The notes under the pieces are model-generated. The model was not told where the DNA came from, ran no database searches, and was given only the letters and a program-made list of their open reading frames with translations. Below, in pieces: positions 1 through 64,000 of a stretch of DNA of 64,000 nt. The stretch comes from Parasutterella secunda. GTDB taxonomy: Bacteria; Pseudomonadota; Gammaproteobacteria; Burkholderiales; Burkholderiaceae_F. Location: positions 62,001 to 126,000 of the forward strand of contig NZ_JAMBLT010000001.1 in the NCBI RefSeq assembly GCF_023336895.1, read 5' to 3'. Position 1 is the stretch's first letter. Every line of letters starts with the position of its first letter. Made by a program: the position numbers and the translations under genes.

Positions 1-1
1 C

Positions 2-622
2 AACACCGGCAAATTGCGTTGTCCTCTGTGTGACGGTACGGGTGTCATCAGTCTCGATGTCCAGTTTCTACCGGACGTTGAGATACCTTGTCCAGACTGC
101 AAAGGCAGCCGTTACAGTGATGAAGCAAAGAAAATTCGCTCAGAAAATCATTTCAAAGGGCATTCTTTGCCCGAATTGATGTCGATGGACATTAACCATG
201 TTTTAAAAATCGTTAGCCAAGAAAAAATCATTTCTCAGCGCCTGCAGATACTACAAAACTTAGGGTTAGGCTATTTGACATTAGGAGAAGAAACGCCGAG
301 TCTATCAGGAGGAGAGGCTCAGCGGCTGAAATTAGCAAGCGAGATGGGTAAGCCCCAATCACAAACCGTTTTCGTGTTTGATGAGCCTACTATTGGTCTG
401 CATCCTTTAGACGTACAGGTTTTAATGAAAGTTTTTGATCAACTGATTCATAACCAGGCTACCGTTATTGTTATCGAGCATGATCTCGACATTATCCGTA
501 ATGCGGATTATCTGATTGATATGGGGCCCGGCGGAGGAGACGCTGGCGGACGCATCGTTGCAATGGGAACGCCTGACGATATTCGAAGCAACCCAAACAG
601 CGTGACAGGCCGTTTTCTGTGA
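2..622 (+). CDS. uvrA: UvrA-family excinuclease ABC ATPase, C-terminal part (cut by window start)
   Basis: Only the last ~206 codons are present, with the frame open to the window edge. Visible in order: a zinc-finger segment with two CxxC pairs (CPLC and CPDC), the ABC signature LSGGEAQRLKLASE, Walker B followed by the D-loop region (VFVFDEPTIGLHPLD), and the H-loop IEHDLD. This is the second ATPase half of a UvrA protein, the damage-recognition subunit of nucleotide excision repair, which works with UvrB in the cytoplasm. The wording TPSLSGGEAQRLKLASEMGK and the short end TGRFL remind me of the UvrA paralogue group (UvrA2-like) rather than the canonical housekeeping UvrA, but with the N-terminal half missing this cannot be settled. 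Confidence 0.9.
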   Translation, partial: NTGKLRCPLCDGTGVISLDVQFLPDVEIPCPDCKGSRYSDEAKKIRSENHFKGHSLPELMSMDINHVLKIVSQEKIISQRLQILQNLGLGYLTLGEETPSLSGGEAQRLKLASEMGKPQSQTVFVFDEPTIGLHPLDVQVLMKVFDQLIHNQATVIVIEHDLDIIRNADYLIDMGPGGGDAGGRIVAMGTPDDIRSNPNSVTGRFL

Positions 623-758
623 AGAAAAAACTACAAATCAAAGAGATAGTTTTGCAGACAAAGGAACGTTTGACGAGTAAAATATTTGAGTTTTACATCT
701 GCCTGCCACAGGGGCTGGCTTGTTAACCTGATTGATTGTTTTTGAAAGGAAATTTTCC

Positions 759-1484
759 ATGTCCGGACACTCTAAATGGGCAAATATTCAACACCGTAAA
801 GGCCGTCAAGACGCCAAGCGCTCCAACTTGTGGACTAAACTGGTCCGCGAAATCATGGTTGCCGCGCGCAACGGCGCTGACCCCGACAGCAACTCCCGTC
901 TGCGTCTTGCTCTTTTAAAGGCCCGTGCCGGCAATGTGCCCAAGGACACCATTAAAAACGCCATCTTGAAGGGCTCCGGCCAGTTGGAAGGCGTGAAATT
1001 TGAAGAAGCCCGCTACGAAGGTTACGGCGTGGGCGGCGCGGCTTTGATCATTGATGCCGCAACAGATAACCGCACCCGTACGGTAGCTGATGTCCGCCAC
1101 ATCCTGAGTAAAAATGGCGGCAACCTCGGCGCAGAAGGTTCTGTTTCCTTCATGTTTAAACACTGCGGTCAATTCCTCTTCGCTCCGGGCACTGCCACTG
1201 AAGATGAAGTGATGACCGTTGCGCTTGACGCCGGAGCCGATGACGTTATCGTTGATGAAGAAGGCGGCATTGAAGTGGTTTGTGATCCCCAAGCTTTCGA
1301 AGCCGTTAACGATGCTTTCGAAAAAGCCGGGATGAAGCCTGAAATGGCTGAAGTCACAATGAAGGCTTTAAATGAAACGTCTTTAAGCGGCGAAGATGCC
1401 GAACGTATGCAACGTTTGATTGATGCTTTGGAAGACTTGGACGACGTTCAACAAGTCTACACAACAGCTGTTTTTGAAGACTAA
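759..1484 (+). CDS. yebC: YebC/PmpR-family (DUF28) protein
   Basis: A 241-residue protein starting [18 protein letters not shown], the invariant N-terminus of the YebC/TACO1 family. The family has been described as transcriptional regulators and more recently linked to relief of ribosome stalling. The start at 759 is chosen because the family motif begins there and a GAAAGGA ribosome site lies 9 bases upstream; an upstream in-frame start at 732 would add nine residues not typical of the family. Length is normal. It sits upstream of purD with a 24-base gap and may be cotranscribed with it. Confidence 0.95.
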
Positions 1485-1508
1485 AACTTCCCCCTTGGAG
1501 GAGCTCCC

Positions 1509-2786
1509 ATGAAGATTCTCGTTGTCGGCAGCGGCGGTCGCGAACATGCGATTGCCTGGCGTTTGGCTCAAGACGACCGTGTGGAAACGGTTTATGTAGC
1601 CCCTGGTAATGCTGGTACAGCTTTAACGAAAAAGCTGATCAATGTACCGGAATCCGACATTGCTCGTTTGGCAGAATTTGTCAAAACCAATGACGTACGC
1701 TTCACGGTGGTTGGCCCGGAAGCTCCTCTGGCGGCAGGGATTGTCGATTATTTCAGAGCCAATGGCCTGAAGATTTTCGGACCGACAAAGGCCGCCGCTC
1801 AATTGGAAAGTTCCAAAGATTTTGCCAAGGCATTTATGAAACGTCATGGAGTGCCTACAGCAGACTACGAAACGTTTACCGATGCCGATGCTGCCCATGC
1901 CTATGTTGAAAAAAAGGGAGCACCGATCGTAATCAAAGCCGATGGCTTGGCTGCTGGCAAGGGCGTCATTGTCGCCATGGATCTCGCACAAGCCCACGAA
2001 GCGATTGACAGCATGCTTGAGGGCAACGCTTTCGGAGCGGCTGGGGCTCGAGTCGTTATCGAAGATTTCTTAAAGGGCGAAGAAGCCAGTTTTATCGTCA
2101 TGGTTGACGGTCAGCACATCTTACCGATGGCTTCCAGCCAAGACCACAAACGCTTGCTTGACCACGATATGGGCCCGAATACGGGCGGTATGGGAGCCTA
2201 TTCCCCCGCGCCGATCGTGACTCCTCAAATTCATGAACAAGTCATGCGGGAAATCATCCGACCGACGGTAGACGGCATGGCTGCCGATGGCATCCCCTTT
2301 ACCGGATTCCTTTATGCCGGTTTAATGATCGACCGTGACAGTGAAGGCAACAGTGTCGTAAAGACCCTCGAATTTAACTGCCGTATGGGTGATCCTGAAA
2401 CTCAACCCATCATGAGTCGTCTCACATCGTCCTTCGTTGACCTAATCGAAGCGGCTATCGACGGTCGTTTGGACACCGTTGAAGCTCAATGGGATAACCG
2501 GGTGGCTTTAGGCGTTGTTTGTGCCGCCAAGGGTTATCCGGAAAAGCCAGAAAAAGGCGCCCAGATCACCATGCTTCCTGCCGATGGCGACAGCCTTCAT
2601 GTTTTCCATGCCGGCACGAAAAAGCAAGAGGGATTGACCGTTGTTTCCGGCGGCCGCGTCCTTTGCGTCGTTGGATTGGGACTGACCGTCAAGGAAGCCG
2701 CTCGCGTGGCCTATGATGGCGTTAAAAAAGTCCATTTTGACGGAATGCAATATCGATCCGATATCGGTTATCGGGCAATGAAGTAA
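1509..2786 (+). CDS. purD: phosphoribosylamine--glycine ligase (GARS)
   Basis: A 425-residue ATP-grasp ligase that joins glycine to 5-phosphoribosylamine, the second step of de novo purine synthesis. The N-terminal nucleotide-fold motif MKILVVGSGGREHAIAW is classic. ATP-grasp features follow: the KADGLAAGKGV loop near residue 145, the DHDMGPNTGGMGAYSPAP stretch near 215-235, and the metal/ATP-binding EFNCRMGDPETQ near 285. Length matches the family (about 425-430). The start has a GGAGGAG ribosome site. A terminator-like hairpin follows immediately. Confidence 0.97.
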   Translation: MKILVVGSGGREHAIAWRLAQDDRVETVYVAPGNAGTALTKKLINVPESDIARLAEFVKTNDVRFTVVGPEAPLAAGIVDYFRANGLKIFGPTKAAAQLESSKDFAKAFMKRHGVPTADYETFTDADAAHAYVEKKGAPIVIKADGLAAGKGVIVAMDLAQAHEAIDSMLEGNAFGAAGARVVIEDFLKGEEASFIVMVDGQHILPMASSQDHKRLLDHDMGPNTGGMGAYSPAPIVTPQIHEQVMREIIRPTVDGMAADGIPFTGFLYAGLMIDRDSEGNSVVKTLEFNCRMGDPETQPIMSRLTSSFVDLIEAAIDGRLDTVEAQWDNRVALGVVCAAKGYPEKPEKGAQITMLPADGDSLHVFHAGTKKQEGLTVVSGGRVLCVVGLGLTVKEAARVAYDGVKKVHFDGMQYRSDIGYRAMK

Positions 2787-2796
2787 TGTTTCAATG

Positions 2797-2827
2797 GCGG
2801 GGAAGTGTTCCTTTCCCGCTTTTTCTT
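2797..2827 (+). terminator. Rho-independent terminator-like hairpin after purD
   Basis: Stem GCGGGGAAG / CTTTCCCGC (one mismatch) with a short loop, followed by TTTTTCTTT. The T tract ends directly at the nadD start codon (2829), so the hairpin occupies the place where a nadD ribosome site would be. Confidence 0.7.
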
Positions 2828-2828
2828 T

Positions 2829-3437
2829 ATGCGGCTAGGTTTTTTCGGCGGAACCTTTAATCCTGTTCATGAGGGCCACTTGGCTTTGGCCAAAGAGGCT
2901 TTTCGGACACTTCATCTTGACCACCTCTGGTGGTTGCCTGCCACCCCTTGGCAAAAGGATAGCCGCGACCTGATGCCACCCGAAGTCAGAATCAAGCTAC
3001 TTCGTCTCGCCTTAACTGACTGCAGCAGAATGTCTGTGGATACCAGAGAACTGGATCGAAAAACACTTTCTTATTCCATTGACACCGTACGAGAATTGGC
3101 TGCTGAATACCCCTACGATGATCGCTTTTACCTGATCGGTTCCGATCAATGGAATAATTTCCATACCTGGAAAGATTGGCAGAAAATTTTTGACTACGTC
3201 TCCTTGGTTGTTTTCAACCGAAATGGACAAATCGCCCATCCAGCCGAGGAAGTAGACCGCTTTATTGAGGATCGAAAAATATCCGTCACAATGCTCCCTA
3301 TGCCGGCACTTGATATTGATTCAAGCCGCATTCGTCAACTCATCGCTCAGCACGATTGGTTCGACCCTTTTTTAAAGACCGCTTTGCCTGAAAAAGTATT
3401 TCAATTCCTTTGCTTAAATGAGAAAACGAAAGACTGA
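2829..3437 (+). CDS. nadD: nicotinate-nucleotide adenylyltransferase
   Basis: A 202-residue cytoplasmic NAD biosynthesis enzyme that adenylates nicotinate mononucleotide. The nucleotidyltransferase motif GGTFNPVHEGHL sits at residues ~6-17, and the SSRIRQLI signature (ISSTxIR class) is near the C-terminus. Length is near the family norm (about 210). The ATG at 2829 is preferred over the GTG at 2805 because MRLGFFGGTFNP is the conserved N-terminus. No ribosome site is visible: the terminator hairpin after purD abuts the start. It is followed by rsfS, a common neighbour in proteobacteria. Confidence 0.95.
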   Translation: MRLGFFGGTFNPVHEGHLALAKEAFRTLHLDHLWWLPATPWQKDSRDLMPPEVRIKLLRLALTDCSRMSVDTRELDRKTLSYSIDTVRELAAEYPYDDRFYLIGSDQWNNFHTWKDWQKIFDYVSLVVFNRNGQIAHPAEEVDRFIEDRKISVTMLPMPALDIDSSRIRQLIAQHDWFDPFLKTALPEKVFQFLCLNEKTKD

Positions 3438-3477
3438 TACAATTTCTTTTATCAGTTAAACCAATTTGAGATTTTTT

Positions 3478-3909
3478 ATGGACATTCGTAAATTACAACG
3501 CGTTATTGTCAATGCGCTTGATGATGTCAAGGCGCAGGATATCGTTGTCTACAACACAAAACACCTCACCTCTGAATTTGAACGAGTAATCATCGCGACC
3601 GGTTCTTCAAACCGTCAGACCCGTGCGTTAGGTTATAACGTAAGCCATGAAGTCAAAGAAGCAGGCGGCGAAGTCATTGGGATGGAAGGAACCGATACCG
3701 GTGAATGGGTACTGGTCGATTGCGGCCAAGCCATTGTGCATATTTTACAGCCGGCCATGCGTGAGTACTACAACCTCGAAGAGGTTTGGGGCGGCAAAAA
3801 GGTTAACGTCAAACTGAATTCTGAAAAGAAGGAAAAGGACGAAGAAAAACCGGCTACTGCCCACAGACGCGTCGTGCGCGGAAAGACCATTAAAATCGTC
3901 GAAGACTAA
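3478..3909 (+). CDS. rsfS: ribosomal silencing factor RsfS
   Basis: A 143-residue protein of the RsfS/YbeB/Iojap family, which binds ribosomal protein L14 and blocks joining of 30S and 50S subunits during nutrient limitation. Diagnostic stretches are the core around ATGSSNRQTRA, the motif EGTDTGEWVLVDCG, and VVHILQP-like IVHILQPAMREYYNLE. The usual domain is ~105-115 residues; here it is followed by a ~35-residue basic/acidic tail rich in K, E and R. The start at 3478 gives the conserved MDIRKLQ opening. It lies between nadD and rlmH, the same order as in many proteobacteria. Confidence 0.95.
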   Translation: MDIRKLQRVIVNALDDVKAQDIVVYNTKHLTSEFERVIIATGSSNRQTRALGYNVSHEVKEAGGEVIGMEGTDTGEWVLVDCGQAIVHILQPAMREYYNLEEVWGGKKVNVKLNSEKKEKDEEKPATAHRRVVRGKTIKIVED

Positions 3910-3925
3910 ACACGCATTAATGGGT

Positions 3926-3955
3926 AGCAGGCTGCGTGTGCAGCCTGCTCTTTTT
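3926..3955 (+). terminator. Rho-independent terminator after rsfS
   Basis: Perfect 9-bp stem AGCAGGCTG / CAGCCTGCT with a six-base loop, followed by C and five T. It ends five bases before the rlmH start codon, so rlmH would depend on read-through or on a start very close to its own ATG. Confidence 0.85.
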
Positions 3956-3960
3956 GTATC

Positions 3961-4428
3961 ATGAAAATTACCATTGTTGCTGTCGGACTGCGTCAACCTG
4001 CCTGGGCGGATAGCGCTGTTGAAGATTACCTCGGACGCTTCCCCAAAGATTGGGCCGTGAGCGTAAAAGCCGTCAAACCTGAACTGCGTTCCGGTCAGAG
4101 CACCGCCAATATCATGAAAACCGAAGCCGAACGCATTCGCGCGGCCATTCCTCACAATAGTCTGATTATTGCGATGGACGAACGCGGTAAAGATCTGACA
4201 ACCATTGACTTCGCAAAGAAAATCCGCACCTGGAGAGATGCGGGCGAGTCGCTTTGTTTTCTCATCGGAGGCGCAGATGGTCTCGATCCGGAACTCAAGG
4301 CTCAGGCCCGAATGCTCATGAGACTGTCATCCATGACTCTGCCTCACGCGATGGCGCGAGTGATGTTGGCCGAACAAATTTATCGCGCTTTCAGCATCCT
4401 AACCAACCACCCCTACCACAGAGCTTGA
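3961..4428 (+). CDS. rlmH: 23S rRNA (pseudouridine-1915 N3) methyltransferase RlmH
   Basis: A 155-residue SPOUT-class methyltransferase that methylates pseudouridine 1915 of 23S rRNA. The SAM-binding C-terminal signature is visible: FLIGGADGLD near residue 100, then LSSMTLPHAMARVMLAEQIYRAFSILTNHPYH at the end. This is the family's normal length (~155) and ending. The start MKITIVAVG is conserved. A strong terminator lies between rsfS and this gene and no clear ribosome site is present. maf follows after 10 bases. Confidence 0.97.
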   Translation: MKITIVAVGLRQPAWADSAVEDYLGRFPKDWAVSVKAVKPELRSGQSTANIMKTEAERIRAAIPHNSLIIAMDERGKDLTTIDFAKKIRTWRDAGESLCFLIGGADGLDPELKAQARMLMRLSSMTLPHAMARVMLAEQIYRAFSILTNHPYHRA

Positions 4429-4438
4429 TACTTTAACC

Positions 4439-5065
4439 ATGTCCGTCAATCTTTCGTTGTATCTGGCCTCGAAAAGTCCCAGACGAAAAGAAATTTTAGA
4501 GCAGCTCGGCTTTAACCCTATTGTTATAGCCAGCAATGACCATACCCTACGCAATTTTCAAGGCGACGAGGTACAACTGCCCGGAGAATCTCCGGAAGAT
4601 TACGTTGTACGAATAGCCCGTGAAAAGGCTTTGATCGCCTTTGAAAAAATCCGTCGCGAAAACCGACCTATGCTGCCGCTTTTGTCGGCCGATACAACCG
4701 TTATTGTTGATCGGGATATCTTAGGCAAACCCGATAATGAACAAGAGGCCTACTCGTTTCTGGAACGTCTTTCCGGACGTGTACATGAAGTCCGCACGGC
4801 CATCTGTGTCGGAACCAGTGAAAACAATCTCAAGCAAGCTGTCAGCATCTCTGAAGTGCGCTTTAAGACCCTCAGTCACGAGGAGATTTCCGCTTACGTT
4901 CAAACCGCTCAACCCTATGACAAAGCGGGTGGCTACGGTATTCAAGGACTAGCCGGAGCGTTTATCTCGGAAATAAAAGGTTCCTACAGCGGCATTATGG
5001 GATTGCCGGTTTTCGAAACCTGTGAACTCTTAAAATCATTCAGACTTGATCTTTTTAAGCGGTAA
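4439..5065 (+). CDS. maf: Maf-family nucleoside triphosphate pyrophosphatase
   Basis: A 208-residue Maf/YhdE-type enzyme that hydrolyses non-canonical or excess nucleoside triphosphates (dTTP/UTP in the YhdE subgroup). Visible motifs: LASKSPRRKEILEQLG at residues ~9-24, the catalytic SADTTVIVD region near 82, GKPDNEQEAYSFLERLSGR near 95-115, and the QGLAGAFISEIKGSYSG segment near 170-190. The QGxAGxF wording favours the YhdE subgroup over YceF. Length is normal. It lies downstream of rlmH with a 10-base gap and is probably cotranscribed. Confidence 0.93.
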   Translation: MSVNLSLYLASKSPRRKEILEQLGFNPIVIASNDHTLRNFQGDEVQLPGESPEDYVVRIAREKALIAFEKIRRENRPMLPLLSADTTVIVDRDILGKPDNEQEAYSFLERLSGRVHEVRTAICVGTSENNLKQAVSISEVRFKTLSHEEISAYVQTAQPYDKAGGYGIQGLAGAFISEIKGSYSGIMGLPVFETCELLKSFRLDLFKR

Positions 5066-5103
5066 GTTCGCTAGAATTATTAGATTAACCCAAGAGGCCA
5101 CTT

Positions 5104-5739
5104 ATGCTAGATCAAAAAGCCGGTCGTTTGTTTTTAGTCACCGCTCCTTCTGGAGCCGGAAAATCATCGCTTGTCGCAGCGCTTTTGAAAGCTGACCCGA
5201 CAGTTCACTTGTCTATTTCACACACAACGCGAGCGCCACGTCCCGGAGAGGAAAACGGCAGAGAATATCACTTTGTGTCTGTGGAAGCTTTCGAAAAACT
5301 CAAAGAGGACAATGCATTTCTGGAATGGGCCTATGTTCATGGTAACTACTACGGAACCTCAAAGAAATGGATTGCCGAAGAGCTTGAAAAAGGGCACGAT
5401 GTATTGCTAGAGATCGATTGGCAAGGGGCGCTGCAAGTTAAGCGGCTTTTTCCGGATGTTGTCGGTATTTTTATTTTGCCGCCTTCGGTTGACGCACTCC
5501 GAGCTCGCCTGAATAAAAGAGGAACGGATTCCGATGAGGTCATCGCCAGGCGTTTGGCAGGGGCCGGTGCCGAAATGGTGCATGCGGGAGAGTTCGACTA
5601 CGTTATAATTAACGATGATTTTGATCGTGCAACGGGTGACTTGATCGCTATTGTGCGTGCATCGCGTTTAAGTTTTAAGACTCAGGCGGTGCGGGAACGT
5701 GAAACGTTCAAACATTTGGGTATTCCGCTTTTAAATTAA
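5104..5739 (+). CDS. gmk: guanylate kinase
   Basis: A 211-residue kinase converting GMP to GDP. The P-loop APSGAGKSS lies at residues ~14-22, followed by the GMP-binding stretch [23 protein letters not shown] split around residues 40-58, and [13 protein letters not shown] near 100. Length is normal. It begins a gmk-rpoZ-spoT block, the same order as in enterobacteria, tying guanine nucleotide supply to (p)ppGpp metabolism. The ribosome site is AAGAGG upstream of 5104. Confidence 0.97.
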
Positions 5740-5777
5740 GTGGAATACTTGGTTATTTTCTTTTTATTGAAAAAAAT

Positions 5778-5981
5778 ATGGCTCGTGTAACTGTTGAAGA
5801 TTGCTTGAAAAAGATCCCCAATCGTTTTGAATTGGTTTTAGCCGCTGCTCAGCGTGCTCGCCAATTGTCCTCCGGTGCGGTTGCCCGCGTGGATGCAAAG
5901 GATAAACCCACGGTACTCGCCTTGCGTGAGATTGCCGCCGGTGAAATCTCCAAGGATGAAATGTTCAAGCGCATTTCTTAA
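5778..5981 (+). CDS. rpoZ: RNA polymerase omega subunit
   Basis: A 67-residue protein with the omega consensus [30 protein letters not shown] split across its N-terminus and [11 protein letters not shown] near the end. Omega binds the beta' subunit, aids RNA polymerase assembly and forms part of a ppGpp site. Its position between gmk and spoT supports the call. It is followed by a strong terminator, which separates it from spoT. Confidence 0.97.
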
Positions 5982-5987
5982 TCCAAG

Positions 5988-6028
5988 AAAAAAGCGAAGT
6001 AAAGGTTAGAGCCTGACTTCGCTTTTTT
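5988..6028 (+). terminator. Rho-independent terminator after rpoZ
   Basis: Stem AGCGAAGT / ACTTCGCT flanked by A and T tracts (AAAAAA before, TTTTTT after). It separates gmk-rpoZ from spoT. The symmetric A/T flanks would allow action in both directions. Confidence 0.9.
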
Positions 6029-6114
6029 GTTTTCTAAACTTCTGCTTACCGCGTTTAACTAATTATTGAAGTACGAATGCAAGCAGAGGCGAGTCAATAA
6101 AAAAGAGGTGCTGT

Positions 6115-8382
6115 ATGGTACCGAAATACTTACAAACCGGGTCAACCGATATTCTCGCCTCGATTCGTCAGTCCGTTTTAAGGGGCGAATCGAACTCTTC
6201 TCCGTCGCCCGCTCACAAAGAAGAGCAAACAGAGCTTCCGCTTGTCACAACGACAAAAAAAGCCGGCATTGCCACGGCGGCCTCCCTCATCGAACTGTGT
6301 TCAAAGTACATGAGTCCGTCGGATCTGGAAAAAATCAAAGAAGCTTACCGATATGCCGATGACGCCCACCTGGGTCAATTCCGAAAGTCGGGCGAACCTT
6401 ATATCACTCACCCGATCTCGGTCGCTTGTATTCTTGCCGAATGGCATTTGGACTGCGCGGCCATTCAGGCCGGTTTGATGCACGATGTTCTCGAAGACAC
6501 TGGTCACTCAAAAAATGAAATGGCTAAAAAATTCGGCACGGTTACGGCCGAAATTGTTGATGGTGTCTCAAAACTCGATAAGCTTAAGTTTTCATCCAAT
6601 GAAATTGCTCAGGCCGAAAGCTTTAAGAAGATGCTCTTGGCTATGAGCAAAGACGTGCGCGTTATTCTGGTTAAGCTGGCTGACCGTCTGCACAATCTCA
6701 GAACCCTAGGAGTCATGCGCCCGGAAAAACGCCGTCGCATTGCCAAGGAAACGCTCGACATCTATGTTCCGATGGCCCATCATTTGGGCATCAATCACGC
6801 TTTTCGTGAATTGCAGGAGTTGTGCCTGCAAAACTATTATCCCCGTCGCTATGAAGTTCTCTATAAAGAGCTGATTGCCGCTCGTAAGAATCGTCGGCCC
6901 GCCTTGGAAGAAATTCTGAATGACACCAAGCGCATGTTGGAACGCGCCAACATCAAAGGCCGCGTTTTAGGGCGAGAAAAAACGTGCTACGGAATTTACA
7001 ACCAGATGCGCATCAAAAAGCTTTCCTTCTCGGAAGTTTTTGATATCTACGGTTTCAGAGTCATCGTGAGTACCCGTGAAGATTGTTATCGGACATTGGG
7101 TGCGTTACACATGATGTACAAGCCTGTTCAGTCACGCTTTAAGGACTTTATTGCCATTCCGAAAAGTAATGGATACCAAGGTTTGCACACCACCGTGATC
7201 GGCCCTCAGGGTACGCCGGTTGAATTTCAGATCCGCACCGAGAAGATGAATGACATCGCCGAGCAAGGGATCCTCACTCACTGGCTCAACCGCGGTAGCG
7301 AAAGCGATATCCAGACGCTCACCCACGCTTGGTTGCAGTCTCTGTTGGATTTGCAACAAAAGTCTTCCGACACAAGCGAGTTTTACGAAAATATTAAAGC
7401 CGATCTTTTCCCCGATCGCATTTATGTATTCACTCCGAAGGGCAAAATTATCTCTTTGCCGCAAGACTGCACACCGATTGACTTTGCCTACCAGATTCAC
7501 TCGGACGTGGGCAGTCATGTTCGCGAGTGCCGAATTAACGGTCAAGTAAGAGATATCGATACAAAATTGTCCAATGGTGACATGGTGGAAATCGCAACAA
7601 GCTCGCTTTCTCACCCGGATCCCCGTTGGCTCGGATTTGTCCGAAGCGGCAAAGCTCGCGCAGAAGTCCGTCAATACCTTCGTTCACTGGATTTTGACAG
7701 TGCTGTCAAGATTGGACGCAAAGTCCTTGAAGAAGAGGCCGAAGCTGCCCATTTTTCTCTTGACAGTGTTTCCGATGAGATTTGGAACACTGTGATGAAA
7801 GAGCACGATGTTGACTCTCGCGCATCGCTCTATTCCCTTGTGGGCTCCGGCAAAGCCAGTTTCGTTGTCGTGCTGCACCGTCTGCAAGCCCTGTCCGATG
7901 AAGAACGAGAACCGGCTAAAACTGAAGATGGTATCGAAGTCGTGGTTAACGGCAAACGGCAAAGCGCTCAAATTGCTCGATGCTGTCATCCGGTCTGGGG
8001 CGATGACATTTGTGCGTTTGAACGCGCCGGACACGGCATCACGGTTCACCGGGCCTCCTGTATTCATGCTCAACAAGGCCGCAACAATAACGCGGAACGT
8101 TGGGAAGAGGCCTCTTGGACTGAAGCGACTAACCACCACTTCACGGTACCGATTGATATTAAAGTCAACGATATTCGCCCGGCCATCTTGCAGGCCACGC
8201 AAGCCGTTGCACAAGAAGGCTCGTCTATTGTCGGGATGAATATTCCGGACGACTTAAATGATCCTGAATTGCAACTTCTTGTTCAGGTAGACAATCGTAT
8301 TCAACTGATGCGTGTGATGCGAAGCCTACGACAGGTCAGCAATGTCAAAGACGTTAAACGTCGTTTTGAATCCTCCTTCTAA
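6115..8382 (+). CDS. spoT: bifunctional (p)ppGpp synthetase/hydrolase SpoT (RSH family)
   Basis: A 755-residue RelA/SpoT homologue controlling the stringent response. In order: an HD hydrolase domain (THPISVACILAEWHLD near residue 98, catalytic HDVLEDT at 123-129), the synthetase domain (YDIYGFRVIVSTREDCY, FKDFIAIPKSNGYQGLHT, and EFQIRTEKMNDIAEQG), a TGS domain (DRIYVFTPKGKIISLP), a helical/zinc-finger-like region with RCCHPVWGDDI, and a C-terminal ACT-type domain. An intact HD motif and the acidic EFQIRT favour a bifunctional SpoT rather than a RelA. The start at 6115 has AAGAGG upstream. It follows gmk-rpoZ. Confidence 0.95.
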   Translation: MVPKYLQTGSTDILASIRQSVLRGESNSSPSPAHKEEQTELPLVTTTKKAGIATAASLIELCSKYMSPSDLEKIKEAYRYADDAHLGQFRKSGEPYITHPISVACILAEWHLDCAAIQAGLMHDVLEDTGHSKNEMAKKFGTVTAEIVDGVSKLDKLKFSSNEIAQAESFKKMLLAMSKDVRVILVKLADRLHNLRTLGVMRPEKRRRIAKETLDIYVPMAHHLGINHAFRELQELCLQNYYPRRYEVLYKELIAARKNRRPALEEILNDTKRMLERANIKGRVLGREKTCYGIYNQMRIKKLSFSEVFDIYGFRVIVSTREDCYRTLGALHMMYKPVQSRFKDFIAIPKSNGYQGLHTTVIGPQGTPVEFQIRTEKMNDIAEQGILTHWLNRGSESDIQTLTHAWLQSLLDLQQKSSDTSEFYENIKADLFPDRIYVFTPKGKIISLPQDCTPIDFAYQIHSDVGSHVRECRINGQVRDIDTKLSNGDMVEIATSSLSHPDPRWLGFVRSGKARAEVRQYLRSLDFDSAVKIGRKVLEEEAEAAHFSLDSVSDEIWNTVMKEHDVDSRASLYSLVGSGKASFVVVLHRLQALSDEEREPAKTEDGIEVVVNGKRQSAQIARCCHPVWGDDICAFERAGHGITVHRASCIHAQQGRNNNAERWEEASWTEATNHHFTVPIDIKVNDIRPAILQATQAVAQEGSSIVGMNIPDDLNDPELQLLVQVDNRIQLMRVMRSLRQVSNVKDVKRRFESSF

Positions 8383-8392
8383 TCATTTCAAG

Positions 8393-8423
8393 GGCGATGG
8401 ACGTAAACGTTCATCGCCTTTTT
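8393..8423 (+). terminator. Rho-independent terminator after spoT
   Basis: Stem GGCGATG / CATCGCC, extended inwards by ACGT / ACGT, followed by TTTTT. Confidence 0.9.
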
Positions 8424-8580
8424 CTGACCAATCCTATCCGTTGCTTTTCGTTGAACTGAAAACAAAATCAGTCTAGTAAAAAGCGCCTAGATGAAATTCG
8501 TTTTCATTTGACCACTCCACTAAAATGGGTGATCTGCAATCATTCCCTCAGAAATCAGATTGAGAAAAAAAGGAAAAACG

Positions 8581-9924
8581 ATGGCATCAGACAACAGCAT
8601 TGCCGACACCGTTTGGAGTTCCCGTCTCGGATTCATTCTTGCCTCTGCCAGTTCCGCCATTGGCTTAGGCGCCATATGGAAATTCCCTTTTTGGGCCGGC
8701 ACTAACGGCGGAGCTGCTTTTATTGTCCCCTTTTTAGTTTTCACCTTTACGATCGGCATCGTTTTGGTCATGGCCGAATGTGCCATGGGGCGAGCAGGCA
8801 GAGGTTCTGCCGTTCATGCGTTAAAGAAAGTAGGCGGTCCCTTTTTTGGCATTGTCGGCGGTATCGCTGTCTTAAATGCCTACATTATTTTGACCTATTA
8901 CTCCGTCATCGGCGGTTGGTGCGTTTCCTATTTATTTGATTCTTTTGCCGGCAATGTTGTCAATGGCGACCCGAAAATTCTCTCTGATCATTTCAAAGCA
9001 TTGGTAGGCAACGGAACGGTAAACGTTTTTTTCATGTTCCTATACCTGACGGCAACTTGTGCCGTGGTCGCCTTGGGGGTTGAAAAAGGTATTGAAAAAA
9101 TTGCTAAATACCTTATGCCACTTTTGTTTATCCTGATGATTTTCATCATCATCCGATCCTTAATGATGCCTGGCTCTTGGGAGGGCATGCAGTTCCTATT
9201 TTCGTTTAACTGGGAACAAGTCAGCGGAGCCACGATCCTAAACGCCATGGGATTTACCTTCTTTTCGCTGTCTCTGGGCGCGGGCATCATGGTGACTTAC
9301 GGTTCCTACCTGAGTTCTCATACTGACATCCCGGGCTCTTCCGTATGGGTAGCGTTTTTATCCACCCAAGCCGCGCTTTTAGCTGGTGTCATGATTATTC
9401 CCGCGGTTTTTGCCTTCGGCATGGATCCGGCCGCCGGAACCGGTTTGGTATTTATCACGATTCCGATGATTTTTGAGCATATGCCAATGGCTGATGTGCT
9501 GGCGGCCGCTTTTTATGTCTGCCTCTTCATTGCAGCTATTACAAGCTCCGTGTCCTTGCTGGAAGTTGTTGTTGCTTACCTTATCAACGAATGGGGCATG
9601 CGCAGGCGGGCGGCAACGGCGTTATGCTGGATCACACTTTTCATTTTCGCAAGCCTTCAAGCGCTTTCATTTAGCTCTTTCTCATGGGTTGAAATCAACG
9701 GAATGTCTCTTTTTGATTTCTCCGACTACGTCTGCTCCAACATTCTGATGCCGCTCGGTGGTCTCAGTATTGCAACCTTAGCCGGATGGAAGGCTTGGCC
9801 CGTTATGAAGCAACAGATGCTTGCCATTCGTCATCATTCGGTTCTGACAATCGGCTGGATACGACTGACGATTTCTTTGTTGGCTCCGGCACTGGTTGTC
9901 ATTGTTTTGATTTCGGGCATTTAG
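8581..9924 (+). CDS. NSS-family (SLC6/LeuT-type) sodium-dependent amino acid transporter 1
   Basis: A 447-residue inner-membrane protein with about eleven hydrophobic segments. TM1 carries the NSS signature IGLGAIWKFPFWAGTNGG (residues ~29-46), and the middle helices include FTFFSLSLGAGIMVTYGSYL, matching TM6 of the LeuT fold. Proteins of this fold cotransport an amino acid with sodium. The ATG at 8581 is used because AAAGGA lies just upstream and WSSRLGFILASA follows close to the start. It is the first of four paralogues within 10 kb. Substrate cannot be read from the sequence; amino acids, especially hydrophobic or aromatic ones, are likely. Confidence 0.92.
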   Translation: MASDNSIADTVWSSRLGFILASASSAIGLGAIWKFPFWAGTNGGAAFIVPFLVFTFTIGIVLVMAECAMGRAGRGSAVHALKKVGGPFFGIVGGIAVLNAYIILTYYSVIGGWCVSYLFDSFAGNVVNGDPKILSDHFKALVGNGTVNVFFMFLYLTATCAVVALGVEKGIEKIAKYLMPLLFILMIFIIIRSLMMPGSWEGMQFLFSFNWEQVSGATILNAMGFTFFSLSLGAGIMVTYGSYLSSHTDIPGSSVWVAFLSTQAALLAGVMIIPAVFAFGMDPAAGTGLVFITIPMIFEHMPMADVLAAAFYVCLFIAAITSSVSLLEVVVAYLINEWGMRRRAATALCWITLFIFASLQALSFSSFSWVEINGMSLFDFSDYVCSNILMPLGGLSIATLAGWKAWPVMKQQMLAIRHHSVLTIGWIRLTISLLAPALVVIVLISGI

Positions 9925-9949
9925 GCTACAATTAAGACATCATTCTGAA

Positions 9950-9981
9950 GCGCCCGAGCCGAGGATGGCCGGGCGCGTTTT
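9950..9981 (+). terminator. terminator-like hairpin between the first two NSS genes
   Basis: Stem GCGCCCG / CGGGCGC followed by GTTTT. The hairpin ends 17 bases before the second NSS start codon. Confidence 0.7.
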
Positions 9982-9997
9982 CATAGGTTCATGTGTC

Positions 9998-11332
9998 ATG
10001 AGTGATCGTTCTACGTGGGGTTCTCGATTAGGTTTTGTGCTTGCAAGTGCCGGAGCGGCCGTAGGGTTGGGGGCAATTTGGAAATTCCCCTATCTCGTAG
10101 GCTCTAACGGTGGCTCCGCTTTCTTATTCCCCTTTATTGTGCTGACATTCACAATCGGTCTGGTGCTGCTGATTGCGGAATTGACCGTTGGTCGTGCCGG
10201 GGCTGGTTGCATTGTCACGGCTTTCAGAAAATTAGGTGGCAAAAATTGGGGGCGTGCCGGTTATTTGGGCGTCATTACAGGCTTTTTGATTCTTAGCTTT
10301 TATTCTGCCATCGGCGGTTGGACAATCGCGTATTTCGTCAACGCTTGTTTAGGCGCCGGACTCGTCGCCGATCAAGCTCAACTGGGGGCTCACTTTGCAT
10401 CGATATCGGGTGATCCGGAATTGGCCATCGGCTATCAGGCACTCTTTTTAATTATTACAGCTTGGGTGGTCGCCTATGGTGTGAGCAGCGGTATTGAGCG
10501 GCTATCTAAAGTTCTCATGCCACTGTTATTCATTTTGATGTTGATCATTATCGTGCGCTCGCTTTTTTTACCGGGCGCATTCCAAGGCATTGAGTATCTT
10601 TTCAGTTGGAATCCTCAAGCCTTCACCTTCGATGCCCTGCTTTCGACCATGGGCTTTACTTTCTTCTCTTTGTGCTTGGGCAGCGGCTGCATGCTTACTT
10701 ACGGCAGTTATTTGGACAGTAAAGTCGATCTGATTGGCTCGTCCGCTTGGATTGCTTTTTTAACCATCATCAGCTCCTTACTTGGTGCCCTGATGGTTAT
10801 GCCGGCGGTTTTTGCTTTCGGATTGGATCCCAGTGCAGGTCCCGGTCTGACCTTTGTCACCATGCCGGCTATTTTTGCTCAGATGCCCTTTGGTAATTTC
10901 TTTGCCATCACTTTTTATGCCTGCTTATTAGTGGCAGCCATCACCAGTTCCGTTTCAATGCTCGAAATTGATGTAGCCTTCCTGCATGACGAGTGGAAAT
11001 GGAGCCGTCCTAAAGCCGTGGTCGTCACAACAGTTGGCCTAATGATTGTCGGCTCTTTCAGCGCCCTTTCATTTGGTCCACTCGCAGATACCAAGTGGCT
11101 GGGAAAGACGTTTTTTGACTGGATCGATTATTTGACGAGCAACATCAGCTTACCGATTGGCGGCTTAATGATCGCTGTGCTTTCCAGTTGGATCGCATGG
11201 TCTCAAATCAAGCCTTTCATTTCTGGGGATAAGTCACATCTGCACAGCGAAGCGACCTACTCAATTTTGCGCTGGAGCATCGCTATTTTTGCACCTATCC
11301 TCGTCATCACGGTTCTTATTTCCGGAATTTAG
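9998..11332 (+). CDS. NSS-family sodium-dependent amino acid transporter 2
   Basis: A 444-residue paralogue of the preceding gene. TM1 reads VGLGAIWKFPYLVGSNGG and the TM6 region FTFFSLCLGSGCMLTYGSYL. The start is set at 9998 (MSDRSTWGSRLGF) because this aligns with the other three paralogues; an upstream in-frame GTG/ATG would run through the hairpin that separates the two genes. A weak AGG lies upstream. It is followed by a perfect 11-bp inverted repeat before the convergent CapA-like gene. Confidence 0.92.
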   Translation: MSDRSTWGSRLGFVLASAGAAVGLGAIWKFPYLVGSNGGSAFLFPFIVLTFTIGLVLLIAELTVGRAGAGCIVTAFRKLGGKNWGRAGYLGVITGFLILSFYSAIGGWTIAYFVNACLGAGLVADQAQLGAHFASISGDPELAIGYQALFLIITAWVVAYGVSSGIERLSKVLMPLLFILMLIIIVRSLFLPGAFQGIEYLFSWNPQAFTFDALLSTMGFTFFSLCLGSGCMLTYGSYLDSKVDLIGSSAWIAFLTIISSLLGALMVMPAVFAFGLDPSAGPGLTFVTMPAIFAQMPFGNFFAITFYACLLVAAITSSVSMLEIDVAFLHDEWKWSRPKAVVVTTVGLMIVGSFSALSFGPLADTKWLGKTFFDWIDYLTSNISLPIGGLMIAVLSSWIAWSQIKPFISGDKSHLHSEATYSILRWSIAIFAPILVITVLISGI

Positions 11333-11341
11333 CTTTGCCTT

Positions 11342-11372
11342 CATTGGCCGGTGGGAAAAATACCGGCCAATG
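11342..11372. terminator. hairpin between convergent NSS2 and CapA-like genes
   Basis: Perfect 11-bp inverted repeat CATTGGCCGGT / ACCGGCCAATG with a nine-base loop. No clean T tract follows on either strand, so it is a hairpin that may stop transcription from both sides rather than a textbook terminator. Confidence 0.55.
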
Positions 11373-11383
11373 AAACGCCTCTT

Positions 11384-12679
11384 TTATTTCAACTCTACGG
11401 TGCCAATTCCGTTTTCAATCTTTATTTTTGTTCCCAGTTTTTCACTCAACAGTCTGATCTTTTCCAATGTTTCGTTGGATCCTGACAAACGCGGCCAACC
11501 ACGCTGAGCTCTGCTCGAGTGCTGTCCCAACTCAATCGGATACAACTTCACATTTTGAAGTTCTCCATTTTCTAATGTCCATGAGGCAGCAAATGCATTC
11601 CAAATATCAGGCATAACAGGATAACCAACCGTACCGTTTTTGCTTCGATTATCCATATATTCACCAACTCTCGTATCCTGGGAAAGATGCATTTTGACAA
11701 ATGCATCATAAGGCTGAGAAGCAATGGTTTCTGTCTGGAAAAGGAAGTTTCCTAGACTGTGAAAAATGACACCCCCATGATAAGCCTCCACGCCTCGCAA
11801 CATATGAGGTCCATGTCCGATAACAACACTGGCCCCGGCGTCAATCGCTTTATGAGAAATCGTTGAAATAAATTCCGGAATACTAAAAAAGTCCTTCCCA
11901 ACCATTTCGTGAGTGTGAAGACTAAATAGAACAATATCGGCCTGTCTTTTTGCCTCTTGAATCTCATCCAAAATACGTTCTTCATCAATAGGATCAGGTA
12001 TCGTTTCCACAAAATTTTGACTGTCCAATACAAAGCGGTAAGTCCCGAAACAAGCTATATTTTTGGGAAGCGGCGCGGCGTAACCTAACTCAATTGTCAG
12101 TTCCTGATAATCGTTAATATGCAATAGCTTCGCCATGCGATAAACTATTTCGAAAGTCTCACGATCGACGTGGTAAATCGTCTTATAGCGAAGCGGATTG
12201 AGGCCCGGTCGTCCCTTCATTCTGAAGCCTTGACCGCCTGCGATAGCTGCCGGATCCAAATTAGAGGTTGCTCCAATTAGGGCGACACGTGCCTGAGGTG
12301 TCTCCAAATAACATGCTTTGCTTGCCTCTTGCAATGTCGCTCCGGTTCCGGCAAAGACCATATTGCGTTCTTTCAAATGTCTAATCGTTGCTAAAACACC
12401 CAACTGCCCGAAATCACCCGAGTGATTATTGGCCGTATTGAAAAGATTAAAACCATAACGTTTCATATCATCGAGCATTGCAGGCTCGCTCACAGCCCAG
12501 GTACCGCCACTGGCTGCAGCCGGAAAGGCTTCATCGTCATGAAAAGTCATCTCCAAATTTGTGAAACGGACATCATGCTTTTCAATAAGTGTTTTTAAAT
12601 CTTCAAAACCAGAATAACCTTTATCAGGAATTCTACGAGTAATAAAACTATCTCCCGTTGCAATAAATGTTGTGCGCAT
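11384..12679 (-). CDS. CapA-family (PGA_cap) metallophosphoesterase-like protein
   Basis: A 431-residue protein of the CapA/PgsA poly-gamma-glutamate capsule family, with a calcineurin-like fold. Visible: ATGDSFITRRIPD at the N-terminus, the FTNLEMTFHDDE stretch near residue 38, TANNHSGDFGQLG near 85, LFSLHTHEMVGKDF near 250, and the signature VVIGHGPHMLRGVEAYHGG with FHSLGNFLF near 285-315. There is no signal peptide or N-terminal membrane helix, unlike classic membrane-anchored CapA, so it is probably cytoplasmic. No capB/capC-like genes are near. Its substrate is unknown. The start has GGAGAT upstream. Confidence 0.85.
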   Translation of the reverse strand: MRTTFIATGDSFITRRIPDKGYSGFEDLKTLIEKHDVRFTNLEMTFHDDEAFPAAASGGTWAVSEPAMLDDMKRYGFNLFNTANNHSGDFGQLGVLATIRHLKERNMVFAGTGATLQEASKACYLETPQARVALIGATSNLDPAAIAGGQGFRMKGRPGLNPLRYKTIYHVDRETFEIVYRMAKLLHINDYQELTIELGYAAPLPKNIACFGTYRFVLDSQNFVETIPDPIDEERILDEIQEAKRQADIVLFSLHTHEMVGKDFFSIPEFISTISHKAIDAGASVVIGHGPHMLRGVEAYHGGVIFHSLGNFLFQTETIASQPYDAFVKMHLSQDTRVGEYMDNRSKNGTVGYPVMPDIWNAFAASWTLENGELQNVKLYPIELGQHSSRAQRGWPRLSGSNETLEKIRLLSEKLGTKIKIENGIGTVELK

Positions 12680-12844
12680 TCTTGAATCTCCGTTTTCGTT
12701 AACAGGATCATTATCACGGACTTTTATGAGTGCCCGATCAGGATTAATCCCTGAGAGCGCTATCAGTTATCTGACTTGGATTTTTCCAAAATAAATAAAC
12801 ATCCTTAGGTCTTTCGTATTCAAAAACAGATTCAGAACACAATC

Positions 12845-13003
12845 GTGATAACATGACCTGAAGCGGTCACCTTACAAAGGGTGGTAGGCCGCGCCTAAAG
12901 CCGATTAAATAAAACCGTCGGCTTACCGAAGAAATCGGACTGCGCTCCCTTTACTGTCTGACTATTTTTCGCGCAGGACCGAACCTAAAACAAAGGATAG
13001 GCT
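12845..13003 (+). promoter_or_regulatory. structured leader candidate upstream of the ABC importer (in the 324-base gap 12680-13003)
   Basis: The gap between the divergent CapA-like gene and the ABC lipoprotein gene has no credible reading frame. Its right half is rich in short perfect hairpins: GACC/GGTC at ~12856-12869, CCTT/AAGG next to it, AAGCCGA/TCGGCTT at ~12898-12925 and CCGA/TCGG beyond, then AAAGGA before the ATG at 13004. It could be a cis-regulatory RNA or an attenuator for amino-acid uptake. I could not match it to a known riboswitch class. The left half is AT-rich and presumably holds the promoters; I could not assign -35/-10 boxes. Confidence 0.4.
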
Positions 13004-13990
13004 ATGAAAATCAGGAAAGTTGCCCTTGCCGCCGTTATTACGGCAAGTCTTATCGCTTTATCGGGTTGCGGAGAAGAAAAAAGTGCTCCGGCTGACCAGT
13101 CAAAAACTTCCACGACCGTGGGTCTTGTTCAGTTAGTTGAACACCCTGCTCTTGATGAAGCCAATCGCGGAATTGTTGATGCCGTTAAAGCTCGCGGATT
13201 AAATGTGGAATTTGACCAACAAAACGCTCAAGCTGATCAATCCAACCTCGGCAATATCGCCCAGCGTTTTGTCACTCAAAAATATCCCCTGATTTTTGCC
13301 ATCGCTACCCCCGCAGCCCAAGTCGTCGCCAATGCTACGGATAAAACGCCGATTGTCGCGACAGCGGTTACTGATTTTGAGGTAGCTAAACTCGTTAAAT
13401 CTAACCAAAAGCCCGATACGAATGTGACAGGTTCTTCTGATTTGAACCCCGTGGCTGCACAAGTCAAACTGATGCTTGAATTGGTTCCCGATGCCAAGCG
13501 TATCGGCACAATCTACAACAGCTCGGAAATTAACTCTCAATTTCAGGCAAAAATTCTAAAAGAAGAAGTCCAAAAGCGTGGCCTTACGTTGGTGGAACTG
13601 ACTGTTTCCTCCGTGAATGATGTCCAGCAAACAGCTCAGAGCATGCTCGACAAAGTCGATGTCATTTATGTGCCGACTGACAACATTATTGCTTCGGCCA
13701 TGCCCGTTCTCACCAAAATCACAACGCCTGCCGGTATCGGCATCATCACGGGTGAAGAAGGTATGCTAAAGGGTGGCGGCCTGGCAACGGTCGGCGTGGA
13801 TTACTACAATCTCGGCCGCATTGCGGGCGATATGGGTGCTGACATATTGCAAGGCAAGGCTCAGCCGCAAAACATGGCCATTCGTTTCCAAACAGAATTT
13901 AAGGCCAAAATCAACGCATCCGTAGCAGAAAAACTCGGCGTCAAAATTCCGGACTCTCTCGCGAAGAACGCAGAGTTGGTTCGTTACTAA
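13004..13990 (+). CDS. ABC transporter substrate-binding lipoprotein (TrpX/ABC_sub_bind family)
   Basis: A 328-residue lipoprotein. The signal peptide MKIRKVALAAVITASLIALS ends at the lipobox LSGC (Cys at ~22). The mature part is a two-lobed binding protein with VGLVQLVEHPALDEANRGI early on, FAIATPAAQVVANAT near 105, PDAKRIGTIYNSSEINSQ near 165 and VDVIYVPTDNIIASAMP near 225. This wording matches the COG2984 family, which includes tryptophan (TrpX) and tyrosine binding proteins. A permease and an ATPase follow directly, making a full importer. Ligand specificity is inferred only from the family and from the amino-acid transporters around it. Confidence 0.9.
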   Translation: MKIRKVALAAVITASLIALSGCGEEKSAPADQSKTSTTVGLVQLVEHPALDEANRGIVDAVKARGLNVEFDQQNAQADQSNLGNIAQRFVTQKYPLIFAIATPAAQVVANATDKTPIVATAVTDFEVAKLVKSNQKPDTNVTGSSDLNPVAAQVKLMLELVPDAKRIGTIYNSSEINSQFQAKILKEEVQKRGLTLVELTVSSVNDVQQTAQSMLDKVDVIYVPTDNIIASAMPVLTKITTPAGIGIITGEEGMLKGGGLATVGVDYYNLGRIAGDMGADILQGKAQPQNMAIRFQTEFKAKINASVAEKLGVKIPDSLAKNAELVRY

Positions 13991-14009
13991 TTCGATTGAA
14001 TATTTATAT

Positions 14010-14037
14010 CCCCGTTGCTCTTTGTAGAACAACGGGG
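14010..14037 (+). terminator. hairpin between binding-protein and permease genes
   Basis: Perfect 8-bp stem CCCCGTTG / CAACGGGG with a twelve-base loop and no T tract. It may lower or stabilise the upstream message (binding-protein genes are often expressed above their permease genes) rather than end transcription. Confidence 0.5.
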
Positions 14038-14054
14038 TGTTTGACACAGAGAAA

Positions 14055-14936
14055 ATGATTGATATTTTGATACCTACCGTCGCGCAAGGTCTTTTGTGGG
14101 CGCTCTTGGCTCTAGGTGTATACATAACCTTTCGCGTTCTTGATATTGCAGATTTGTCGGTTGAAGGAAGCTTTCCGCTCGGAGCTGCCGTTGCGGCGAC
14201 TGCGCTTGTCAACGGCTACGGCATGCTCATTGCCTTTTTTCTAGCTGCCATCGCGGGAGCACTGGCCGGTATCGTAACGGGCTTTTTCACAACGCGACTG
14301 AAAATCCCCGCCCTTTTAGCCGGGATTCTTACCATGATTGGCCTTTACTCCGTCAACCTGCACGTAATGGGGAAGGCCAATGTTGCGCTGCTGCGCGTCG
14401 ATACCATCTTCTCCTATGCAGAATCTTTCGGAATGAGCGCAACGGTTGCCATGCTGACCGTGGGCGTTGTTGCTGCTGTGTTCATTGGTTGTCTTATGTA
14501 CTGGTTTTTTGGTACAGAAATTGGCACAGCAATCCGTGCGACAGGGTGCAATTCCCAGATGGCCCGCGCACAGGGTGTCAACACCAATCGAATGATTGTT
14601 TTAGGCTTATTAATCAGTAACGCTTTAGTCGCGCTCTCCGGGGCTCTCGTCGCGCAATCCAACGGTTTTGCCGATGTCGGCATGGGTACTGGCACCATCG
14701 TTATTGGTTTAGCCTCTGTCATTATTGGGGAAGTGCTTTTCGGGACAAAGAGCTTTAAGAATTGTCTCATCTCCGTTATTTTAGGCTCCATTGTTTACCG
14801 CTTAGTCATCGCCGTTGTCTTGCAACTGGGGATGCCGCCCAATGATCTGAAACTTTTTACCGCACTGCTTGTGGCTTTAGCTCTGTCCATGCCTTTAATT
14901 CGAGAAAAATGGCGCGAACGGCAACGCCGTGCCTAA
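14055..14936 (+). CDS. ABC transporter permease (TrpY-like, BPD_transp_2 family)
   Basis: A 293-residue integral membrane protein with about eight or nine hydrophobic segments. The opening MIDILIPTVAQGLLWALLALGVY and the segment FRVLDIADLSVEGSFPLGAA are typical of COG4120 permeases that pair with TrpX-type binding proteins, and ATGCNSQMARAQGVNTNRM resembles the coupling loop. The ATG at 14055 with GAGA upstream is preferred to a GTG at 14037 that overlaps the preceding hairpin. The ATPase gene follows after 18 bases. Confidence 0.9.
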   Translation: MIDILIPTVAQGLLWALLALGVYITFRVLDIADLSVEGSFPLGAAVAATALVNGYGMLIAFFLAAIAGALAGIVTGFFTTRLKIPALLAGILTMIGLYSVNLHVMGKANVALLRVDTIFSYAESFGMSATVAMLTVGVVAAVFIGCLMYWFFGTEIGTAIRATGCNSQMARAQGVNTNRMIVLGLLISNALVALSGALVAQSNGFADVGMGTGTIVIGLASVIIGEVLFGTKSFKNCLISVILGSIVYRLVIAVVLQLGMPPNDLKLFTALLVALALSMPLIREKWRERQRRA

Positions 14937-14954
14937 CACCACTTGGAGAGGTTC

Positions 14955-15743
14955 ATGCTTACGATCGACAACATTCACAAAACGTTTTTTCCAGGCAGTG
15001 TTAATGAAAAACGCGCTTTGCAGGGAGTTTCTCTAACTCTACAAGACGGCGATTTTGCCACAGTCATCGGATCAAACGGCGCTGGGAAATCAACGTTATT
15101 AAACGCTATTGCCGGTGCTTTTTATATTGATCAGGGACAAATTCGAATTGATGACATTGATGTCACCCGGATGCCCGAACATGAGCGGGCCCAATATATC
15201 GGCCGAGTTTTCCAAGACCCCATGAAAGGCACCGCCAGCAAAATGATGATTGAGGAAAATTTGGCGCTTGCATCATGGAGAGGGAAAAAACTCGGACTTC
15301 GGTGGAGTTTTCAAACTCAAAGAACAGCTCAATTTAAAGAAGCACTCAAGGAGCTGGGATTGGGTCTGGAAGATCGCATGAGTGCCCATGTCGGCTTGCT
15401 CTCCGGCGGTCAAAGACAGGCTCTGACGCTTTTGATGGCAACGCTTGTCAAACCCAGACTTTTGCTGCTGGATGAACATACGGCAGCGCTTGACCCCAAA
15501 ACGGCAGAAAAAGTACTCCAATTGACAGAACGATTGGTGAAGGCAGACCACCTCACCACCCTCATGATCACGCACAATATGCGTGATGCCCTTCGTTTTG
15601 GCAACCGTCTGATCATGATGCATCAAGGCCGCATTGTGGTGGATGTGAAAGAAGAAGAAAAATCAAAGTTAACGGTTCCAGATCTACTGGCCCTTTTTGA
15701 AAAGGGTACCGGTGTCGTAACGGACGAGATGTTATTGTCTTAA
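14955..15743 (+). CDS. ABC transporter ATP-binding protein (TrpZ-like)
   Basis: A 262-residue cytoplasmic ATPase. Walker A is GSNGAGKST (~residue 40), the Q-loop region contains GRVFQDPMKGT, the signature LLSGGQRQALTLLMATL lies near 147, Walker B is LLLLDEHTAALDPKT, and the H-loop is ITHNMRDALRFGNR. Walker B is followed by H (DEHTAALD) where most ABC proteins have P, as is common in this COG1101 group. The start at 14955 has GGAGAGG upstream. It completes the three-gene importer and is followed by a terminator. Confidence 0.92.
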   Translation: MLTIDNIHKTFFPGSVNEKRALQGVSLTLQDGDFATVIGSNGAGKSTLLNAIAGAFYIDQGQIRIDDIDVTRMPEHERAQYIGRVFQDPMKGTASKMMIEENLALASWRGKKLGLRWSFQTQRTAQFKEALKELGLGLEDRMSAHVGLLSGGQRQALTLLMATLVKPRLLLLDEHTAALDPKTAEKVLQLTERLVKADHLTTLMITHNMRDALRFGNRLIMMHQGRIVVDVKEEEKSKLTVPDLLALFEKGTGVVTDEMLLS

Positions 15744-15753
15744 CTGGGTTCAG

Positions 15754-15785
15754 AAGCCGAAAAAACAAATGAGTTTTTTCGGCTT
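15754..15785. terminator. terminator after the ABC importer
   Basis: Perfect 12-bp stem AAGCCGAAAAAA / TTTTTTCGGCTT, loop of eight bases. The A and T tracts lie inside the stem, so a shorter AGCCG stem with T-rich flank could work in either direction. Confidence 0.7.
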
Positions 15786-15933
15786 ATTCGCAAAAATAGC
15801 CTTTTGTACCAAGTTTTCTTTCGCTCTTTGTCCTAGAATAGCCAACTGATTATTTAAAAAAGCTTGATGGCTCATTTTTAACTGACGGGATACCGACACT
15901 TGCCATCTCATGCTACTTACAAGGAACAAAGCG

Positions 15934-17277
15934 ATGACGACTTCTTCAGAGCGTTCCGTTTGGGGGACGCGTTTAGGATTTATTTTAGCCAGTGCCGGTT
16001 CAGCTGTCGGATTGGGAGCCATTTGGAAATTTCCTTATATGGCCGGTACTAACGGCGGATCCGCATTTATTCTTCCCTACATTGTTTTGACCATTGCCAT
16101 CGGTTTTATTGTTTTAATGATCGAAATGGCTTTAGGTCGTGCATCTCGTGGCGGTGCCGCCCATGCATTAAGACTCTTCGGCGGTCCCTTCTGGGGAGGC
16201 GTTGGAAAAATCAGCGTATTGACCGGTTTTTTAATCCTGTCCTTTTATCAAGTGATTGGCGGTTGGTGTCTAAACTATCTCTTTGATGCCTGTATCGGTC
16301 AAGGACTCATAACCGACACCGCCATGCTGGGTAGCCACTTTGATAACTTTGTCACCGATGGCCCGCGGGCTGTTTTCATGCAGCTGGCCTTTTTGACACT
16401 AACGGCTGGCGTCATCGTCTTTGGGGTTGAAAAAGGTATTGAACGCATCTCTAAACTTTTAATGCCGACCCTCTTCATTCTTATGCTTTGCCTGATTGTG
16501 AGAGGACTGACGTTGCCTCACGCTTGGGACGGGGTCGAATTTATGTTCAAGTTTGATCCCGAAGCGTTCAACGGTTCCTCCCTTTTAAATGCCATGGGCT
16601 TTGCCTTTTTCTCCCTTTCATTGGGTTCAGGCTCCATGATGAATTACGGTTCCTACTTGTCCGACAAAGTCAACCTTCCGACTTCGGTTGCCTGGATCTC
16701 CTTTTTAGCGGTTCTCGCCTCTATATTGGGAGGATTGATGATCATGCCGGCTGTTTTTGCGTTCAGTTTGGACCCGGCGGCTGGCCCAGGTTTGACTTTT
16801 GTCACGATGCCTGCGGTGTTTGCCCAATTGCCCTTTGGTCAAGGCTTTGCTATCCTCTTTTACATCTGCTTGGTGGTGGCGGCACTCACAAGTGCAATTA
16901 GCATCCTGGAGATGAGCGTGCAGTTTCTTGTTGATGAATGCCACGTCTCGAGAAGAAACAGCATTATGCTCAATACGATTGCCTTGTCCGTTTTAGGCGT
17001 TGTCTGTGCGTTAAGTTTCGGAGCATTGTCCGGTTACAAATTGGCAGGTAAAACATTCTTTGATCTGCTTGACTTTCTGACCAGCAACGTCGGTATGCCG
17101 ATCGGAGCAATGGGTATCGCAATCGTTGGGGGCTATCTGGTATGGCCGGTGATGAAGAAACAACTCACTCTCACCTCTCCCATGAATGACAAAGTTTTAG
17201 TAACGACACATTTCTTGATTCGATTTATCGTGCCCTGCGTCATTGTTGTGATCGCGGGCGCAGGGCTTTTCAGTTAA
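15934..17277 (+). CDS. NSS-family sodium-dependent amino acid transporter 3
   Basis: A 447-residue NSS paralogue with TM1 motif VGLGAIWKFPYMAGTNGG and TM6 region FAFFSLSLGSGSMMNYGSYL. The start at 15934 (MTTSSERSVWGTRLGF) is chosen because AAGGA lies nine bases upstream and the N-terminus aligns with its paralogues; an in-frame ATG at 15910 overlaps that ribosome site. The final helix runs to the C-terminus (IVVIAGAGLFS). It is separated from the fourth paralogue by 150 bases with a weak GGAGGA/TCCTCC hairpin. Confidence 0.92.
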   Translation: MTTSSERSVWGTRLGFILASAGSAVGLGAIWKFPYMAGTNGGSAFILPYIVLTIAIGFIVLMIEMALGRASRGGAAHALRLFGGPFWGGVGKISVLTGFLILSFYQVIGGWCLNYLFDACIGQGLITDTAMLGSHFDNFVTDGPRAVFMQLAFLTLTAGVIVFGVEKGIERISKLLMPTLFILMLCLIVRGLTLPHAWDGVEFMFKFDPEAFNGSSLLNAMGFAFFSLSLGSGSMMNYGSYLSDKVNLPTSVAWISFLAVLASILGGLMIMPAVFAFSLDPAAGPGLTFVTMPAVFAQLPFGQGFAILFYICLVVAALTSAISILEMSVQFLVDECHVSRRNSIMLNTIALSVLGVVCALSFGALSGYKLAGKTFFDLLDFLTSNVGMPIGAMGIAIVGGYLVWPVMKKQLTLTSPMNDKVLVTTHFLIRFIVPCVIVVIAGAGLFS

Positions 17278-17427
17278 ATTCCTCATCTTGCCAGGGAGGA
17301 TGGTTTTTACTGTCCTCCTAACAGAGGAAGATCAATAAATCCTGTTTCCGTTAGTTTCAGAAAGCATTGCGGAAAAAGAATTTCTAAAAAAATAAGCTTT
17401 CTTATACAAAGCAAAAGGTATATGACT

Positions 17428-18756
17428 ATGTCTTCTCGTGATTTATGGACTTCACGCTTGGGTTTTATTCTTGCCAGTGCTGGTGCTGCGGTCGGCTTAG
17501 GTGCTATTTGGAAATTCCCTTATATGGCAGGCACCAACGGCGGCTCGGCCTTCATCATTCCTTACATTCTGTTTTGCTTTACGCTCGGGATGTTCTTACT
17601 GCTAGCTGAAATGGTTGTCGGACGTGCCGGTCGAGCTGCTTCCATCAATAGCATGATTCGTGTCGGCAAATCCAAATTTTGGGGTATTTTCGGTACAGTC
17701 GGTATTGCCACCGGTTTTCTAATTTTGACTTTTTATTCAACAATCGGTGGTTGGTGCGTAGCCTATGCCGTTGATGCCGCCATGGGCAATGGCATTATCA
17801 CTGACCTGTCTCAATTGGGTACTCACTTTAACAATTTTGCCAGTGACCCCGTTCTCGGCATCTTCTACCAAATCGTCTTTATGATCATGACCGCCGGTGT
17901 CGTTATTTTCGGCGTTCAAGCCGGTATTGAACGTTTGGCTAAATATCTGATGCCGACTCTTTTTATCCTGATGATCGTATTGATTATCCGTGGTCTCACA
18001 TTACCCGGCGCTTGGCAAGGCGTGGAATTCATGTTCAGCTTCAACTGGGATGAGTTCAATGCCGACTCCCTATTCAACGCAATGGGTTTCTGCTTCTTCT
18101 CCCTGTCTGTGGGTGCCGGTACTTTGATTGTTTATGCCTCGTATCTTTCAGAAGACGCCAATCTTCCTCATTCAACAGCGTGGGTAGCCTTCCTGGGTAT
18201 TTTGGCTGCACTTTTAGGCGGCTTGATGGTTATGCCGCCGGTATTTGCTTTTGGTCTTGAACCCACCGCGGGCCCCGGTCTGACCTTTGTCACCATGCCC
18301 GCTGTTTTTGCCCATATGCCTTTTGGTACATTCTTTGCCGTTCTCTTTTATATCTGCTTGATTGTGGCAGCGATCACCAGCTCTGTGAGTATTTTTGAAG
18401 CTGTCGTTGCTGCAATGGGAGATCTGCACGTTTCCCGTCGTACAGCCGTTCCCGTTGCTTTTATTTCGATTATGATCATCGGGGTGTTCTGCACAATGTC
18501 TTTCGGCCCTCTGGCAGACTTTAAGATTTTCGGCAAAACGGTCTTTGACTTGCTCGACTACCTCACCAGTAACGTTGGTATGCCGTTAACGGCGTTGGGA
18601 TTGGCTATTGTTGCCGCTTGGGTTAACTGGCCGGAAACCCGCAAACAGCTAACCGCTTCCTGCCCGCTATCTTCGGCAACACTGACAGCCATTCGATTAG
18701 GCATCGGCATTATTTCACCGATTGTGATTATTACTGTCGTTGCCAGAAGTATCTAA
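17428..18756 (+). CDS. NSS-family sodium-dependent amino acid transporter 4
   Basis: A 442-residue NSS paralogue. TM1 motif VGLGAIWKFPYMAGTNGG; TM6 region FCFFSLSVGAGTLIVYASYL. Two in-frame starts exist (17422 and 17428); AAAAGG at 17413-17418 is better spaced for 17428, which also matches the paralogues' short N-termini. It is the last chromosomal gene before the integrative island and is followed by a strong terminator. Confidence 0.92.
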   Translation: MSSRDLWTSRLGFILASAGAAVGLGAIWKFPYMAGTNGGSAFIIPYILFCFTLGMFLLLAEMVVGRAGRAASINSMIRVGKSKFWGIFGTVGIATGFLILTFYSTIGGWCVAYAVDAAMGNGIITDLSQLGTHFNNFASDPVLGIFYQIVFMIMTAGVVIFGVQAGIERLAKYLMPTLFILMIVLIIRGLTLPGAWQGVEFMFSFNWDEFNADSLFNAMGFCFFSLSVGAGTLIVYASYLSEDANLPHSTAWVAFLGILAALLGGLMVMPPVFAFGLEPTAGPGLTFVTMPAVFAHMPFGTFFAVLFYICLIVAAITSSVSIFEAVVAAMGDLHVSRRTAVPVAFISIMIIGVFCTMSFGPLADFKIFGKTVFDLLDYLTSNVGMPLTALGLAIVAAWVNWPETRKQLTASCPLSSATLTAIRLGIGIISPIVIITVVARSI

Positions 18757-18770
18757 TCTTTGTTTTTTCG

Positions 18771-18795
18771 GGCCGCCATCAAGGCGGCCTTTTTT
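18771..18795 (+). terminator. Rho-independent terminator after NSS4
   Basis: Stem GGCCGCC / GGCGGCC with a five-base loop, followed by TTTTTT; TTTTTT also precedes the stem. Confidence 0.9.
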
Positions 18796-18802
18796 AGGCA
18801 AC

Positions 18803-18825
18803 AAAAAAGCAACCCAGAAGGTTGC
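18803..18825 (-). terminator. probable original terminator of the tRNA operon, displaced by the island
   Basis: Read on the minus strand: stem GCAACC, loop TTCTG, stem GGTTGC, then TTTTTTG. Nothing on the minus strand within the island's left end needs it, but just upstream (18838-18851) lies a copy of the tRNA-Glu 3' end. Removing the island would place this terminator 12 bases behind tRNA-Glu. Confidence 0.75.
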
Positions 18826-18837
18826 TCATTGGAAAAG

Positions 18838-18851
18838 TGGCGTCCCACGGG
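18838..18851 (+). repeat. left attachment-site copy (degenerate tRNA-Glu 3' end)
   Basis: TGGCGTCCCACGGG matches the last bases of tRNA-Glu on the same strand (TGGCGTCCCCACGGGG at 35463-35478) apart from one missing C. It is a direct repeat flanking the island, with the integrase next to the other copy. The sequence beyond diverges, so the core is short and imperfect. Confidence 0.7.
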
Positions 18852-18902
18852 CCTCAAAACAGCCCCTTAAAACATGGGCGTATTCAAACTCTTAGAAAAT
18901 TA

Positions 18903-18926
18903 CCCACCATCTAACCCACCAAAAAA
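18903..18926 (+). repeat. possible integrase arm-type sites, left end
   Basis: Two copies of CCCACC at 18903 and 18915, the second continuing as CCCACCAAAAAA. The same sequence in the same orientation occurs three times at the integrase end (35292-35355). Paired clusters of a short repeat at both ends of an element are typical of tyrosine-integrase arm sites. Confidence 0.5.
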
Positions 18927-19003
18927 TACTTTATTGACGAATTAGAATGGGTTAGAGACGTATTTTTTGTGAAATTTCAACGAGCATACAGCCAGGCACG
19001 ATA

Positions 19004-19588
19004 ATGTCACGACCAGTTTATCAAAAAGCCTTAAAAATAGGCTTTATTTTAGGTAGTCTAGCGACAATAGTAGGTTGCACTGCTGTCCCGTCTGCCAATC
19101 GTTTCCCTGACCAATGGGGGCTTAGTCCTGGACAACTCGAACATTCGTCATCTTTCTATGCCAAAGGTTACCAACAATTTAAATGTGCTGTTGATGATCA
19201 AGGCTACTATTGGCAGCACGTTAAGACAGAAGCTAACTTATATAGTCTGCTTTCTGAAATTCTTTTAATCATGACTGACGATGTTCCTGTTTCGGCAAAG
19301 TTGATTGCTCGTTCGGGAACTAAACAGGTTTTTACACACGTGGACGGCTCTTCAGTCCGAACAACAAGAATCATTTACAACACTCCCTCAAAAAACAAAA
19401 ATAACGATATCCCTCAACTATTTATGTCCGCTAAGTCATCTTCTTCTGGAGGACGAGCTTTTGACTCAGTCAAAACTATTTTTAGAACTGAAACAGAAGG
19501 CGGCATGCCTAACAGAGCCTGTGGCGCATCTTCATTAGGTCAGTTTCATAAGTCAACATTTAGTGCCGTTTACACATTTCGGAAGTAA
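19004..19588 (+). CDS. DUF3455-like lipoprotein, first gene of the island envelope cluster
   Basis: A 194-residue protein. The N-terminal hydrophobic stretch GFILGSLATIVGC ends in a lipobox (IVGC, Cys at ~25). The mature part has features I associate with DUF3455: an FKC...YYWQHVKTEANLYSLL stretch, THVDGSSVRTT near residue 112, and SVKTIFRTETEGGMPNRAC near 158 with a final SAVYTFRK. The family match is by eye and has no known biochemical role. It would sit in the outer membrane facing the periplasm. The next gene begins three bases after its stop, so an operon is likely. Translation signals are weak (AGG about nine bases upstream). Confidence 0.7.
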   Translation: MSRPVYQKALKIGFILGSLATIVGCTAVPSANRFPDQWGLSPGQLEHSSSFYAKGYQQFKCAVDDQGYYWQHVKTEANLYSLLSEILLIMTDDVPVSAKLIARSGTKQVFTHVDGSSVRTTRIIYNTPSKNKNNDIPQLFMSAKSSSSGGRAFDSVKTIFRTETEGGMPNRACGASSLGQFHKSTFSAVYTFRK

Positions 19589-19591
19589 CCT

Positions 19592-19987
19592 ATGGCAATC
19601 AAAAGATCTAGAAAGCTAAGCTCAACTACTCGAGTTAATTACGACTCTAAAGGAAGAATTACGAGTTATACATACGGGAAAAGAGGACAAACTAGAAACA
19701 TCAAAACAGACAGCCACCCTGTTAAACGCGCTAGACAAAAGAAAATAAGCAAAGATGGGGTTAAAGCTATGCTCCTCATTATGCTTATTGGTGGAGTGAT
19801 GTGGGTAATCGGTTTAATAGCAGTGGGCGTTCAAATTTCTATTGCAGCAATCAGTAATTTCTTTTCTGGAGATGAAGACGTTAAAGTCACTGAACAAATC
19901 AAAGAAACTCCAAAAGCCCCTGAACCACCTAAAGCGCAAACCTCAGATGTAAAGCAATCTCGTTCTGTTAGAGGTCAGGTTTTTTAA
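19592..19987 (+). CDS. single-pass membrane protein with C-terminal SVRGQVF tail
   Basis: A 131-residue protein I do not recognise. Order: a very basic N-terminal domain (~55 residues, including TRVNYDSKGRITSYTYGKRG), one long hydrophobic segment at ~59-85 (AMLLIMLIGGVMWVIGLIAV), then a low-complexity Pro/Lys/Glu tail ending in RSVRGQVF. The positive-inside rule puts the basic domain in the cytoplasm and the tail in the periplasm. The same C-terminal peptide ends two other proteins of this cluster. The stop overlaps the next start by one base (TAATG), implying coupled translation. Confidence 0.75.
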   Translation: MAIKRSRKLSSTTRVNYDSKGRITSYTYGKRGQTRNIKTDSHPVKRARQKKISKDGVKAMLLIMLIGGVMWVIGLIAVGVQISIAAISNFFSGDEDVKVTEQIKETPKAPEPPKAQTSDVKQSRSVRGQVF

Positions 19988-20298
19988 TGAAGATTCTTTC
20001 TGTCCTTTGGAAAATTTTTTTATTACCAGGGAAGTTCATTCTCTGGGATCGTTATATGCACCCTCCCAAAGGGAAAATTTTTCAAACAGGCCGCCAAAGG
20101 AGAAGTCTTTTCCATCAAATTCTTTTTTCCTTGTTTGGATGGTGGGTAATCATTGCTTTACTAGCAGAAACCCTCGCAGGTCTTGCTGCAGACTCTAAAC
20201 AAGAAGTTCAGCGTAGAGTTACGCCAAACTCTCAAACACAGCAATCACAAAATGTAACGCCCAGTCCGTCAACTAGTGTAAGACAACAGGTGTTCTAA
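19987..20298 (+). CDS. small membrane protein with C-terminal SVRQQVF tail
   Basis: A 103-residue protein, not recognised. A basic N-terminal region with HPPKGKIFQTGRQRRS precedes a hydrophobic segment at ~42-66 (ILFSLFGWWVIIALLAETLA). A Gln/Ser/Thr/Pro-rich, probably disordered tail follows and ends in TSVRQQVF. Layout matches the upstream protein: basic inside, one membrane pass, disordered outside tail, shared final peptide. It starts inside the stop codon of the preceding gene and ends two bases before the next gene. Confidence 0.72.
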   Translation: MKILSVLWKIFLLPGKFILWDRYMHPPKGKIFQTGRQRRSLFHQILFSLFGWWVIIALLAETLAGLAADSKQEVQRRVTPNSQTQQSQNVTPSPSTSVRQQVF

Positions 20299-20300
20299 CT

Positions 20301-20780
20301 ATGTACAAATTAATCTCTAATATCTTAGCTTTTTGCTTCATTGTCGTTTGCTTCATAAAAGGAGAGTTTCTTATTGGAGCGCTTTTAGTGACCTTGTGCT
20401 GTATGTTTTATTTTCGCAGAAGACCAACCTTCCCCGATATGAAAGAAAATGAAACAATCAGAGAGTACAGGCAAAGAAAAGCAGAAGAACACTACTCTCA
20501 ATCTATTTTGGAAATGAGACATAAATTAGAGGAGGACACAATACCCCTGATTCAAAGGTATGGCGCTCGTCATGTAAAAGAAGTTCTAGACCATATTCAC
20601 AAGGGCGAACTCTGGTGCGGCGCACATAAAGAAGAAGTAGAACGAATTTTGGGAGAGCCCTACGAAATCCAATACAAGGATTACACAGAGGACTGGTGTT
20701 ACGAACCCAGTAAAAATGCAAAGCGATTCGGAAAGCGCATTAAGTTTAAAGGAGATCGGGTTCATGATTTCAGAATCTAG
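20301..20780 (+). CDS. membrane protein with SmpA/BamE-like C-terminal domain
   Basis: A 159-residue protein. The N-terminus holds a hydrophobic hairpin or long helix (~3-38), then a charged, helical region (ENETIREYRQRKAEEHY). The C-terminal ~55 residues resemble the SmpA/OmlA (BamE) fold: LWCGAHKEEVERILGEPYEI, then WCYEP and FGKRIKFKGDRVHDFRI. BamE-type domains usually act in the periplasm; with two membrane passes this one would be cytoplasmic, so topology is open. Unlike its neighbours it lacks the SVRxQVF end. Its 3' end overlaps the next gene by 17 bases. Confidence 0.7.
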   Translation: MYKLISNILAFCFIVVCFIKGEFLIGALLVTLCCMFYFRRRPTFPDMKENETIREYRQRKAEEHYSQSILEMRHKLEEDTIPLIQRYGARHVKEVLDHIHKGELWCGAHKEEVERILGEPYEIQYKDYTEDWCYEPSKNAKRFGKRIKFKGDRVHDFRI

Positions 20781-21273
20781 ACCTTATGGTTACTACTCTT
20801 TACTACATACTCCCAGAGATGCCAACAAACAGTATTTGGCCTTAGCCTACATTGCACGCTATGAATCAATCAAATATGAGCACGGCGATGGCACACTTGA
20901 AGAATTAGAAAAAGCTATCTCTATTTTGGGAGATGATGCCTCAAGAAAATCTTATGACCTTCAGTTAGAAGCGGCATTAAAACAAAAAGCCGCAGAAAAC
21001 GAAGAATTCTTAAAGAATAAGCCTGAGGTACTAAAGCAGGAGCAAGCTCACAGAAAAAGTTGGGTTATTTTTGATTTTATTGTTCTGGGAATCTTTATTT
21101 TTACGATGATTTCTCAGTTCGATCCTGCTCCTAATTCCCATAAAACCGAAAGTCAAACTTTTTACTCTTCACAGGAAAGAGCTTCACAAACTACTACGGA
21201 TAAGTCAGAGTCAAAAACAACCCAAAAAGCAGAAAAACTTGGTAGTCGTTCTGTCAGAAATCAAGTGTTCTAA
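20764..21273 (+). CDS. J-domain-like single-pass membrane protein with C-terminal SVRNQVF tail
   Basis: A 169-residue protein. Residues ~8-65 read like a divergent J-domain: YGYYSLLHTPRDANKQYLAL, a central helix with KYEHGDG where DnaJ has HPD, then LEKAISILGDDASRKSYD. The HPD motif needed to stimulate Hsp70 is HGD, so classical activity is doubtful. A charged helix follows, then one membrane segment (~98-118, FDFIVLGIFIFTMISQF), then a Ser/Thr/Lys-rich tail ending in RSVRNQVF. The start at 20764 is chosen because AAAGGAG lies ten bases upstream; an earlier in-frame start at 20716 lacks one. Confidence 0.72.
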   Translation: MISESRPYGYYSLLHTPRDANKQYLALAYIARYESIKYEHGDGTLEELEKAISILGDDASRKSYDLQLEAALKQKAAENEEFLKNKPEVLKQEQAHRKSWVIFDFIVLGIFIFTMISQFDPAPNSHKTESQTFYSSQERASQTTTDKSESKTTQKAEKLGSRSVRNQVF

Positions 21274-21361
21274 TACAGGCTGACGACTTTCTTTTATACC
21301 TTGACAGAAATACTTAGGGGGAGGGTAAGCTGGGGGAGCGTTTATCTTTTCGGAGAATACA

Positions 21362-21733
21362 ATGAAAAAAGTTTTACTCTCTCTGTCAGTTCTAGCTTCA
21401 ATCTCATTTTTGAGCGGTTGCGCGACATCAACAGGAAAACCAGTTGAAGTTGTTGATGCTGATCATTCCGCTGGTACAGTAGAAATCGGCTATGTTCATG
21501 CTGCAAATATTCCCCTAATGGATGATGGAGAAAATGCACGTTGGGATATGGCCATTGCCTTAGCAGATGAAGTCTGTAAAAGATGGGGATATAAATGCGC
21601 AGATGAATTAACTCCCATGCCAGAACCGAAGGCAGAAAAAATGCCTACGTTTTTTTACTCAATTAAAAAATATATGTGCTTAGACAAAAATTGCCCCGCT
21701 CCTAAGTCTACGATTACTGAGCTAAAGAAATAA
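21362..21733 (+). CDS. YecR-like lipoprotein
   Basis: A 123-residue lipoprotein. Signal peptide MKKVLLSLSVLASISFLSGC with a clean lipobox (LSGC, Cys at 20). The mature part has GTVEIGYVHAANIPL and ALADEVCKRWGYKCAD, resembling the YecR-like lipoprotein family (VxxSY..., C.xWGY). No function is established for that family outside links to the flagellar regulon. GGAG lies upstream of the ATG. The 88-base gap before it contains TTGACA (21300-21305) without a convincing -10 box, so it may have its own promoter. The next gene starts within its stop codon. Confidence 0.75.
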   Translation: MKKVLLSLSVLASISFLSGCATSTGKPVEVVDADHSAGTVEIGYVHAANIPLMDDGENARWDMAIALADEVCKRWGYKCADELTPMPEPKAEKMPTFFYSIKKYMCLDKNCPAPKSTITELKK

Positions 21734-22146
21734 TGTTCAGAAACATTGTTTTTATTTCCATCGTGTCGTTAGTGGTTGCTGGTTGTAGCTCAATGTTTCC
21801 GCAACCACTAACGACAGGTTCTGCGCCTGTTCCTCCCTCTGTTTTTAAAAAACAGATGAGAAAGCTTGCCCTCAACGAATTAAAAGGGAATTACAGAAGT
21901 TCTAGTGCCACGAATTTCATTATCGAAATTCCCTGTATTCGTTTGGAAGACCATAGCAAATTGAGTTGCATGCGTTACATGATGGAAATGGGCGGTGACG
22001 AGAAATGGGAAGGACCTTATCTATCAGTAAAAATGTTTGCAATGGAAACAATCTTCGATCAAACTCAATTCGGGATTGAGATGAGAATGTGTGCTAGAGA
22101 CAGACAAGGCGGAGAGCATTGCCGACATCGTGTTTATAAGTACTAG
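21733..22146 (+). CDS. small lipoprotein, last gene of the envelope cluster
   Basis: A 137-residue lipoprotein of no family I recognise. Signal peptide MFRNIVFISIVSLVVAGC with lipobox VAGC (Cys at 18). The mature part has four further Cys residues (IPCIRLE, LSCMRYM, RMCARD, EHCRHR), which could form two disulfides in the periplasm. It overlaps the preceding lipoprotein gene by one base (TAATG). It is followed by a long hairpin and a convergent gene. Confidence 0.72.
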   Translation: MFRNIVFISIVSLVVAGCSSMFPQPLTTGSAPVPPSVFKKQMRKLALNELKGNYRSSSATNFIIEIPCIRLEDHSKLSCMRYMMEMGGDEKWEGPYLSVKMFAMETIFDQTQFGIEMRMCARDRQGGEHCRHRVYKY

Positions 22147-22173
22147 CAAGACCTTGCGGAGCACCTTCAAGAA

Positions 22174-22224
22174 AGAGGTTGGTAATTAGTCTATGGGGTT
22201 GCCATAGCTCTAATTACCACCTCT
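22174..22224. terminator. long hairpin between convergent genes
   Basis: Near-perfect stem AGAGGttGGTAATTAG / CTAATTACCacCTCT enclosing a second stem CTATGG / CCATAG. It lies exactly between the end of the lipoprotein cluster and the convergent gene at 22229. T tracts are weak. Confidence 0.6.
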
Positions 22225-22228
22225 CAAT

Positions 22229-22615
22229 TTAGTTTCTGAAACACTCAAAATCAGGGATGAATTCCACAGTAGGGAATTTCATTTCAAGTCTGCGCTTATC
22301 CTGCTTAGGAATTGCTACAAAAAGAGGCGCATTGGGAAACCTAATCTTTAATGCCTTTATGACTGTCTCAAGCGCCCCTTTGTCTTTAAGCTCAACCTTA
22401 ACAAAATCATCAAACTCTTCACTTAGGTACTTTTTGCAATCCTCTCCTACATACAAAATAAACTCACGATCTTCAGACAATGAACACCGATCAAATACCG
22501 GTTTGTGCTTGTCTCCAATCATTAGTTCAAACGTGTAGCCGCGCTTGTAATCAAACACTCTGACTTGAATGAGCTCTTTATTGCTCTGAATTGGTAGAAA
22601 ATATGAATTTGTCAT
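22229..22615 (-). CDS. hypothetical protein, 128 residues
   Basis: A soluble, charged protein without signal peptide or membrane segment, which I do not recognise. It has an alternating strand-like first half (IQVRVFDYKRGYTFELMIGD) and a helix near residue 83 (KGALETVIKALKIRFP), ending in FIPDFECFRN. It is convergent with the envelope cluster and divergent from the McrB-like gene, so it appears to be a single-gene unit. Low G+C matches the island. Confidence 0.6.
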   Translation of the reverse strand: MTNSYFLPIQSNKELIQVRVFDYKRGYTFELMIGDKHKPVFDRCSLSEDREFILYVGEDCKKYLSEEFDDFVKVELKDKGALETVIKALKIRFPNAPLFVAIPKQDKRRLEMKFPTVEFIPDFECFRN

Positions 22616-22872
22616 ATAAAGTTAAATCCTTTTATGAAGTTAGGTTATTGATCTTCATAAATAAAATTTATACCAATCAATTCATACCTACTGTGTACAA
22701 CACAAACTTTCGATCTCCGAGAAACTATGTTTTATTCAATAGAACTCCTTTCTTCTGTGTTTTGAGAATTCTAAATCTGGTCTTTCATGACAAACAAAGA
22801 AAATCTCGATCATCTCTGAGTTAAAATTAGTGAGTTATCATCACCCGTTTTTTATCAGCAGAGTAGTGGAAC

Positions 22873-25800
22873 ATGTTGTCTGATACCAAAAAAATCCAGT
22901 TATGGTCTTTTCTAGAACTTCAGAGACTTTTTAGCAGTATTAGTAAAGAAGATGCTGTTGCAATTAATAAGTTGTTCCCTAAACGCATGGGATCAAAAGC
23001 AGCTAGCATAACTAACTTTAAACAAGGGGTTAGAGCTAAACCGTCAACTTATGATTGGCGTAGAGACAAAGAGGTTATTCTTCACCTTGCAACTCACCCA
23101 AAATATCTAATAGTTATTGCTGATTTGCTGATAGAAAGAACCTCTACCTTATCTACTGAAGAATTCCAAAAGTTTTATGCTAATGCACGCAATGATGCCT
23201 GGCGAGCCCCTAGAGCTATGGTTTTAAAAGCCATGGGCGAACTTGTTGAGTTTGAAGATTTTTACTTAAAAATTCAAGACATTCGGGAGTGCCTAGAACA
23301 AAACCAATGTGATTACGTTGTTAGGCCCATTACTAATGCAGAGACACAAGCTTTCAAAAAAATGGACGATAAGATGAAACTGGAGGAATGTCTAAAAATC
23401 TTGAAACAGGAGGAAGAGGAAGAACAAGAAGAAGAGGCAGAAAATGCCCAAACTCTAAGTTCTAGTCATGAAAAGCCTACTATGCCATCAACTGAGGAAG
23501 GTTCTATGTCGCTATCCGATAATCTTAAGCACACCCAATATTTAGGATATATCCGACTTCAAAACGGATCTTTTTATAATTTCTATCCGACCGCAATAGT
23601 CAGAAATAACGAAGTTTATTCAATCCCTGAAGAAACAGTTAAACATCAATTTCCCAGTTATGGAGCCTTCGCATTAGCTAAGTCACATTTCAGAAACTCT
23701 CTAACTAAAAACTTGATAGACAATTACTACTACCTGATTGCAATTGATGAAAGTGATTTAGAGAATAACCACAACGATGATTACGTGTATCGTCTTAGTG
23801 ATTTTCAAAAGATAGTTCAAAGCGGTCGCTTCGAGCCTATTGAAAAAATTGGTGCTTACTTTGTTGTGTATCCGATTAATGCTAATGCTGCAATAAATGA
23901 CTCAGAAATTGATTTAAATACCTCAATTTATGTTAGTTTTACACCAAACGCTGAAGAAGATGCCGCCCTAAACTACTCAAAACGCATTGATGTAGTTCTT
24001 TCTTATGGTGATAAATTTTTAGGCCCCACTCCTTTAATACAAGACGCAAAAGGACGATACTATGTAAATTTCCGAAGTGGTTCCAAAAATGGTGAAATAG
24101 AGTGCTTCGAAGGTAAGAACTTAAATCAACAACTCTATAGATCAATGATCTTTGTTCATGATGCGGATAATGGACAAAACTGTTACCGTGATATCCTGTT
24201 GACTCGGCGCTCGGGAGTTCAGAGAAGCGTTATTGATACCTACGACGATAAAACATTACTTAAACGCATAGCAGAACAAAGTAGACAATTTGATAAAAAA
24301 ACGTTATCTCTAGTAATTGAGTGGCTAGACAAAACTGCATTAGATACCAATTTGTTAGGCTCTAATCTTGACATTCAGAAAAGCCGGAGAGACCGTTTAA
24401 AAGATATTATTAGCAATATCCAACTCAATGAATCTAATGTAGAGCAGTTTGCCAGTGTCATTACAAGTTGTTTATCTTTGGCGAAAGATGACGAAACTGG
24501 TTTCTTTGACAAATTAACCCTTCGCATTGCAAAAAACCCAACAGCTTTAGAAAATCTCAAAGAGTACAAAGCTATTCGTGATCAGATAGATGTTTTACTA
24601 AACGAAAAAAGTGGTTTAGAGCAGTCCATCTCTGTAAAACGTGAAGAATTATCCAAGATTGATGAAAAATACGAGAAGCAAAAGCAGGCAGAGCTAACTG
24701 AACAAGTCAATAAACTATTGCAACAACGAGATGAAGCAAAAACTCAACTTGATGATTTAATTAATAGCCAGAATGATGTAAAAAACTTAGCAGAAGTAAA
24801 ACAAAAATTAAGCGATTTAAAAGAAGAAATCAGACAGAAGCGTTGGAGTATTACGGACTATGAAAAAGAAATTGATAGGCTTAGCCACACGCTTATTGAG
24901 TCAGTAAAAGACGACAAAATTTCGAAATTAGCGTTTACGCCTGCTCTCGCTCATAAATTTTCGGAAGCAGCTGCTTTATGGGTTTCAAATAAAAAAGAGG
25001 ACGAGCTTAGTAAAAAAGAAATCGTTTTAAATAAATTACAAATGTCTGACTTATCTAGTCAAGAACTAGTCGAATACTTATATTCAGCAACGTCCAAGCA
25101 CCGTAATTACGATCGTAATACAATCCTGAACCTTTACATTTGCCTTGCTCAAGGCTTTTTAACCGTTTTTTCTGGGCAACCTGGCTGTGGTAAAACGAGT
25201 ATTTGCAACATAATTTCCACAGTTTTAGGCTTAAATTCCTATGGATACAGGGCTGGTACGTCTTTAGATATCAATCGTTTCCTTCAAGTTTCAGTAGAAC
25301 GAGGTTGGACCAGTAAGCGTGATTTCTTGGGATATTACAACCCCTTGAGCAAAACATTTGAAACACAAGATGCAAAGCGCCATGAGTGCTTCAAACTCCT
25401 TGACAGAGAAGCGAAACAAAACAGATTCACTCATCCCTTCATAATACTGCTTGATGAAGCCAATTTGAGTCAAATGGAATACTACTGGGCTGACTTCATG
25501 AATATTTGTGACAACCAAGTTGGTATGGGTTCTATCCATCTTGGAGATGGCCATAGATATCTAGTCCCTAATACTCTTCGATTTTTGGCAACAATTAACA
25601 ACGATCAAACCACAGAAATTCTCTCTCCTCGCTTGATTGACAGATCATGGGTTGTATCTTTACCTAAACCTATTTTTGATGATTATTCCGTTCTAACTTC
25701 CGAAGTAACAGAATGCAATCCAAAGGACGATAGTATTGAATTAGTCAACTGGGAAACTTTTACTAAAATTTTTAGTCTCCCATTTGTCCGGGAAGATGTG

Positions 25801-26151
25801 AGCCGCTACGATGAAAAAATAAATACGATGATGAACTCGATCATCAAATTAGTTAAGGGATTAGGCATCAACGTATCTGCTCGCTCATACCGAGCCATGA
25901 TGAACTATATTTATGTTGCAACTTATTGGTTTAAATCTGAGGATATGGGTTCTAGCTATACTCCTGCGATAGACTTCGCAGTAGCTCAAAAATTATTACC
26001 TTGCATCAGCTGTGTTGGGGCTCAATATGAAACACCTCTTAATGAACTATTAAACTTTTGTGAAACAAATGATTTAACCAAGTCCGCAGAGATCTTAACG
26101 GATATCATAACTCGCGGTGAGCGCGCCATGCATATGTACTCTTTCTTCTAA
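22873..26151 (+). CDS. McrB-like AAA+ ATPase with large N-terminal region (type IV restriction-like)
   Basis: A 1092-residue protein. An acidic low-complexity stretch lies near residues 175-190. Residues ~560-690 are strongly coiled coil (EKSGLEQSISVKREELSKI and similar). The AAA+ domain follows: Walker A GQPGCGKTS at 768-776, Walker B IILLDEANLSQ at ~857-867, sensor region ATINNDQTTEILSPRLIDRS near 906. McrB GTPases carry MNxxD there; the INNDQ wording and A/G-type Walker A make ATP or GTP use uncertain. The nuclease gene follows after 10 bases. Together they look like a McrBC-type modified-DNA or nucleic-acid restriction pair. The ribosome site is poor (GTGGA). Confidence 0.82.
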   Translation: MLSDTKKIQLWSFLELQRLFSSISKEDAVAINKLFPKRMGSKAASITNFKQGVRAKPSTYDWRRDKEVILHLATHPKYLIVIADLLIERTSTLSTEEFQKFYANARNDAWRAPRAMVLKAMGELVEFEDFYLKIQDIRECLEQNQCDYVVRPITNAETQAFKKMDDKMKLEECLKILKQEEEEEQEEEAENAQTLSSSHEKPTMPSTEEGSMSLSDNLKHTQYLGYIRLQNGSFYNFYPTAIVRNNEVYSIPEETVKHQFPSYGAFALAKSHFRNSLTKNLIDNYYYLIAIDESDLENNHNDDYVYRLSDFQKIVQSGRFEPIEKIGAYFVVYPINANAAINDSEIDLNTSIYVSFTPNAEEDAALNYSKRIDVVLSYGDKFLGPTPLIQDAKGRYYVNFRSGSKNGEIECFEGKNLNQQLYRSMIFVHDADNGQNCYRDILLTRRSGVQRSVIDTYDDKTLLKRIAEQSRQFDKKTLSLVIEWLDKTALDTNLLGSNLDIQKSRRDRLKDIISNIQLNESNVEQFASVITSCLSLAKDDETGFFDKLTLRIAKNPTALENLKEYKAIRDQIDVLLNEKSGLEQSISVKREELSKIDEKYEKQKQAELTEQVNKLLQQRDEAKTQLDDLINSQNDVKNLAEVKQKLSDLKEEIRQKRWSITDYEKEIDRLSHTLIESVKDDKISKLAFTPALAHKFSEAAALWVSNKKEDELSKKEIVLNKLQMSDLSSQELVEYLYSATSKHRNYDRNTILNLYICLAQGFLTVFSGQPGCGKTSICNIISTVLGLNSYGYRAGTSLDINRFLQVSVERGWTSKRDFLGYYNPLSKTFETQDAKRHECFKLLDREAKQNRFTHPFIILLDEANLSQMEYYWADFMNICDNQVGMGSIHLGDGHRYLVPNTLRFLATINNDQTTEILSPRLIDRSWVVSLPKPIFDDYSVLTSEVTECNPKDDSIELVNWETFTKIFSLPFVREDVSRYDEKINTMMNSIIKLVKGLGINVSARSYRAMMNYIYVATYWFKSEDMGSSYTPAIDFAVAQKLLPCISCVGAQYETPLNELLNFCETNDLTKSAEILTDIITRGERAMHMYSFF

Positions 26152-26161
26152 TTGAAATACC

Positions 26162-27931
26162 ATGGCTGCTCCAAAATTACGGTTATTACTTCACGGTCAA
26201 AAGTGTTTTGATTGCGAGTTGTCAACTCGAAGGAAAATGCTTACTGCTGAAGAAATCTTGAGGATTAACCGCTCAGTTATAGCTGACGGATGTTACACCT
26301 TTGAACTATTTGATTTCGATACGTCTGAACAAATTTCAATGAGTATTAACGGTGTCGATGTTATTACTAACAATTTAGTAAAGGACAATAAGCTTGAGCT
26401 AATCCCCACATATAGCTTTTTGTCAAAATATAACTTTGACAAGCCTTTTGCTGATTTTTTTGGATTCATTCAAATCGAAATTATCATTGGCAGCCAATCT
26501 TGGTTTTCTGAGTTTTTACAGATTTTACTGCCAGAGAATGAGTTCACTAATGATTTAAAAGCCATGGCACGTTATGTTGCTAATAACCAAGATGCTTTAC
26601 TTGTAACGGACTCGCCGTCTCTGAGTTTCACTAACTCACCCAACCCAGATTCCGATCCACCTGATACGTTAGCCACTCTTAATAAAACATTGGAAACAAT
26701 AATCCATGTGTATGAACGACATATTGGCTATTTTAAAGGACACGCAGAAACAAAACTCATCCAAATCCAGAAACGAGATAACTTTGAAAAAATTAAGAAT
26801 TTCTCCGGTCATACACTGTCAAGTATTTTGCAAAATCCCGGTGAGTTAATACCAGTCACCTATTCAACTGGCTTAACTGATGGGTGGCATTATTATCAAC
26901 CTCTTCATGCATTAGTTGCAGACAATGTCCAATCACGTGATACTTATGAAAACTCAGTAATTTTAAGTTTCTTGAGTCATATATCTCAAAAAATCATCCT
27001 TGTTTTAAATGATGTTCAGAATCTTTTAGATCAGGACCTTTATGAGTCTAAAATCCAAGGATACATTTCATCAATTGATGCAATTTGGACTTCACTTCAT
27101 GGGCGTCTAAGCAACGAAATTGAACATTTGAAGAACATTAAAACAAAAATAGAACAACTTTTGGTAATTTATAGACGTCTTTTACCCGTTAAAGAAATGC
27201 AGATTACAAGTATGCCTCAGGCAAATCAGGTTTTCTTACGGGTCCCTACTTACCGACTATTTTTTGAACTTATCGGTCAATGGTTTTCTTTACCTCAATT
27301 TAATCTCAAAAATGAAATTCTAATTTTTACTTTTCTTCTCAATAGCAGACTCTACGAATACTTTGTACTTCTTAGTGAGATTAATGCGATTATCTCACAG
27401 GGTTTTAAACCTGTACGAAATAGTAAATTTGATTGGAGTCTCACAGAGAAAAATATCATTCCCGAAGATGACTTTTTTGCTAACACTTTTACATTTATAA
27501 AAGAAGACACAACAGTTACGCTTTATTTCCAACCTGTTGTGGGGGGCCATCAGCAAATCGATGACAACGGCGTCGAACTAAGACGGATCACGACCCTTAA
27601 ATATAATTCGGAAGCCAGAGGTGGTTATTATTACAGACCTGATTACATCATTAAAGTTCAAAACAGTTCCTCGACTGAATATACTATTCTGGACGCTAAG
27701 TATTCAAAGTATGAAGTTGTTCGTTCACAATATGCAGCAGAATTAGCATTTAAGTATTTAATGAGTATTCGGTGCTGTAAAAATACTGATCAACTCAGGG
27801 GACTTCATGTTTATTACGGGAAACGCTCTCTTGCAAAGAACTCAGTCAAAAGCTTTTGGAATTTGCTTGATGATGACGTAGCCAATCAATCAAAACCATT
27901 CTTTACAACTGAAGGTAGATTTCCTATCTAA
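26162..27931 (+). CDS. McrC-like nuclease partner (DUF2357, PD-(D/E)XK)
   Basis: A 589-residue protein, probably the effector of the AAA+ protein upstream. The N-terminal two thirds are mixed and helical, resembling DUF2357. The C-terminal part has a PD-(D/E)XK nuclease core: RPDYII with P493-D494, then TILDAKYSKYE with D511 and K513, followed by a helix (QYAAELAFKYLMSI) that carries the usual Q. Tandem arrangement with a McrB-like motor is the standard McrBC layout. No methyltransferase is nearby, consistent with a modification-dependent system. Confidence 0.8.
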   Translation: MAAPKLRLLLHGQKCFDCELSTRRKMLTAEEILRINRSVIADGCYTFELFDFDTSEQISMSINGVDVITNNLVKDNKLELIPTYSFLSKYNFDKPFADFFGFIQIEIIIGSQSWFSEFLQILLPENEFTNDLKAMARYVANNQDALLVTDSPSLSFTNSPNPDSDPPDTLATLNKTLETIIHVYERHIGYFKGHAETKLIQIQKRDNFEKIKNFSGHTLSSILQNPGELIPVTYSTGLTDGWHYYQPLHALVADNVQSRDTYENSVILSFLSHISQKIILVLNDVQNLLDQDLYESKIQGYISSIDAIWTSLHGRLSNEIEHLKNIKTKIEQLLVIYRRLLPVKEMQITSMPQANQVFLRVPTYRLFFELIGQWFSLPQFNLKNEILIFTFLLNSRLYEYFVLLSEINAIISQGFKPVRNSKFDWSLTEKNIIPEDDFFANTFTFIKEDTTVTLYFQPVVGGHQQIDDNGVELRRITTLKYNSEARGGYYYRPDYIIKVQNSSSTEYTILDAKYSKYEVVRSQYAAELAFKYLMSIRCCKNTDQLRGLHVYYGKRSLAKNSVKSFWNLLDDDVANQSKPFFTTEGRFPI

Positions 27932-28045
27932 CTAAAATTTTTTTATCTTATCGAGATTTTATTCGTTTCACGTCCCTCTGCGGGACATTTGGAGATTTTG
28001 CAAAATACCTTAATAAGCAAAAATGTATAAAAGTGTTTATCAACA

Positions 28046-28900
28046 TTAAAAACGAAAACGATGCCGATACCGAGGGCGCAACGTTAATGGATTTCGCAAT
28101 AAGTCTCTAATTGGATAGGCTCGGTAATTCCTTGCAATCCTAGCTTGTTCAGCCTGCCATTCCTTGTACACAAAATTCATTATCGGCGAAAAGAAGTCCT
28201 TGCCAGCCAAAACGCTTTGAGCAAAATCTTCTTTACTGATAAAAGCCGCTACAGCACTATCCGAGTATTGAGGGAAAAGGCAACAAAGTTCTAAAGAACC
28301 AATTGACAAGGAATCTTCTAGCACCTGCAAATCTGGATGAGACGTAAAGTCGAAAAATATTGGCACTGGTAGCTTCAGCCACGTTTTATTGAAAACTTCG
28401 TCAGCAAAATAAAACTCAAAGAAATTGGTTCTCTGTACTGGCCAATAAGGAATAGGGGCCATCTTCTTAAAATCATGAGAAGAAAATACTTTGATCAATT
28501 TCGGAAAATCAGTCTTCCTTCGGCAACCGTCAACAACCCAAAGAATGTGCTTATAAAAGTTATTCCTTGACTGAAGCTCTTCAGGTTTGATGGCTGAATG
28601 TTGAAACTCAATTACCAAGCCGTTTGGAGTCAACACATCAGCAACGTGCTTTTCTCCTGTCTGTTCATCGTACCTCGTTTGCTCTTGCCACGATTGAGGG
28701 AAGCGGCTCTTCCATTCTCTGTGCCACTCAGTTTCAGATTCCCACCAAGAATCGCAGTCTTTTCTACTTAAATGAGCCCAATGGGCATGCCTAAACTTAC
28801 CGCATTTTGCGACAACATCAGTTCCACAAAACGGACATTTTCCCTTTTGACCAGAAACTTCAGCTTTCGACAACACACCATTGATGTACGCATTTAACAT
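28046..28900 (-). CDS. CoiA-like nuclease with N-terminal zinc finger
   Basis: A 284-residue protein. CPFCGTDVVAKCGKFRHAHWAH near residues 22-43 is a zinc-finger-like segment with CxxC and H/C ligands. A CoiA-type nuclease domain follows: TEWHREWKSRFP, HVADVLTPNGLVIEFQHSAI (D and E-x-Q in the PD-(D/E)XK positions), then LQSRNNFYKHILWVVDG. CoiA was first described as a competence-linked protein; related nucleases occur alone in mobile islands. It is convergent with the DUF2357 gene. Role here is not known; a DNA-processing or defence function is inferred. Confidence 0.78.
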   Translation of the reverse strand: MLNAYINGVLSKAEVSGQKGKCPFCGTDVVAKCGKFRHAHWAHLSRKDCDSWWESETEWHREWKSRFPQSWQEQTRYDEQTGEKHVADVLTPNGLVIEFQHSAIKPEELQSRNNFYKHILWVVDGCRRKTDFPKLIKVFSSHDFKKMAPIPYWPVQRTNFFEFYFADEVFNKTWLKLPVPIFFDFTSHPDLQVLEDSLSIGSLELCCLFPQYSDSAVAAFISKEDFAQSVLAGKDFFSPIMNFVYKEWQAEQARIARNYRAYPIRDLLRNPLTLRPRYRHRFRF

Positions 28901-29117
28901 AAAACACCTAAAAATCGTCTATTTGATTAATGTGTTATAACAGCAATTACTTCAATATGTGATGTAGGCAGGTGTTGAATAACGCTTCGAGAGGGTCTAA
29001 CGGGTCTTTTAACCTATTAAGGCTATGTTCGTAGTTAAGTGCTTTCGTTTGTCAAATAAACGATTTTGTTAAGAATAAAACAAGTCTTCAATTGAAAGGG
29101 AGCTACTAACAACAGCA

Positions 29118-29230
29118 TTTTCCCAACATAAACGTCTTTTAATCTTATTGTTTTAGGGCATCTACTCGGTCACTTCGTGCCCTGCGTGATGCCTAAAAAA
29201 TTCGCTTAAACTCCGTTTCTGTTGGGGAAA
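29118..29230. repeat. nested imperfect inverted repeat in the 536-base gene-free gap 28901-29436
   Basis: Outer arms at 29118-29134 (TTTTCCCAACATAAACG) and 29214-29230 pair at 15 of 17 positions plus one G-T. Inner arms at 29151-29162 (TTTTAGGGCATC) and 29188-29198 (GATGCCTAAAA) pair fully with one bulged G. A small CAC/GTG hairpin is central. The whole could fold as one ~112-base cruciform or RNA. The rest of the gap is AT-rich, holds a tandem GTTAGATCC and a promoter-like TTGACA, and shows no reading frame that I trust. Confidence 0.6.
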
Positions 29231-29271
29231 GTGATAGTTAATCGTTAAAGCCCATATACTCCTGACAACCC

Positions 29272-29289
29272 GTTAGATCCGTTAGATCC
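29272..29289 (+). repeat. tandem GTTAGATCC repeat
   Basis: Two head-to-tail copies of the 9-mer GTTAGATCC, nine bases upstream of the TTGACA box for the HNH gene. They could be a regulator site or chance. Confidence 0.4.
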
Positions 29290-29297
29290 TCTCAATT

Positions 29298-29326
29298 TTG
29301 ACAATGCTTGTTTACAGAGATAAAAA
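29298..29326 (+). promoter_or_regulatory. candidate promoter for the membrane HNH gene
   Basis: TTGACA (consensus -35), 17-base spacer, TAAAAA (four of six -10 positions). Transcription would start near 29333, leaving a ~100-base leader before the ATG at 29437. Confidence 0.45.
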
Positions 29327-29436
29327 GCCAACTTTCTTTTACAATACCTGCACCGTGCGGCCTACGAGCTGCATTGAAACCGATCCCTGTGGGGTGTTTC
29401 GCCGTCCTACAATTTACAACTATTACTCATCGTTTT

Positions 29437-31119
29437 ATGGCCTGGATAATCTCTATACTCGCAGTTGTTTTTCTTGTCTCCTTGATCAGTGCCGAGGTTT
29501 GGGCAGTAATTGGCGCTGTAATTGTGATTTGTCTTGCTGTTGTAGTAATTAATCAACAGAAAAAGAAAAAGCAACGAGAGGAAATTCAGAAAATTATTGG
29601 TCTTAGCGATGCAGAAATGACTCCGGATCATTTCAGCTACCCTGTAAAAGTGATGAGTCGAGCGACGTTAGACAAATACGACACCTTGAAATTTTTTAAA
29701 GAACAACCCGATATCTTAGCCATCGCCAAAGAGCATATCGAAACAAACAAAGATCGCGCACACAAACTCGAAGAAATTTTGAATGATAAGAATTTAGATT
29801 TGTATAGTGATTTTCGCTCTGAACTTCAGAAGCTGCACAAAGATTTGGTTTGCTATAGGGTACTTATTAGTTACCAAACCAAAAAGACTCTATCGACGCG
29901 GAATCTCTATATTTCCATGGAAGAAATTACTGAAATAGAGAGCCAACCGCATCTTCTTATTGGAAAAACTGAGTACAACCGACAATTAAAGCAAATGCTT
30001 GCAGACAAGCAGCATGAGATGTACGACCGGATCAATAGCATTATTGATGTAGCCAATGAATCTCGAGATCATCTAATCCTGAAGGGATCGCAAAATAAAC
30101 TTGATGGATTAATTGCTGGACTTTTCAGCGAAGTAGTCTCTAGTGTTCGAAAAATCAAGTCCGTGGATAGCCTTGAATGGGAACTGATAGAAAAACAAGT
30201 TGGAAAAATTGAGAGAGAGGTGGAGGATATGCTCGGCCTCAACAAAAAGATTCTCGACTACTACGAGTCCCCTGATTTTGAGCGAATCAAGAACACTTGT
30301 CAATCAATGATTAATTCGCAAAAAGAATTTAATGACTACATTAAGCAAAAAGTTGAGTCGATCTCTAAACTTTTCGGCAAACGGACTCTTCGAGAAGAAA
30401 CAGTCTTTGAAGATAAGAACCAATATGTACGAGCATACAAAAAAACGGTTGCTCCCTTTACAGCACAGGTATCTGCTCAAGTGTTCTCAAGTGCAGAAAA
30501 CAATCCCATGGGCTATCTCGTAAAAACGTTCTATCCGAACAAAGCCGCATATCCACAACAAATTCAGGATCTTTACAAGCTAGTCGAAGAATTAGAAACT
30601 TTGAGAGATGCGAAAGAGATCATCGAGAACTACAAAACCGAATACAAACAGTACATTGGTAACGTACCAGACTACGTCATGGATAACGATTCTGACGGCT
30701 TTTATTCTCGTCTTGGTTTTGCACAGGTTGACGAAAGCACGCTTACAGTCGAGTATGTGTTTACCTACACGTCATCTGGCGGCAAGGCACAGCGAAGCTT
30801 CAGCGTACCGATGACACTTGAAACGATTGAGGAACTTATTAACACACTCAAGAGCAAACTCACAAAGGAAGCGTTTATTAAAGAGCAACGTCTCCTGATG
30901 ACCCCGAAACTTCGCGAAACGGTCAAGGAACGCGATCTCTACACATGCTGTATGTGTGGAAATTCAATCACTAAAGAACCTAACCTACTTCTTGAGATCG
31001 ACCACATTATCCCTGTGTCGAAAGGGGGCGAAACAATTCCTTCGAATCTCCAGACTTTGTGTTGGAAGTGCAACCGCTCTAAGAGTAATAAGATTCTTCA
31101 TGATGGTAGCTCTGAATAG
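29437..31119 (+). CDS. membrane-anchored coiled-coil HNH endonuclease
   Basis: A 560-residue protein. The start at 29437 gives an N-terminus of two closely spaced hydrophobic segments (AWIISILAVVFLVSLI and WAVIGAVIVICLAVVVI), then KKKKQRE, which favours a membrane hairpin with the bulk in the cytoplasm. The middle ~400 residues are charged and helical. The C-terminus is a zinc-braced HNH domain: CCMCGNS near 504, EIDHIIPVSKGGE near 520, NLQTLCWKCNRSKSNK near 540. An in-frame TTG start at 29308 would overlap the promoter-like box. A surveillance role against invading DNA at the membrane is an inference. Confidence 0.8.
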   Translation: MAWIISILAVVFLVSLISAEVWAVIGAVIVICLAVVVINQQKKKKQREEIQKIIGLSDAEMTPDHFSYPVKVMSRATLDKYDTLKFFKEQPDILAIAKEHIETNKDRAHKLEEILNDKNLDLYSDFRSELQKLHKDLVCYRVLISYQTKKTLSTRNLYISMEEITEIESQPHLLIGKTEYNRQLKQMLADKQHEMYDRINSIIDVANESRDHLILKGSQNKLDGLIAGLFSEVVSSVRKIKSVDSLEWELIEKQVGKIEREVEDMLGLNKKILDYYESPDFERIKNTCQSMINSQKEFNDYIKQKVESISKLFGKRTLREETVFEDKNQYVRAYKKTVAPFTAQVSAQVFSSAENNPMGYLVKTFYPNKAAYPQQIQDLYKLVEELETLRDAKEIIENYKTEYKQYIGNVPDYVMDNDSDGFYSRLGFAQVDESTLTVEYVFTYTSSGGKAQRSFSVPMTLETIEELINTLKSKLTKEAFIKEQRLLMTPKLRETVKERDLYTCCMCGNSITKEPNLLLEIDHIIPVSKGGETIPSNLQTLCWKCNRSKSNKILHDGSSE

Positions 31120-31193
31120 ATTCGACATATTTGCACTGTTGGTGAGTGGGCATCACTCTCAGACGTGTGGATGGCGGCTTTCATTTTGAACCA

Positions 31194-31220
31194 GGCCGCT
31201 CACTCTTTTGAGGAGCGGCC
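31194..31220. terminator. hairpin between convergent HNH and DUF3631 genes
   Basis: Perfect 8-bp stem GGCCGCTC / GAGCGGCC with a short T-containing loop. T tails are absent, so it may act only weakly in either direction. Confidence 0.45.
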
Positions 31221-31228
31221 ATATCAGC

Positions 31229-32341
31229 TTATCGATAACGCTTATACGCGTTGATCAACTTATCAGTTCGATAACAACGTTTGTTGTTAAGTTGCGAGTT
31301 TTGAAAAGTTTGGATTTCAAACTCTCCCATAAATAACGATAGCTTTTTCGCTGATAGCTCGACCCATGTTGGATCTTTTCTTAGCTCCGCCAACAGATCC
31401 TCTGTGCTTATTGACGTTTGTGGATAATCCTTAACGATTACATACACATCCCTCAGTAGCCGAACTGCCTCGGTTTGCGACAAAGCTTCTGTTTTCGTCA
31501 ACACTCGACGGCTGGCCTCTTTAATTTTCTCAACGGTGCGAGGATCGGCACAGCATTCTGCAATGGCCCACAGAGGCTCAATATTGTCCATCTGTCGATC
31601 GTTCAAGTCATCAGGGAACACCATATCCCCTTTGTTTATCAACGTAAAGACATCAGCTCCATGCTGTTGAGCCAGAGTGAACAACTTGCGCCGCAAGATT
31701 TCACATTGCTCTTTAAATTGTTTCAAACGGCAGCGTTCCATCTGCTTCGTTTTACGAACCAATTCAATCACAATGCTTCGATCAGTCAGGGTGTCACTGA
31801 TTTTAGATGCTTTGATCCCGGCAATCGCCTTAAAACCAAAGCAGCTGAAAGCAACAATTTCTCCGCCGTAATTACCATTGGCATTGATTGCCGTGCGAAG
31901 AACGCGACCGTCCCGAGAGTTACCACAATTTAAGATCGAGGCAAAATCTAAACGTGAGTTCAAATAGCGATCGGCCTCATCCATCAATAACGTTGGGCAG
32001 TCCTTGGCCATTACTCGGAAGGTAGCCGCTGCCGTCAAATCTCCCGACATTACAGGGAACCGAACTATTTCTGCCAGTACCTTTAGCAGCTTGGTTTTAC
32101 CGCAACGTTTTGTTGGCGAGGTGATCAACAAATACGGCAAGTAATCCAAGTGATCCACGAACCACGTGGACACCACCCATTGACTAACGAGTAGTCGTTG
32201 AGCGCCCTTCATTGACACGAACTTTTTTATCAGTTCGTTGACCTCTTTCAAAACCGCTACAAACTCAACTTGTTCAGGCCATTGCTCTGGCGCTTCAAAT
32301 TTAAGTTCTGTGAAATTTTCAAGTCCTTTTTTTTCAGGCAT
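31229..32341 (-). CDS. DUF3631 ATPase (mobile-element replication module)
   Basis: A 370-residue protein with a P-loop ATPase core: TSPTKRCGKTKLLKVLAEI (Walker A) near residue 75, TLLMDEADRYL (Walker B) near 112, then CFGFKAIAGIKASKISDTLTDRS. This is the DUF3631 family, found as stand-alone proteins or fused to primases in phages, satellites and integrative elements. The start at 32341 is set by a strong AAAGGAGG seven bases upstream. It overlaps the preceding gene's stop by eight bases, so translation is coupled. A helicase or loader role in element replication is an inference. Confidence 0.78.
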   Translation of the reverse strand: MPEKKGLENFTELKFEAPEQWPEQVEFVAVLKEVNELIKKFVSMKGAQRLLVSQWVVSTWFVDHLDYLPYLLITSPTKRCGKTKLLKVLAEIVRFPVMSGDLTAAATFRVMAKDCPTLLMDEADRYLNSRLDFASILNCGNSRDGRVLRTAINANGNYGGEIVAFSCFGFKAIAGIKASKISDTLTDRSIVIELVRKTKQMERCRLKQFKEQCEILRRKLFTLAQQHGADVFTLINKGDMVFPDDLNDRQMDNIEPLWAIAECCADPRTVEKIKEASRRVLTKTEALSQTEAVRLLRDVYVIVKDYPQTSISTEDLLAELRKDPTWVELSAKKLSLFMGEFEIQTFQNSQLNNKRCYRTDKLINAYKRYR

Positions 32342-32717
32342 AGTAGCCTCCTTTGTCAAATTGATAGGTCTGCATTTGTGGCTCTTTAATTTGAAAGGTA
32401 CTTGTGATAACGATTCGAGGATTCAAGAATCCCAAAGGAACGTTTATCACTTCCGCTGTAGCGACAACACGTTGCTGATCTTGCTGAGCCGCTTTTTGTT
32501 CCAACTGTGAGTCAAACCAAACGGCCTCTTGCCCAGTTTTGAGGTTTTTGACATAACCTCCATCAACGTTGGGGAAGACGAATAGATCGGCCTCACGCTG
32601 GTTATATCGGTCTCCAATTACATTTAATTGGAGCGTTTGACCTGCTGGGGGGAGACTTCCTGAAAAGTCAACACCGACTGCCAAGCAGGCGATTGAAGCT
32701 GATGAAAATATTTTCAT
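32334..32717 (-). CDS. hypothetical protein coupled to the DUF3631 gene
   Basis: A 127-residue protein I do not recognise. The start at 32717 is chosen because AAAGGAG lies six bases upstream; an earlier frame-open stretch to 32807 has none. The sequence is strand-rich and contains LPPAGQTLQLNVIGDRYNQR, VWFDSQLEQKAAQQ and PRIVITSTFQIKEPQM. Its length, beta-rich look and place before a replication ATPase would fit a single-stranded DNA-binding or accessory replication protein, but no motif proves that. Confidence 0.6.
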   Translation of the reverse strand: MKIFSSASIACLAVGVDFSGSLPPAGQTLQLNVIGDRYNQREADLFVFPNVDGGYVKNLKTGQEAVWFDSQLEQKAAQQDQQRVVATAEVINVPLGFLNPRIVITSTFQIKEPQMQTYQFDKGGYYA

Positions 32718-32851
32718 CGTTAACTCCTTTGCCGCCTCGACTGACAGTCCGTGATAGACTTGCGATCGAGGGCGGCCACTTTTGTTGATTGGTTGTTGAA
32801 CCTGCACCTGCGAAGTAACGGTTCAACGCCTTTTGCTTAGCTGCCCTTTTT

Positions 32852-33061
32852 CTATGCTTGTTTCATTTTGTTGCCTCCTTGATCACGGCCCTCAAGCCAC
32901 GCCTGAATTTCGTCCAACTTCCAAGCCGTAACCCCTGTCGAAATTTTGATCGGCCTTGGGAATTCTGGCTTGAATTTGCTCCAACGCCATACCGTTGAGC
33001 GGCTCACCGAGAGCATTGCCGCAACGGTTGGAACCCTTATTAATTGAGATGCTTCCATCAT
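32852..33061 (-). CDS. AlpA-family regulator / excisionase
   Basis: A 69-residue MerR-like helix-turn-helix protein: LIRVPTVAAMLSVSRSTVWRW (helix-turn-helix), KFKPEFPRPIKIS, then WKLDEIQAWLEGRD. This is the AlpA/prophage CP4-57 regulator family, which in P4-like elements controls the integrase and excision. Two adjacent ATG codons are possible starts (33061 or 33058) behind GGGAGA. The inverted repeats just upstream are good operator candidates. It would be transcribed away from the integrase, towards the DUF3631 module. Confidence 0.85.
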   Translation of the reverse strand: MMEASQLIRVPTVAAMLSVSRSTVWRWSKFKPEFPRPIKISTGVTAWKLDEIQAWLEGRDQGGNKMKQA

Positions 33062-33129
33062 CGTCTCCCTAATGTTTTGTTTTCGCTAGCGATGATGGAA
33101 TTGTGAAATAAAAAGCTTCAGTTGTGTGA

Positions 33130-33168
33130 GAATCGCGATTCGCGATCTAGTAATGGCCTAGATCGCGA
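33130..33168. promoter_or_regulatory. inverted-repeat cluster upstream of alpA (operator candidate)
   Basis: GAATCGCGATTC (perfect 12-base palindrome, 33130-33141) overlaps TCGCGATCTAG (33140-33150), which is inversely repeated as CTAGATCGCGA at 33158-33168. A related palindrome TCGCTAGCGA lies at 33083-33092, closer to the alpA start. The arrangement suggests several binding sites for one dimeric protein, possibly AlpA itself or the integrase. Confidence 0.5.
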
Positions 33169-33180
33169 TTCGATGAGGAG

Positions 33181-33975
33181 CTACTTCTTATCGATCTTGC
33201 CTAGAGGAAAGTTTTTAGTAAATTTTTTATAAGTTGAAAACTCTTCTGTTCGCACTAAAGAACTTAAAAATTCCCTTAAACGATTATGTTTTAAGCCAAA
33301 AAATTTCCCATCCTCTTCAAAGATTGCATTGGGTAATTTTTTGTCAAAAAAATCACTCAATTGTTTTGAATCTCTGAAAATTGGTTTTGAAAAATCCGGC
33401 GGATTAAGATCGTCATACCAAGCTAAATAATAAGCTTCGTAGGCAATTTGAATAAAATAATCAATTCTTATCCCTTTTGACAAAAGAAACTCTGCCTGCT
33501 TAATTTCCTTCTCTGAGAGAGTTAGTGGTTTAATTGCCTTTTCATGAGCATCAGGTTGCTCATTTTTTTGATCTTTTTTAGACATGTTTTTTAATCTTGA
33601 TGGAAAGCCTATTTCCTTCTTGTAACGATCAAAAAGAATCGGTCTTTCTTGGTAAATAAAATATTTTTTCCATTTCTGCTTTACCCACAACATGAGATCT
33701 ACTAGATCAATTTTTGTGGTTATTGCTTGATTAAAATCATTTTCCGAAATTTGGTATTTTCTGTATAAACGCCTATTTTTTGAAAAATCATTGATGATTA
33801 CCTCTCGAATCTCAGTGATGTGATCCAAAAAGCTCATATCACCTATCTCTTCCAATTTTTCGGTAAAGTCACAATCGCAAAAATAAAAACTTGCCTCTTG
33901 AATAGACCAAAATTCTTTTTTGATTAAGCTCTGCCTTTGTTGTTCAGTTAGCCTTAATGAAGCAATTTCTATCAT
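33181..33975 (-). CDS. hypothetical protein translationally coupled to the integrase
   Basis: A 264-residue soluble protein, not recognised. It is Lys/Phe/Tyr-rich with AT-rich codons, contains FWSIQEASFYFCDCD near the N-terminus and a linker of K/E/Q (NMSKKDQKNEQPDAHEKAI) near residue 130. Its ATG lies three bases behind the integrase stop, with AAGGAG inside the last integrase codons, so it is very likely made together with the integrase. A role in excision or maintenance is possible but unproven. Confidence 0.65.
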   Translation of the reverse strand: MIEIASLRLTEQQRQSLIKKEFWSIQEASFYFCDCDFTEKLEEIGDMSFLDHITEIREVIINDFSKNRRLYRKYQISENDFNQAITTKIDLVDLMLWVKQKWKKYFIYQERPILFDRYKKEIGFPSRLKNMSKKDQKNEQPDAHEKAIKPLTLSEKEIKQAEFLLSKGIRIDYFIQIAYEAYYLAWYDDLNPPDFSKPIFRDSKQLSDFFDKKLPNAIFEEDGKFFGLKHNRLREFLSSLVRTEEFSTYKKFTKNFPLGKIDKK

Positions 33976-33978
33976 TCA

Positions 33979-35283
33979 TTACTCCTTAGACAAACAGTAA
34001 TTAGCCCAAGCCTGCATCATTTCTGCACGGCTCTTTAACGCCTGATTGCGTTCATATGCTCCATTGTAAGCATCATCAATTTTGTGGTGTAAACAAAGCT
34101 CTGCGATAGAAGCTGAGAAGCGCTTGTCATTGCCTAATTCATCATCTTGCGCCCAAGTTCTAAACGTTGCGCGTGCCAAACCGTGAGGCGTTGCTACCGC
34201 AGGCAATTCGTTCTTTGTCTTTTGTTTCGGATCAACAAAACCCTTCTCCCCTTTTTCCAAAGCCTGCATATGTAATGCACGAATCACAACCTTGAGAGCC
34301 GCATCTGATAGCTTGCCGTTACCCATTGGCGAAGGGAATATGTAGCGAGAATAACCCTGCGTTTGCACTGAACGGATTAACTCAAGCGCTTGATCACTTA
34401 AAGGTACAATGTGATCACCATTCGCAGAGGCTTTCATCTTCTCCGCTGGAATAATCCATTGCTTCTTATCCCAATTAATTTCTTCCCATAATGCCTCTCT
34501 GGCATTGCCTGAGCGTGTTGCAGTTAAGATGGCAAATTGCAAGCAACGCGCGGCTATTCCCTCATACTGCATCAAAGCTTTCATAAAGCGCGGCATTTCA
34601 CTAACAGCCAACATGGCGTGATGTCTCGGTTCTTGAATAATCCGCTTCGGTAGTAAATGCTGAAGGACTTGTGGATCGACAGGATTAGCACCATCAAAAT
34701 AATCTTTGGCTTTTGCCCAAGAAAACATTTGGCGCAACATTTGACGAGTTTTGGCCGCTACCGCTCGGTGCTGCAACCAGAGCGGCTGCAATACTTCTGC
34801 GATCTGCTGAGGGGTGACTTCACTGATAACTCTCTTACCTATGATGGGCAGAATGTAGCGACCTAGACGACTGAAGAATAAATCACGATCTTTTACAGAC
34901 CAATCAGAAAAGGTGTCTTTGTATTGAATAAATAAGTCAGCTAATTTGGATACAGTAATTGCCGCTCGTTCTTGACGAACGGCTTCTTCTCTTTGCTTTT
35001 GCAAAGTCTCTTCACGCAGCAGCAAAGGATCAATCCCTTCACTAATTTGCATCCTATATTCAGCCGCTTGCTCACGAGCACGCTTTAGTGAGCAGACGCT
35101 ATAAGAACCGATTGTGATTTCTCGACGAGTTTTAGTAACAGGAGAGGTGTAACGGAAAAAGAAAGTTTTCTGGAAATTTTTGATTCGCAATGCTAATCCG
35201 ACAACTCCACCAACAAAGTAAACCCCGTCTCCTTTGAGTCTGCGAACTTGCAAATCGGATAATGTGGTAGCGACTTTCGGCAT
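33979..35283 (-). CDS. int: P4-type tyrosine integrase
   Basis: A 434-residue recombinase. The N-terminal DUF4102-type arm-binding domain (TLSDLQVRRLKGDGVYF, TIGSYSVCSLKRAREQA) is followed by a core-binding region and the catalytic domain: ATRSGNAREALWEEI (first Arg), HGLARATFRTWAQDDE (HxxR box) and LHHKIDDAYNGAYER (nucleophilic Tyr). All catalytic residues are present. It starts ~180 bases from the 3' end of tRNA-Glu with GGGAGGG upstream, the usual position for an integrase using a tRNA end as attachment site. Confidence 0.93.
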   Translation of the reverse strand: MPKVATTLSDLQVRRLKGDGVYFVGGVVGLALRIKNFQKTFFFRYTSPVTKTRREITIGSYSVCSLKRAREQAAEYRMQISEGIDPLLLREETLQKQREEAVRQERAAITVSKLADLFIQYKDTFSDWSVKDRDLFFSRLGRYILPIIGKRVISEVTPQQIAEVLQPLWLQHRAVAAKTRQMLRQMFSWAKAKDYFDGANPVDPQVLQHLLPKRIIQEPRHHAMLAVSEMPRFMKALMQYEGIAARCLQFAILTATRSGNAREALWEEINWDKKQWIIPAEKMKASANGDHIVPLSDQALELIRSVQTQGYSRYIFPSPMGNGKLSDAALKVVIRALHMQALEKGEKGFVDPKQKTKNELPAVATPHGLARATFRTWAQDDELGNDKRFSASIAELCLHHKIDDAYNGAYERNQALKSRAEMMQAWANYCLSKE

Positions 35284-35291
35284 ATGGCCCT

Positions 35292-35355
35292 CCCACCAAA
35301 AAGAACCCTATACCTTCATTTTAGTGGTAGCCCACCAATACTTCCACCAAAAAAC
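35292..35355 (+). repeat. possible integrase arm-type sites, right end
   Basis: CCCACCAAAAAG at 35292, CCCACCAAT at 35331 and TCCACCAAAAAAC at 35343, all in the same orientation as the copies at 18903-18926. They lie between the integrase start and the tRNA and may also overlap the integrase promoter. Confidence 0.5.
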
Positions 35356-35421
35356 TTGCGATTTAGTGATAATGGATGAGACTGCCTGAGACATGAATTA
35401 TTTGATTTTTCAAGCAGATAC

Positions 35422-35454
35422 AAAAAATCTCATACTGCCTGAGACGGTATGAGA
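35422..35454 (-). terminator. terminator downstream of tRNA-Glu supplied by the island
   Basis: On the minus strand: stem TCTCATAC / GTATGAGA (8 bp) followed by TTTTTTG. It begins eight bases after the tRNA-Glu 3' end and would replace the native terminator displaced to 18803-18825. Confidence 0.65.
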
Positions 35455-35462
35455 TGATAGTT

Positions 35463-35478
35463 TGGCGTCCCCACGGGG
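35463..35478 (+). repeat. right attachment-site copy (intact tRNA-Glu 3' end)
   Basis: TGGCGTCCCCACGGGG, the complement of the tRNA-Glu acceptor end and part of the T-arm. It is the direct repeat partner of 18838-18851. Confidence 0.7.
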
Positions 35479-35538
35479 ATTCGAACCCCGGTACCGACCG
35501 TGAAAGGGTCGTGTCCTAGGCCTCTAGACGATGGAGAC
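35463..35538 (-). tRNA. tRNA-Glu (anticodon TTC)
   Basis: The 76-base cloverleaf reads GTCTCCATCGTCTAGAGGCC at the 5' end, has CTTTCAC as anticodon loop (TTC), GGTTCGAATCC in the T-arm and encodes the final GCCA. The acceptor stem pairs fully with one G-U. It is intact despite serving as the island's attachment site. Confidence 0.97.
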
Positions 35539-35550
35539 ACTATCTAACTG

Positions 35551-35626
35551 TGGTGGAGGTAAGCGGATTCGAACCGCTGACCCCTTGCATGCCATGCAAG
35601 TGCTCTACCAACTGAGCTATACCCCC
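35551..35626 (-). tRNA. tRNA-Ala (anticodon GGC)
   Basis: The 76-base cloverleaf begins GGGGGTATAGCTCAGTTGG, has anticodon loop ATGGCAT (GGC) closed by CTTGC/GCAAG, T-arm GGTTCGAATCC, and encoded CCA. The acceptor stem has one G-U pair. It lies 12 bases upstream of tRNA-Glu in the same transcript. Confidence 0.97.
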
Positions 35627-35639
35627 GAAGAGAAAACGC

Positions 35640-35668
35640 ATTGTATAGAGCACTTATCAAAAAATCAA
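35640..35668 (-). promoter_or_regulatory. promoter of the tRNA-Ala/tRNA-Glu operon
   Basis: On the minus strand: TTGATT, 17-base spacer, TACAAT, about seven bases before the likely start of a transcript that enters tRNA-Ala. Spacing is ideal and both boxes are close to consensus. Confidence 0.75.
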
Positions 35669-35691
35669 GGCTTTTACGATTTTTTTTCGTT

Positions 35692-36234
35692 TTAGCAGTA
35701 TTTAACTTCTACAATTTCAAGATGTTGTACACCGGAAGGGGTCGGCAAAGTAACGGTATCGCCTTCGTGGGCCTTCAAGAACACTCTGGCAATCGGACTG
35801 ATCCAACTCACATCACCCACGCTGGCATCGGCTTCGTCAATACCAACAATACGAATGGTGTGCTCTTGCCCTTCTTCATCTTCATAAGTAACCGTTGCCC
35901 CGAAAAACACTTGATCGGTTGCAGGCCGCGTGGCAGGATCAACCACTTCAGCCATATCAATACGCTTACTTAAAAAACGAATACGGCGATCAATTTCTCT
36001 TAAACGACGCTTACCATATAGGTAATCCCCATTTTCGCTTCTATCCCCATTACTGGCTGCCCAAGCCACCACATTGGCCATTTCCGGCCGCTCTACGCGA
36101 ACCAAATGTTCACGTTCGTCAAGCATTCGCCGATAGCATTGAGGCGTCATGTAATTTTTTGTGCCGTGAGGCAATGCGGGCAACCCTACTTCTTCGTCGT
36201 CCTCATCGCTTGTATTGATAGATACGTTCTGCAT
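35692..36234 (-). CDS. greB: transcription elongation factor GreB
   Basis: A 180-residue Gre factor that rescues backtracked RNA polymerase by stimulating transcript cleavage. The N-terminal coiled-coil hairpin carries SNGDRSENGDYLYGKRRLREID (with the acidic D/E tip), followed by the FKBP-like C-terminal domain (VGDVSWISPIARVFLKAHEGD). The wording and ~20-residue acidic N-terminal extension fit GreB of betaproteobacteria. AAAGGA precedes the start. It lies upstream of the tRNA pair on the same strand. Confidence 0.95.
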   Translation of the reverse strand: MQNVSINTSDEDDEEVGLPALPHGTKNYMTPQCYRRMLDEREHLVRVERPEMANVVAWAASNGDRSENGDYLYGKRRLREIDRRIRFLSKRIDMAEVVDPATRPATDQVFFGATVTYEDEEGQEHTIRIVGIDEADASVGDVSWISPIARVFLKAHEGDTVTLPTPSGVQHLEIVEVKYC

Positions 36235-36365
36235 GGTCCTTTCCGTAAAAAGGTCGTTACATTTTTTTCTAACCGTTGTATTTTAGTCCAGCTAAATTAT
36301 GCAGTCGAAATTAAATTGCGCTAAAGTGAAATCGTAATAAATAAATCTATTTTTTGGGTGAATCT

Positions 36366-36875
36366 ATGAAAAAAATCGCTCTTGCCGCCGCAGTCGCTGC
36401 TTTAGTACTTTCAGGATGTGCTAACGATGGTCGTTACTACCGTTCGGACACGTACGCCGCAACTTCTGTCAACCAAGCTCAACAAGTTCGAACCGTTGAA
36501 ATTTTGTCAATCGGTACCGCTCAGGTCGCTGTATCCAACACAGATAATCGCTCTGATGCAAAGACCATTGGCACAATTCTCGGAGCTATCGCAGGAGCTG
36601 CAATCGGTAGCCACAACAACCACGACACGGCTTCCAGAGTCTTGGGCGGTTTAGCCGGCGGTGCGGTTGGCAATATTGCCGGCGGAGCAGTTGGCGGCGA
36701 TCGTACAAGTTATGTTGACGGCGTCCAGTTAACTTTCCGCTACAACAATAAACTTTACAATTCTGCCCAAGTCGGACGTGTGTGCGAATTTAAACCCGGA
36801 CTTGCCGTGATGATTTCCACCACCCCGACGGAAACGCGTATTCAGCCGAACAATCCCGGTGGTTGCGGTCAATAA
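36366..36875 (+). CDS. glycine-zipper outer-membrane lipoprotein (SlyB/Pcp-like)
   Basis: A 169-residue lipoprotein. Signal peptide MKKIALAAAVAALVLSGC with lipobox LSGC (Cys at ~18). The middle has a glycine-zipper membrane segment: IGTILGAIAGAAIGS and GGLAGGAVGNIAGGAVGG at ~62-105, preceded by a strand-like region (VRTVEILSIGTAQVAV) typical of the 17-kDa antigen/SlyB family. The ATG at 36366 is chosen as the signal-peptide start; a GTG at 36354 would add four residues. The coiled-coil gene follows after 21 bases. Confidence 0.88.
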   Translation: MKKIALAAAVAALVLSGCANDGRYYRSDTYAATSVNQAQQVRTVEILSIGTAQVAVSNTDNRSDAKTIGTILGAIAGAAIGSHNNHDTASRVLGGLAGGAVGNIAGGAVGGDRTSYVDGVQLTFRYNNKLYNSAQVGRVCEFKPGLAVMISTTPTETRIQPNNPGGCGQ

Positions 36876-36896
36876 TAGAAAGGGAGAAGTAGTGAT

Positions 36897-37376
36897 ATGT
36901 TGAAGTATTCTTTGATTGCCGCCTCTGTAATGGCTCTTCTTATTCCCACCGCGCAAGCCCAAGTTGGCGGAATGTCAATGGATGAGCAAATCGCAAGGAT
37001 TCATCAGGCCGAGCTTGAAATTCAGGCCTTGGATGCGGCAAAAGAACAAGAGCGTCAAGCGGCTCAAAAAAAGGCCGCCGACATCCAACGCAGAGCAGAT
37101 CAAGCTCGAGCAAAAGCTCAGGCAGCTGCACAAAAAGCCAAGGCTGATCGTGAAAAGAAACTGCAAGCCTATGATGATCAAGCTCGGGAGATGGAGCTTG
37201 AATCCAAACGCCTTGATATTGAATTGAAAAAAGCTCAGTTAGAGTTACAAAAGAAAATGATTGAAGCTAAAGCCAATCGCGCAGATGAATTCGTTCAAGC
37301 TGATTTGGACGCAGCACGGGCTAAAGTTCAGACACTGAAAGAGCAATCTGAAGCCCTACAAACTTCGGTTCAGTAA
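36897..37376 (+). CDS. periplasmic coiled-coil protein
   Basis: A 159-residue protein. Signal peptide MLKYSLIAASVMALLIPTAQA with an AQA cleavage site. The mature part is one continuous Ala/Lys/Glu/Gln-rich coiled coil (AKEQERQAAQKKAADIQRRA and similar) without Cys or Pro. I do not recognise a specific family. AGGGAG lies upstream. With the preceding glycine-zipper lipoprotein it forms a likely envelope operon, ended by a terminator. Confidence 0.75.
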   Translation: MLKYSLIAASVMALLIPTAQAQVGGMSMDEQIARIHQAELEIQALDAAKEQERQAAQKKAADIQRRADQARAKAQAAAQKAKADREKKLQAYDDQAREMELESKRLDIELKKAQLELQKKMIEAKANRADEFVQADLDAARAKVQTLKEQSEALQTSVQ

Positions 37377-37400
37377 CATTCCGGCATTTAGACTTCCAAC

Positions 37401-37436
37401 ACCCGATGGATTATTTGTCCATCGGGTTCATTTTTT
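37401..37436 (+). terminator. Rho-independent terminator after the coiled-coil gene
   Basis: Perfect 10-bp stem ACCCGATGGA / TCCATCGGGT, then TCA and TTTTTT. Confidence 0.85.
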
Positions 37437-37488
37437 GCGTGCCACTCTTCGCTACAATGTAAAGACCGCTTATTAATTTTTCTCACTT

Positions 37489-38106
37489 ATGTCGGCAGCT
37501 CATTCTTTTTTAACGATTTCGCTTGCAACAGTGCTTTTCTCTGTTGCACCGTTGTCGTGCGCATCAACTGCTGACATTATTTCCAGACTCAAAATTGCGC
37601 CGGTTATTGAGGGACGTTTTATTCAAAAAGAAAAATTGGTTTCAGTCCCCAAACCTTTTGAATGTGAGGGTTTCTTTATTTTTTGGAAGGATGACGTTCT
37701 CCTTTGGAAGGCTACCAAACCAATTCTGACAACTTCTCTTTATACCGATCAGAATTTCAAAACCTATATCCATTTAAATGGGAAACGGATCGAAAATACG
37801 TCACCCTCGGCCACCAATATTGTCAACAGAATACTATGGGGATTGCTTTCGGCTGACATGACTGCCTTGGAACTAGACTTCCAAATTTTTAGTCAAAATA
37901 AACCGGAAAGCTGGAAAATGGATTTCTATCCCAAAAGCAACATGACCGGCAGTATTGTCAAGCACGTCTCGGTAACCGGTAAGGACACTCCGGAAAAAAT
38001 AGTGGTCGAAAATTTTTCCAGTGACATCACGACACTCATCATTGATGAGATAAAACTGTCCGAGATTTCGTCAACCCAACAGGAGAATGAACTTGCCAAT
38101 CCGTAA
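37489..38106 (+). CDS. LolA-like outer-membrane lipoprotein carrier
   Basis: A 205-residue exported protein (signal peptide to ~CASTA, residue 25). The LolA-type beta-shell features are present: VIEGRFIQKEKLVSVPKPFECEG split near residue 37, the FIFWKDDVLLWKATKP stretch, then SLYTDQNFKTYIHLNGK. It lacks the consensus length and C-terminus of canonical LolA and belongs with LolA-like proteins found beside MMPL exporters. It overlaps the exporter gene by 20 bases. A role in carrying a lipid or lipoprotein cargo across the periplasm with that exporter is inferred. Confidence 0.75.
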   Translation: MSAAHSFLTISLATVLFSVAPLSCASTADIISRLKIAPVIEGRFIQKEKLVSVPKPFECEGFFIFWKDDVLLWKATKPILTTSLYTDQNFKTYIHLNGKRIENTSPSATNIVNRILWGLLSADMTALELDFQIFSQNKPESWKMDFYPKSNMTGSIVKHVSVTGKDTPEKIVVENFSSDITTLIIDEIKLSEISSTQQENELANP

Positions 38107-40429
38107 AATCATTCTCGCCTCTTGGCAAGCTCTGGCTCTTACTTGGGCATTGTCGTTGCTTCTCGCGCTAGGTTTTTGCACCCATTTTCTGCTCAAAAAC
38201 GGGATTGATTACGACCAAGCTCATTTATATCCCGTCACTCAAGTTGATGACTCGCGAAGTGCGGCGCAAAAGAATTTAGCGCCCTTTGCTAACTACCGTC
38301 TTATTTTCATGGTCGGTTTCCCTGAACACACGGCAGCCTCTTTCGATGATAATGTTCTGAAAATCAAGGGCCTATGGGAAGTTCCTTCGTCACTAAAAAA
38401 GGTTAATTGGGAAGGATTGGAAATCAACGAATACTTTTCCTTCTATCGTTTAATTTCCAACCGTTTGATGAATCTGGTCGATCAGCACACAATTGCGGCT
38501 TCATCGGACGATGAACTTCTGGCGCGCGCCTTAGAAAGTCTTACAGGCATCGGACAAGCCAGTTTAATTCCCAAGGCTGACGACCCCTTAGGCTTTTTTG
38601 ATCGCTGGGCTAAGAAGCGCCTACCGAGAAGTACAGTCGTTTCCAGCGGTGACACGTTAAAGCTATATGCAGATAACCGCGTGTGGGCTATTTTTGTTTA
38701 CGAAGCTCCCGATGACTTGACCGGGCTTTCTGCATTTAAATTAAACCGCTCAATTGATGAATTAAAAAGCATCAGCCAATCTGTTGTTCCTGATACAACG
38801 GTTTTAGTGCATGGCAAGCCTTATGTCAGTGCCAACGTGGCTCACACCCATTTACTAGAGCTATCGGGTATTGCCACATTCATCATTATCTTTCTAGGCG
38901 GTCTGATTCGTAAATGGTCACCATCTAACCGTTTTTTGTTACTCGTCTTATTCAGTATTATCTCGAGCTACATATGCGGATTTTTCGGTGTAATCGTGTG
39001 GTTTGGCAGCATATCACTCTGGGCCCTTGTCTGCTCTTCTGCGTTAATCGGTCTGGTTGTAATGCTCGTTGGCTATTTCCTTTTAGTGCAGCGCCATTAT
39101 CCGCACCTTTCTCCGATCAAAGTTTTTGACAAAATTTTTACCCCCTTACTTTGGATCGTTTTTATTGAATGCGCGGCCCTAGCACTTTTGTATCTTGCGC
39201 CGCTCCCCGCCGTTCGGCAAATCGCCCTATTTATGTGCTGTGGCCTTTTAGGTTGTGCAATAACGCTGATTTTAATTTTCCCCAGTTTCAATCCTGGACC
39301 GATTGCTGACAGTGACTTCAGCAAAAAAATGCTTAATTTCAGCCGATTTTTCCCTCGGTTTTCTTTGAAGCATTGGCAACATAAACCAACTGATTACACG
39401 GCCATTGGCATTACTCTCATTGTGATTTTATCGGCCGGATTTTTGCAACTGAATTTCACGCAAAACATCCAAAACTTAACCTTTATACCCCCAGAGCTTG
39501 AAAGTGAAGAAAAAACGGTAGACCGTTTACTGAGCCTACCCAATACCGATAAGTTTTTTATTGTGACCGCATCCAGTCCTCAAGATGTTCTGATGGGCGA
39601 AGAGGCTTTACGGCTTAGTTTCGTGCAGAGGGGAATGAATAAGACCGATATGACAACCACTTGCATTTCAAAGTGGTTCCCCTCTTATACGCGGCAAAAA
39701 GATATTGAAAAACTTAGGTTGGATATGTTTAATCGGGTCCGTGAGCCGCTTTCTGCTGTTCTCGGTTACTCACTGAAAGCACCCAATCCCATTCAGCTTG
39801 ATGTCCGTTTTGAAGACTGGCTCGATTCGCCGAGCGCTCAATCCGTGCGCCATCTCTGGCTTGAAGTCCCTCAAGGGTACAGTTCGATCGTACAGGTAGC
39901 CGGTATTCAAGACGCTCAAATCCGAAATCTCTACGACTTAGCGGAACATTTAGCTGGTGTCACATTCGTGGATATGGTCGGAGATGCCGATACATTTCTT
40001 GCTCAATACCGATACATCTTTATTGGAATTTTCGTTTTGGCTGTTGTTTGCTCTTTTACTGTCAGCTTGTTTCACTACGGCATAAGATCTTGGCGCATCG
40101 TTGTTCCGTCTCTTCTTGGCGTCGCATTCGCCATTTCTCTTTCTTCCTGGTTTGGCATGCCTTTCACAATGTTCAGCGCCATGTCCATGGTAGTTATTTA
40201 CGGGCTTGGCATTGCCATTTCATTGCTCTTCTACACTAATGAAAACAATGAAGACCTCAGTTTTAGCCTGACGACGTTCGCCTTCCTAGCCACTAGTTTC
40301 GCGTTTTGCTTCATCGGGCTAAGCTCTACACCCGCCATTCAAACATTTGGGCTTACTACCGCTTTAGGCGTCCTTTCAACAGGCATCATTATTTTGCTTG
40401 TCAGACCTCGATCTAAAGCGACCTCTTGA
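38087..40429 (+). CDS. MMPL/RND-family exporter
   Basis: A 780-residue inner-membrane protein. Layout is that of MMPL/RND transporters: TM1 at ~12-32, a ~200-residue periplasmic domain, five or so helices at ~260-405, a second TM/periplasmic-domain pair (TM at ~440, domain to ~640), then five helices to the C-terminus. The second helix bundle ends in GLTTALGVLSTGIIILLV. ATG 38087 is very close to AGGAG; a TTG six bases later is better spaced and may be the real start. Pairing with a LolA-like protein resembles the export pairs of aryl-polyene and related lipid loci, but no synthesis genes are near. Confidence 0.82.
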   Translation: MNLPIRKIILASWQALALTWALSLLLALGFCTHFLLKNGIDYDQAHLYPVTQVDDSRSAAQKNLAPFANYRLIFMVGFPEHTAASFDDNVLKIKGLWEVPSSLKKVNWEGLEINEYFSFYRLISNRLMNLVDQHTIAASSDDELLARALESLTGIGQASLIPKADDPLGFFDRWAKKRLPRSTVVSSGDTLKLYADNRVWAIFVYEAPDDLTGLSAFKLNRSIDELKSISQSVVPDTTVLVHGKPYVSANVAHTHLLELSGIATFIIIFLGGLIRKWSPSNRFLLLVLFSIISSYICGFFGVIVWFGSISLWALVCSSALIGLVVMLVGYFLLVQRHYPHLSPIKVFDKIFTPLLWIVFIECAALALLYLAPLPAVRQIALFMCCGLLGCAITLILIFPSFNPGPIADSDFSKKMLNFSRFFPRFSLKHWQHKPTDYTAIGITLIVILSAGFLQLNFTQNIQNLTFIPPELESEEKTVDRLLSLPNTDKFFIVTASSPQDVLMGEEALRLSFVQRGMNKTDMTTTCISKWFPSYTRQKDIEKLRLDMFNRVREPLSAVLGYSLKAPNPIQLDVRFEDWLDSPSAQSVRHLWLEVPQGYSSIVQVAGIQDAQIRNLYDLAEHLAGVTFVDMVGDADTFLAQYRYIFIGIFVLAVVCSFTVSLFHYGIRSWRIVVPSLLGVAFAISLSSWFGMPFTMFSAMSMVVIYGLGIAISLLFYTNENNEDLSFSLTTFAFLATSFAFCFIGLSSTPAIQTFGLTTALGVLSTGIIILLVRPRSKATS

Positions 40430-40803
40430 TAGCCCGAACCTTATGAAGGACATTCTCGATTATTCAGAAAATGGATTTCATGGATTCCGTGATCAGACAA
40501 CATCAGGAATAGTCTTTTTTGGCTAAATGCATATTCACAATCTGTATGACGCATTCTGTGGTTCTGTTTGTCTCTCTATAACAGCGTCTTTGCTTTAAAG
40601 ACGCATCAACATCTATTTAAGTTACAAATTTTGAACCACTTAGACAATGATTTTGCTTTCCCAGAACTCTCGCCAAGATGTGGAAGACAGTCACTGTTAT
40701 TTGTTAGGCTGCAATAGAAAACGGTAAGCTACCGAAGCAACTTACCGTTTTTAAATCTTATCGGATGTTAGACATCCGATTTAGTTTTCAGCAAAAGTTC
40801 TGA
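40430..40803. other. gene-free interval between the convergent MMPL and Dcu genes
   Basis: No credible gene. It holds two hairpins close to the Dcu end (see the terminator entry) and otherwise AT-rich sequence with no repeats I noticed. Confidence 0.7.
40718..40780 (-). terminator. double hairpin terminator after the Dcu-type gene
   Basis: Two perfect stems: ATCGGATGT / ACATCCGAT (40760-40780), and AAAACGGTAAG / CTTACCGTTTT (40718-40751). The second has A/T tracts on both sides, so it can end transcription from either gene. Confidence 0.8.
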
Positions 40804-42138
40804 TTAGAACACTGCGCAGGCAGCGAAACCGAACACAACGCTGAAGACGATGGCCAACACGCCAGGGAGGAAGAAGGCGTGGTTGAACACGAACTTACCG
40901 ATGCGGGTTGTACCCGTGTCGTCCATCTGAACAGCGCCCAACAACGTCGGGTACGTCGGGAGAACGAACAAAGCGGACACAGCAGCGAACGTAGCGACCA
41001 ACATGTAGGAGTCGCCCGGGTTAGCAGCGGTGATGCCCAAAGCCGTCACAACAGCAGGCGTAATGGCCTTAGCCGTAGCAGCTTGGCTGTACAACAACAT
41101 GGCGGCGAAGAAGAAGATCACAGCCAACAGAGCCGGGTATTGAGCCACGGTCGTAGCGGAGAAGTCCGTGATTTCCTTCGTGTGACCAGCAACGAACGTG
41201 TTACCGAGCCATGCAACACCCAACACGCAAACGCAAGCAACCATACCGCTCTTGAAAACGGAGCAGGAAGCGATGTCGTCAACGTGGATCTTGCACATAA
41301 CGGTGATCAACGTACCGATCGTCAACATGATGCCCATAATAGCGGCGTCACGACCAACGATAACCGGGTCAACGATACCAACAGCCGGAGAAATGGCGGA
41401 AGCGTACAACACAACAGCGATAACGCCAATCAAGAAGATCCAAACAGACTTCTTAGCAGAGGCGGAGATTTCACGGTGCGTAGCGCCTTGCGGAGCCTTA
41501 ACCAAGCCCTTAGCCAAACGATCCTTGTAAACCGGGTCGCTGTTCAAATCCATATTTTGGATCAAGGTCATAACAAAAGCCGTGACCATGCAGCCAGCGA
41601 ACGTCGTCACAATCCAGATACCGAGCAAGGCAGGATAGCTCCAGCCGAACGGTTCGAGAACGCCGGTCATGTAAATAACAGCGGCGGACACCGGAGAAGC
41701 CGTAATAGCGATTTGAGAAGAAACCACGGCGATAGACAACGGGCACACAGGCTTAATGTTTTGTTCCTTAGCCACTTCAACGATAACCGGGATCATCGAG
41801 AAAGCGGTGTGACCGGTACCTGCGAAGATCGTCAACACATAGGTAACGATCGGGGCCAAGTAGTTAATGTACTTCGGATTGCTACGAAGAATGTTTTCAG
41901 CGATTTGAACCAAGTAGTCGAGACCGCCAGCCAATTGCATAGCAGAAATAGCAGCGATCACGGACATGATGATCAAGATCACATCCCAGGGAATCGCACC
42001 CGGCGTCATGCCGCAAACGAGACCTAAGACCAGCACGCCGATACCGCCGGCGTAGCCGATACCAATGCCGCCCAAACGGACGCCAAAGAAGATGGCGCCC
42101 AAAAGGACGATAATTTGAAGAATTAACATCAGATCCAT
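40804..42138 (-). CDS. Dcu-family anaerobic C4-dicarboxylate transporter
   Basis: A 444-residue inner-membrane protein of the DcuA/DcuB family, which exchanges aspartate, fumarate or malate for succinate. N-terminal helix MDLMLILQIIVLLGAIFFGV, then GGIGIGYAGGIGVLVLGL, FAGTGHTAFSMIPVIVEVAK near residue 105 and VSSQIAITASPVSAAVIY near 140 are characteristic. Length matches (433-446). It lies behind aspA and frdB on the same strand. Codon use is extremely biased, as in very highly expressed genes. DcuA or DcuB assignment is not possible by eye. Confidence 0.93.
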   Translation of the reverse strand: MDLMLILQIIVLLGAIFFGVRLGGIGIGYAGGIGVLVLGLVCGMTPGAIPWDVILIIMSVIAAISAMQLAGGLDYLVQIAENILRSNPKYINYLAPIVTYVLTIFAGTGHTAFSMIPVIVEVAKEQNIKPVCPLSIAVVSSQIAITASPVSAAVIYMTGVLEPFGWSYPALLGIWIVTTFAGCMVTAFVMTLIQNMDLNSDPVYKDRLAKGLVKAPQGATHREISASAKKSVWIFLIGVIAVVLYASAISPAVGIVDPVIVGRDAAIMGIMLTIGTLITVMCKIHVDDIASCSVFKSGMVACVCVLGVAWLGNTFVAGHTKEITDFSATTVAQYPALLAVIFFFAAMLLYSQAATAKAITPAVVTALGITAANPGDSYMLVATFAAVSALFVLPTYPTLLGAVQMDDTGTTRIGKFVFNHAFFLPGVLAIVFSVVFGFAACAVF

Positions 42139-42319
42139 ATTACCCCCAAAACCGGAGTAGTTATTATCTTTCTTATTTTCCTAGAACAGAGAAGGTTTAA
42201 GCCTTGACCATCTAGAACCCATTCGCATCGGCGGCGGATTTCTCCGCCGCCTTTGCTACTGTGAGAACTTTACCCCGTCTCAAAAAATTTTGATACGAGG
42301 TTTTCCCTAGGTTCAAAAA

Positions 42320-43720
42320 TTACATTTCGAACTTCGGAGCGATCAAGTTTTGCAGATTGAAAACCTTATCCCATTCTTCTTGGGTCATCAACTTACGTTC
42401 TTCAACGATGAGTTGATGCAAGGTCTTACCAGTGTGGTAACCTTCGTGGGCGATTTCAGAGCAGGTCTTGTAACCGAAGTGCGGCTTCAAGATCGTGATA
42501 ATGCCCAAGGAACCCATCACCAAGTCCTTGCAGCGTTCGACGTTGGCGGTGATACCGTCAATGCACTTCGTACGCATGCCGTTCATGGCGTTGGTCATGA
42601 CCTTCATACCGAAGAACAAAGCCCACGTGATCGGGGGTTCCATCACGTTCAATTCGAGTTGGCCAGCAGAGGCAGCCAACATGACCGTGGTGTCCAAACC
42701 GATAGCGATAAAGCTTGCTTGGTTCATGGCTTCCAATTCAACAGGGTTGACCTTACCCGGCATGATGGAAGAACCAGGTTGCATTTGCGGGAGGTTCACT
42801 TCTTGGAAGCCGCAACGCGGACCAGAAGCCAACAAGCGCAAGTCGTTGCAAACCTTCGTCAACTTAACGGCCAAGCTCTTCATAGCGCTAGAGATGGCGA
42901 CGTAACCACCGCAGTCAGAGGTAGCGGCGATCAAGTCTTCACTGTTGCGCATCGGCAAGCCAGTCAATTCAGCCAAGTACTTGACAGCCAAGGCCGGATA
43001 ATCCGGGTGAGCCGTCACGGTCGTACCAATAGCCGTACCACCGAGGTTCACGACATAAAGATGTTCTTGAGCATCCTTAATCGTCTTGATTTCGTCGGCG
43101 ATCGTGAAGCCCCAGCCGTGGAATTCTTGACCCAAGGTCATCGGCACAGCGTCTTGCAAGTGCGTACGACCCATCTTCAAAACGGTCTTGAATTCGTCAG
43201 CCTTCTTGTAGAAGGAAGCGACGAGGTCTTCAACAGCCTTCAACATCACATTGCTGCGGAGCAACAAGGCAACGTGGAAAGCGGTCGGATACGTGTCGTT
43301 GGTGGATTGACCGAAGTTAGCATGGTCGTTCGGAGAAACCAAAGCGTAGTCACCCTTCTTGGAACCCAACTTTTCAGCGGCCAAGTTGCAGATGACTTCA
43401 TTGCAGTTCATGTTCGTGGACGTACCGGCACCACCTTGGACCCAGTCGGTCACGAATTGATCATGGTATTTGCCAGCGATCAATTGGTCGCAAGCCCAGA
43501 TCAAAGCGTCAGCGACGTTGGCCGGGATCGTACCGAGTTCCTTGTTGGCCATGGCGGCAGCCTTCTTCACATAAGCGAAAGCGATGATGAAGAACGGTTC
43601 TTGAGCCATGGACATTTCCGTCACATGGAAGTTTTCCTTGCCACGAAGGGTTTGCACACCATAGTAGCAATCATCAGGAATTTCCTTGCCACCAAGGAAG
43701 TCATATTCAATACGAGACAT
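42320..43720 (-). CDS. aspA: aspartate ammonia-lyase
   Basis: A 466-residue enzyme of the aspartase/fumarase superfamily converting L-aspartate to fumarate and ammonia. The opening RIEYDFLGGKEIPDDCYYGVQTLR, split over residues 3-26, matches aspartases rather than fumarases. The superfamily signature GSSIMPGKVNPVE lies near residue 317-329. Length is typical (~470). It sits between frdB and the Dcu transporter, so aspartate uptake, deamination and fumarate respiration are encoded together. Strong codon bias; AGGAGCAAA-type ribosome site. Confidence 0.96.
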   Translation of the reverse strand: MSRIEYDFLGGKEIPDDCYYGVQTLRGKENFHVTEMSMAQEPFFIIAFAYVKKAAAMANKELGTIPANVADALIWACDQLIAGKYHDQFVTDWVQGGAGTSTNMNCNEVICNLAAEKLGSKKGDYALVSPNDHANFGQSTNDTYPTAFHVALLLRSNVMLKAVEDLVASFYKKADEFKTVLKMGRTHLQDAVPMTLGQEFHGWGFTIADEIKTIKDAQEHLYVVNLGGTAIGTTVTAHPDYPALAVKYLAELTGLPMRNSEDLIAATSDCGGYVAISSAMKSLAVKLTKVCNDLRLLASGPRCGFQEVNLPQMQPGSSIMPGKVNPVELEAMNQASFIAIGLDTTVMLAASAGQLELNVMEPPITWALFFGMKVMTNAMNGMRTKCIDGITANVERCKDLVMGSLGIITILKPHFGYKTCSEIAHEGYHTGKTLHQLIVEERKLMTQEEWDKVFNLQNLIAPKFEM

Positions 43721-43917
43721 GTTTTTTTTGCTCCTCGTTAAATCATATTAAGAAGGCGTCTTTTGAGGCGTCTCCGTTTTATAAACTACGCGACGTCAAT
43801 CGATGACTCCGGTTTCGAGCATCGTCGGTCCATTGACCTCTCGTAGGGTTTCAAAACCTTTAAGTCGGTGTGAAGCACCATTTCTGATCCTTCACACCTT
43901 CTCTCCGGTTCTGAGAA

Positions 43918-44724
43918 TTACTTCACGACCTTGATAGGAATAGCCTTCTTCGGGGTCGGCAAAACCTTATCGTAGCCGCGGATACCTTGTTCAGCCATCT
44001 TACGACGGATGAAAGCGATTTGCGTCTTCAACGGCAATTGCTTCGGGCAGAAGTCGTGGCAAGCCAACAAAGACATGCAACCGAACACGCCGCTATCGTC
44101 ACCGATCACTTCATAGTAGTCGGCGTCGTTACGGTGGTCACGCGGGTCCAAACGGAAGCGAGCAATCTTGTTGATTGCGACGCCGCCGGCGAAGTCCGGG
44201 CGCATACGAACCGTACCGCAACCAGCAATACAGCAACCGCATTCCACGCAACGGTCCAAGAGGTAAATATCTTCGGCCAATTGCGGATCCATCGGTTCTT
44301 CCTTGCGGCAGATATCGACTTCTTCTTCCTTCAAGTGAACCCATGTTTCCATGCGTTCGCTCATGTTGCGCATCCACTTACCGGTGTTAACGGACAAGTC
44401 ACCGATCAATTCGAAGGCCGGCAACGGAGCCAACGTGAATTCCGTCGGCAAGTCGCGGGTCAACGTACGGCAGGCCAAGCCAGGCTTACCGTTGATCATC
44501 ATGGCGCAAGAACCGCAAATACCGGCACGGCACACGAAGTCAAATTGCAAAGAAGGATCTTGCTTATCGCGAATTTCATTCAAAGCGATGAACAAGGTCA
44601 TCGAATCGGATTCTTCCAATTCGAACGTCTGCATGTGAGGCACGCTAGCCGGATCAGCAGGGTTGTAACGCAAGATGCTGATCTTGAGCAGACGATGTTG
44701 CTTTTGGGTATTGTTTTCACTCAT
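43918..44724 (-). CDS. frdB: fumarate reductase iron-sulfur subunit
   Basis: A 268-residue iron-sulfur protein carrying electrons from the quinol site to FrdA. It has the plant-ferredoxin-type [2Fe-2S] ligands in CRAGICGSCAM (~residue 65-75), and the [4Fe-4S]/[3Fe-4S] cysteines in CVECGCCIAGC (~157-167) and CMSLLACHDFCPK (~212-224). The sequence is of the epsilonproteobacterial type. It begins 14 bases after frdA. Strong codon bias. Confidence 0.95.
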   Translation of the reverse strand: MSENNTQKQHRLLKISILRYNPADPASVPHMQTFELEESDSMTLFIALNEIRDKQDPSLQFDFVCRAGICGSCAMMINGKPGLACRTLTRDLPTEFTLAPLPAFELIGDLSVNTGKWMRNMSERMETWVHLKEEEVDICRKEEPMDPQLAEDIYLLDRCVECGCCIAGCGTVRMRPDFAGGVAINKIARFRLDPRDHRNDADYYEVIGDDSGVFGCMSLLACHDFCPKQLPLKTQIAFIRRKMAEQGIRGYDKVLPTPKKAIPIKVVK

Positions 44725-44738
44725 TTTTCGTCAGCTCC

Positions 44739-46724
44739 TTAGGCCAAAGGTTCATCAATACGTTCATTCTTACCTTGCAAGCGCTTCGGCAAGAGGTGAG
44801 CGTACGGCATCAAAGCGTTTTGAATAGCGAAACGATCGGCGCCTTCGGCTTCCATCTTAGCGCGGATTTCATCGACTTCAGCTTGACGCTTGGCCGTATC
44901 CGGGTGATCGATGTAGTTCTTGGCACCGTAGCCACGCCAACCCGGAGGCAATTCCATCTTGTTGACGTCGAGATCTTCGTAAGAGAGCGTCGGCAACGTG
45001 TCGTTTTCGTCCTTCCAAGCAGCCAACGTGCGCTTGAGCCACTTGCTGTCGTCACGAACCGGGTAGTCTTCACGGAAGTGAGCACCACGAGATTCCGTAC
45101 GAGCAGAAGCGCCGCAAGCAATCGTCAATGCCAAGCGCAACATTTTTTGCGTACGATAAGCATACGTCAATTCGGTGTTGGCACCGAGATGCGGTTTGCA
45201 GGACACGTTGAAAGAACGCTTGTACAAGTCTTCCAATTCGCTGATAGCGCTTTCCATATCGGCGCCGCGACGGAAAATACCGATCTTGGAAGTCATGATA
45301 TCTTGCATGCGAGCACGCAACTTGGCCGGGTCTTCGGAACCATGACCATCGCAGAAGCGATCAAGCTTAGCTTGTTCACGCTTGATGAAGTCATAGACGA
45401 TAGACGTCGGGATATCGATAACGTTTTCAGGCTTTTCGCAGAAGTCAGCGATGTATTCGCCAACCAACATACCAGCCACAACCGTTTCAGCCACAGAGTT
45501 ACCACCCAAGCGGTTGAAACCGTGCATATCCCAGCAGGCGCATTCGCCAGCGGCGAACAAGCCCTTCAATTGACGGCTTTCACCCGTGTAGTTCGTGCGG
45601 ATACCGCCCATCGTGTAGTGCTGAGCAGGACGCACAGGGATCCATTCCTTCACCGGGTCAACACCCAAGAAGTAGTGGCAGATTTCATACACTTCACGGA
45701 GGTTGTGCTTAATGTGATGTTCGCCCAACAAGGTGATGTCCAACCAGATGTGTTCACCGAAGCGGCTCTTCACACCCTTACCTTGAGCGATACGTTCTTC
45801 CATACGACGGCTCACCACGTCACGGGAAGCCAATTCTTTCTTTTCAGGTTCCACATCGGGCATGAAGCGGTGACCATCAACGTCACGCAACAAGCCACCG
45901 TCACCACGGCAACCTTCCGTCACCAAAATACCAGCCGGGAAAATACCGGTCGGGTGGAACTGAACAGCTTCCATGTTACCCAAAGTGGCAACACCCGTTT
46001 CCAAAGCCAAAGAGTGGCCCGTACCTTCGCAGATCACGGCGTTCGTGGTCACTCGGAACAGACGACCGGCACCGCCAGCGGCGATAGCCGTAGCCTTAGA
46101 AACATAAGCCATCAATTCGCCCGTGATCAAATCACGAACAACAGCACCGTAGCAGCGCTTGCCATCATGAATCAAAGCGATAGCTTCAACACGTTCCACA
46201 ACCGGGATGTGTTCAGCGATCACGCGGTCGCTCACGGCGTTCAACATAGCATGGCCCGTGCCGTCAGACACGAAGCAAGTACGCCATTTCTTCGTACCGC
46301 CGAAGTCACGTTGACCGATGAGGCCAGCGGCTTCTTTACGTTCGGTAATCGTTACGCGTTCACCGTTGATGATCACTTGACGATCACCCGGGGTGATACG
46401 GCTCCAGGGCACACCCCAGGCAGCCAATTCACGCACAGCCTTCGGGGAGGTGTTCACGAAAAGACGGGCGACATCTTGGTCGCAGCCCCAGTCGGAACCC
46501 TTAACCGTATCGGCAAAGTGGACGTCTTCGTTATCGCCCAAACCTTTAATCACGTTACCCAAAGAAGCTTGCATACCACCTTGAGCGGCCTTCGAGTGAG
46601 AGCGCTTGGGCGGCACCAGCGACAAGATGATGGTGTCCTGACCGCGACGCTTGGCAGCAACTGCCATACGCAAACCAGCCAAGCCGGCACCAACCACCAG
46701 CACGTCGGTGTAGATGATTTTCAT
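44739..46724 (-). CDS. frdA: fumarate reductase flavoprotein subunit (epsilon type)
   Basis: A 661-residue flavoprotein that reduces fumarate to succinate. FAD-binding [16 protein letters not shown] at the N-terminus; [18 protein letters not shown] near residue 40 contains the His that binds FAD covalently; [20 protein letters not shown] near 240-260 and [14 protein letters not shown]-like [15 protein letters not shown] follow; [13 protein letters not shown] lies near 400. Length and wording closely follow Wolinella FrdA. The start at 46724 (MKIIYTDV) is chosen with AAGGAG upstream. frdB follows; no frdC is adjacent on either side. Confidence 0.95.
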
Positions 46725-47387
46725 AATTACTTGGTCTCCTTGATCCAAGAGGGCCACCGGTTAAGGATTACCATCCCTTACCGGCAGGGGTCTTTTTAAA
46801 AAGGTTCCCCTCGTTCGTCTCGACCGCTACTACCGAATCACCCACCTCGGGAAACCCAAGAGAATGCTCATTCTCTCTTGCCTAAGGCAACCACTTTCGC
46901 AGCTTCCTTATCGCATTTGAAGGGGATGTATTCTCACGTGTCAAGCACGGACAAATACTCTGCCAAGCCCGTCTGCCGCAAGTTGTCAATTCGCAACAGA
47001 ATCCGTTGTGGACCCAGCCGTTTCAAAAATAAGTCAAGTCTTTAAGCACGACAGAACGTCTCGGTCGTCATAAGAAGCCCGAAACGAAAATGCTTAAAGA
47101 CAAAACATATCTTTCTCCATTCGTGCCATCGACAAACTCACTTCTGACACTACCGAATTGGCGTGCAGTTTAGAGAGCCTGAAGTCAGACACCCATTGGG
47201 AATAACCCGAAGTTTACACCAAACTGTTCAAACACGTAGAAAAGGCATAACGATCAAAGTCAAATTCCACTCACTTTTTGACAAAAAACAGTACCCTTTT
47301 TTCTTACTTAACAGTCCGTTCAAACGTTAGAATTAGTGTTGCTGTTTCAAAAAACTAATTTTTAACTTCCAGTAATAGGAGAGCGTC
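46725..47387. other. gene-free interval between divergent frdA and ridA
   Basis: 663 bases with no credible gene on either strand, and no room for a frdC. Near frdA are several hairpins: CCGGttAAGG/CCcTTAcCGG at ~46758-46784, AGAGAATG/CATTCTCT at ~46860-46877 and TTGCC/GGCAA next to it. TTGACA occurs on the plus strand at 47278-47283 upstream of ridA. I could not assign a -10 box or a full FNR site (TTGAT-N4-ATCAA) with confidence. A long 5' leader for the frd operon is possible. Confidence 0.6.
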
Positions 47388-47765
47388 ATGGCTCACGAAA
47401 TCATCCACACCGATAAAGCTCCCGCAGCCATTGGTCCTTATTCTCAAGCAACCAAAGGAGCTGCTAATCTTTTCACCTCCGGTCAATTGGGAATTAATCC
47501 CGCAACCGGTGAATTACCGCAAGACTTTACCGCTCAAGCCCGTCAAGCCTTTGAAAATGTCAAGGCAATCGTTGAAGCTGCTGGCGGCTCTATGCAAAAC
47601 GTTATGAAAATCACCATTTTCTTAACTGACATGGCGAACTTCCCCGCTGTTAACACTGTTATGCAAGAGTATTGCAGCGCCCCATTCCCCGCCCGAAGCT
47701 GTTTTGCTGTCGCAGCCTTACCTAAGGGCGGCGCGGTTGAAGTCGAAGCAATCGCCCTTATCTAA
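47388..47765 (+). CDS. ridA: RidA-family enamine/imine deaminase
   Basis: A 125-residue YjgF/YER057c/UK114 protein that hydrolyses reactive 2-aminoacrylate formed by PLP enzymes. Signature: APAAIGPYSQA at ~11-21, SGQLGINPATGEL near 31, the substrate-binding Arg in FPARSCFAVAALPKGGAVEVEAIALI at the C-terminus. Length is normal. TAGGAGAG precedes the ATG. recG follows after 13 bases. Confidence 0.96.
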   Translation: MAHEIIHTDKAPAAIGPYSQATKGAANLFTSGQLGINPATGELPQDFTAQARQAFENVKAIVEAAGGSMQNVMKITIFLTDMANFPAVNTVMQEYCSAPFPARSCFAVAALPKGGAVEVEAIALI

Positions 47766-47778
47766 TTAAGGTACTGCC

Positions 47779-49833
47779 ATGCCGTTGGCGTCTTATCCTC
47801 GCAAAAAAGGTGAAAAACTCGCTCCTTTATCGGAACGGTTAGCTCGACTCGGTCTTAACAAAGACTGGGATTATGTTTTGCATTTGCCAATTCGCTACGA
47901 GGACGAAACCAGCCTTACTCCGATTGGCCGCTTAGAACCCGGTCAAACACAACAATGCGAAGGCAGTGTTGTGCGATCCGAGCGAATCCGCCGCCCTTCC
48001 GGAGAGCAACTTCAGGCTATTGTCGCCGACGGCAGTGGAACTGTTACCGTTAGACTGCTTCATTTTTACCCCTCTCAATGCAAGCAGCTTGCGGTCGGAC
48101 AAAAGGTCAGACTTTACGGCCCTGTGCGCGAAGGTTTTTTGGGGTTAGAAATGCTTCACCCAAAAATCCGCAACGCTTTAAACGGCCTTTCGTTGCCAAC
48201 AACACTCACGCCTGTCTATCCGGCCGGTGAGGGTATCACTCAGACGTGGCTCAGAAAGCGAATTTCCCGTGCCCTGCTGGATGTGGAAATTAAAGACCTG
48301 ATTCCTCTTGAAATACTAAAAGAGCTAAAACTGCCGCCCTTGGCTGAAGCTCTCCGCTACATTCACCACCCGCCGGTAGGAGCGAGTCTTTCGGCTTTGG
48401 ATGAAAGAACGGATCCCGCATGGCTTCGACTCAAATTTGACGAGTTGGTCGCCCAACAAATCGCTCTTCGGCATTCACGTGCACTGAAAGCCCTTTATCG
48501 AGCTCCGCAAATAGCACCCAACCAACATCCTGTCACGGATAAACTTTTTGAAGAACTACCTTTTTCTCTCACCCGAGCACAAGCGAGAGTGTTTGAAGAA
48601 ATTCGCAAGGATCTTGGAAAAATTGTTCCCATGAACCGATTGGTTCAAGGGGATGTCGGAAGCGGGAAAACTGTTATTGCAGCGTTGGCTGCCACACTTT
48701 GTATTGATGCGGGATTTCAAGCCGCATTAATGGCTCCGACAGAAATTCTTGCCGAGCAACACTTTGAAAAAATTGCTCAATGGTTAACACCACTTGGCAT
48801 TAAGATTGTTTGGCTTGCCGGGAAACAAAAAACAAAAGAACGAAATGACAGTCTTCAGTCAATCCGCTCCGGAGAAGCTCAACTGATAGTCGGAACACAC
48901 GCCCTCATTCAAGAAAGTGTGCAATTTTCCAACTTGGGGCTTGCCATCGTTGATGAACAGCATCGCTTCGGCGTCCAACAACGTTTAGCACTCCGACAAA
49001 CCAAGGACAACCGATTACCGCACCTGCTCATGCTATCTGCAACGCCAATCCCCAGAACATTGGCCATGAGCTATCTGGCCGATCTCGATGTTTCCGTTAT
49101 TGACGAATTACCGGCCGGTAGGCAACCCATCACCACAAAATTAGTCAGCCTTAATCGCAAGCACGAAGTCATGTCGGTGATTAACCAGCAGGTCGCGCAA
49201 GGCAGACAAGTCTATTGGGTCTGTCCGCTCATTGAAGAAAGTGAAAAAATCGATTTAACCGCCGCCACTCAAACATACGAGGAAATCACCACTCAACTGC
49301 CCAATCTTAGAGTCGGTCTGGTCCACGGCGCCCTGCCCGCAGAGGACAAACAAAAAATCATGCAGTCCTTTAAAGAGGGCAAGTTAGACGTACTAGTGGC
49401 TACTACTGTTATTGAGGTAGGAGTGGATGTACCCAATGCCACATTAATGGTCATTGAACATGCGGAACGTTTCGGCTTGGCTCAGCTTCACCAATTAAGG
49501 GGACGGGTCGGACGGGGTGCCCAGAAAAGTTTTTGTGTGTTACTCTACGGAGAACTGTCCGATACCGGACGAGAGCGTCTAAAAGTTATCAGAGAAAGCA
49601 ACGATGGCTTTGAAATTGCCCGCAGAGACCTGGAAATTCGAGGTCCCGGAGAATTTCTGGGAGCCAAACAATCCGGCGTTCCGCTTTTGCGTTTTGCCGA
49701 TTTGGAACACGACTCGTCTCTATTGGAATCAGCCAGGGACTTTGCCACCCAGTGGCTAAAGGAAGATCCTGAGAATGCCAACCGTCATGCGAAGCGTTGG
49801 TTTAGCGGATACGAAAACTATTTGGAGGCATAA
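47779..49833 (+). CDS. recG: ATP-dependent DNA helicase RecG
   Basis: A 684-residue superfamily 2 helicase that remodels stalled forks and branched DNA. N-terminal wedge/OB region, then motif I GDVGSGKTVIAA (~residue 293), motif Ia MAPTEILAEQH, motif II VDEQHRFG (DEQH box), motif III LMLSATPIPRTLAM, and motifs V-VI VATTVIEVGVDVPNA and QLRGRVGRG. Length matches RecG (~690). The C-terminal end overlaps no other gene; oxyR starts at the very next base. Confidence 0.97.
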   Translation: MPLASYPRKKGEKLAPLSERLARLGLNKDWDYVLHLPIRYEDETSLTPIGRLEPGQTQQCEGSVVRSERIRRPSGEQLQAIVADGSGTVTVRLLHFYPSQCKQLAVGQKVRLYGPVREGFLGLEMLHPKIRNALNGLSLPTTLTPVYPAGEGITQTWLRKRISRALLDVEIKDLIPLEILKELKLPPLAEALRYIHHPPVGASLSALDERTDPAWLRLKFDELVAQQIALRHSRALKALYRAPQIAPNQHPVTDKLFEELPFSLTRAQARVFEEIRKDLGKIVPMNRLVQGDVGSGKTVIAALAATLCIDAGFQAALMAPTEILAEQHFEKIAQWLTPLGIKIVWLAGKQKTKERNDSLQSIRSGEAQLIVGTHALIQESVQFSNLGLAIVDEQHRFGVQQRLALRQTKDNRLPHLLMLSATPIPRTLAMSYLADLDVSVIDELPAGRQPITTKLVSLNRKHEVMSVINQQVAQGRQVYWVCPLIEESEKIDLTAATQTYEEITTQLPNLRVGLVHGALPAEDKQKIMQSFKEGKLDVLVATTVIEVGVDVPNATLMVIEHAERFGLAQLHQLRGRVGRGAQKSFCVLLYGELSDTGRERLKVIRESNDGFEIARRDLEIRGPGEFLGAKQSGVPLLRFADLEHDSSLLESARDFATQWLKEDPENANRHAKRWFSGYENYLEA

Positions 49834-50790
49834 GTGACTCTCACAGAACTCAAATACATTATCGCTGTTGCCAGAGAGCGACACTTTGGACGTGCGGCTG
49901 AATCCTGTTTCATTTCTCAACCTTCATTATCTGTCGCCGTCAGAAAACTGGAAGAAGAATTGGGGGTACACATTTTTGAGCGGCGTTCTCAAGAAGTCTC
50001 TCTGACGCCGGTCGGTGAAAGTATTGTCGAACAAGCTCAAAAAGTTCTGGACGATGTCAGACGTATTGAAGAGTTGGCTGTACAGGGGAAAGACCCTCTT
50101 TGTGGTCCATTGCGTCTGGGGGCAATCTTTACCATCAGCCCTTATCTGATGCCGGGCTTAGTTCACAAAATGCTCCATCTGGCCCCCAAAATGCCGTTGA
50201 TTTTGTCTGAAAATTACACGGCTAATCTACTCGAACAACTACGAGCCGGAGAAATTGACGTTGCCATTATGGCACTTCCGATCAGCGAGCCGGGCCTTAT
50301 GTTTATGCCTCTGTACGATGAGGAATTTGTTGTTGCCGTTCCCCATGATCATCCGTGGGCGCAACGCTCTGAAATTCATCGCGATGAGGTTCGTTCGGGA
50401 AAACTTTTGCTTTTAGGTAAAGGACACTGCTTGCGAGACCAAATTCTTGAAGCCTGTCCGGAGTCAACACCCCGTAAAAACGGCATTACCGCCATACAAA
50501 AAACTGTTGAAGGCTCCTCGCTTTTGACGATTCATCATATGGTCGCACAAGGATTGGGAATTACGGTATTACCCAGTTCAGCGCTGAAAGAAACATGCGG
50601 CGACGACCTTGTCAAGGCGGTTAGCTTTGAAAAACCTGTTCCCACTCGTCGAGTCATTATTGCTTGGAGAAAAAGCTTTAATCGAATGCCGGCTATTGAA
50701 GCCATTAAAACTGCAGTTAATAGTCTAAATCTCGAGGGCTGTAAAACGCTGAATCTGCCACCAGTCAGTTCAGTCTCCGCCGTTAATTAA
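49834..50790 (+). CDS. oxyR: peroxide-responsive LysR-type regulator OxyR
   Basis: A 318-residue LysR regulator. Winged helix-turn-helix HFGRAAESCFISQPSLSVAVRKLEEELGV, split over residues 17-45, then a LysR effector domain. The redox pair is at the exact positions known for OxyR: C199 in KGHCLRDQ and C208 in EACPE. It should sense hydrogen peroxide through a C199-C208 disulfide and activate antioxidant genes. It starts with GTG one base after recG, with GGAGG inside the end of recG. recG-oxyR order is common in betaproteobacteria. A strong terminator follows. Confidence 0.95.
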   Translation: MTLTELKYIIAVARERHFGRAAESCFISQPSLSVAVRKLEEELGVHIFERRSQEVSLTPVGESIVEQAQKVLDDVRRIEELAVQGKDPLCGPLRLGAIFTISPYLMPGLVHKMLHLAPKMPLILSENYTANLLEQLRAGEIDVAIMALPISEPGLMFMPLYDEEFVVAVPHDHPWAQRSEIHRDEVRSGKLLLLGKGHCLRDQILEACPESTPRKNGITAIQKTVEGSSLLTIHHMVAQGLGITVLPSSALKETCGDDLVKAVSFEKPVPTRRVIIAWRKSFNRMPAIEAIKTAVNSLNLEGCKTLNLPPVSSVSAVN

Positions 50791-50800
50791 ACGGAATTCT

Positions 50801-50829
50801 ATGGCGGGCATCGTTGCCCGCCATTTTTT
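50801..50829. terminator. Rho-independent terminator after oxyR
   Basis: Perfect 9-bp stem ATGGCGGGC / GCCCGCCAT followed by TTTTTT. It lies directly before the convergent end of proC. Confidence 0.9.
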
Positions 50830-50830
50830 G

Positions 50831-51646
50831 TTATGACTTTCCTAATTCATCAGCCAGGACTTGGCTTCTGTCGTAGGCGGCCTGGACAGCTTCATCCATC
50901 ATTTCCATGAATTGATGCTCATCCATAACTCTTAATGCCTCTGCGGTTGTTCCGCCCTTACTGGTGACATTTATCCGAAGCTGAGCCGGCGAATCGTTAC
51001 TGGCGACAGCCAACTTGGCCGCCCCCAAAACCGTAAGGATCGCCATTTCACGAGCTTTTTCTGGATCAAAGCCGCGCTTGATCGCTGCCGCTTCCAATGC
51101 CTCAATAAAGCGAAACACGTAGGCAGGGCCAGAACCGGAAACCGTCGACAACAAATCCAATTGCTCTTCGCTCTGAACAGTAATAATTTCACCCATCGCA
51201 CAAAGGATGCTTTGGGCGATTTCTTTTTGAGCGAGCGCATCATCGGGCACATACAAACCGACAACACCGGCTTTGACCAATGCAGGCGTATTCGGCATGG
51301 CGCGAACAAGGTTAAAGCTACCTAGCCACCTGGCAATATCACTGACTCGAATGCCCGCCGCAATCGAGATATAAAGCGCCCCTTCGCTAAAAAATTCTTT
51401 GCATTGTGAAATCGTTTGAGAAAGTCCCTGAGGTTTGACGGCTAAGACAACAACTTCGGCAGCTTTCAACCATTCTCCTGCTTTTAGGTGTGTATTGACG
51501 CCATAGTCCTTCTGCAACCGATCGCATTTGGCCTGGTTACGATCCATAACATCAATCAAATCAGCCGGATAACCTGCAGCCACCAATCCTGCCACCAAGG
51601 CACCAGCCATATTTCCGCCTCCGATCATTGCGACTCTTTTTTCCAT
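50831..51646 (-). CDS. proC: pyrroline-5-carboxylate reductase
   Basis: A 271-residue NAD(P)H-dependent enzyme for the last step of proline synthesis. Rossmann motif MIGGGNMAGALVAGL at the N-terminus, VVLAVKPQ near residue 68, MPNTPALV near 117, and the family signature around SGSGPAYVFRFIEAL and SKGGTTAEALRV. Length is normal. GGAGGA precedes the ATG. It lies nine bases downstream of yggS, a very common pair. Confidence 0.96.
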   Translation of the reverse strand: MEKRVAMIGGGNMAGALVAGLVAAGYPADLIDVMDRNQAKCDRLQKDYGVNTHLKAGEWLKAAEVVVLAVKPQGLSQTISQCKEFFSEGALYISIAAGIRVSDIARWLGSFNLVRAMPNTPALVKAGVVGLYVPDDALAQKEIAQSILCAMGEIITVQSEEQLDLLSTVSGSGPAYVFRFIEALEAAAIKRGFDPEKAREMAILTVLGAAKLAVASNDSPAQLRINVTSKGGTTAEALRVMDEHQFMEMMDEAVQAAYDRSQVLADELGKS

Positions 51647-51655
51647 GACATCCTC

Positions 51656-52348
51656 CTAACTTTTAGAATAATTTCTGGCTCCGAAAATGGCCGAGCCCAC
51701 CCGAACCAATGTACTGCCCTCTTCAATGGCGACTTCGTAGTCTGCACTCATTCCCATCGATAAGGTATCAAATGCATACCCTTTAGTTCGGCAGTCTTCG
51801 AAAATTTTTTTCATTCTTGCAAAGGTTTGTCTTTTTTCCGTCTCATCGGCATCCGCCTTCGGAATACACATCAAGCCTCGCAACTGAATGTTGGGCAATA
51901 ACGACACCGAAGCTAAAAAATCAGAAAGCGCCTCCGGAGCAATTCCGCTTTTACTTTCTTCATCATCGATATTGATTTCGACAAGAGCATTGATTGCCGA
52001 CATGTGAGCGGGGCGCTGTTCATTGAGCCTTTGAGCAATTTTCAGGCGACTGAGACTTTCTATCCACTGGAAATGTTCGGCCACTAAACGAGTCTTATTG
52101 GCCTGAAGGGGACCAATAAAATGCCACTCAAGTTCAATATCCGGATAGTGTTCTTTGAAAAACTCAACTTTAGCCGACCCTTCTTGGGCATAGTTTTCAC
52201 CAAAACATCGCTGACCGGCTCGAACAGCTTCTGCAATCGATTCAACAGGAAATGTTTTGCTGACGGCCAACAATTTCACTTCGCGACCGTTCGATGCCAC
52301 TTGAATGTACTGTCTAACGCCGGCAATATTTTCCGCAATAGTTGTCAT
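51656..52348 (-). CDS. yggS: YggS/PLPBP-family pyridoxal-phosphate homeostasis protein
   Basis: A 230-residue single-domain PLP-binding protein (alanine racemase-like barrel). The PLP lysine lies in LLAVSKTFP near residue 31, GENYAQEG near 50, WHFIGPLQANK near 75, and the C-terminal phosphate loop SMGMSADYEVAIEEGSTLVRVG near 198-219. It controls vitamin B6 homeostasis rather than catalysing a reaction. It is upstream of proC on the same strand and divergent from queH. Confidence 0.95.
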   Translation of the reverse strand: MTTIAENIAGVRQYIQVASNGREVKLLAVSKTFPVESIAEAVRAGQRCFGENYAQEGSAKVEFFKEHYPDIELEWHFIGPLQANKTRLVAEHFQWIESLSRLKIAQRLNEQRPAHMSAINALVEINIDDEESKSGIAPEALSDFLASVSLLPNIQLRGLMCIPKADADETEKRQTFARMKKIFEDCRTKGYAFDTLSMGMSADYEVAIEEGSTLVRVGSAIFGARNYSKS

Positions 52349-52416
52349 ATGAAAATATCCTCAACCAACCTGTGCAGTATACAATTGCCGCAAAGAAACC
52401 GTATCAATTTGATTTT

Positions 52417-53010
52417 ATGACTGACGTATTACTGCACTGTTGCTGTGCCCCTTGCTCGTCAGCTATCTTGGAATGGCTGATGCAAAATGACTATAAACCA
52501 ACGCTGTTTTACTTTAATCCCAATATTTTTCCCGATTCTGAGTACATCATCCGTAAAAACGAGCTCAAACGCTACGCGCAAGCGTTGGGTTTACGTGTCA
52601 TTGACGGTGATTACGATCATGCGAAGTGGAGACAAGAAATAAAGGGGCTGGAAATGGAACCCGAAAGAGGCAGACGATGCCAAGTTTGCTTCGATTATCG
52701 ACTGCGGGAGACCGCCAGGGTCGCCAGCGAGGAAAAAATAGAACTTTTTACCACTACGCTTGCTTCCAGCCGCTGGAAGGATCTCGAACAAATTAACAGA
52801 GCTGGACAGGCGGCCGAAAAACTTTATCCCGGTACACAATTTTGGGATAAAAACTGGCGAAAAGGCGGATTGCAACAGCGCCGGAGTGAGCTGTTAAAGT
52901 TAAACCGTTTTTACAACCAACTCTATTGCGGGTGCGAGTTCTCAATGAAGCGACTGTTGCCTGAGTCCTGTGAATTCATCCTCAAACAGGAAAAACCTCG
53001 TGAGATTTAG
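52417..53010 (+). CDS. queH: epoxyqueuosine reductase QueH
   Basis: A 197-residue metal-dependent enzyme that makes queuosine from epoxyqueuosine in tRNA, the non-homologous alternative to QueG. N-terminal LLHCCCAPCSSAIL, then FYFNPNIFP near residue 35, RCQVCFDYRLRETA near 88, FTTTLASSRWKD near 112 and the late YCGCEFS. The ATG at 52417 gives the usual compact start; upstream frame-open codons reach back to 52342 without a ribosome site. It fits with tgt and queA in this window. Its stop overlaps that of lgt. Confidence 0.93.
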   Translation: MTDVLLHCCCAPCSSAILEWLMQNDYKPTLFYFNPNIFPDSEYIIRKNELKRYAQALGLRVIDGDYDHAKWRQEIKGLEMEPERGRRCQVCFDYRLRETARVASEEKIELFTTTLASSRWKDLEQINRAGQAAEKLYPGTQFWDKNWRKGGLQQRRSELLKLNRFYNQLYCGCEFSMKRLLPESCEFILKQEKPREI

Positions 53011-53801
53011 CGCTTAATCGATCTTTGTGCCCACACCCAAACGAAGACTCCTATTACGATCAAGGGCAAGGAGAGCCACTGCCCTTGACTCAATCCCAGA
53101 GCTTGAAGTCCTAAAAATGAATCCGGCTCCCTGAAGAACTCAACGACAAACCGGCAAATCCCGTATCCGAGGCAAAAAAGTGCGGCCACCTTGCCAGGCG
53201 TTCTCGGACGTTTTGAATAAATCCATAAAACAACAAAAAGCAACAGACCTTCTAATGTCGCTTCGTAGAGCTGAGAGGGGTGTCTGGGTAACCCGTCTGC
53301 CGCTTGTGGGAAAATCATTGCCAACACAAATTCCGGCGAGCAAACGCGCCCCCACAATTCACCATTAATAAAGTTGCCTATTCTTCCAAAGAGTAAGCCT
53401 AACGGCACAAGCGGCACTACAAAATCAGCCAGGGTGAAAAAGTTAATTGATCTTGTTTTTGCAAAATAAAGCATGGCAATGACTACGCCAAGTATTCCGC
53501 CATGTGCACTCATGCCGCCGTCCCAAATTCGAATAATTTGAGACGGGTACGTCAAATAAAAATCCGGTTGATAAAACAGGCAATAACCCAATCGACCACC
53601 GATAATTACACCTAAAACTCCAAAAAATAATAAATCTTCAACTTTTTCAGCATCCATTTGACGCCACGAGTCTTTTTTTGCTCGATAGGTTCCAAGCCAC
53701 CAAAAAAGAGCAAAGCCGACTAAATACATTAAGCCGTACCAGTGGACCGAGACGGGACCGACAGAAAAAGCGATGGGATCAAATTGAGGATGAACGAGCA
53801 T
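53007..53801 (-). CDS. lgt: prolipoprotein diacylglyceryl transferase
   Basis: A 264-residue inner-membrane enzyme that adds diacylglycerol to the lipobox Cys of prolipoproteins, so it serves the many lipoproteins in this window. About seven hydrophobic segments; the HGGILG motif follows GGMSA near residue 98, and the Lgt signature GRIGNFINGELWGR lies near 140. The ATG at 53801 gives the canonical start near the first membrane helix; a longer open frame extends upstream but is not family-like. Its stop overlaps the queH stop by convergent overlap. Confidence 0.95.
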   Translation of the reverse strand: MLVHPQFDPIAFSVGPVSVHWYGLMYLVGFALFWWLGTYRAKKDSWRQMDAEKVEDLLFFGVLGVIIGGRLGYCLFYQPDFYLTYPSQIIRIWDGGMSAHGGILGVVIAMLYFAKTRSINFFTLADFVVPLVPLGLLFGRIGNFINGELWGRVCSPEFVLAMIFPQAADGLPRHPSQLYEATLEGLLLFVVLWIYSKRPRTPGKVAALFCLGYGICRFVVEFFREPDSFLGLQALGLSQGQWLSLPLIVIGVFVWVWAQRSIKR

Positions 53802-53894
53802 AAGTGTTTTTTGTTTCAAATTTCTTTCGCTTGCATTGTACCGACCCGATACTGTTGTGGTATCGTCAAGGCGTTTAAATTTTCGAGTTTTATC

Positions 53895-54683
53895 ATGTCT
53901 ACGATTGAACCGTTTGAGAAAAGTTTTTTTGACCAATACTGCTCGCACTTGGTACACACTCACCCGCTAGTGCACTGCATGACTAATGACGTTGTTCAGG
54001 AAATCACAGCCGATGTATTGCTAGCTGCCGGCGCCTCGCCCGCCATGATTATCGATGAACATGAAAGTGCTGATTTTGCTGCCATCGCCGACTGCTTGCT
54101 CATTAATGTAGGAACGTTGACGGATTGCCGCAATCTTGCCATGACACTAGCCATTAAAGCAGCCAAGAGCTGTGGCAAGCCTTGGGTGCTCGACCCTGTT
54201 GCTTCCGGCCTTTTACCATGGCGAGATGAAAAAATTGCTCACTTTTTAAGTCTCGGACCAACCGTTGTACGGGGCAACGCCAGTGAAATTCTAAATTTGG
54301 CCGGTCTAGGAGCCGGAGGACACGGCGTCGATAGCAAAGACGACAGCCGTCAAGCCGTAGAAGGCGCCAAAGAGCTCGCCTTGAAATACAAAACAATTGT
54401 TGCGGTCACGGGAGAAACTGATTTTGTCACTGACGGACAAAAAGTTTTCAGCATCGCCGGCGGCGATATCATGACCACTCTTGTGGTCGGCACCGGATGC
54501 TCACTGTCGGCTCTGGTGGCGGCATTTTGTGCCAAAAGCGACAATTACCTAATGGCAGCTGCCGCTGCACTCACCATGGCTAAACGAGCCTCAGAAACCG
54601 CGGCCGCCCAATGTCAGGGACCAGGCAGTTTCCATCCCGCCTATCTTGACGCCCTTTATTCAATCGCGCGAAAACACTTTTAA
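53895..54683 (+). CDS. thiM: hydroxyethylthiazole kinase
   Basis: A 262-residue ribokinase-like enzyme that phosphorylates the thiazole precursor for thiamine salvage. Signature: HPLVHCMTNDVVQEITADVLLA, split near residue 23, GASPAMIIDEHESADFA near 45, KPWVLDPVASG near 95, RGNASEIL near 130, and the catalytic GTGCSLSALVAAF near 200 (the usual GTGC loop). The start at 53895 gives the family length; upstream in-frame codons overlap lgt. No TPP riboswitch is visible upstream. thiE follows after ten bases. Confidence 0.95.
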   Translation: MSTIEPFEKSFFDQYCSHLVHTHPLVHCMTNDVVQEITADVLLAAGASPAMIIDEHESADFAAIADCLLINVGTLTDCRNLAMTLAIKAAKSCGKPWVLDPVASGLLPWRDEKIAHFLSLGPTVVRGNASEILNLAGLGAGGHGVDSKDDSRQAVEGAKELALKYKTIVAVTGETDFVTDGQKVFSIAGGDIMTTLVVGTGCSLSALVAAFCAKSDNYLMAAAAALTMAKRASETAAAQCQGPGSFHPAYLDALYSIARKHF

Positions 54684-54693
54684 GACGGCTCTC

Positions 54694-55335
54694 ATGTTAA
54701 AGAAAAACTGTAATTACTCCGTCTACCTGGTTCTTGATCCTGTGCTGACGGAAAAAATGGGAATGGTAAAAACAGCTGAACTGGCTATTGAAGGCGGAGC
54801 CACTATTGTTCAGCTTCGAGCACCTCAATGGAAAAAACGCCGTCGCTACGAATGTGCTTTAGCTCTAAAGGATGTCCTTCATGCCTATCATGTGCCGCTC
54901 ATTATTGACGACGATCTTGACATTGCCTTAGCTTGCAACGCCGATGGTGTTCACGTTGGCCAAAAAGATTTACCTGTTCATATCGTTCGGAAATTTCTAG
55001 GTCCGGACAAAATTGTCGGTCTTTCCATCAACAATGAGCAACAAATGTTGGCTGTTGATCCCAATGTTGTGGATTATGTCGGTGTTGGGCCTGTATTCTC
55101 AACGACAACCAAACCGGACGCCGAAGCGGCCATTGGGATTGACGGTTTAGCAAAATTAATGAAATCGTGTCCGGTTCCCGCTGTTGCTATCGGAGGCATT
55201 AAAAACCATCATATTGCTGAAATTGCCACAACCGGTGTTCAAGGAATCGCCGTTGTCTCTGCCATTTGCGGTCAAAATGATCCTCTTGGTAGCGCTCGTG
55301 AACTTTCTGAATTATGGAAACATTTTCACAGTTAA
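54694..55335 (+). CDS. thiE: thiamine-phosphate synthase
   Basis: A 213-residue TIM-barrel enzyme that joins the pyrimidine and thiazole moieties into thiamine phosphate. Features: VYLVLDPVLT start, IVQLRAPQWKKR near residue 37 (Q-L-R of the substrate site, although the usual RxK is RAP), IIDDDLDIALACNADGVHVGQKD near 70-95, GVGPVFSTTTKP near 128, VAIGGI near 170. Length is normal. It sits behind thiM, forming a salvage operon. Confidence 0.93.
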   Translation: MLKKNCNYSVYLVLDPVLTEKMGMVKTAELAIEGGATIVQLRAPQWKKRRRYECALALKDVLHAYHVPLIIDDDLDIALACNADGVHVGQKDLPVHIVRKFLGPDKIVGLSINNEQQMLAVDPNVVDYVGVGPVFSTTTKPDAEAAIGIDGLAKLMKSCPVPAVAIGGIKNHHIAEIATTGVQGIAVVSAICGQNDPLGSARELSELWKHFHS

Positions 55336-55416
55336 ACTAAATTAGTTGATTTACTGTGCGTTTTATCTGACTCGAACCATTAAAATACAGAGGGTTAACC
55401 CCGCGGATAAATATTC

Positions 55417-56868
55417 ATGAGTGAGGCATATAAAAACATTGAACAAGGGCGTTTTTCCCTCAGGGATGCTGAAGTCATTACTGAAGCAAAATTGCTTGAG
55501 CAAACACCAACTCTAAATTGGGAAAGCAGTGACGCCAATCGAGCCACACGACAAGCTGCACTTGCCGTTGGAGAAGACGCGAGCGCAGCTTCTTTTCTCG
55601 TTGCCAGAGCCCGTGTCGTTGAAAAAATGATTGTGGCCAAAAATCCGACCGTCAAACCCACCGCATTACGATTTACACCACCGGTCTGGATTAATGCCGC
55701 TCTCGTAGGTATTGCGTTTATCTTAGGGCTGTTAACCGACCAGTTTGCTTCTGAAAGTTCCAGAATCAACCTTCTTTCGCTGCCCTTTTTCGGTGTGTTG
55801 CTCTGGAACATTCTCGTCTATGTCATGCTCCTAATATCCGGCATTCGTCATAAGACTTCAAGGGATTTTCTTGGCTTAAGATCAGCTCTGGGTATTTTGG
55901 AAAAAGCTCTGACAATTAAGCAAGTCCGTTTGACAAAATCGATTACGACATTGCTGCAGCCTTTTGTCATGCATTACGCAGCACGGGCTTTTCACTTGGC
56001 CGCGCTCTTTTTTGTTCTCGGAATGATCTGTAGCGTTTTGCTTCGAGGTGTCGGCACTGCCTACACGGTCGGTTGGGAAAGCACGTGGTTTGCCAATAGT
56101 CCGGATATTGTTTATCAAATCATTGCCCTGACTTATGGCATCTTCACGAATTTTTTAGGCCCCATGCCTAATATTCTTGATGTTGCCAATATGCGTTTTG
56201 ATCGCCTATCGGTCAACGCCGTGGATGTTTCGGCCGGTCTGTGGCTGATGCGAATGATTTTTATGCTAGCGGTTTTTGTGGCGGTTCCACGCTTACTTTT
56301 AGCTCTCAAACACACGCTGCAAATTAATGCACTGAAAAAGAACTTCCCGTTGGATCTTTCTGAGCGTTACTATGCTGATATCCTGCGAACGTGGCGTTCC
56401 GAAGCGATGACATTGGATTTATTAGTTTCTGACCGAAGTGATAATCCTCAAAATATCGAAAGTATCTACCGTTTCGCCGAGGAACTTGGCTTTAATCTGT
56501 CTGAGGTAAAAACTCATCACTGGAATCCGGACACCGACGAAATGCCCTTGACGCTTGAAGCCCAAGGTCAATCTCAGCAAGTTTGGGTTCTGATGAACGC
56601 GACGACAACACCGGAAAACGAAGTCCAGGGTGTTGCACTTGAACAAATCAAAGCCAAATTGGGAAGCACTCCATTGGTTATTCTCGTTGACATGTCCTCG
56701 TACATGGCGCGTTTCGGTGATTTTTCTGATCGGATCGATACACGCAAGGAATTGTGGAAGAATTTCTCTGAAAGCCTTGGGCTGCCTGTAGTTTTTTACC
56801 ACTGCGGAATCCGCCCCGATCAACAAACTTGTGACGAATTAAAACTTGCAACCCAGCAAGCCCACTAG
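55417..56868 (+). CDS. DUF2868 membrane protein
   Basis: A 483-residue protein with four or so membrane segments in the first 300 residues (for example PVWINAALVGIAFILGLL, LLWNILVYVMLLISG and FHLAALFFVLGMICSVLL) and a soluble C-terminal third ending LKLATQQAH. It belongs to DUF2868, which regularly lies directly before a DUF3482 GTPase, as it does here (gap nine bases). The C-terminal half has a nucleotide-binding look (ALVI-type VILVDMSSYMARF near 425). No function is established for the pair; a membrane-associated GTPase system is plausible. Confidence 0.85.
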   Translation: MSEAYKNIEQGRFSLRDAEVITEAKLLEQTPTLNWESSDANRATRQAALAVGEDASAASFLVARARVVEKMIVAKNPTVKPTALRFTPPVWINAALVGIAFILGLLTDQFASESSRINLLSLPFFGVLLWNILVYVMLLISGIRHKTSRDFLGLRSALGILEKALTIKQVRLTKSITTLLQPFVMHYAARAFHLAALFFVLGMICSVLLRGVGTAYTVGWESTWFANSPDIVYQIIALTYGIFTNFLGPMPNILDVANMRFDRLSVNAVDVSAGLWLMRMIFMLAVFVAVPRLLLALKHTLQINALKKNFPLDLSERYYADILRTWRSEAMTLDLLVSDRSDNPQNIESIYRFAEELGFNLSEVKTHHWNPDTDEMPLTLEAQGQSQQVWVLMNATTTPENEVQGVALEQIKAKLGSTPLVILVDMSSYMARFGDFSDRIDTRKELWKNFSESLGLPVVFYHCGIRPDQQTCDELKLATQQAH

Positions 56869-56877
56869 GACTGAACT

Positions 56878-58329
56878 ATGTCTGATCAACAACTCATGCG
56901 TATCAATTTGAGCCTGGTATCTCACACCAATATCGGTAAAACGACTCTTGCGCGAACTCTACTGGGAAGAGACATCGGCGAAGTGGCCGATCGCCCACAC
57001 GTGACCGAAACCAACGATGATTACGTTCTGATCAGAGCCAGTGACGGATGCTCGGAATTGGTCTTGTGGGATACGCCGGGGTTCGGCGACAGTGTCCGTT
57101 TAGCCAAACGGTTAGAAGGCAGAGCCAATCCGATTGGTTGGTTCATGTCCGAAGTCTGGGACCGTATGTCTAACAAAGCACTTTGGCTCAATCAACGGGC
57201 ATTAAAACATGTCAGAGATACGAGCAGTGTGGTTCTTTATTTGGTCAACGCCAGCGAATCCCCGCAAGCTTGTTCCTACATCGCGGCTGAAATGCAAATT
57301 CTCTCTTGGATTGGCAAGCCGGTCATCGTGTTGCTAAACCAAATGGGTAAGCCCCGCGAACAAGATATTGAAGAGGCCGAACTCAAGCGTTGGCAGGATT
57401 ACATGGGACAGTATCCGCTCGTAAAAAATGTATTGCCAATGGATGCTTTTGCTCGTTGTTGGGTTCAGGAATTTGCTCTTTTTGATGCCATCGCAGAGGT
57501 CTTATCTGATGAACAAAAAGTGACATTTGAAGCGTTGCGTGAGGCCTGGAGCAGACAAAGACGAGCCGTTTACTCAACATCCATCGAAGCGATTGCCGAT
57601 TACATGACTCAGCTCGCCGTTGATCATGAGGAGTTGTCCAACTACTCGCTTACCGAACAAGTTAAAGATTGGGGTCGACGTTTAGGGGTCGTGAAACTGC
57701 AAAGCGGGCCGATTGAAGATGCTAAAAACGCTTTGGCAGCGCGAGCGGCCGATTGCCTTTGTGCGTTGACTCAGCGTCTAATTGATGCTCATCAACTGGA
57801 AGGATCGGGCGTTAAACGTGAAATCCTTCGTCGTCTGAAAACAGACTGGACCATTAACACGGCGGCCAATCCTAAGGGGGCTGCTATTGTCGGAGCCGTC
57901 GGTGCGGGAGCAGCAACCGGTTTGGCCGCTGATATCGGAACAGGCGGATTAAGCGCGGGCCTTGGCACGCTTCTCGGTACGGTTATCGGTGCCATTGGCG
58001 GTGCCGGCGCCGCACTAGCCTATAACCAAGTCAAGGGCGTTCATGGAACTCGAGTATCGTGGAGCAAAATCGCCTTGCAAAACTTTTTGTTGGAAGCTGT
58101 TTTGCTTTACTTAGCCGTTGCTCATTTTGGCCGTGGACGCGGATACTGGGAAGAAAGTGAAGCACCGGCTTTCTGGAAAGATGTCGTTATTTCAGAAATG
58201 AAAAAACTGCCGAAAGAATACGACACAACTCCATTGACCGATCCCGATGCAATTGAATCGTTGAGTAAGCAAACCACGGATACAGTCATCCGAGGAGTGC
58301 TTTACGACTTGTATAAAAAAGCGCCTTAA
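56878..58329 (+). CDS. DUF3482 GTPase
   Basis: A 483-residue GTPase, partner of the preceding DUF2868 protein. G1 reads SHTNIGKTTLART (Ser replaces the first Gly of GxxxxGKT), G2 Thr in HVTETND, G3 DTPGFGDS, and the expected G4 NKxD is LNQMGKP. A helical middle follows. A glycine-rich hydrophobic zipper (GAVGAGAATGLAADIG, GTLLGTVIGAIGGAGAA) lies at ~338-380, suitable for membrane insertion. These deviations suggest weak or altered nucleotide specificity. The gene is followed by a strong terminator. Confidence 0.87.
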   Translation: MSDQQLMRINLSLVSHTNIGKTTLARTLLGRDIGEVADRPHVTETNDDYVLIRASDGCSELVLWDTPGFGDSVRLAKRLEGRANPIGWFMSEVWDRMSNKALWLNQRALKHVRDTSSVVLYLVNASESPQACSYIAAEMQILSWIGKPVIVLLNQMGKPREQDIEEAELKRWQDYMGQYPLVKNVLPMDAFARCWVQEFALFDAIAEVLSDEQKVTFEALREAWSRQRRAVYSTSIEAIADYMTQLAVDHEELSNYSLTEQVKDWGRRLGVVKLQSGPIEDAKNALAARAADCLCALTQRLIDAHQLEGSGVKREILRRLKTDWTINTAANPKGAAIVGAVGAGAATGLAADIGTGGLSAGLGTLLGTVIGAIGGAGAALAYNQVKGVHGTRVSWSKIALQNFLLEAVLLYLAVAHFGRGRGYWEESEAPAFWKDVVISEMKKLPKEYDTTPLTDPDAIESLSKQTTDTVIRGVLYDLYKKAP

Positions 58330-58349
58330 TGGTTTTTCTCTTTTAATCA

Positions 58350-58373
58350 GGCTTGCCGCGGCAAGCCTTTTTT
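58350..58373 (+). terminator. Rho-independent terminator after the DUF3482 gene
   Basis: Perfect 8-bp stem GGCTTGCC / GGCAAGCC with a two-base loop, followed by TTTTTT. Confidence 0.9.
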
Positions 58374-58505
58374 ATTACTGATTTATGCCTATCAACACGG
58401 GAAATCCCTTAAGCCTGGCCCCTTATAGATATAAAAAAAGAGGCCTATTTGTGAAAAGCCAGCTCATAAAATAAAAACTATTCCAACATCAAAAAAAGGA
58501 AAACT

Positions 58506-59291
58506 ATGAAAAATCTTTCCCGTTCTCTCCTGACTATGTCCCTTTTGAGCGCTTTGGCTCTCGGCGCCGTTTCTCCTTCTTATGCCGGCGAGCGTTTGGA
58601 CAACATTATGGAAAAGAAAGTCCTTCGCGTCGGCACGCCCGGTGATTACCGTCCGTTTTCGATGAAAGAGGACGGGAAGTTTGTCGGACACGATATTGAA
58701 CTTGTTCAAAAAATGGCCGATGTGTACGGCTGGAAAGTTGAATTTGTGCACTCCAGCTGGTCGAATTTGGCCAAAGATATGGCCGCCAATAAGTTTGACG
58801 TGGCTGTAGGCGGTATTACACGCTCTCCGGCTCGCGTAGTGACCGGTGATTTCTTGCCCGCCTACGCACCCTTTGGCAAAGTGGCTTTGATTAATAAGAA
58901 AAATAAAAACAAACTGACTTCTTTGGAAAAACTCAATAACCCGAACGTAACGGTTATTAAAAATCCGGGCGGCACCAATGAACAGTTTGTCTTGCAAAAT
59001 TTAACCAAAGCTAAGATCCTGACGCACGAAAAAAATTACGAGATCCCGCAGTTAATTGCCGAAGGTAAGGGTGATGTCATGATCACCGAAAACGCAGAAG
59101 CCAAGCTCTACGCCAAGAAATATCCGCAACTGCACGCTCAGTTCTTGGATAAACCGCTTACTCCAGTGAACTACATGGGCTTTTGGATGCCGACTGACGA
59201 TCCAGACTACACACGTGTGATGAACTATCTGTGGAACTTGATGGATCTCCGGGGTGAATTAAAAGCCTTAGATGAAAAGTACGGCGTATAG
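58506..59291 (+). CDS. PheC-like periplasmic protein (cyclohexadienyl dehydratase / solute-binding family 3)
   Basis: A 261-residue exported protein (signal peptide ending SPSYA, ~residue 27). The fold is that of amino-acid-binding proteins: VLRVGTPGDYRPFSMKEDG near 39, HDIELVQKMADVYGWKVEF. The stretch VTVIKNPGGTNEQFVLQN near 148, then KGDVMITENAEAKLYAKKYP, closely follows the pattern of Pseudomonas PheC, which converts arogenate or prephenate to phenylalanine or phenylpyruvate in the periplasm. No permease or ATPase gene is adjacent, which also favours an enzyme over a transporter subunit. Both readings remain possible. Confidence 0.75.
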   Translation: MKNLSRSLLTMSLLSALALGAVSPSYAGERLDNIMEKKVLRVGTPGDYRPFSMKEDGKFVGHDIELVQKMADVYGWKVEFVHSSWSNLAKDMAANKFDVAVGGITRSPARVVTGDFLPAYAPFGKVALINKKNKNKLTSLEKLNNPNVTVIKNPGGTNEQFVLQNLTKAKILTHEKNYEIPQLIAEGKGDVMITENAEAKLYAKKYPQLHAQFLDKPLTPVNYMGFWMPTDDPDYTRVMNYLWNLMDLRGELKALDEKYGV

Positions 59292-59310
59292 CACCGACCT
59301 TTTCTCTGCA

Positions 59311-59340
59311 TTAAAAACGGCGCATTACGCGCCGTTTTTA
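59311..59340. terminator. bidirectional terminator between pheC-like gene and secF
   Basis: Stem AAAACGGCGC / GCGCCGTTTT (with flanking TTA), with A and T tracts on both sides. It serves the convergent genes on either side. Confidence 0.85.
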
Positions 59341-59362
59341 ATGGGATTAGAGCGGTTTGAAA

Positions 59363-60298
59363 CTAGGGAACCATCTCTTGAACTTGATCTTTTTTGACCG
59401 GTTTGACCAAGTCCTCACGCTTGACACCTAAGTACATGGCGATAGCTGCCGCCACGAACACTGAGGAGTAAACACCCAAACAAATACCGATCGTAAGAGC
59501 CAAGGCGAAGTAGTGTAAAGCCGGACCTCCGAAGAAGAACATGGCCAACGTCATCGCCAAGGTTGATGAGTGGGTAATCACCGTACGAGACATCGTCGCG
59601 GTAATAGCCGAATCGATCACCTCAACCGTACTCATGCGGCGCATCTTCTTAAAGTGCTCACGTACACGGTCGAAAATAATCACGGATTCGTTCACCGAGT
59701 AGCCCAACACGGCTAACAGTGCCGCCAACACCGGCAGCGAGAATTCCCATTGGAAAAATGAGAACACACCCAATACCAAAATGACGTCGTGCAAGTTAGC
59801 GATAATGGCTGCAACTGAGAACTTCCATTCAAAACGGAAAGCTAAATAAGTGACAATACCGATAATCACCAAGATCAAAGCAGTTAAACCGTCTGTCGCC
59901 AGCTCTTCACCGACTTGAGGACCGACAAATTCAACACGAGTCATCTTGGCTTCTGGCTCAGTTGTATTCAAAACAGCCATCACTTCTTTGGCTTGTTCAC
60001 CGGAACTTTCACCTTCAACAATTGGCAAGCGAATCATGACGTCACGCGCCGTTCCGAAATTTTGAACGGCCGCTTCAACACCTAATGAGGTTTTGATTTG
60101 CTCACGAATTTGTTCCGTGGGCGCCGCTTGAGGATAGGTCACCTCCATCACGGTACCACCGGTGAATTCAATCGAGAAAGCCAAACCGCGCGTACACAAC
60201 AAGAAAACCGCGATCAAGAACGAAATGAACGAGATCGTATTGAAGATCTTGTCAAAGCGCATGAAGTGAATCGTGCGCCGAATTCTAAAAAACTCCAT
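59363..60298 (-). CDS. secF: protein translocase subunit SecF
   Basis: A 311-residue inner-membrane protein with six helices. Family features: FSIEFTGGTVMEVTYPQ near residue 42, VGPQVGEEL near 126, VLAVLGYSVNESVIIFDRVRE near 190-210 (the conserved D-x-x-x-F-D RVRE region), and TSSVF-like GVYSSVFVAAAIAMYL near the end. With SecD it uses the proton gradient to help release secreted proteins. AAGGAG precedes the ATG. It follows secD after 13 bases. Confidence 0.96.
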   Translation of the reverse strand: MEFFRIRRTIHFMRFDKIFNTISFISFLIAVFLLCTRGLAFSIEFTGGTVMEVTYPQAAPTEQIREQIKTSLGVEAAVQNFGTARDVMIRLPIVEGESSGEQAKEVMAVLNTTEPEAKMTRVEFVGPQVGEELATDGLTALILVIIGIVTYLAFRFEWKFSVAAIIANLHDVILVLGVFSFFQWEFSLPVLAALLAVLGYSVNESVIIFDRVREHFKKMRRMSTVEVIDSAITATMSRTVITHSSTLAMTLAMFFFGGPALHYFALALTIGICLGVYSSVFVAAAIAMYLGVKREDLVKPVKKDQVQEMVP

Positions 60299-60311
60299 AC
60301 TTCACTCCTTC

Positions 60312-62186
60312 CTAGTCCTCAGGTCTCCAAATTTGACCAACATGCAGCTTCTTGAGCTTCTTCTGACGACCGTAGATCAAATTAATGACAGAACGGCTTA
60401 CAACCACAGAAGTGAAAATAGAGGTCAAAATACCTAAGCAGTGCACAACGGCAAACCCTCTCACAGGACCGGAGCCAAAAATCAAAAGGGCAATACCGGC
60501 AATCAAACTTGTGACGTTTGAGTCCAAAATGGTTGCAAAAGCTCTTTCAAAGCCTTCGCTAATTGCCTGCTGAGGCGATCGTCCTTCGCGCAATTCTTCA
60601 CGAACACGTTCGTTAATCAGCACGTTGGCGTCAACAGCCATACCGAGCGTCAATGCGATAGCGGCAATACCCGGCAAAGTCAAAGTTGCCTGAAGCATGG
60701 AGAGCAATGCCACCAAAAGCATCACGTTGCAGCTCAAGGCAAATACTGACACCGCGCCGAAAACCTGGTAGTACAGGATCATGAAGATTGACACAACGGC
60801 AAAACCATATAGCGTTGAGCGGAAACCGGCTTCAATGTTAGCCGCACCCAAGCTCGGACCGACCAATCGTTCCTCAATGATTTCCATCGGTGCTGCCAGC
60901 GACCCGGCGCGAAGCAGCAAAGCCGTATCCGTTGCTTCCGTTGCCGTCATGCGACCAGAAATCTGAACGCGTCCTCCGCCAATTTCTTGACGAATAACCG
61001 GTGCCGTAACCACTTCGCCTTTACCCTTTTCAAAAAGGATAATAGCCATGCGTTTACCAACATTGTCACGCGTTACATCCTGGAAGATACGTGCACCGCG
61101 GCTATCCAAAGTCAAGTTCACCGTCGGTTCTTGCGTTTGTTGATCGAATCCAGGCTGAGCGTCGTTGAGGTTATCACCCGTGAGAACAACTTGACGCTTC
61201 ACCAAAATCGGCACACCGGCGCGATCAAGATAACGTTCATCGCCAAACGGGACGGTCCCGGCAGCCAATTGCGCGTAAGCTTCGGGAGAGTCATCCACCA
61301 TGCGAATTTCCAAGGTCGCCGTACGACCTAGAATTTCCTTAGCTTTGGCCGTATCTTGCACACCAGGCAATTGAACCACGATACGGTTGGCTCCCTGTTG
61401 AGCGATAACAGGTTCTGCCACACCCAATTCATTAATACGATTATGTAAAGTGGAAATGTTCTGCTTTAACGCATAATCGCGGACTTCCCGCAAAGAGGCA
61501 TCCGTCATGGTTGCAACTAAACGGTACATCTGACCGTCATCACGATCGTCCAAGGACAAATCGTTGTGCGTATTGCGTAAAAGGTCACGAGCTTTGTCTC
61601 GTTCTTCTTGACTGCGGAAAGCGATTTCCAACGAAGTGCCGTTGCGCGTAATACCGGCGTGACGAATACGCTCTTCGCGGAATTGAGAGCGCAAGTCGCT
61701 AGCAACGGCATCTGCACGCTTATCAATGGCAGCATCCATATCCACTTCCAACAGGAAGTGAACACCGCCACGCAAGTCAAGACCCAGATACATTGGCAGA
61801 GCATGTAAGCTCAAGAGCCACTGCGGTGTGTTAGGCACCAAATTTAAAGCAACCACAAACGAGGGATCCGCTTGATCGGGATTGAGTTCACGCTCAATCA
61901 CTTCTTTGGCCTGCAACTGCATTTCTGCCTGTGTCGGCTCGAAGCGAACTCGAATCGTTGATTGTTGAGCGCCTTGTTCAAAGAAGATGCCGTCCGGCGT
62001 GATGTTTGCACCGGATAAGGCTTTTTGAACCCGCTCGTATATTTGTTCATCAACCTTCACCGTTGCCTTTTGGCTTGAAATCTGAACTGCAGGCGATTCA
62101 CCGAAGAAGTTCGGCGTCGTGTAAATCAGACCGATGACCAATGCGACAACAATGACGATGTATTTCCACAATGGATAACGGTTCAC
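60312..62186 (-). CDS. secD: protein translocase subunit SecD
   Basis: A 624-residue inner-membrane protein: TM1 at ~6-22 (LWKYIVIVVALVIGLIYT), the YLGLDLRGGVHFLLEV motif near 132, a large periplasmic domain (P1) with ARIFQDVTRDNVGKRMAIIL near 365, and five C-terminal helices containing ALTLGMAVDANVLINERVREEL near 512. Length matches (615-620). It forms the SecDF complex with the downstream SecF. The intergenic region to yajC contains a strong terminator. Confidence 0.96.
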   Translation of the reverse strand: MNRYPLWKYIVIVVALVIGLIYTTPNFFGESPAVQISSQKATVKVDEQIYERVQKALSGANITPDGIFFEQGAQQSTIRVRFEPTQAEMQLQAKEVIERELNPDQADPSFVVALNLVPNTPQWLLSLHALPMYLGLDLRGGVHFLLEVDMDAAIDKRADAVASDLRSQFREERIRHAGITRNGTSLEIAFRSQEERDKARDLLRNTHNDLSLDDRDDGQMYRLVATMTDASLREVRDYALKQNISTLHNRINELGVAEPVIAQQGANRIVVQLPGVQDTAKAKEILGRTATLEIRMVDDSPEAYAQLAAGTVPFGDERYLDRAGVPILVKRQVVLTGDNLNDAQPGFDQQTQEPTVNLTLDSRGARIFQDVTRDNVGKRMAIILFEKGKGEVVTAPVIRQEIGGGRVQISGRMTATEATDTALLLRAGSLAAPMEIIEERLVGPSLGAANIEAGFRSTLYGFAVVSIFMILYYQVFGAVSVFALSCNVMLLVALLSMLQATLTLPGIAAIALTLGMAVDANVLINERVREELREGRSPQQAISEGFERAFATILDSNVTSLIAGIALLIFGSGPVRGFAVVHCLGILTSIFTSVVVSRSVINLIYGRQKKLKKLHVGQIWRPED

Positions 62187-62288
62187 GTCTTATTCCCCAG
62201 AATAAACTGAAAAAGAGAACGACAGGCTGGGCTCGCTCTCTCTGCTACGGAACCAACCACAATTCAAAGATTCTGTGGCGGTTCGATG

Positions 62289-62321
62289 AAAACCCCAAGA
62301 TGAACTGATCTTGGGGTTTTT
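62289..62321 (-). terminator. terminator between yajC and secD
   Basis: Perfect 13-bp stem AAAACCCCAAGAT / ATCTTGGGGTTTT with a six-base loop; on the minus strand it ends with GGGGTTTT. It follows the yajC stop closely and would lower read-through into secDF. Confidence 0.8.
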
Positions 62322-62328
62322 CTAAAAA

Positions 62329-62670
62329 TTAAAAGGTCTTAATCGTGCCCTTGGGCAAAACGGTTTGCACAGCAACGCGCTGCATCGTTAAGGTGACGGG
62401 TTCTTCCTTAACCGTAGCGATTTGCACAACCATGTAATCATCGCGGACTTCAACCACACGACCGGCAATGCCGCCGGCAGTTAACACTTCATCACCCTTG
62501 GTGAGAGCGTCAACCATCTTGGCATGTTCCTTTTGGCGCTTTTGCTGCGGACGAATCAAGAAAAACCAGAAAGCGACGAAGATCAAAATCATCGGCAACA
62601 AGCTCGTAATCAAACCGGCTGTATCTCCGCCAGCGGCGGTTTGGGCGAATGCGTCAGAAATAAAAAACAT
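62329..62670 (-). CDS. yajC: Sec translocon accessory subunit YajC
   Basis: A 113-residue membrane protein: hydrophobic segment ~20-42 (ITSLLPMILIFVAFWFFLI), then RPQQKRQKEHAKMVDALTKGDEVLTAGGI, split around residues 43-72, and a C-terminal strand region VVQIATVKEEPVTLTMQRVAV. These are the fixed features of YajC, which associates with SecDF. Its place between tgt and secD is the standard order. Confidence 0.96.
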   Translation of the reverse strand: MFFISDAFAQTAAGGDTAGLITSLLPMILIFVAFWFFLIRPQQKRQKEHAKMVDALTKGDEVLTAGGIAGRVVEVRDDYMVVQIATVKEEPVTLTMQRVAVQTVLPKGTIKTF

Positions 62671-62770
62671 GAGTTACTCCATAAAAAACGTCCGATATCC
62701 ACTCGGACAAAATAGTCCTCTAATTATACGGGGGAATTGACTGATTTTTTTTGCCTATTTCCCCGATTTT

Positions 62771-63907
<1,137 letters not shown>

Positions 63908-64000
63908 TTACTCCGGTTTCTTCTCCAACAACATTGCGTCACCGTAACTGAAGAATCGGTAATGTTCTTTGATTGCATATTGGTATGCAGAGTCAATTCG
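63908..64000 (-). CDS. queA: S-adenosylmethionine:tRNA ribosyltransferase-isomerase QueA, C-terminus (cut by window end)
   Basis: Only the last 30 codons are present. The translated end contains the QueA signature YRFFSYGDAMLL, preceded by AYQYAIKEH, and the frame is open to the window edge. QueA converts preQ1 in tRNA to epoxyqueuosine, between the Tgt and QueH steps. The queA-tgt-yajC-secD-secF order is standard. Confidence 0.93.
   Translation of the reverse strand, partial: RIDSAYQYAIKEHYRFFSYGDAMLLEKKPE

Follow-up and report, generated by a model that had tools for sequence, protein, structure and literature searches.

The gene at positions 29437 to 31119 on the forward strand of a 64,000-nucleotide stretch of Parasutterella secunda DNA (the window) encodes a predicted membrane-anchored HNH protein of 560 amino acids, recognized from its open frame, Pfam and AlphaFold2. 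This combination of membrane anchor and HNH domain is conserved, and apart from HNH it has no name in the libraries searched. Its most likely use, which we favour by a narrow measure, is that of a single-gene, membrane-anchored nuclease that would cut DNA at entry in the manner of the SNIPE protein. In this model, the helical and beta-hairpin parts would encounter either emerging DNA or proteins of phage ejection, the HNH domain would nick or cut the DNA where it enters, and membrane anchoring would hold the enzyme away from the chromosome. Sequence evidence backs the anchor, an intact HNH site, a layout kept across the family and a spread over several lineages; the topology, the signal sensed, the cleavage and any resulting defence are what we infer.

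The protein belongs to the long form of its family, and all of its parts are encoded on the forward strand. The N-terminal hydrophobic anchor (aa 1-38, positions 29437-29550; hydropathy, AlphaFold2 and a check of start codons) is followed by the motif KKKKQR and then by a first alpha/beta module (aa 60-175, 29614-29961) that contains a beta-hairpin (139-160). A stretch of long helices (aa 176-274, 29962-30258; family alignment and AlphaFold2) leads into the core that long and short forms have in common (aa 275-490, 30259-30906; alignment and AlphaFold2), which includes a second beta-hairpin at 438-459. The HNH nuclease domain (aa 491-553, 30907-31095; Pfam, alignment and structure searches) carries zinc cysteines at 504, 507, 542 and 545. 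The AlphaFold2 model, built on a 57-row alignment, has a mean pLDDT of 88 and gives the same order, with an N-terminal helix at 2-54, helices with the first hairpin, long helices at 177-276, the core with its hairpin, and HNH. The initial annotation had described some 400 residues of charged helix and coiled coil; the middle is indeed mostly helical, but it is broken by the two beta-hairpins, and only aa 176-274, the stretch missing from the short form, are coiled-coil-like.

The zinc-braced HNH domain that had been placed at the C-terminus is borne out by a Pfam match (PF01844, aa 504-552, E 1.7e-13), and further HNH matches were obtained with PADLOC, NCBIfam and PHROGs. The four zinc cysteines together with D522, H523, N537 and N546 are invariant in all 57 aligned members, these rows having been chosen from the 113 family loci plus the window protein. 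Outside HNH, Pfam gave nothing convincing and no named family was encountered in the libraries searched; the N-terminus has one weak membrane-protein match (NF052278, E 0.0044, far under its cut-off). Structure searches for a known fold in the middle region gave only HNH and generic helical bundles, by which a new fold is not thereby shown. In a profile comparison using all rows, aa 60-178 matched core residues 340-489 with a probability of 69% (P 4.4e-5), with the helical stretch as control giving P values of 0.12 and 0.19; the probability was 69% with short-form rows and 7% with long-form rows alone. That the first module is a diverged inner duplicate of the core is thus suggestive only.

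The membrane tethering of the window protein is well supported by sequence, and the membrane location proposed earlier stands in this predicted form. Residues 1-38 make up a single continuous hydrophobic run with Glu20 within it, and 19-residue Kyte-Doolittle means are 2.02-2.86 for windows starting at aa 1 to 24. Two separate N-terminal membrane segments arranged as a helical hairpin had been claimed; the segment finder merges aa 1-38 into one, and the model has one N-terminal helix. The ATG at 29437 has no obvious Shine-Dalgarno sequence, and a scan for promoters and terminators returned sites no more numerous than in shuffles. Were translation to begin at the TTG of aa 16, one hydrophobic segment would be retained, but not if it began at the GTG of aa 30; the initial annotation had recognized that a true start beyond the hydrophobic part would undo its proposal. 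Such a downstream start is disfavoured on sequence grounds: homology to anchor-bearing relatives extends up to about aa 40, and the upstream start is therefore favoured, not proven.

Relatives offer a wider view of the anchor. Ahead of the core, a hydrophobic segment is present in 40/40 long-form and 43/43 short-form representatives with a complete N-terminus (7 of 90 representatives were dropped as truncated or lacking a gene model), compared with 6/44 HNH-only comparison proteins (2 of 46 dropped). The concern that homologues might all be soluble was examined and failed, all 83 complete representatives having a segment at a threshold of 1.6, lowered from 1.7, at which one protein (L097) showed none. 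The kind of anchor varies while the core stays: a single segment is found in 31 of the 40 complete long forms, two segments in 9/40 long and 16/43 short forms, and a TM2 domain serves as anchor in L084 and L097. The sequence following the last segment is richer in lysine and arginine than that preceding the first in 29/40 long and 37/43 short forms, which suggests that the nuclease domain lies on the cytoplasmic side. Many bacterial nuclease toxins carry HNH domains, and the hydrophobic N-terminus could be read as serving membrane passage of a bacteriocin or polymorphic toxin; we regard this as very improbable, as the basic residues after the anchor suggest a nuclease inside the cell, and no immunity-like gene is seen among the neighbour families present in at least 5 loci. 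These families, counted from genes of at least 80 aa so that a short immunity protein might have escaped, are HTH proteins, recombinases, one 7-locus cluster and genes of closely related prophages.

The family was assembled by several searches. With tblastn the window protein matched 18 plasmid and 52 phage records, many of them HNH-only; as a single query it found no relative in a scan of genome contigs, whereas an alignment query did. The alignment scans yielded 79 genome loci (from the best 80 of 266 candidates) and 80 viral-contig loci (of 92), of which 79/79 and 34/80, respectively, are counted as members by a match to the window protein at E < 1e-30. The search for the same architecture that the initial annotation had proposed thereby gave a family of at least 113 loci, of which 53 are long forms and 60 short; its true size is greater, because the genome and viral lists kept best matches only. 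At 85% identity the loci reduce to 90 representatives, 46 long and 44 short. Long forms occur mostly in gut Bacillota, and short forms in prophages, plasmids, actinobacteria and others. In a tree of 86 rows the two forms are split with 100/100 support, and the origins named are Bacillota, Mycoplasmatota, Fusobacteriota, Pseudomonadota, Actinomycetota and Bacteroidota, many of them being metagenome bins, which can be mislabelled. The window protein falls among mostly Bacillota long forms, beside L077 (85/93, a branch that is not firm). Of 349 genomes of the window's order, just two gave core-covering matches, the window's own and G155, whose copy has an internal stop. Because of this placement and this rarity within the order, the window gene was probably acquired from gut Bacillota.

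SNIPE (PD-lambda-1) is the best analogue for the window protein. As described in PMC13190303, SNIPE combines a membrane anchor with DUF4041 and a GIY-YIG nuclease, binds the tape measure protein and cuts phage DNA during injection; the anchor-less protein is toxic in a nuclease-dependent manner, and one predicted membrane segment is present in 59% of homologues and two in 7%. Its authors regard recognition by place, the injection site, as a previously unknown form of self/non-self discrimination (PMC13190303). The likeness extends to a single gene, a variable N-terminal membrane segment (present in the window protein by hydropathy only), a helical middle, a C-terminal nuclease and a wide, patchy spread. 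The nucleases differ, however, being HNH in the window family and GIY-YIG in SNIPE, and the main text of PMC13190303 does not mention HNH. Pfam detected neither GIY-YIG nor DUF4041 in the window protein, and comparison of 9 DUF4041 proteins (one a fragment) with the 114-row family profile gave probabilities of only 0.3-0.5%. A DUF4041 search was positive in 0/61 relatives and in 9/349 genomes of the phylum. Membership of SNIPE was therefore rejected, neither of its domains being detectable, and the window family is considered a functional analogue because the layout is the same and the parts differ. No literature on an HNH version of a SNIPE-like nuclease was found among open-licence PMC articles.

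Among solved structures the window's HNH domain is nearest to those of Gme HNH, EcoKMcrA and ScoMcrA, with which it has the HNH fold in common. This proximity would suit a type IV-like restriction nuclease, in which the middle domains read modified or foreign DNA, the anchor only concentrates the enzyme at the membrane and phage ejection machinery is not sensed. We consider such an enzyme unlikely, since the likeness to EcoKMcrA is confined to HNH and that to ScoMcrA is weak elsewhere, a modification-reading domain of McrA-like type IV enzymes has no Pfam match in the window protein, fold searches being weak outside HNH, and retention of the anchor in 83/83 relatives is not explained by this reading alone. 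The Septu protein PtuB also has an HNH domain in common with the window protein (PADLOC E 1.1e-7), but the match is limited to aa 474-552, and PtuA was not found in a PADLOC scan of five neighbouring proteins.

The entry-blocking role proposed in the initial annotation has a precedent in SNIPE, and the lysogeny-module position and Ltp repeats of relatives lend it indirect support. Terminal Ltp repeats (PF07553) are present in two Psychrobacter members (L023, 1319-3067; L093, 7881-9383), and a separate Ltp protein is encoded in a gene adjoining a third relative (L096). Among solved structures, the L023 repeats match chain 4eqq, which is described as a putative host cell surface-exposed lipoprotein and which we take to be the Ltp protein of TP-J34. 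The Ltp-fusion model (L093) is weaker, with a mean pLDDT of 72. The Psychrobacter plasmid copy is annotated as an 'Ltp family lipoprotein' from a methionine just past its hydrophobic stretch, so that annotated starts can hide the anchor. Another relative (L099) ends in a SHOCT domain. TP-J34 ltp sits in the lysogeny module, a position that adds to the likeness, and the Ltp target is a tape measure protein according to the title of a paper referenced in PMC3952083. As described there, TP-J34 Ltp is a lipoprotein acting outside the cell membrane, whereas the Ltp repeats of the relatives are predicted inside, which weighs against the SNIPE-like reading, as does the absence of PF07553 from the window protein (by Pfam) and of any Ltp domain from the long form.

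The genomic setting of the two forms differs. For short forms, an integrase or serine recombinase lies within 4 kb in 15/44, an HTH gene ends within 1.6 kb upstream in 15/44, and both are found in 10/44; for long forms the corresponding counts are 2/46, 5/46 and 0/46, with context profiles seeded from these same loci. Both features, HTH upstream and recombinase downstream, occur in 3/26 short forms from genomes and 7/18 from viral contigs, so the short-form share is inflated by selection, 7 of the 10 coming from the viral collection. Pfam assigned, among 98 short-form neighbours (43 upstream and 55 of 78 downstream), 8 phage integrases, 7 HTH_3, 5 ImmA/IrrE-type proteins and 2 serine recombinases. 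By analogy, the position of these short forms between an HTH gene and a recombinase is as for superinfection-exclusion genes. Some family members reside in integrated viruses, so the window protein could cut viral DNA entering the cell. The long-form setting is a point against the SNIPE-like reading. PADLOC families (E <= 1e-15) near long forms numbered 26 in 115 genes (of 118 neighbour candidates), not above the 35 in 100 control genes, which were taken from the window's own genome and so belong to another lineage than most neighbours; this also counts against the reading, and enrichment in defence islands is unsupported by this count. The listed long-form matches (25 families shown) include type I and type IV restriction, SpbK, pAgo, PbeA and PD-T4-3; those of the control (25 families shown) are, on a post hoc reading, presumably mainly housekeeping desulfurase and helicase families and transposon nucleases.

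A broader proposal, which we advance tentatively and somewhat doubt, is that the family forms a second, independently assembled class of entry nuclease, in which HNH is joined to swappable anchors (single helix, two segments or TM2), some members adding an Ltp module with a possible affinity for tape measure proteins. The prophage-borne short form would serve superinfection exclusion, the island or chromosomal long form would carry a duplicated recognition module, and the family would have converged with SNIPE on cutting during injection. If true, the same layout built a second time from unrelated parts for recognition and cleavage would mean that the strategy arose more than once, and superinfection exclusion by prophages would be tied to direct DNA cutting.

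The GC content around the window gene itself is low, 0.395 across 18757-35283 compared with 0.478 and 0.48 in the flanking DNA, and an integrase, a tRNA-Glu and defence-like genes accompany it; a repeat of the tRNA end was looked for on the left side and not found. The low GC, the integrase and the defence-like genes count in favour of the SNIPE-like reading. This integrase-bearing stretch, with members elsewhere on plasmids and islands, would fit a protein that blocks entry of plasmid or conjugative DNA, or serves competition among mobile elements, with phages not the main target. We hold this to be quite improbable, the lysogeny-module position and Ltp repeats of relatives pointing to phages. 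Between the HNH gene and the integrase (33979-35283) lie genes for a DUF3631 protein and an AlpA-type regulator (31229-33061, reverse strand), an arrangement beside an integrase as in P4-like satellites or islands. A 178-base piece of the tRNA region recurs at 98% identity elsewhere in the window genome, on a different contig (G000 C9, 1949-2126).

Upstream, an adjoining gene pair (22873-27931, forward strand) encodes an AAA protein like the PADLOC candidate PDC-M26A (E 3.4e-29) and a 589-aa partner without a Pfam match; homologues of both are encoded near the long-form HNH gene of Merdimonas faecis (L032). A CoiA-like protein (PF25164, E 1.5e-6; PF06054, E 2.5e-4) is encoded at 28046-28900 on the reverse strand, and a CoiA-type domain is counted among defence finds in PMC9519451. 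Among the short forms, one member (L021, 1959-2954) is flanked by IS1216-family copies on a mobilizable plasmid of Vagococcus lutrae, and optrA is present on the same plasmid record.
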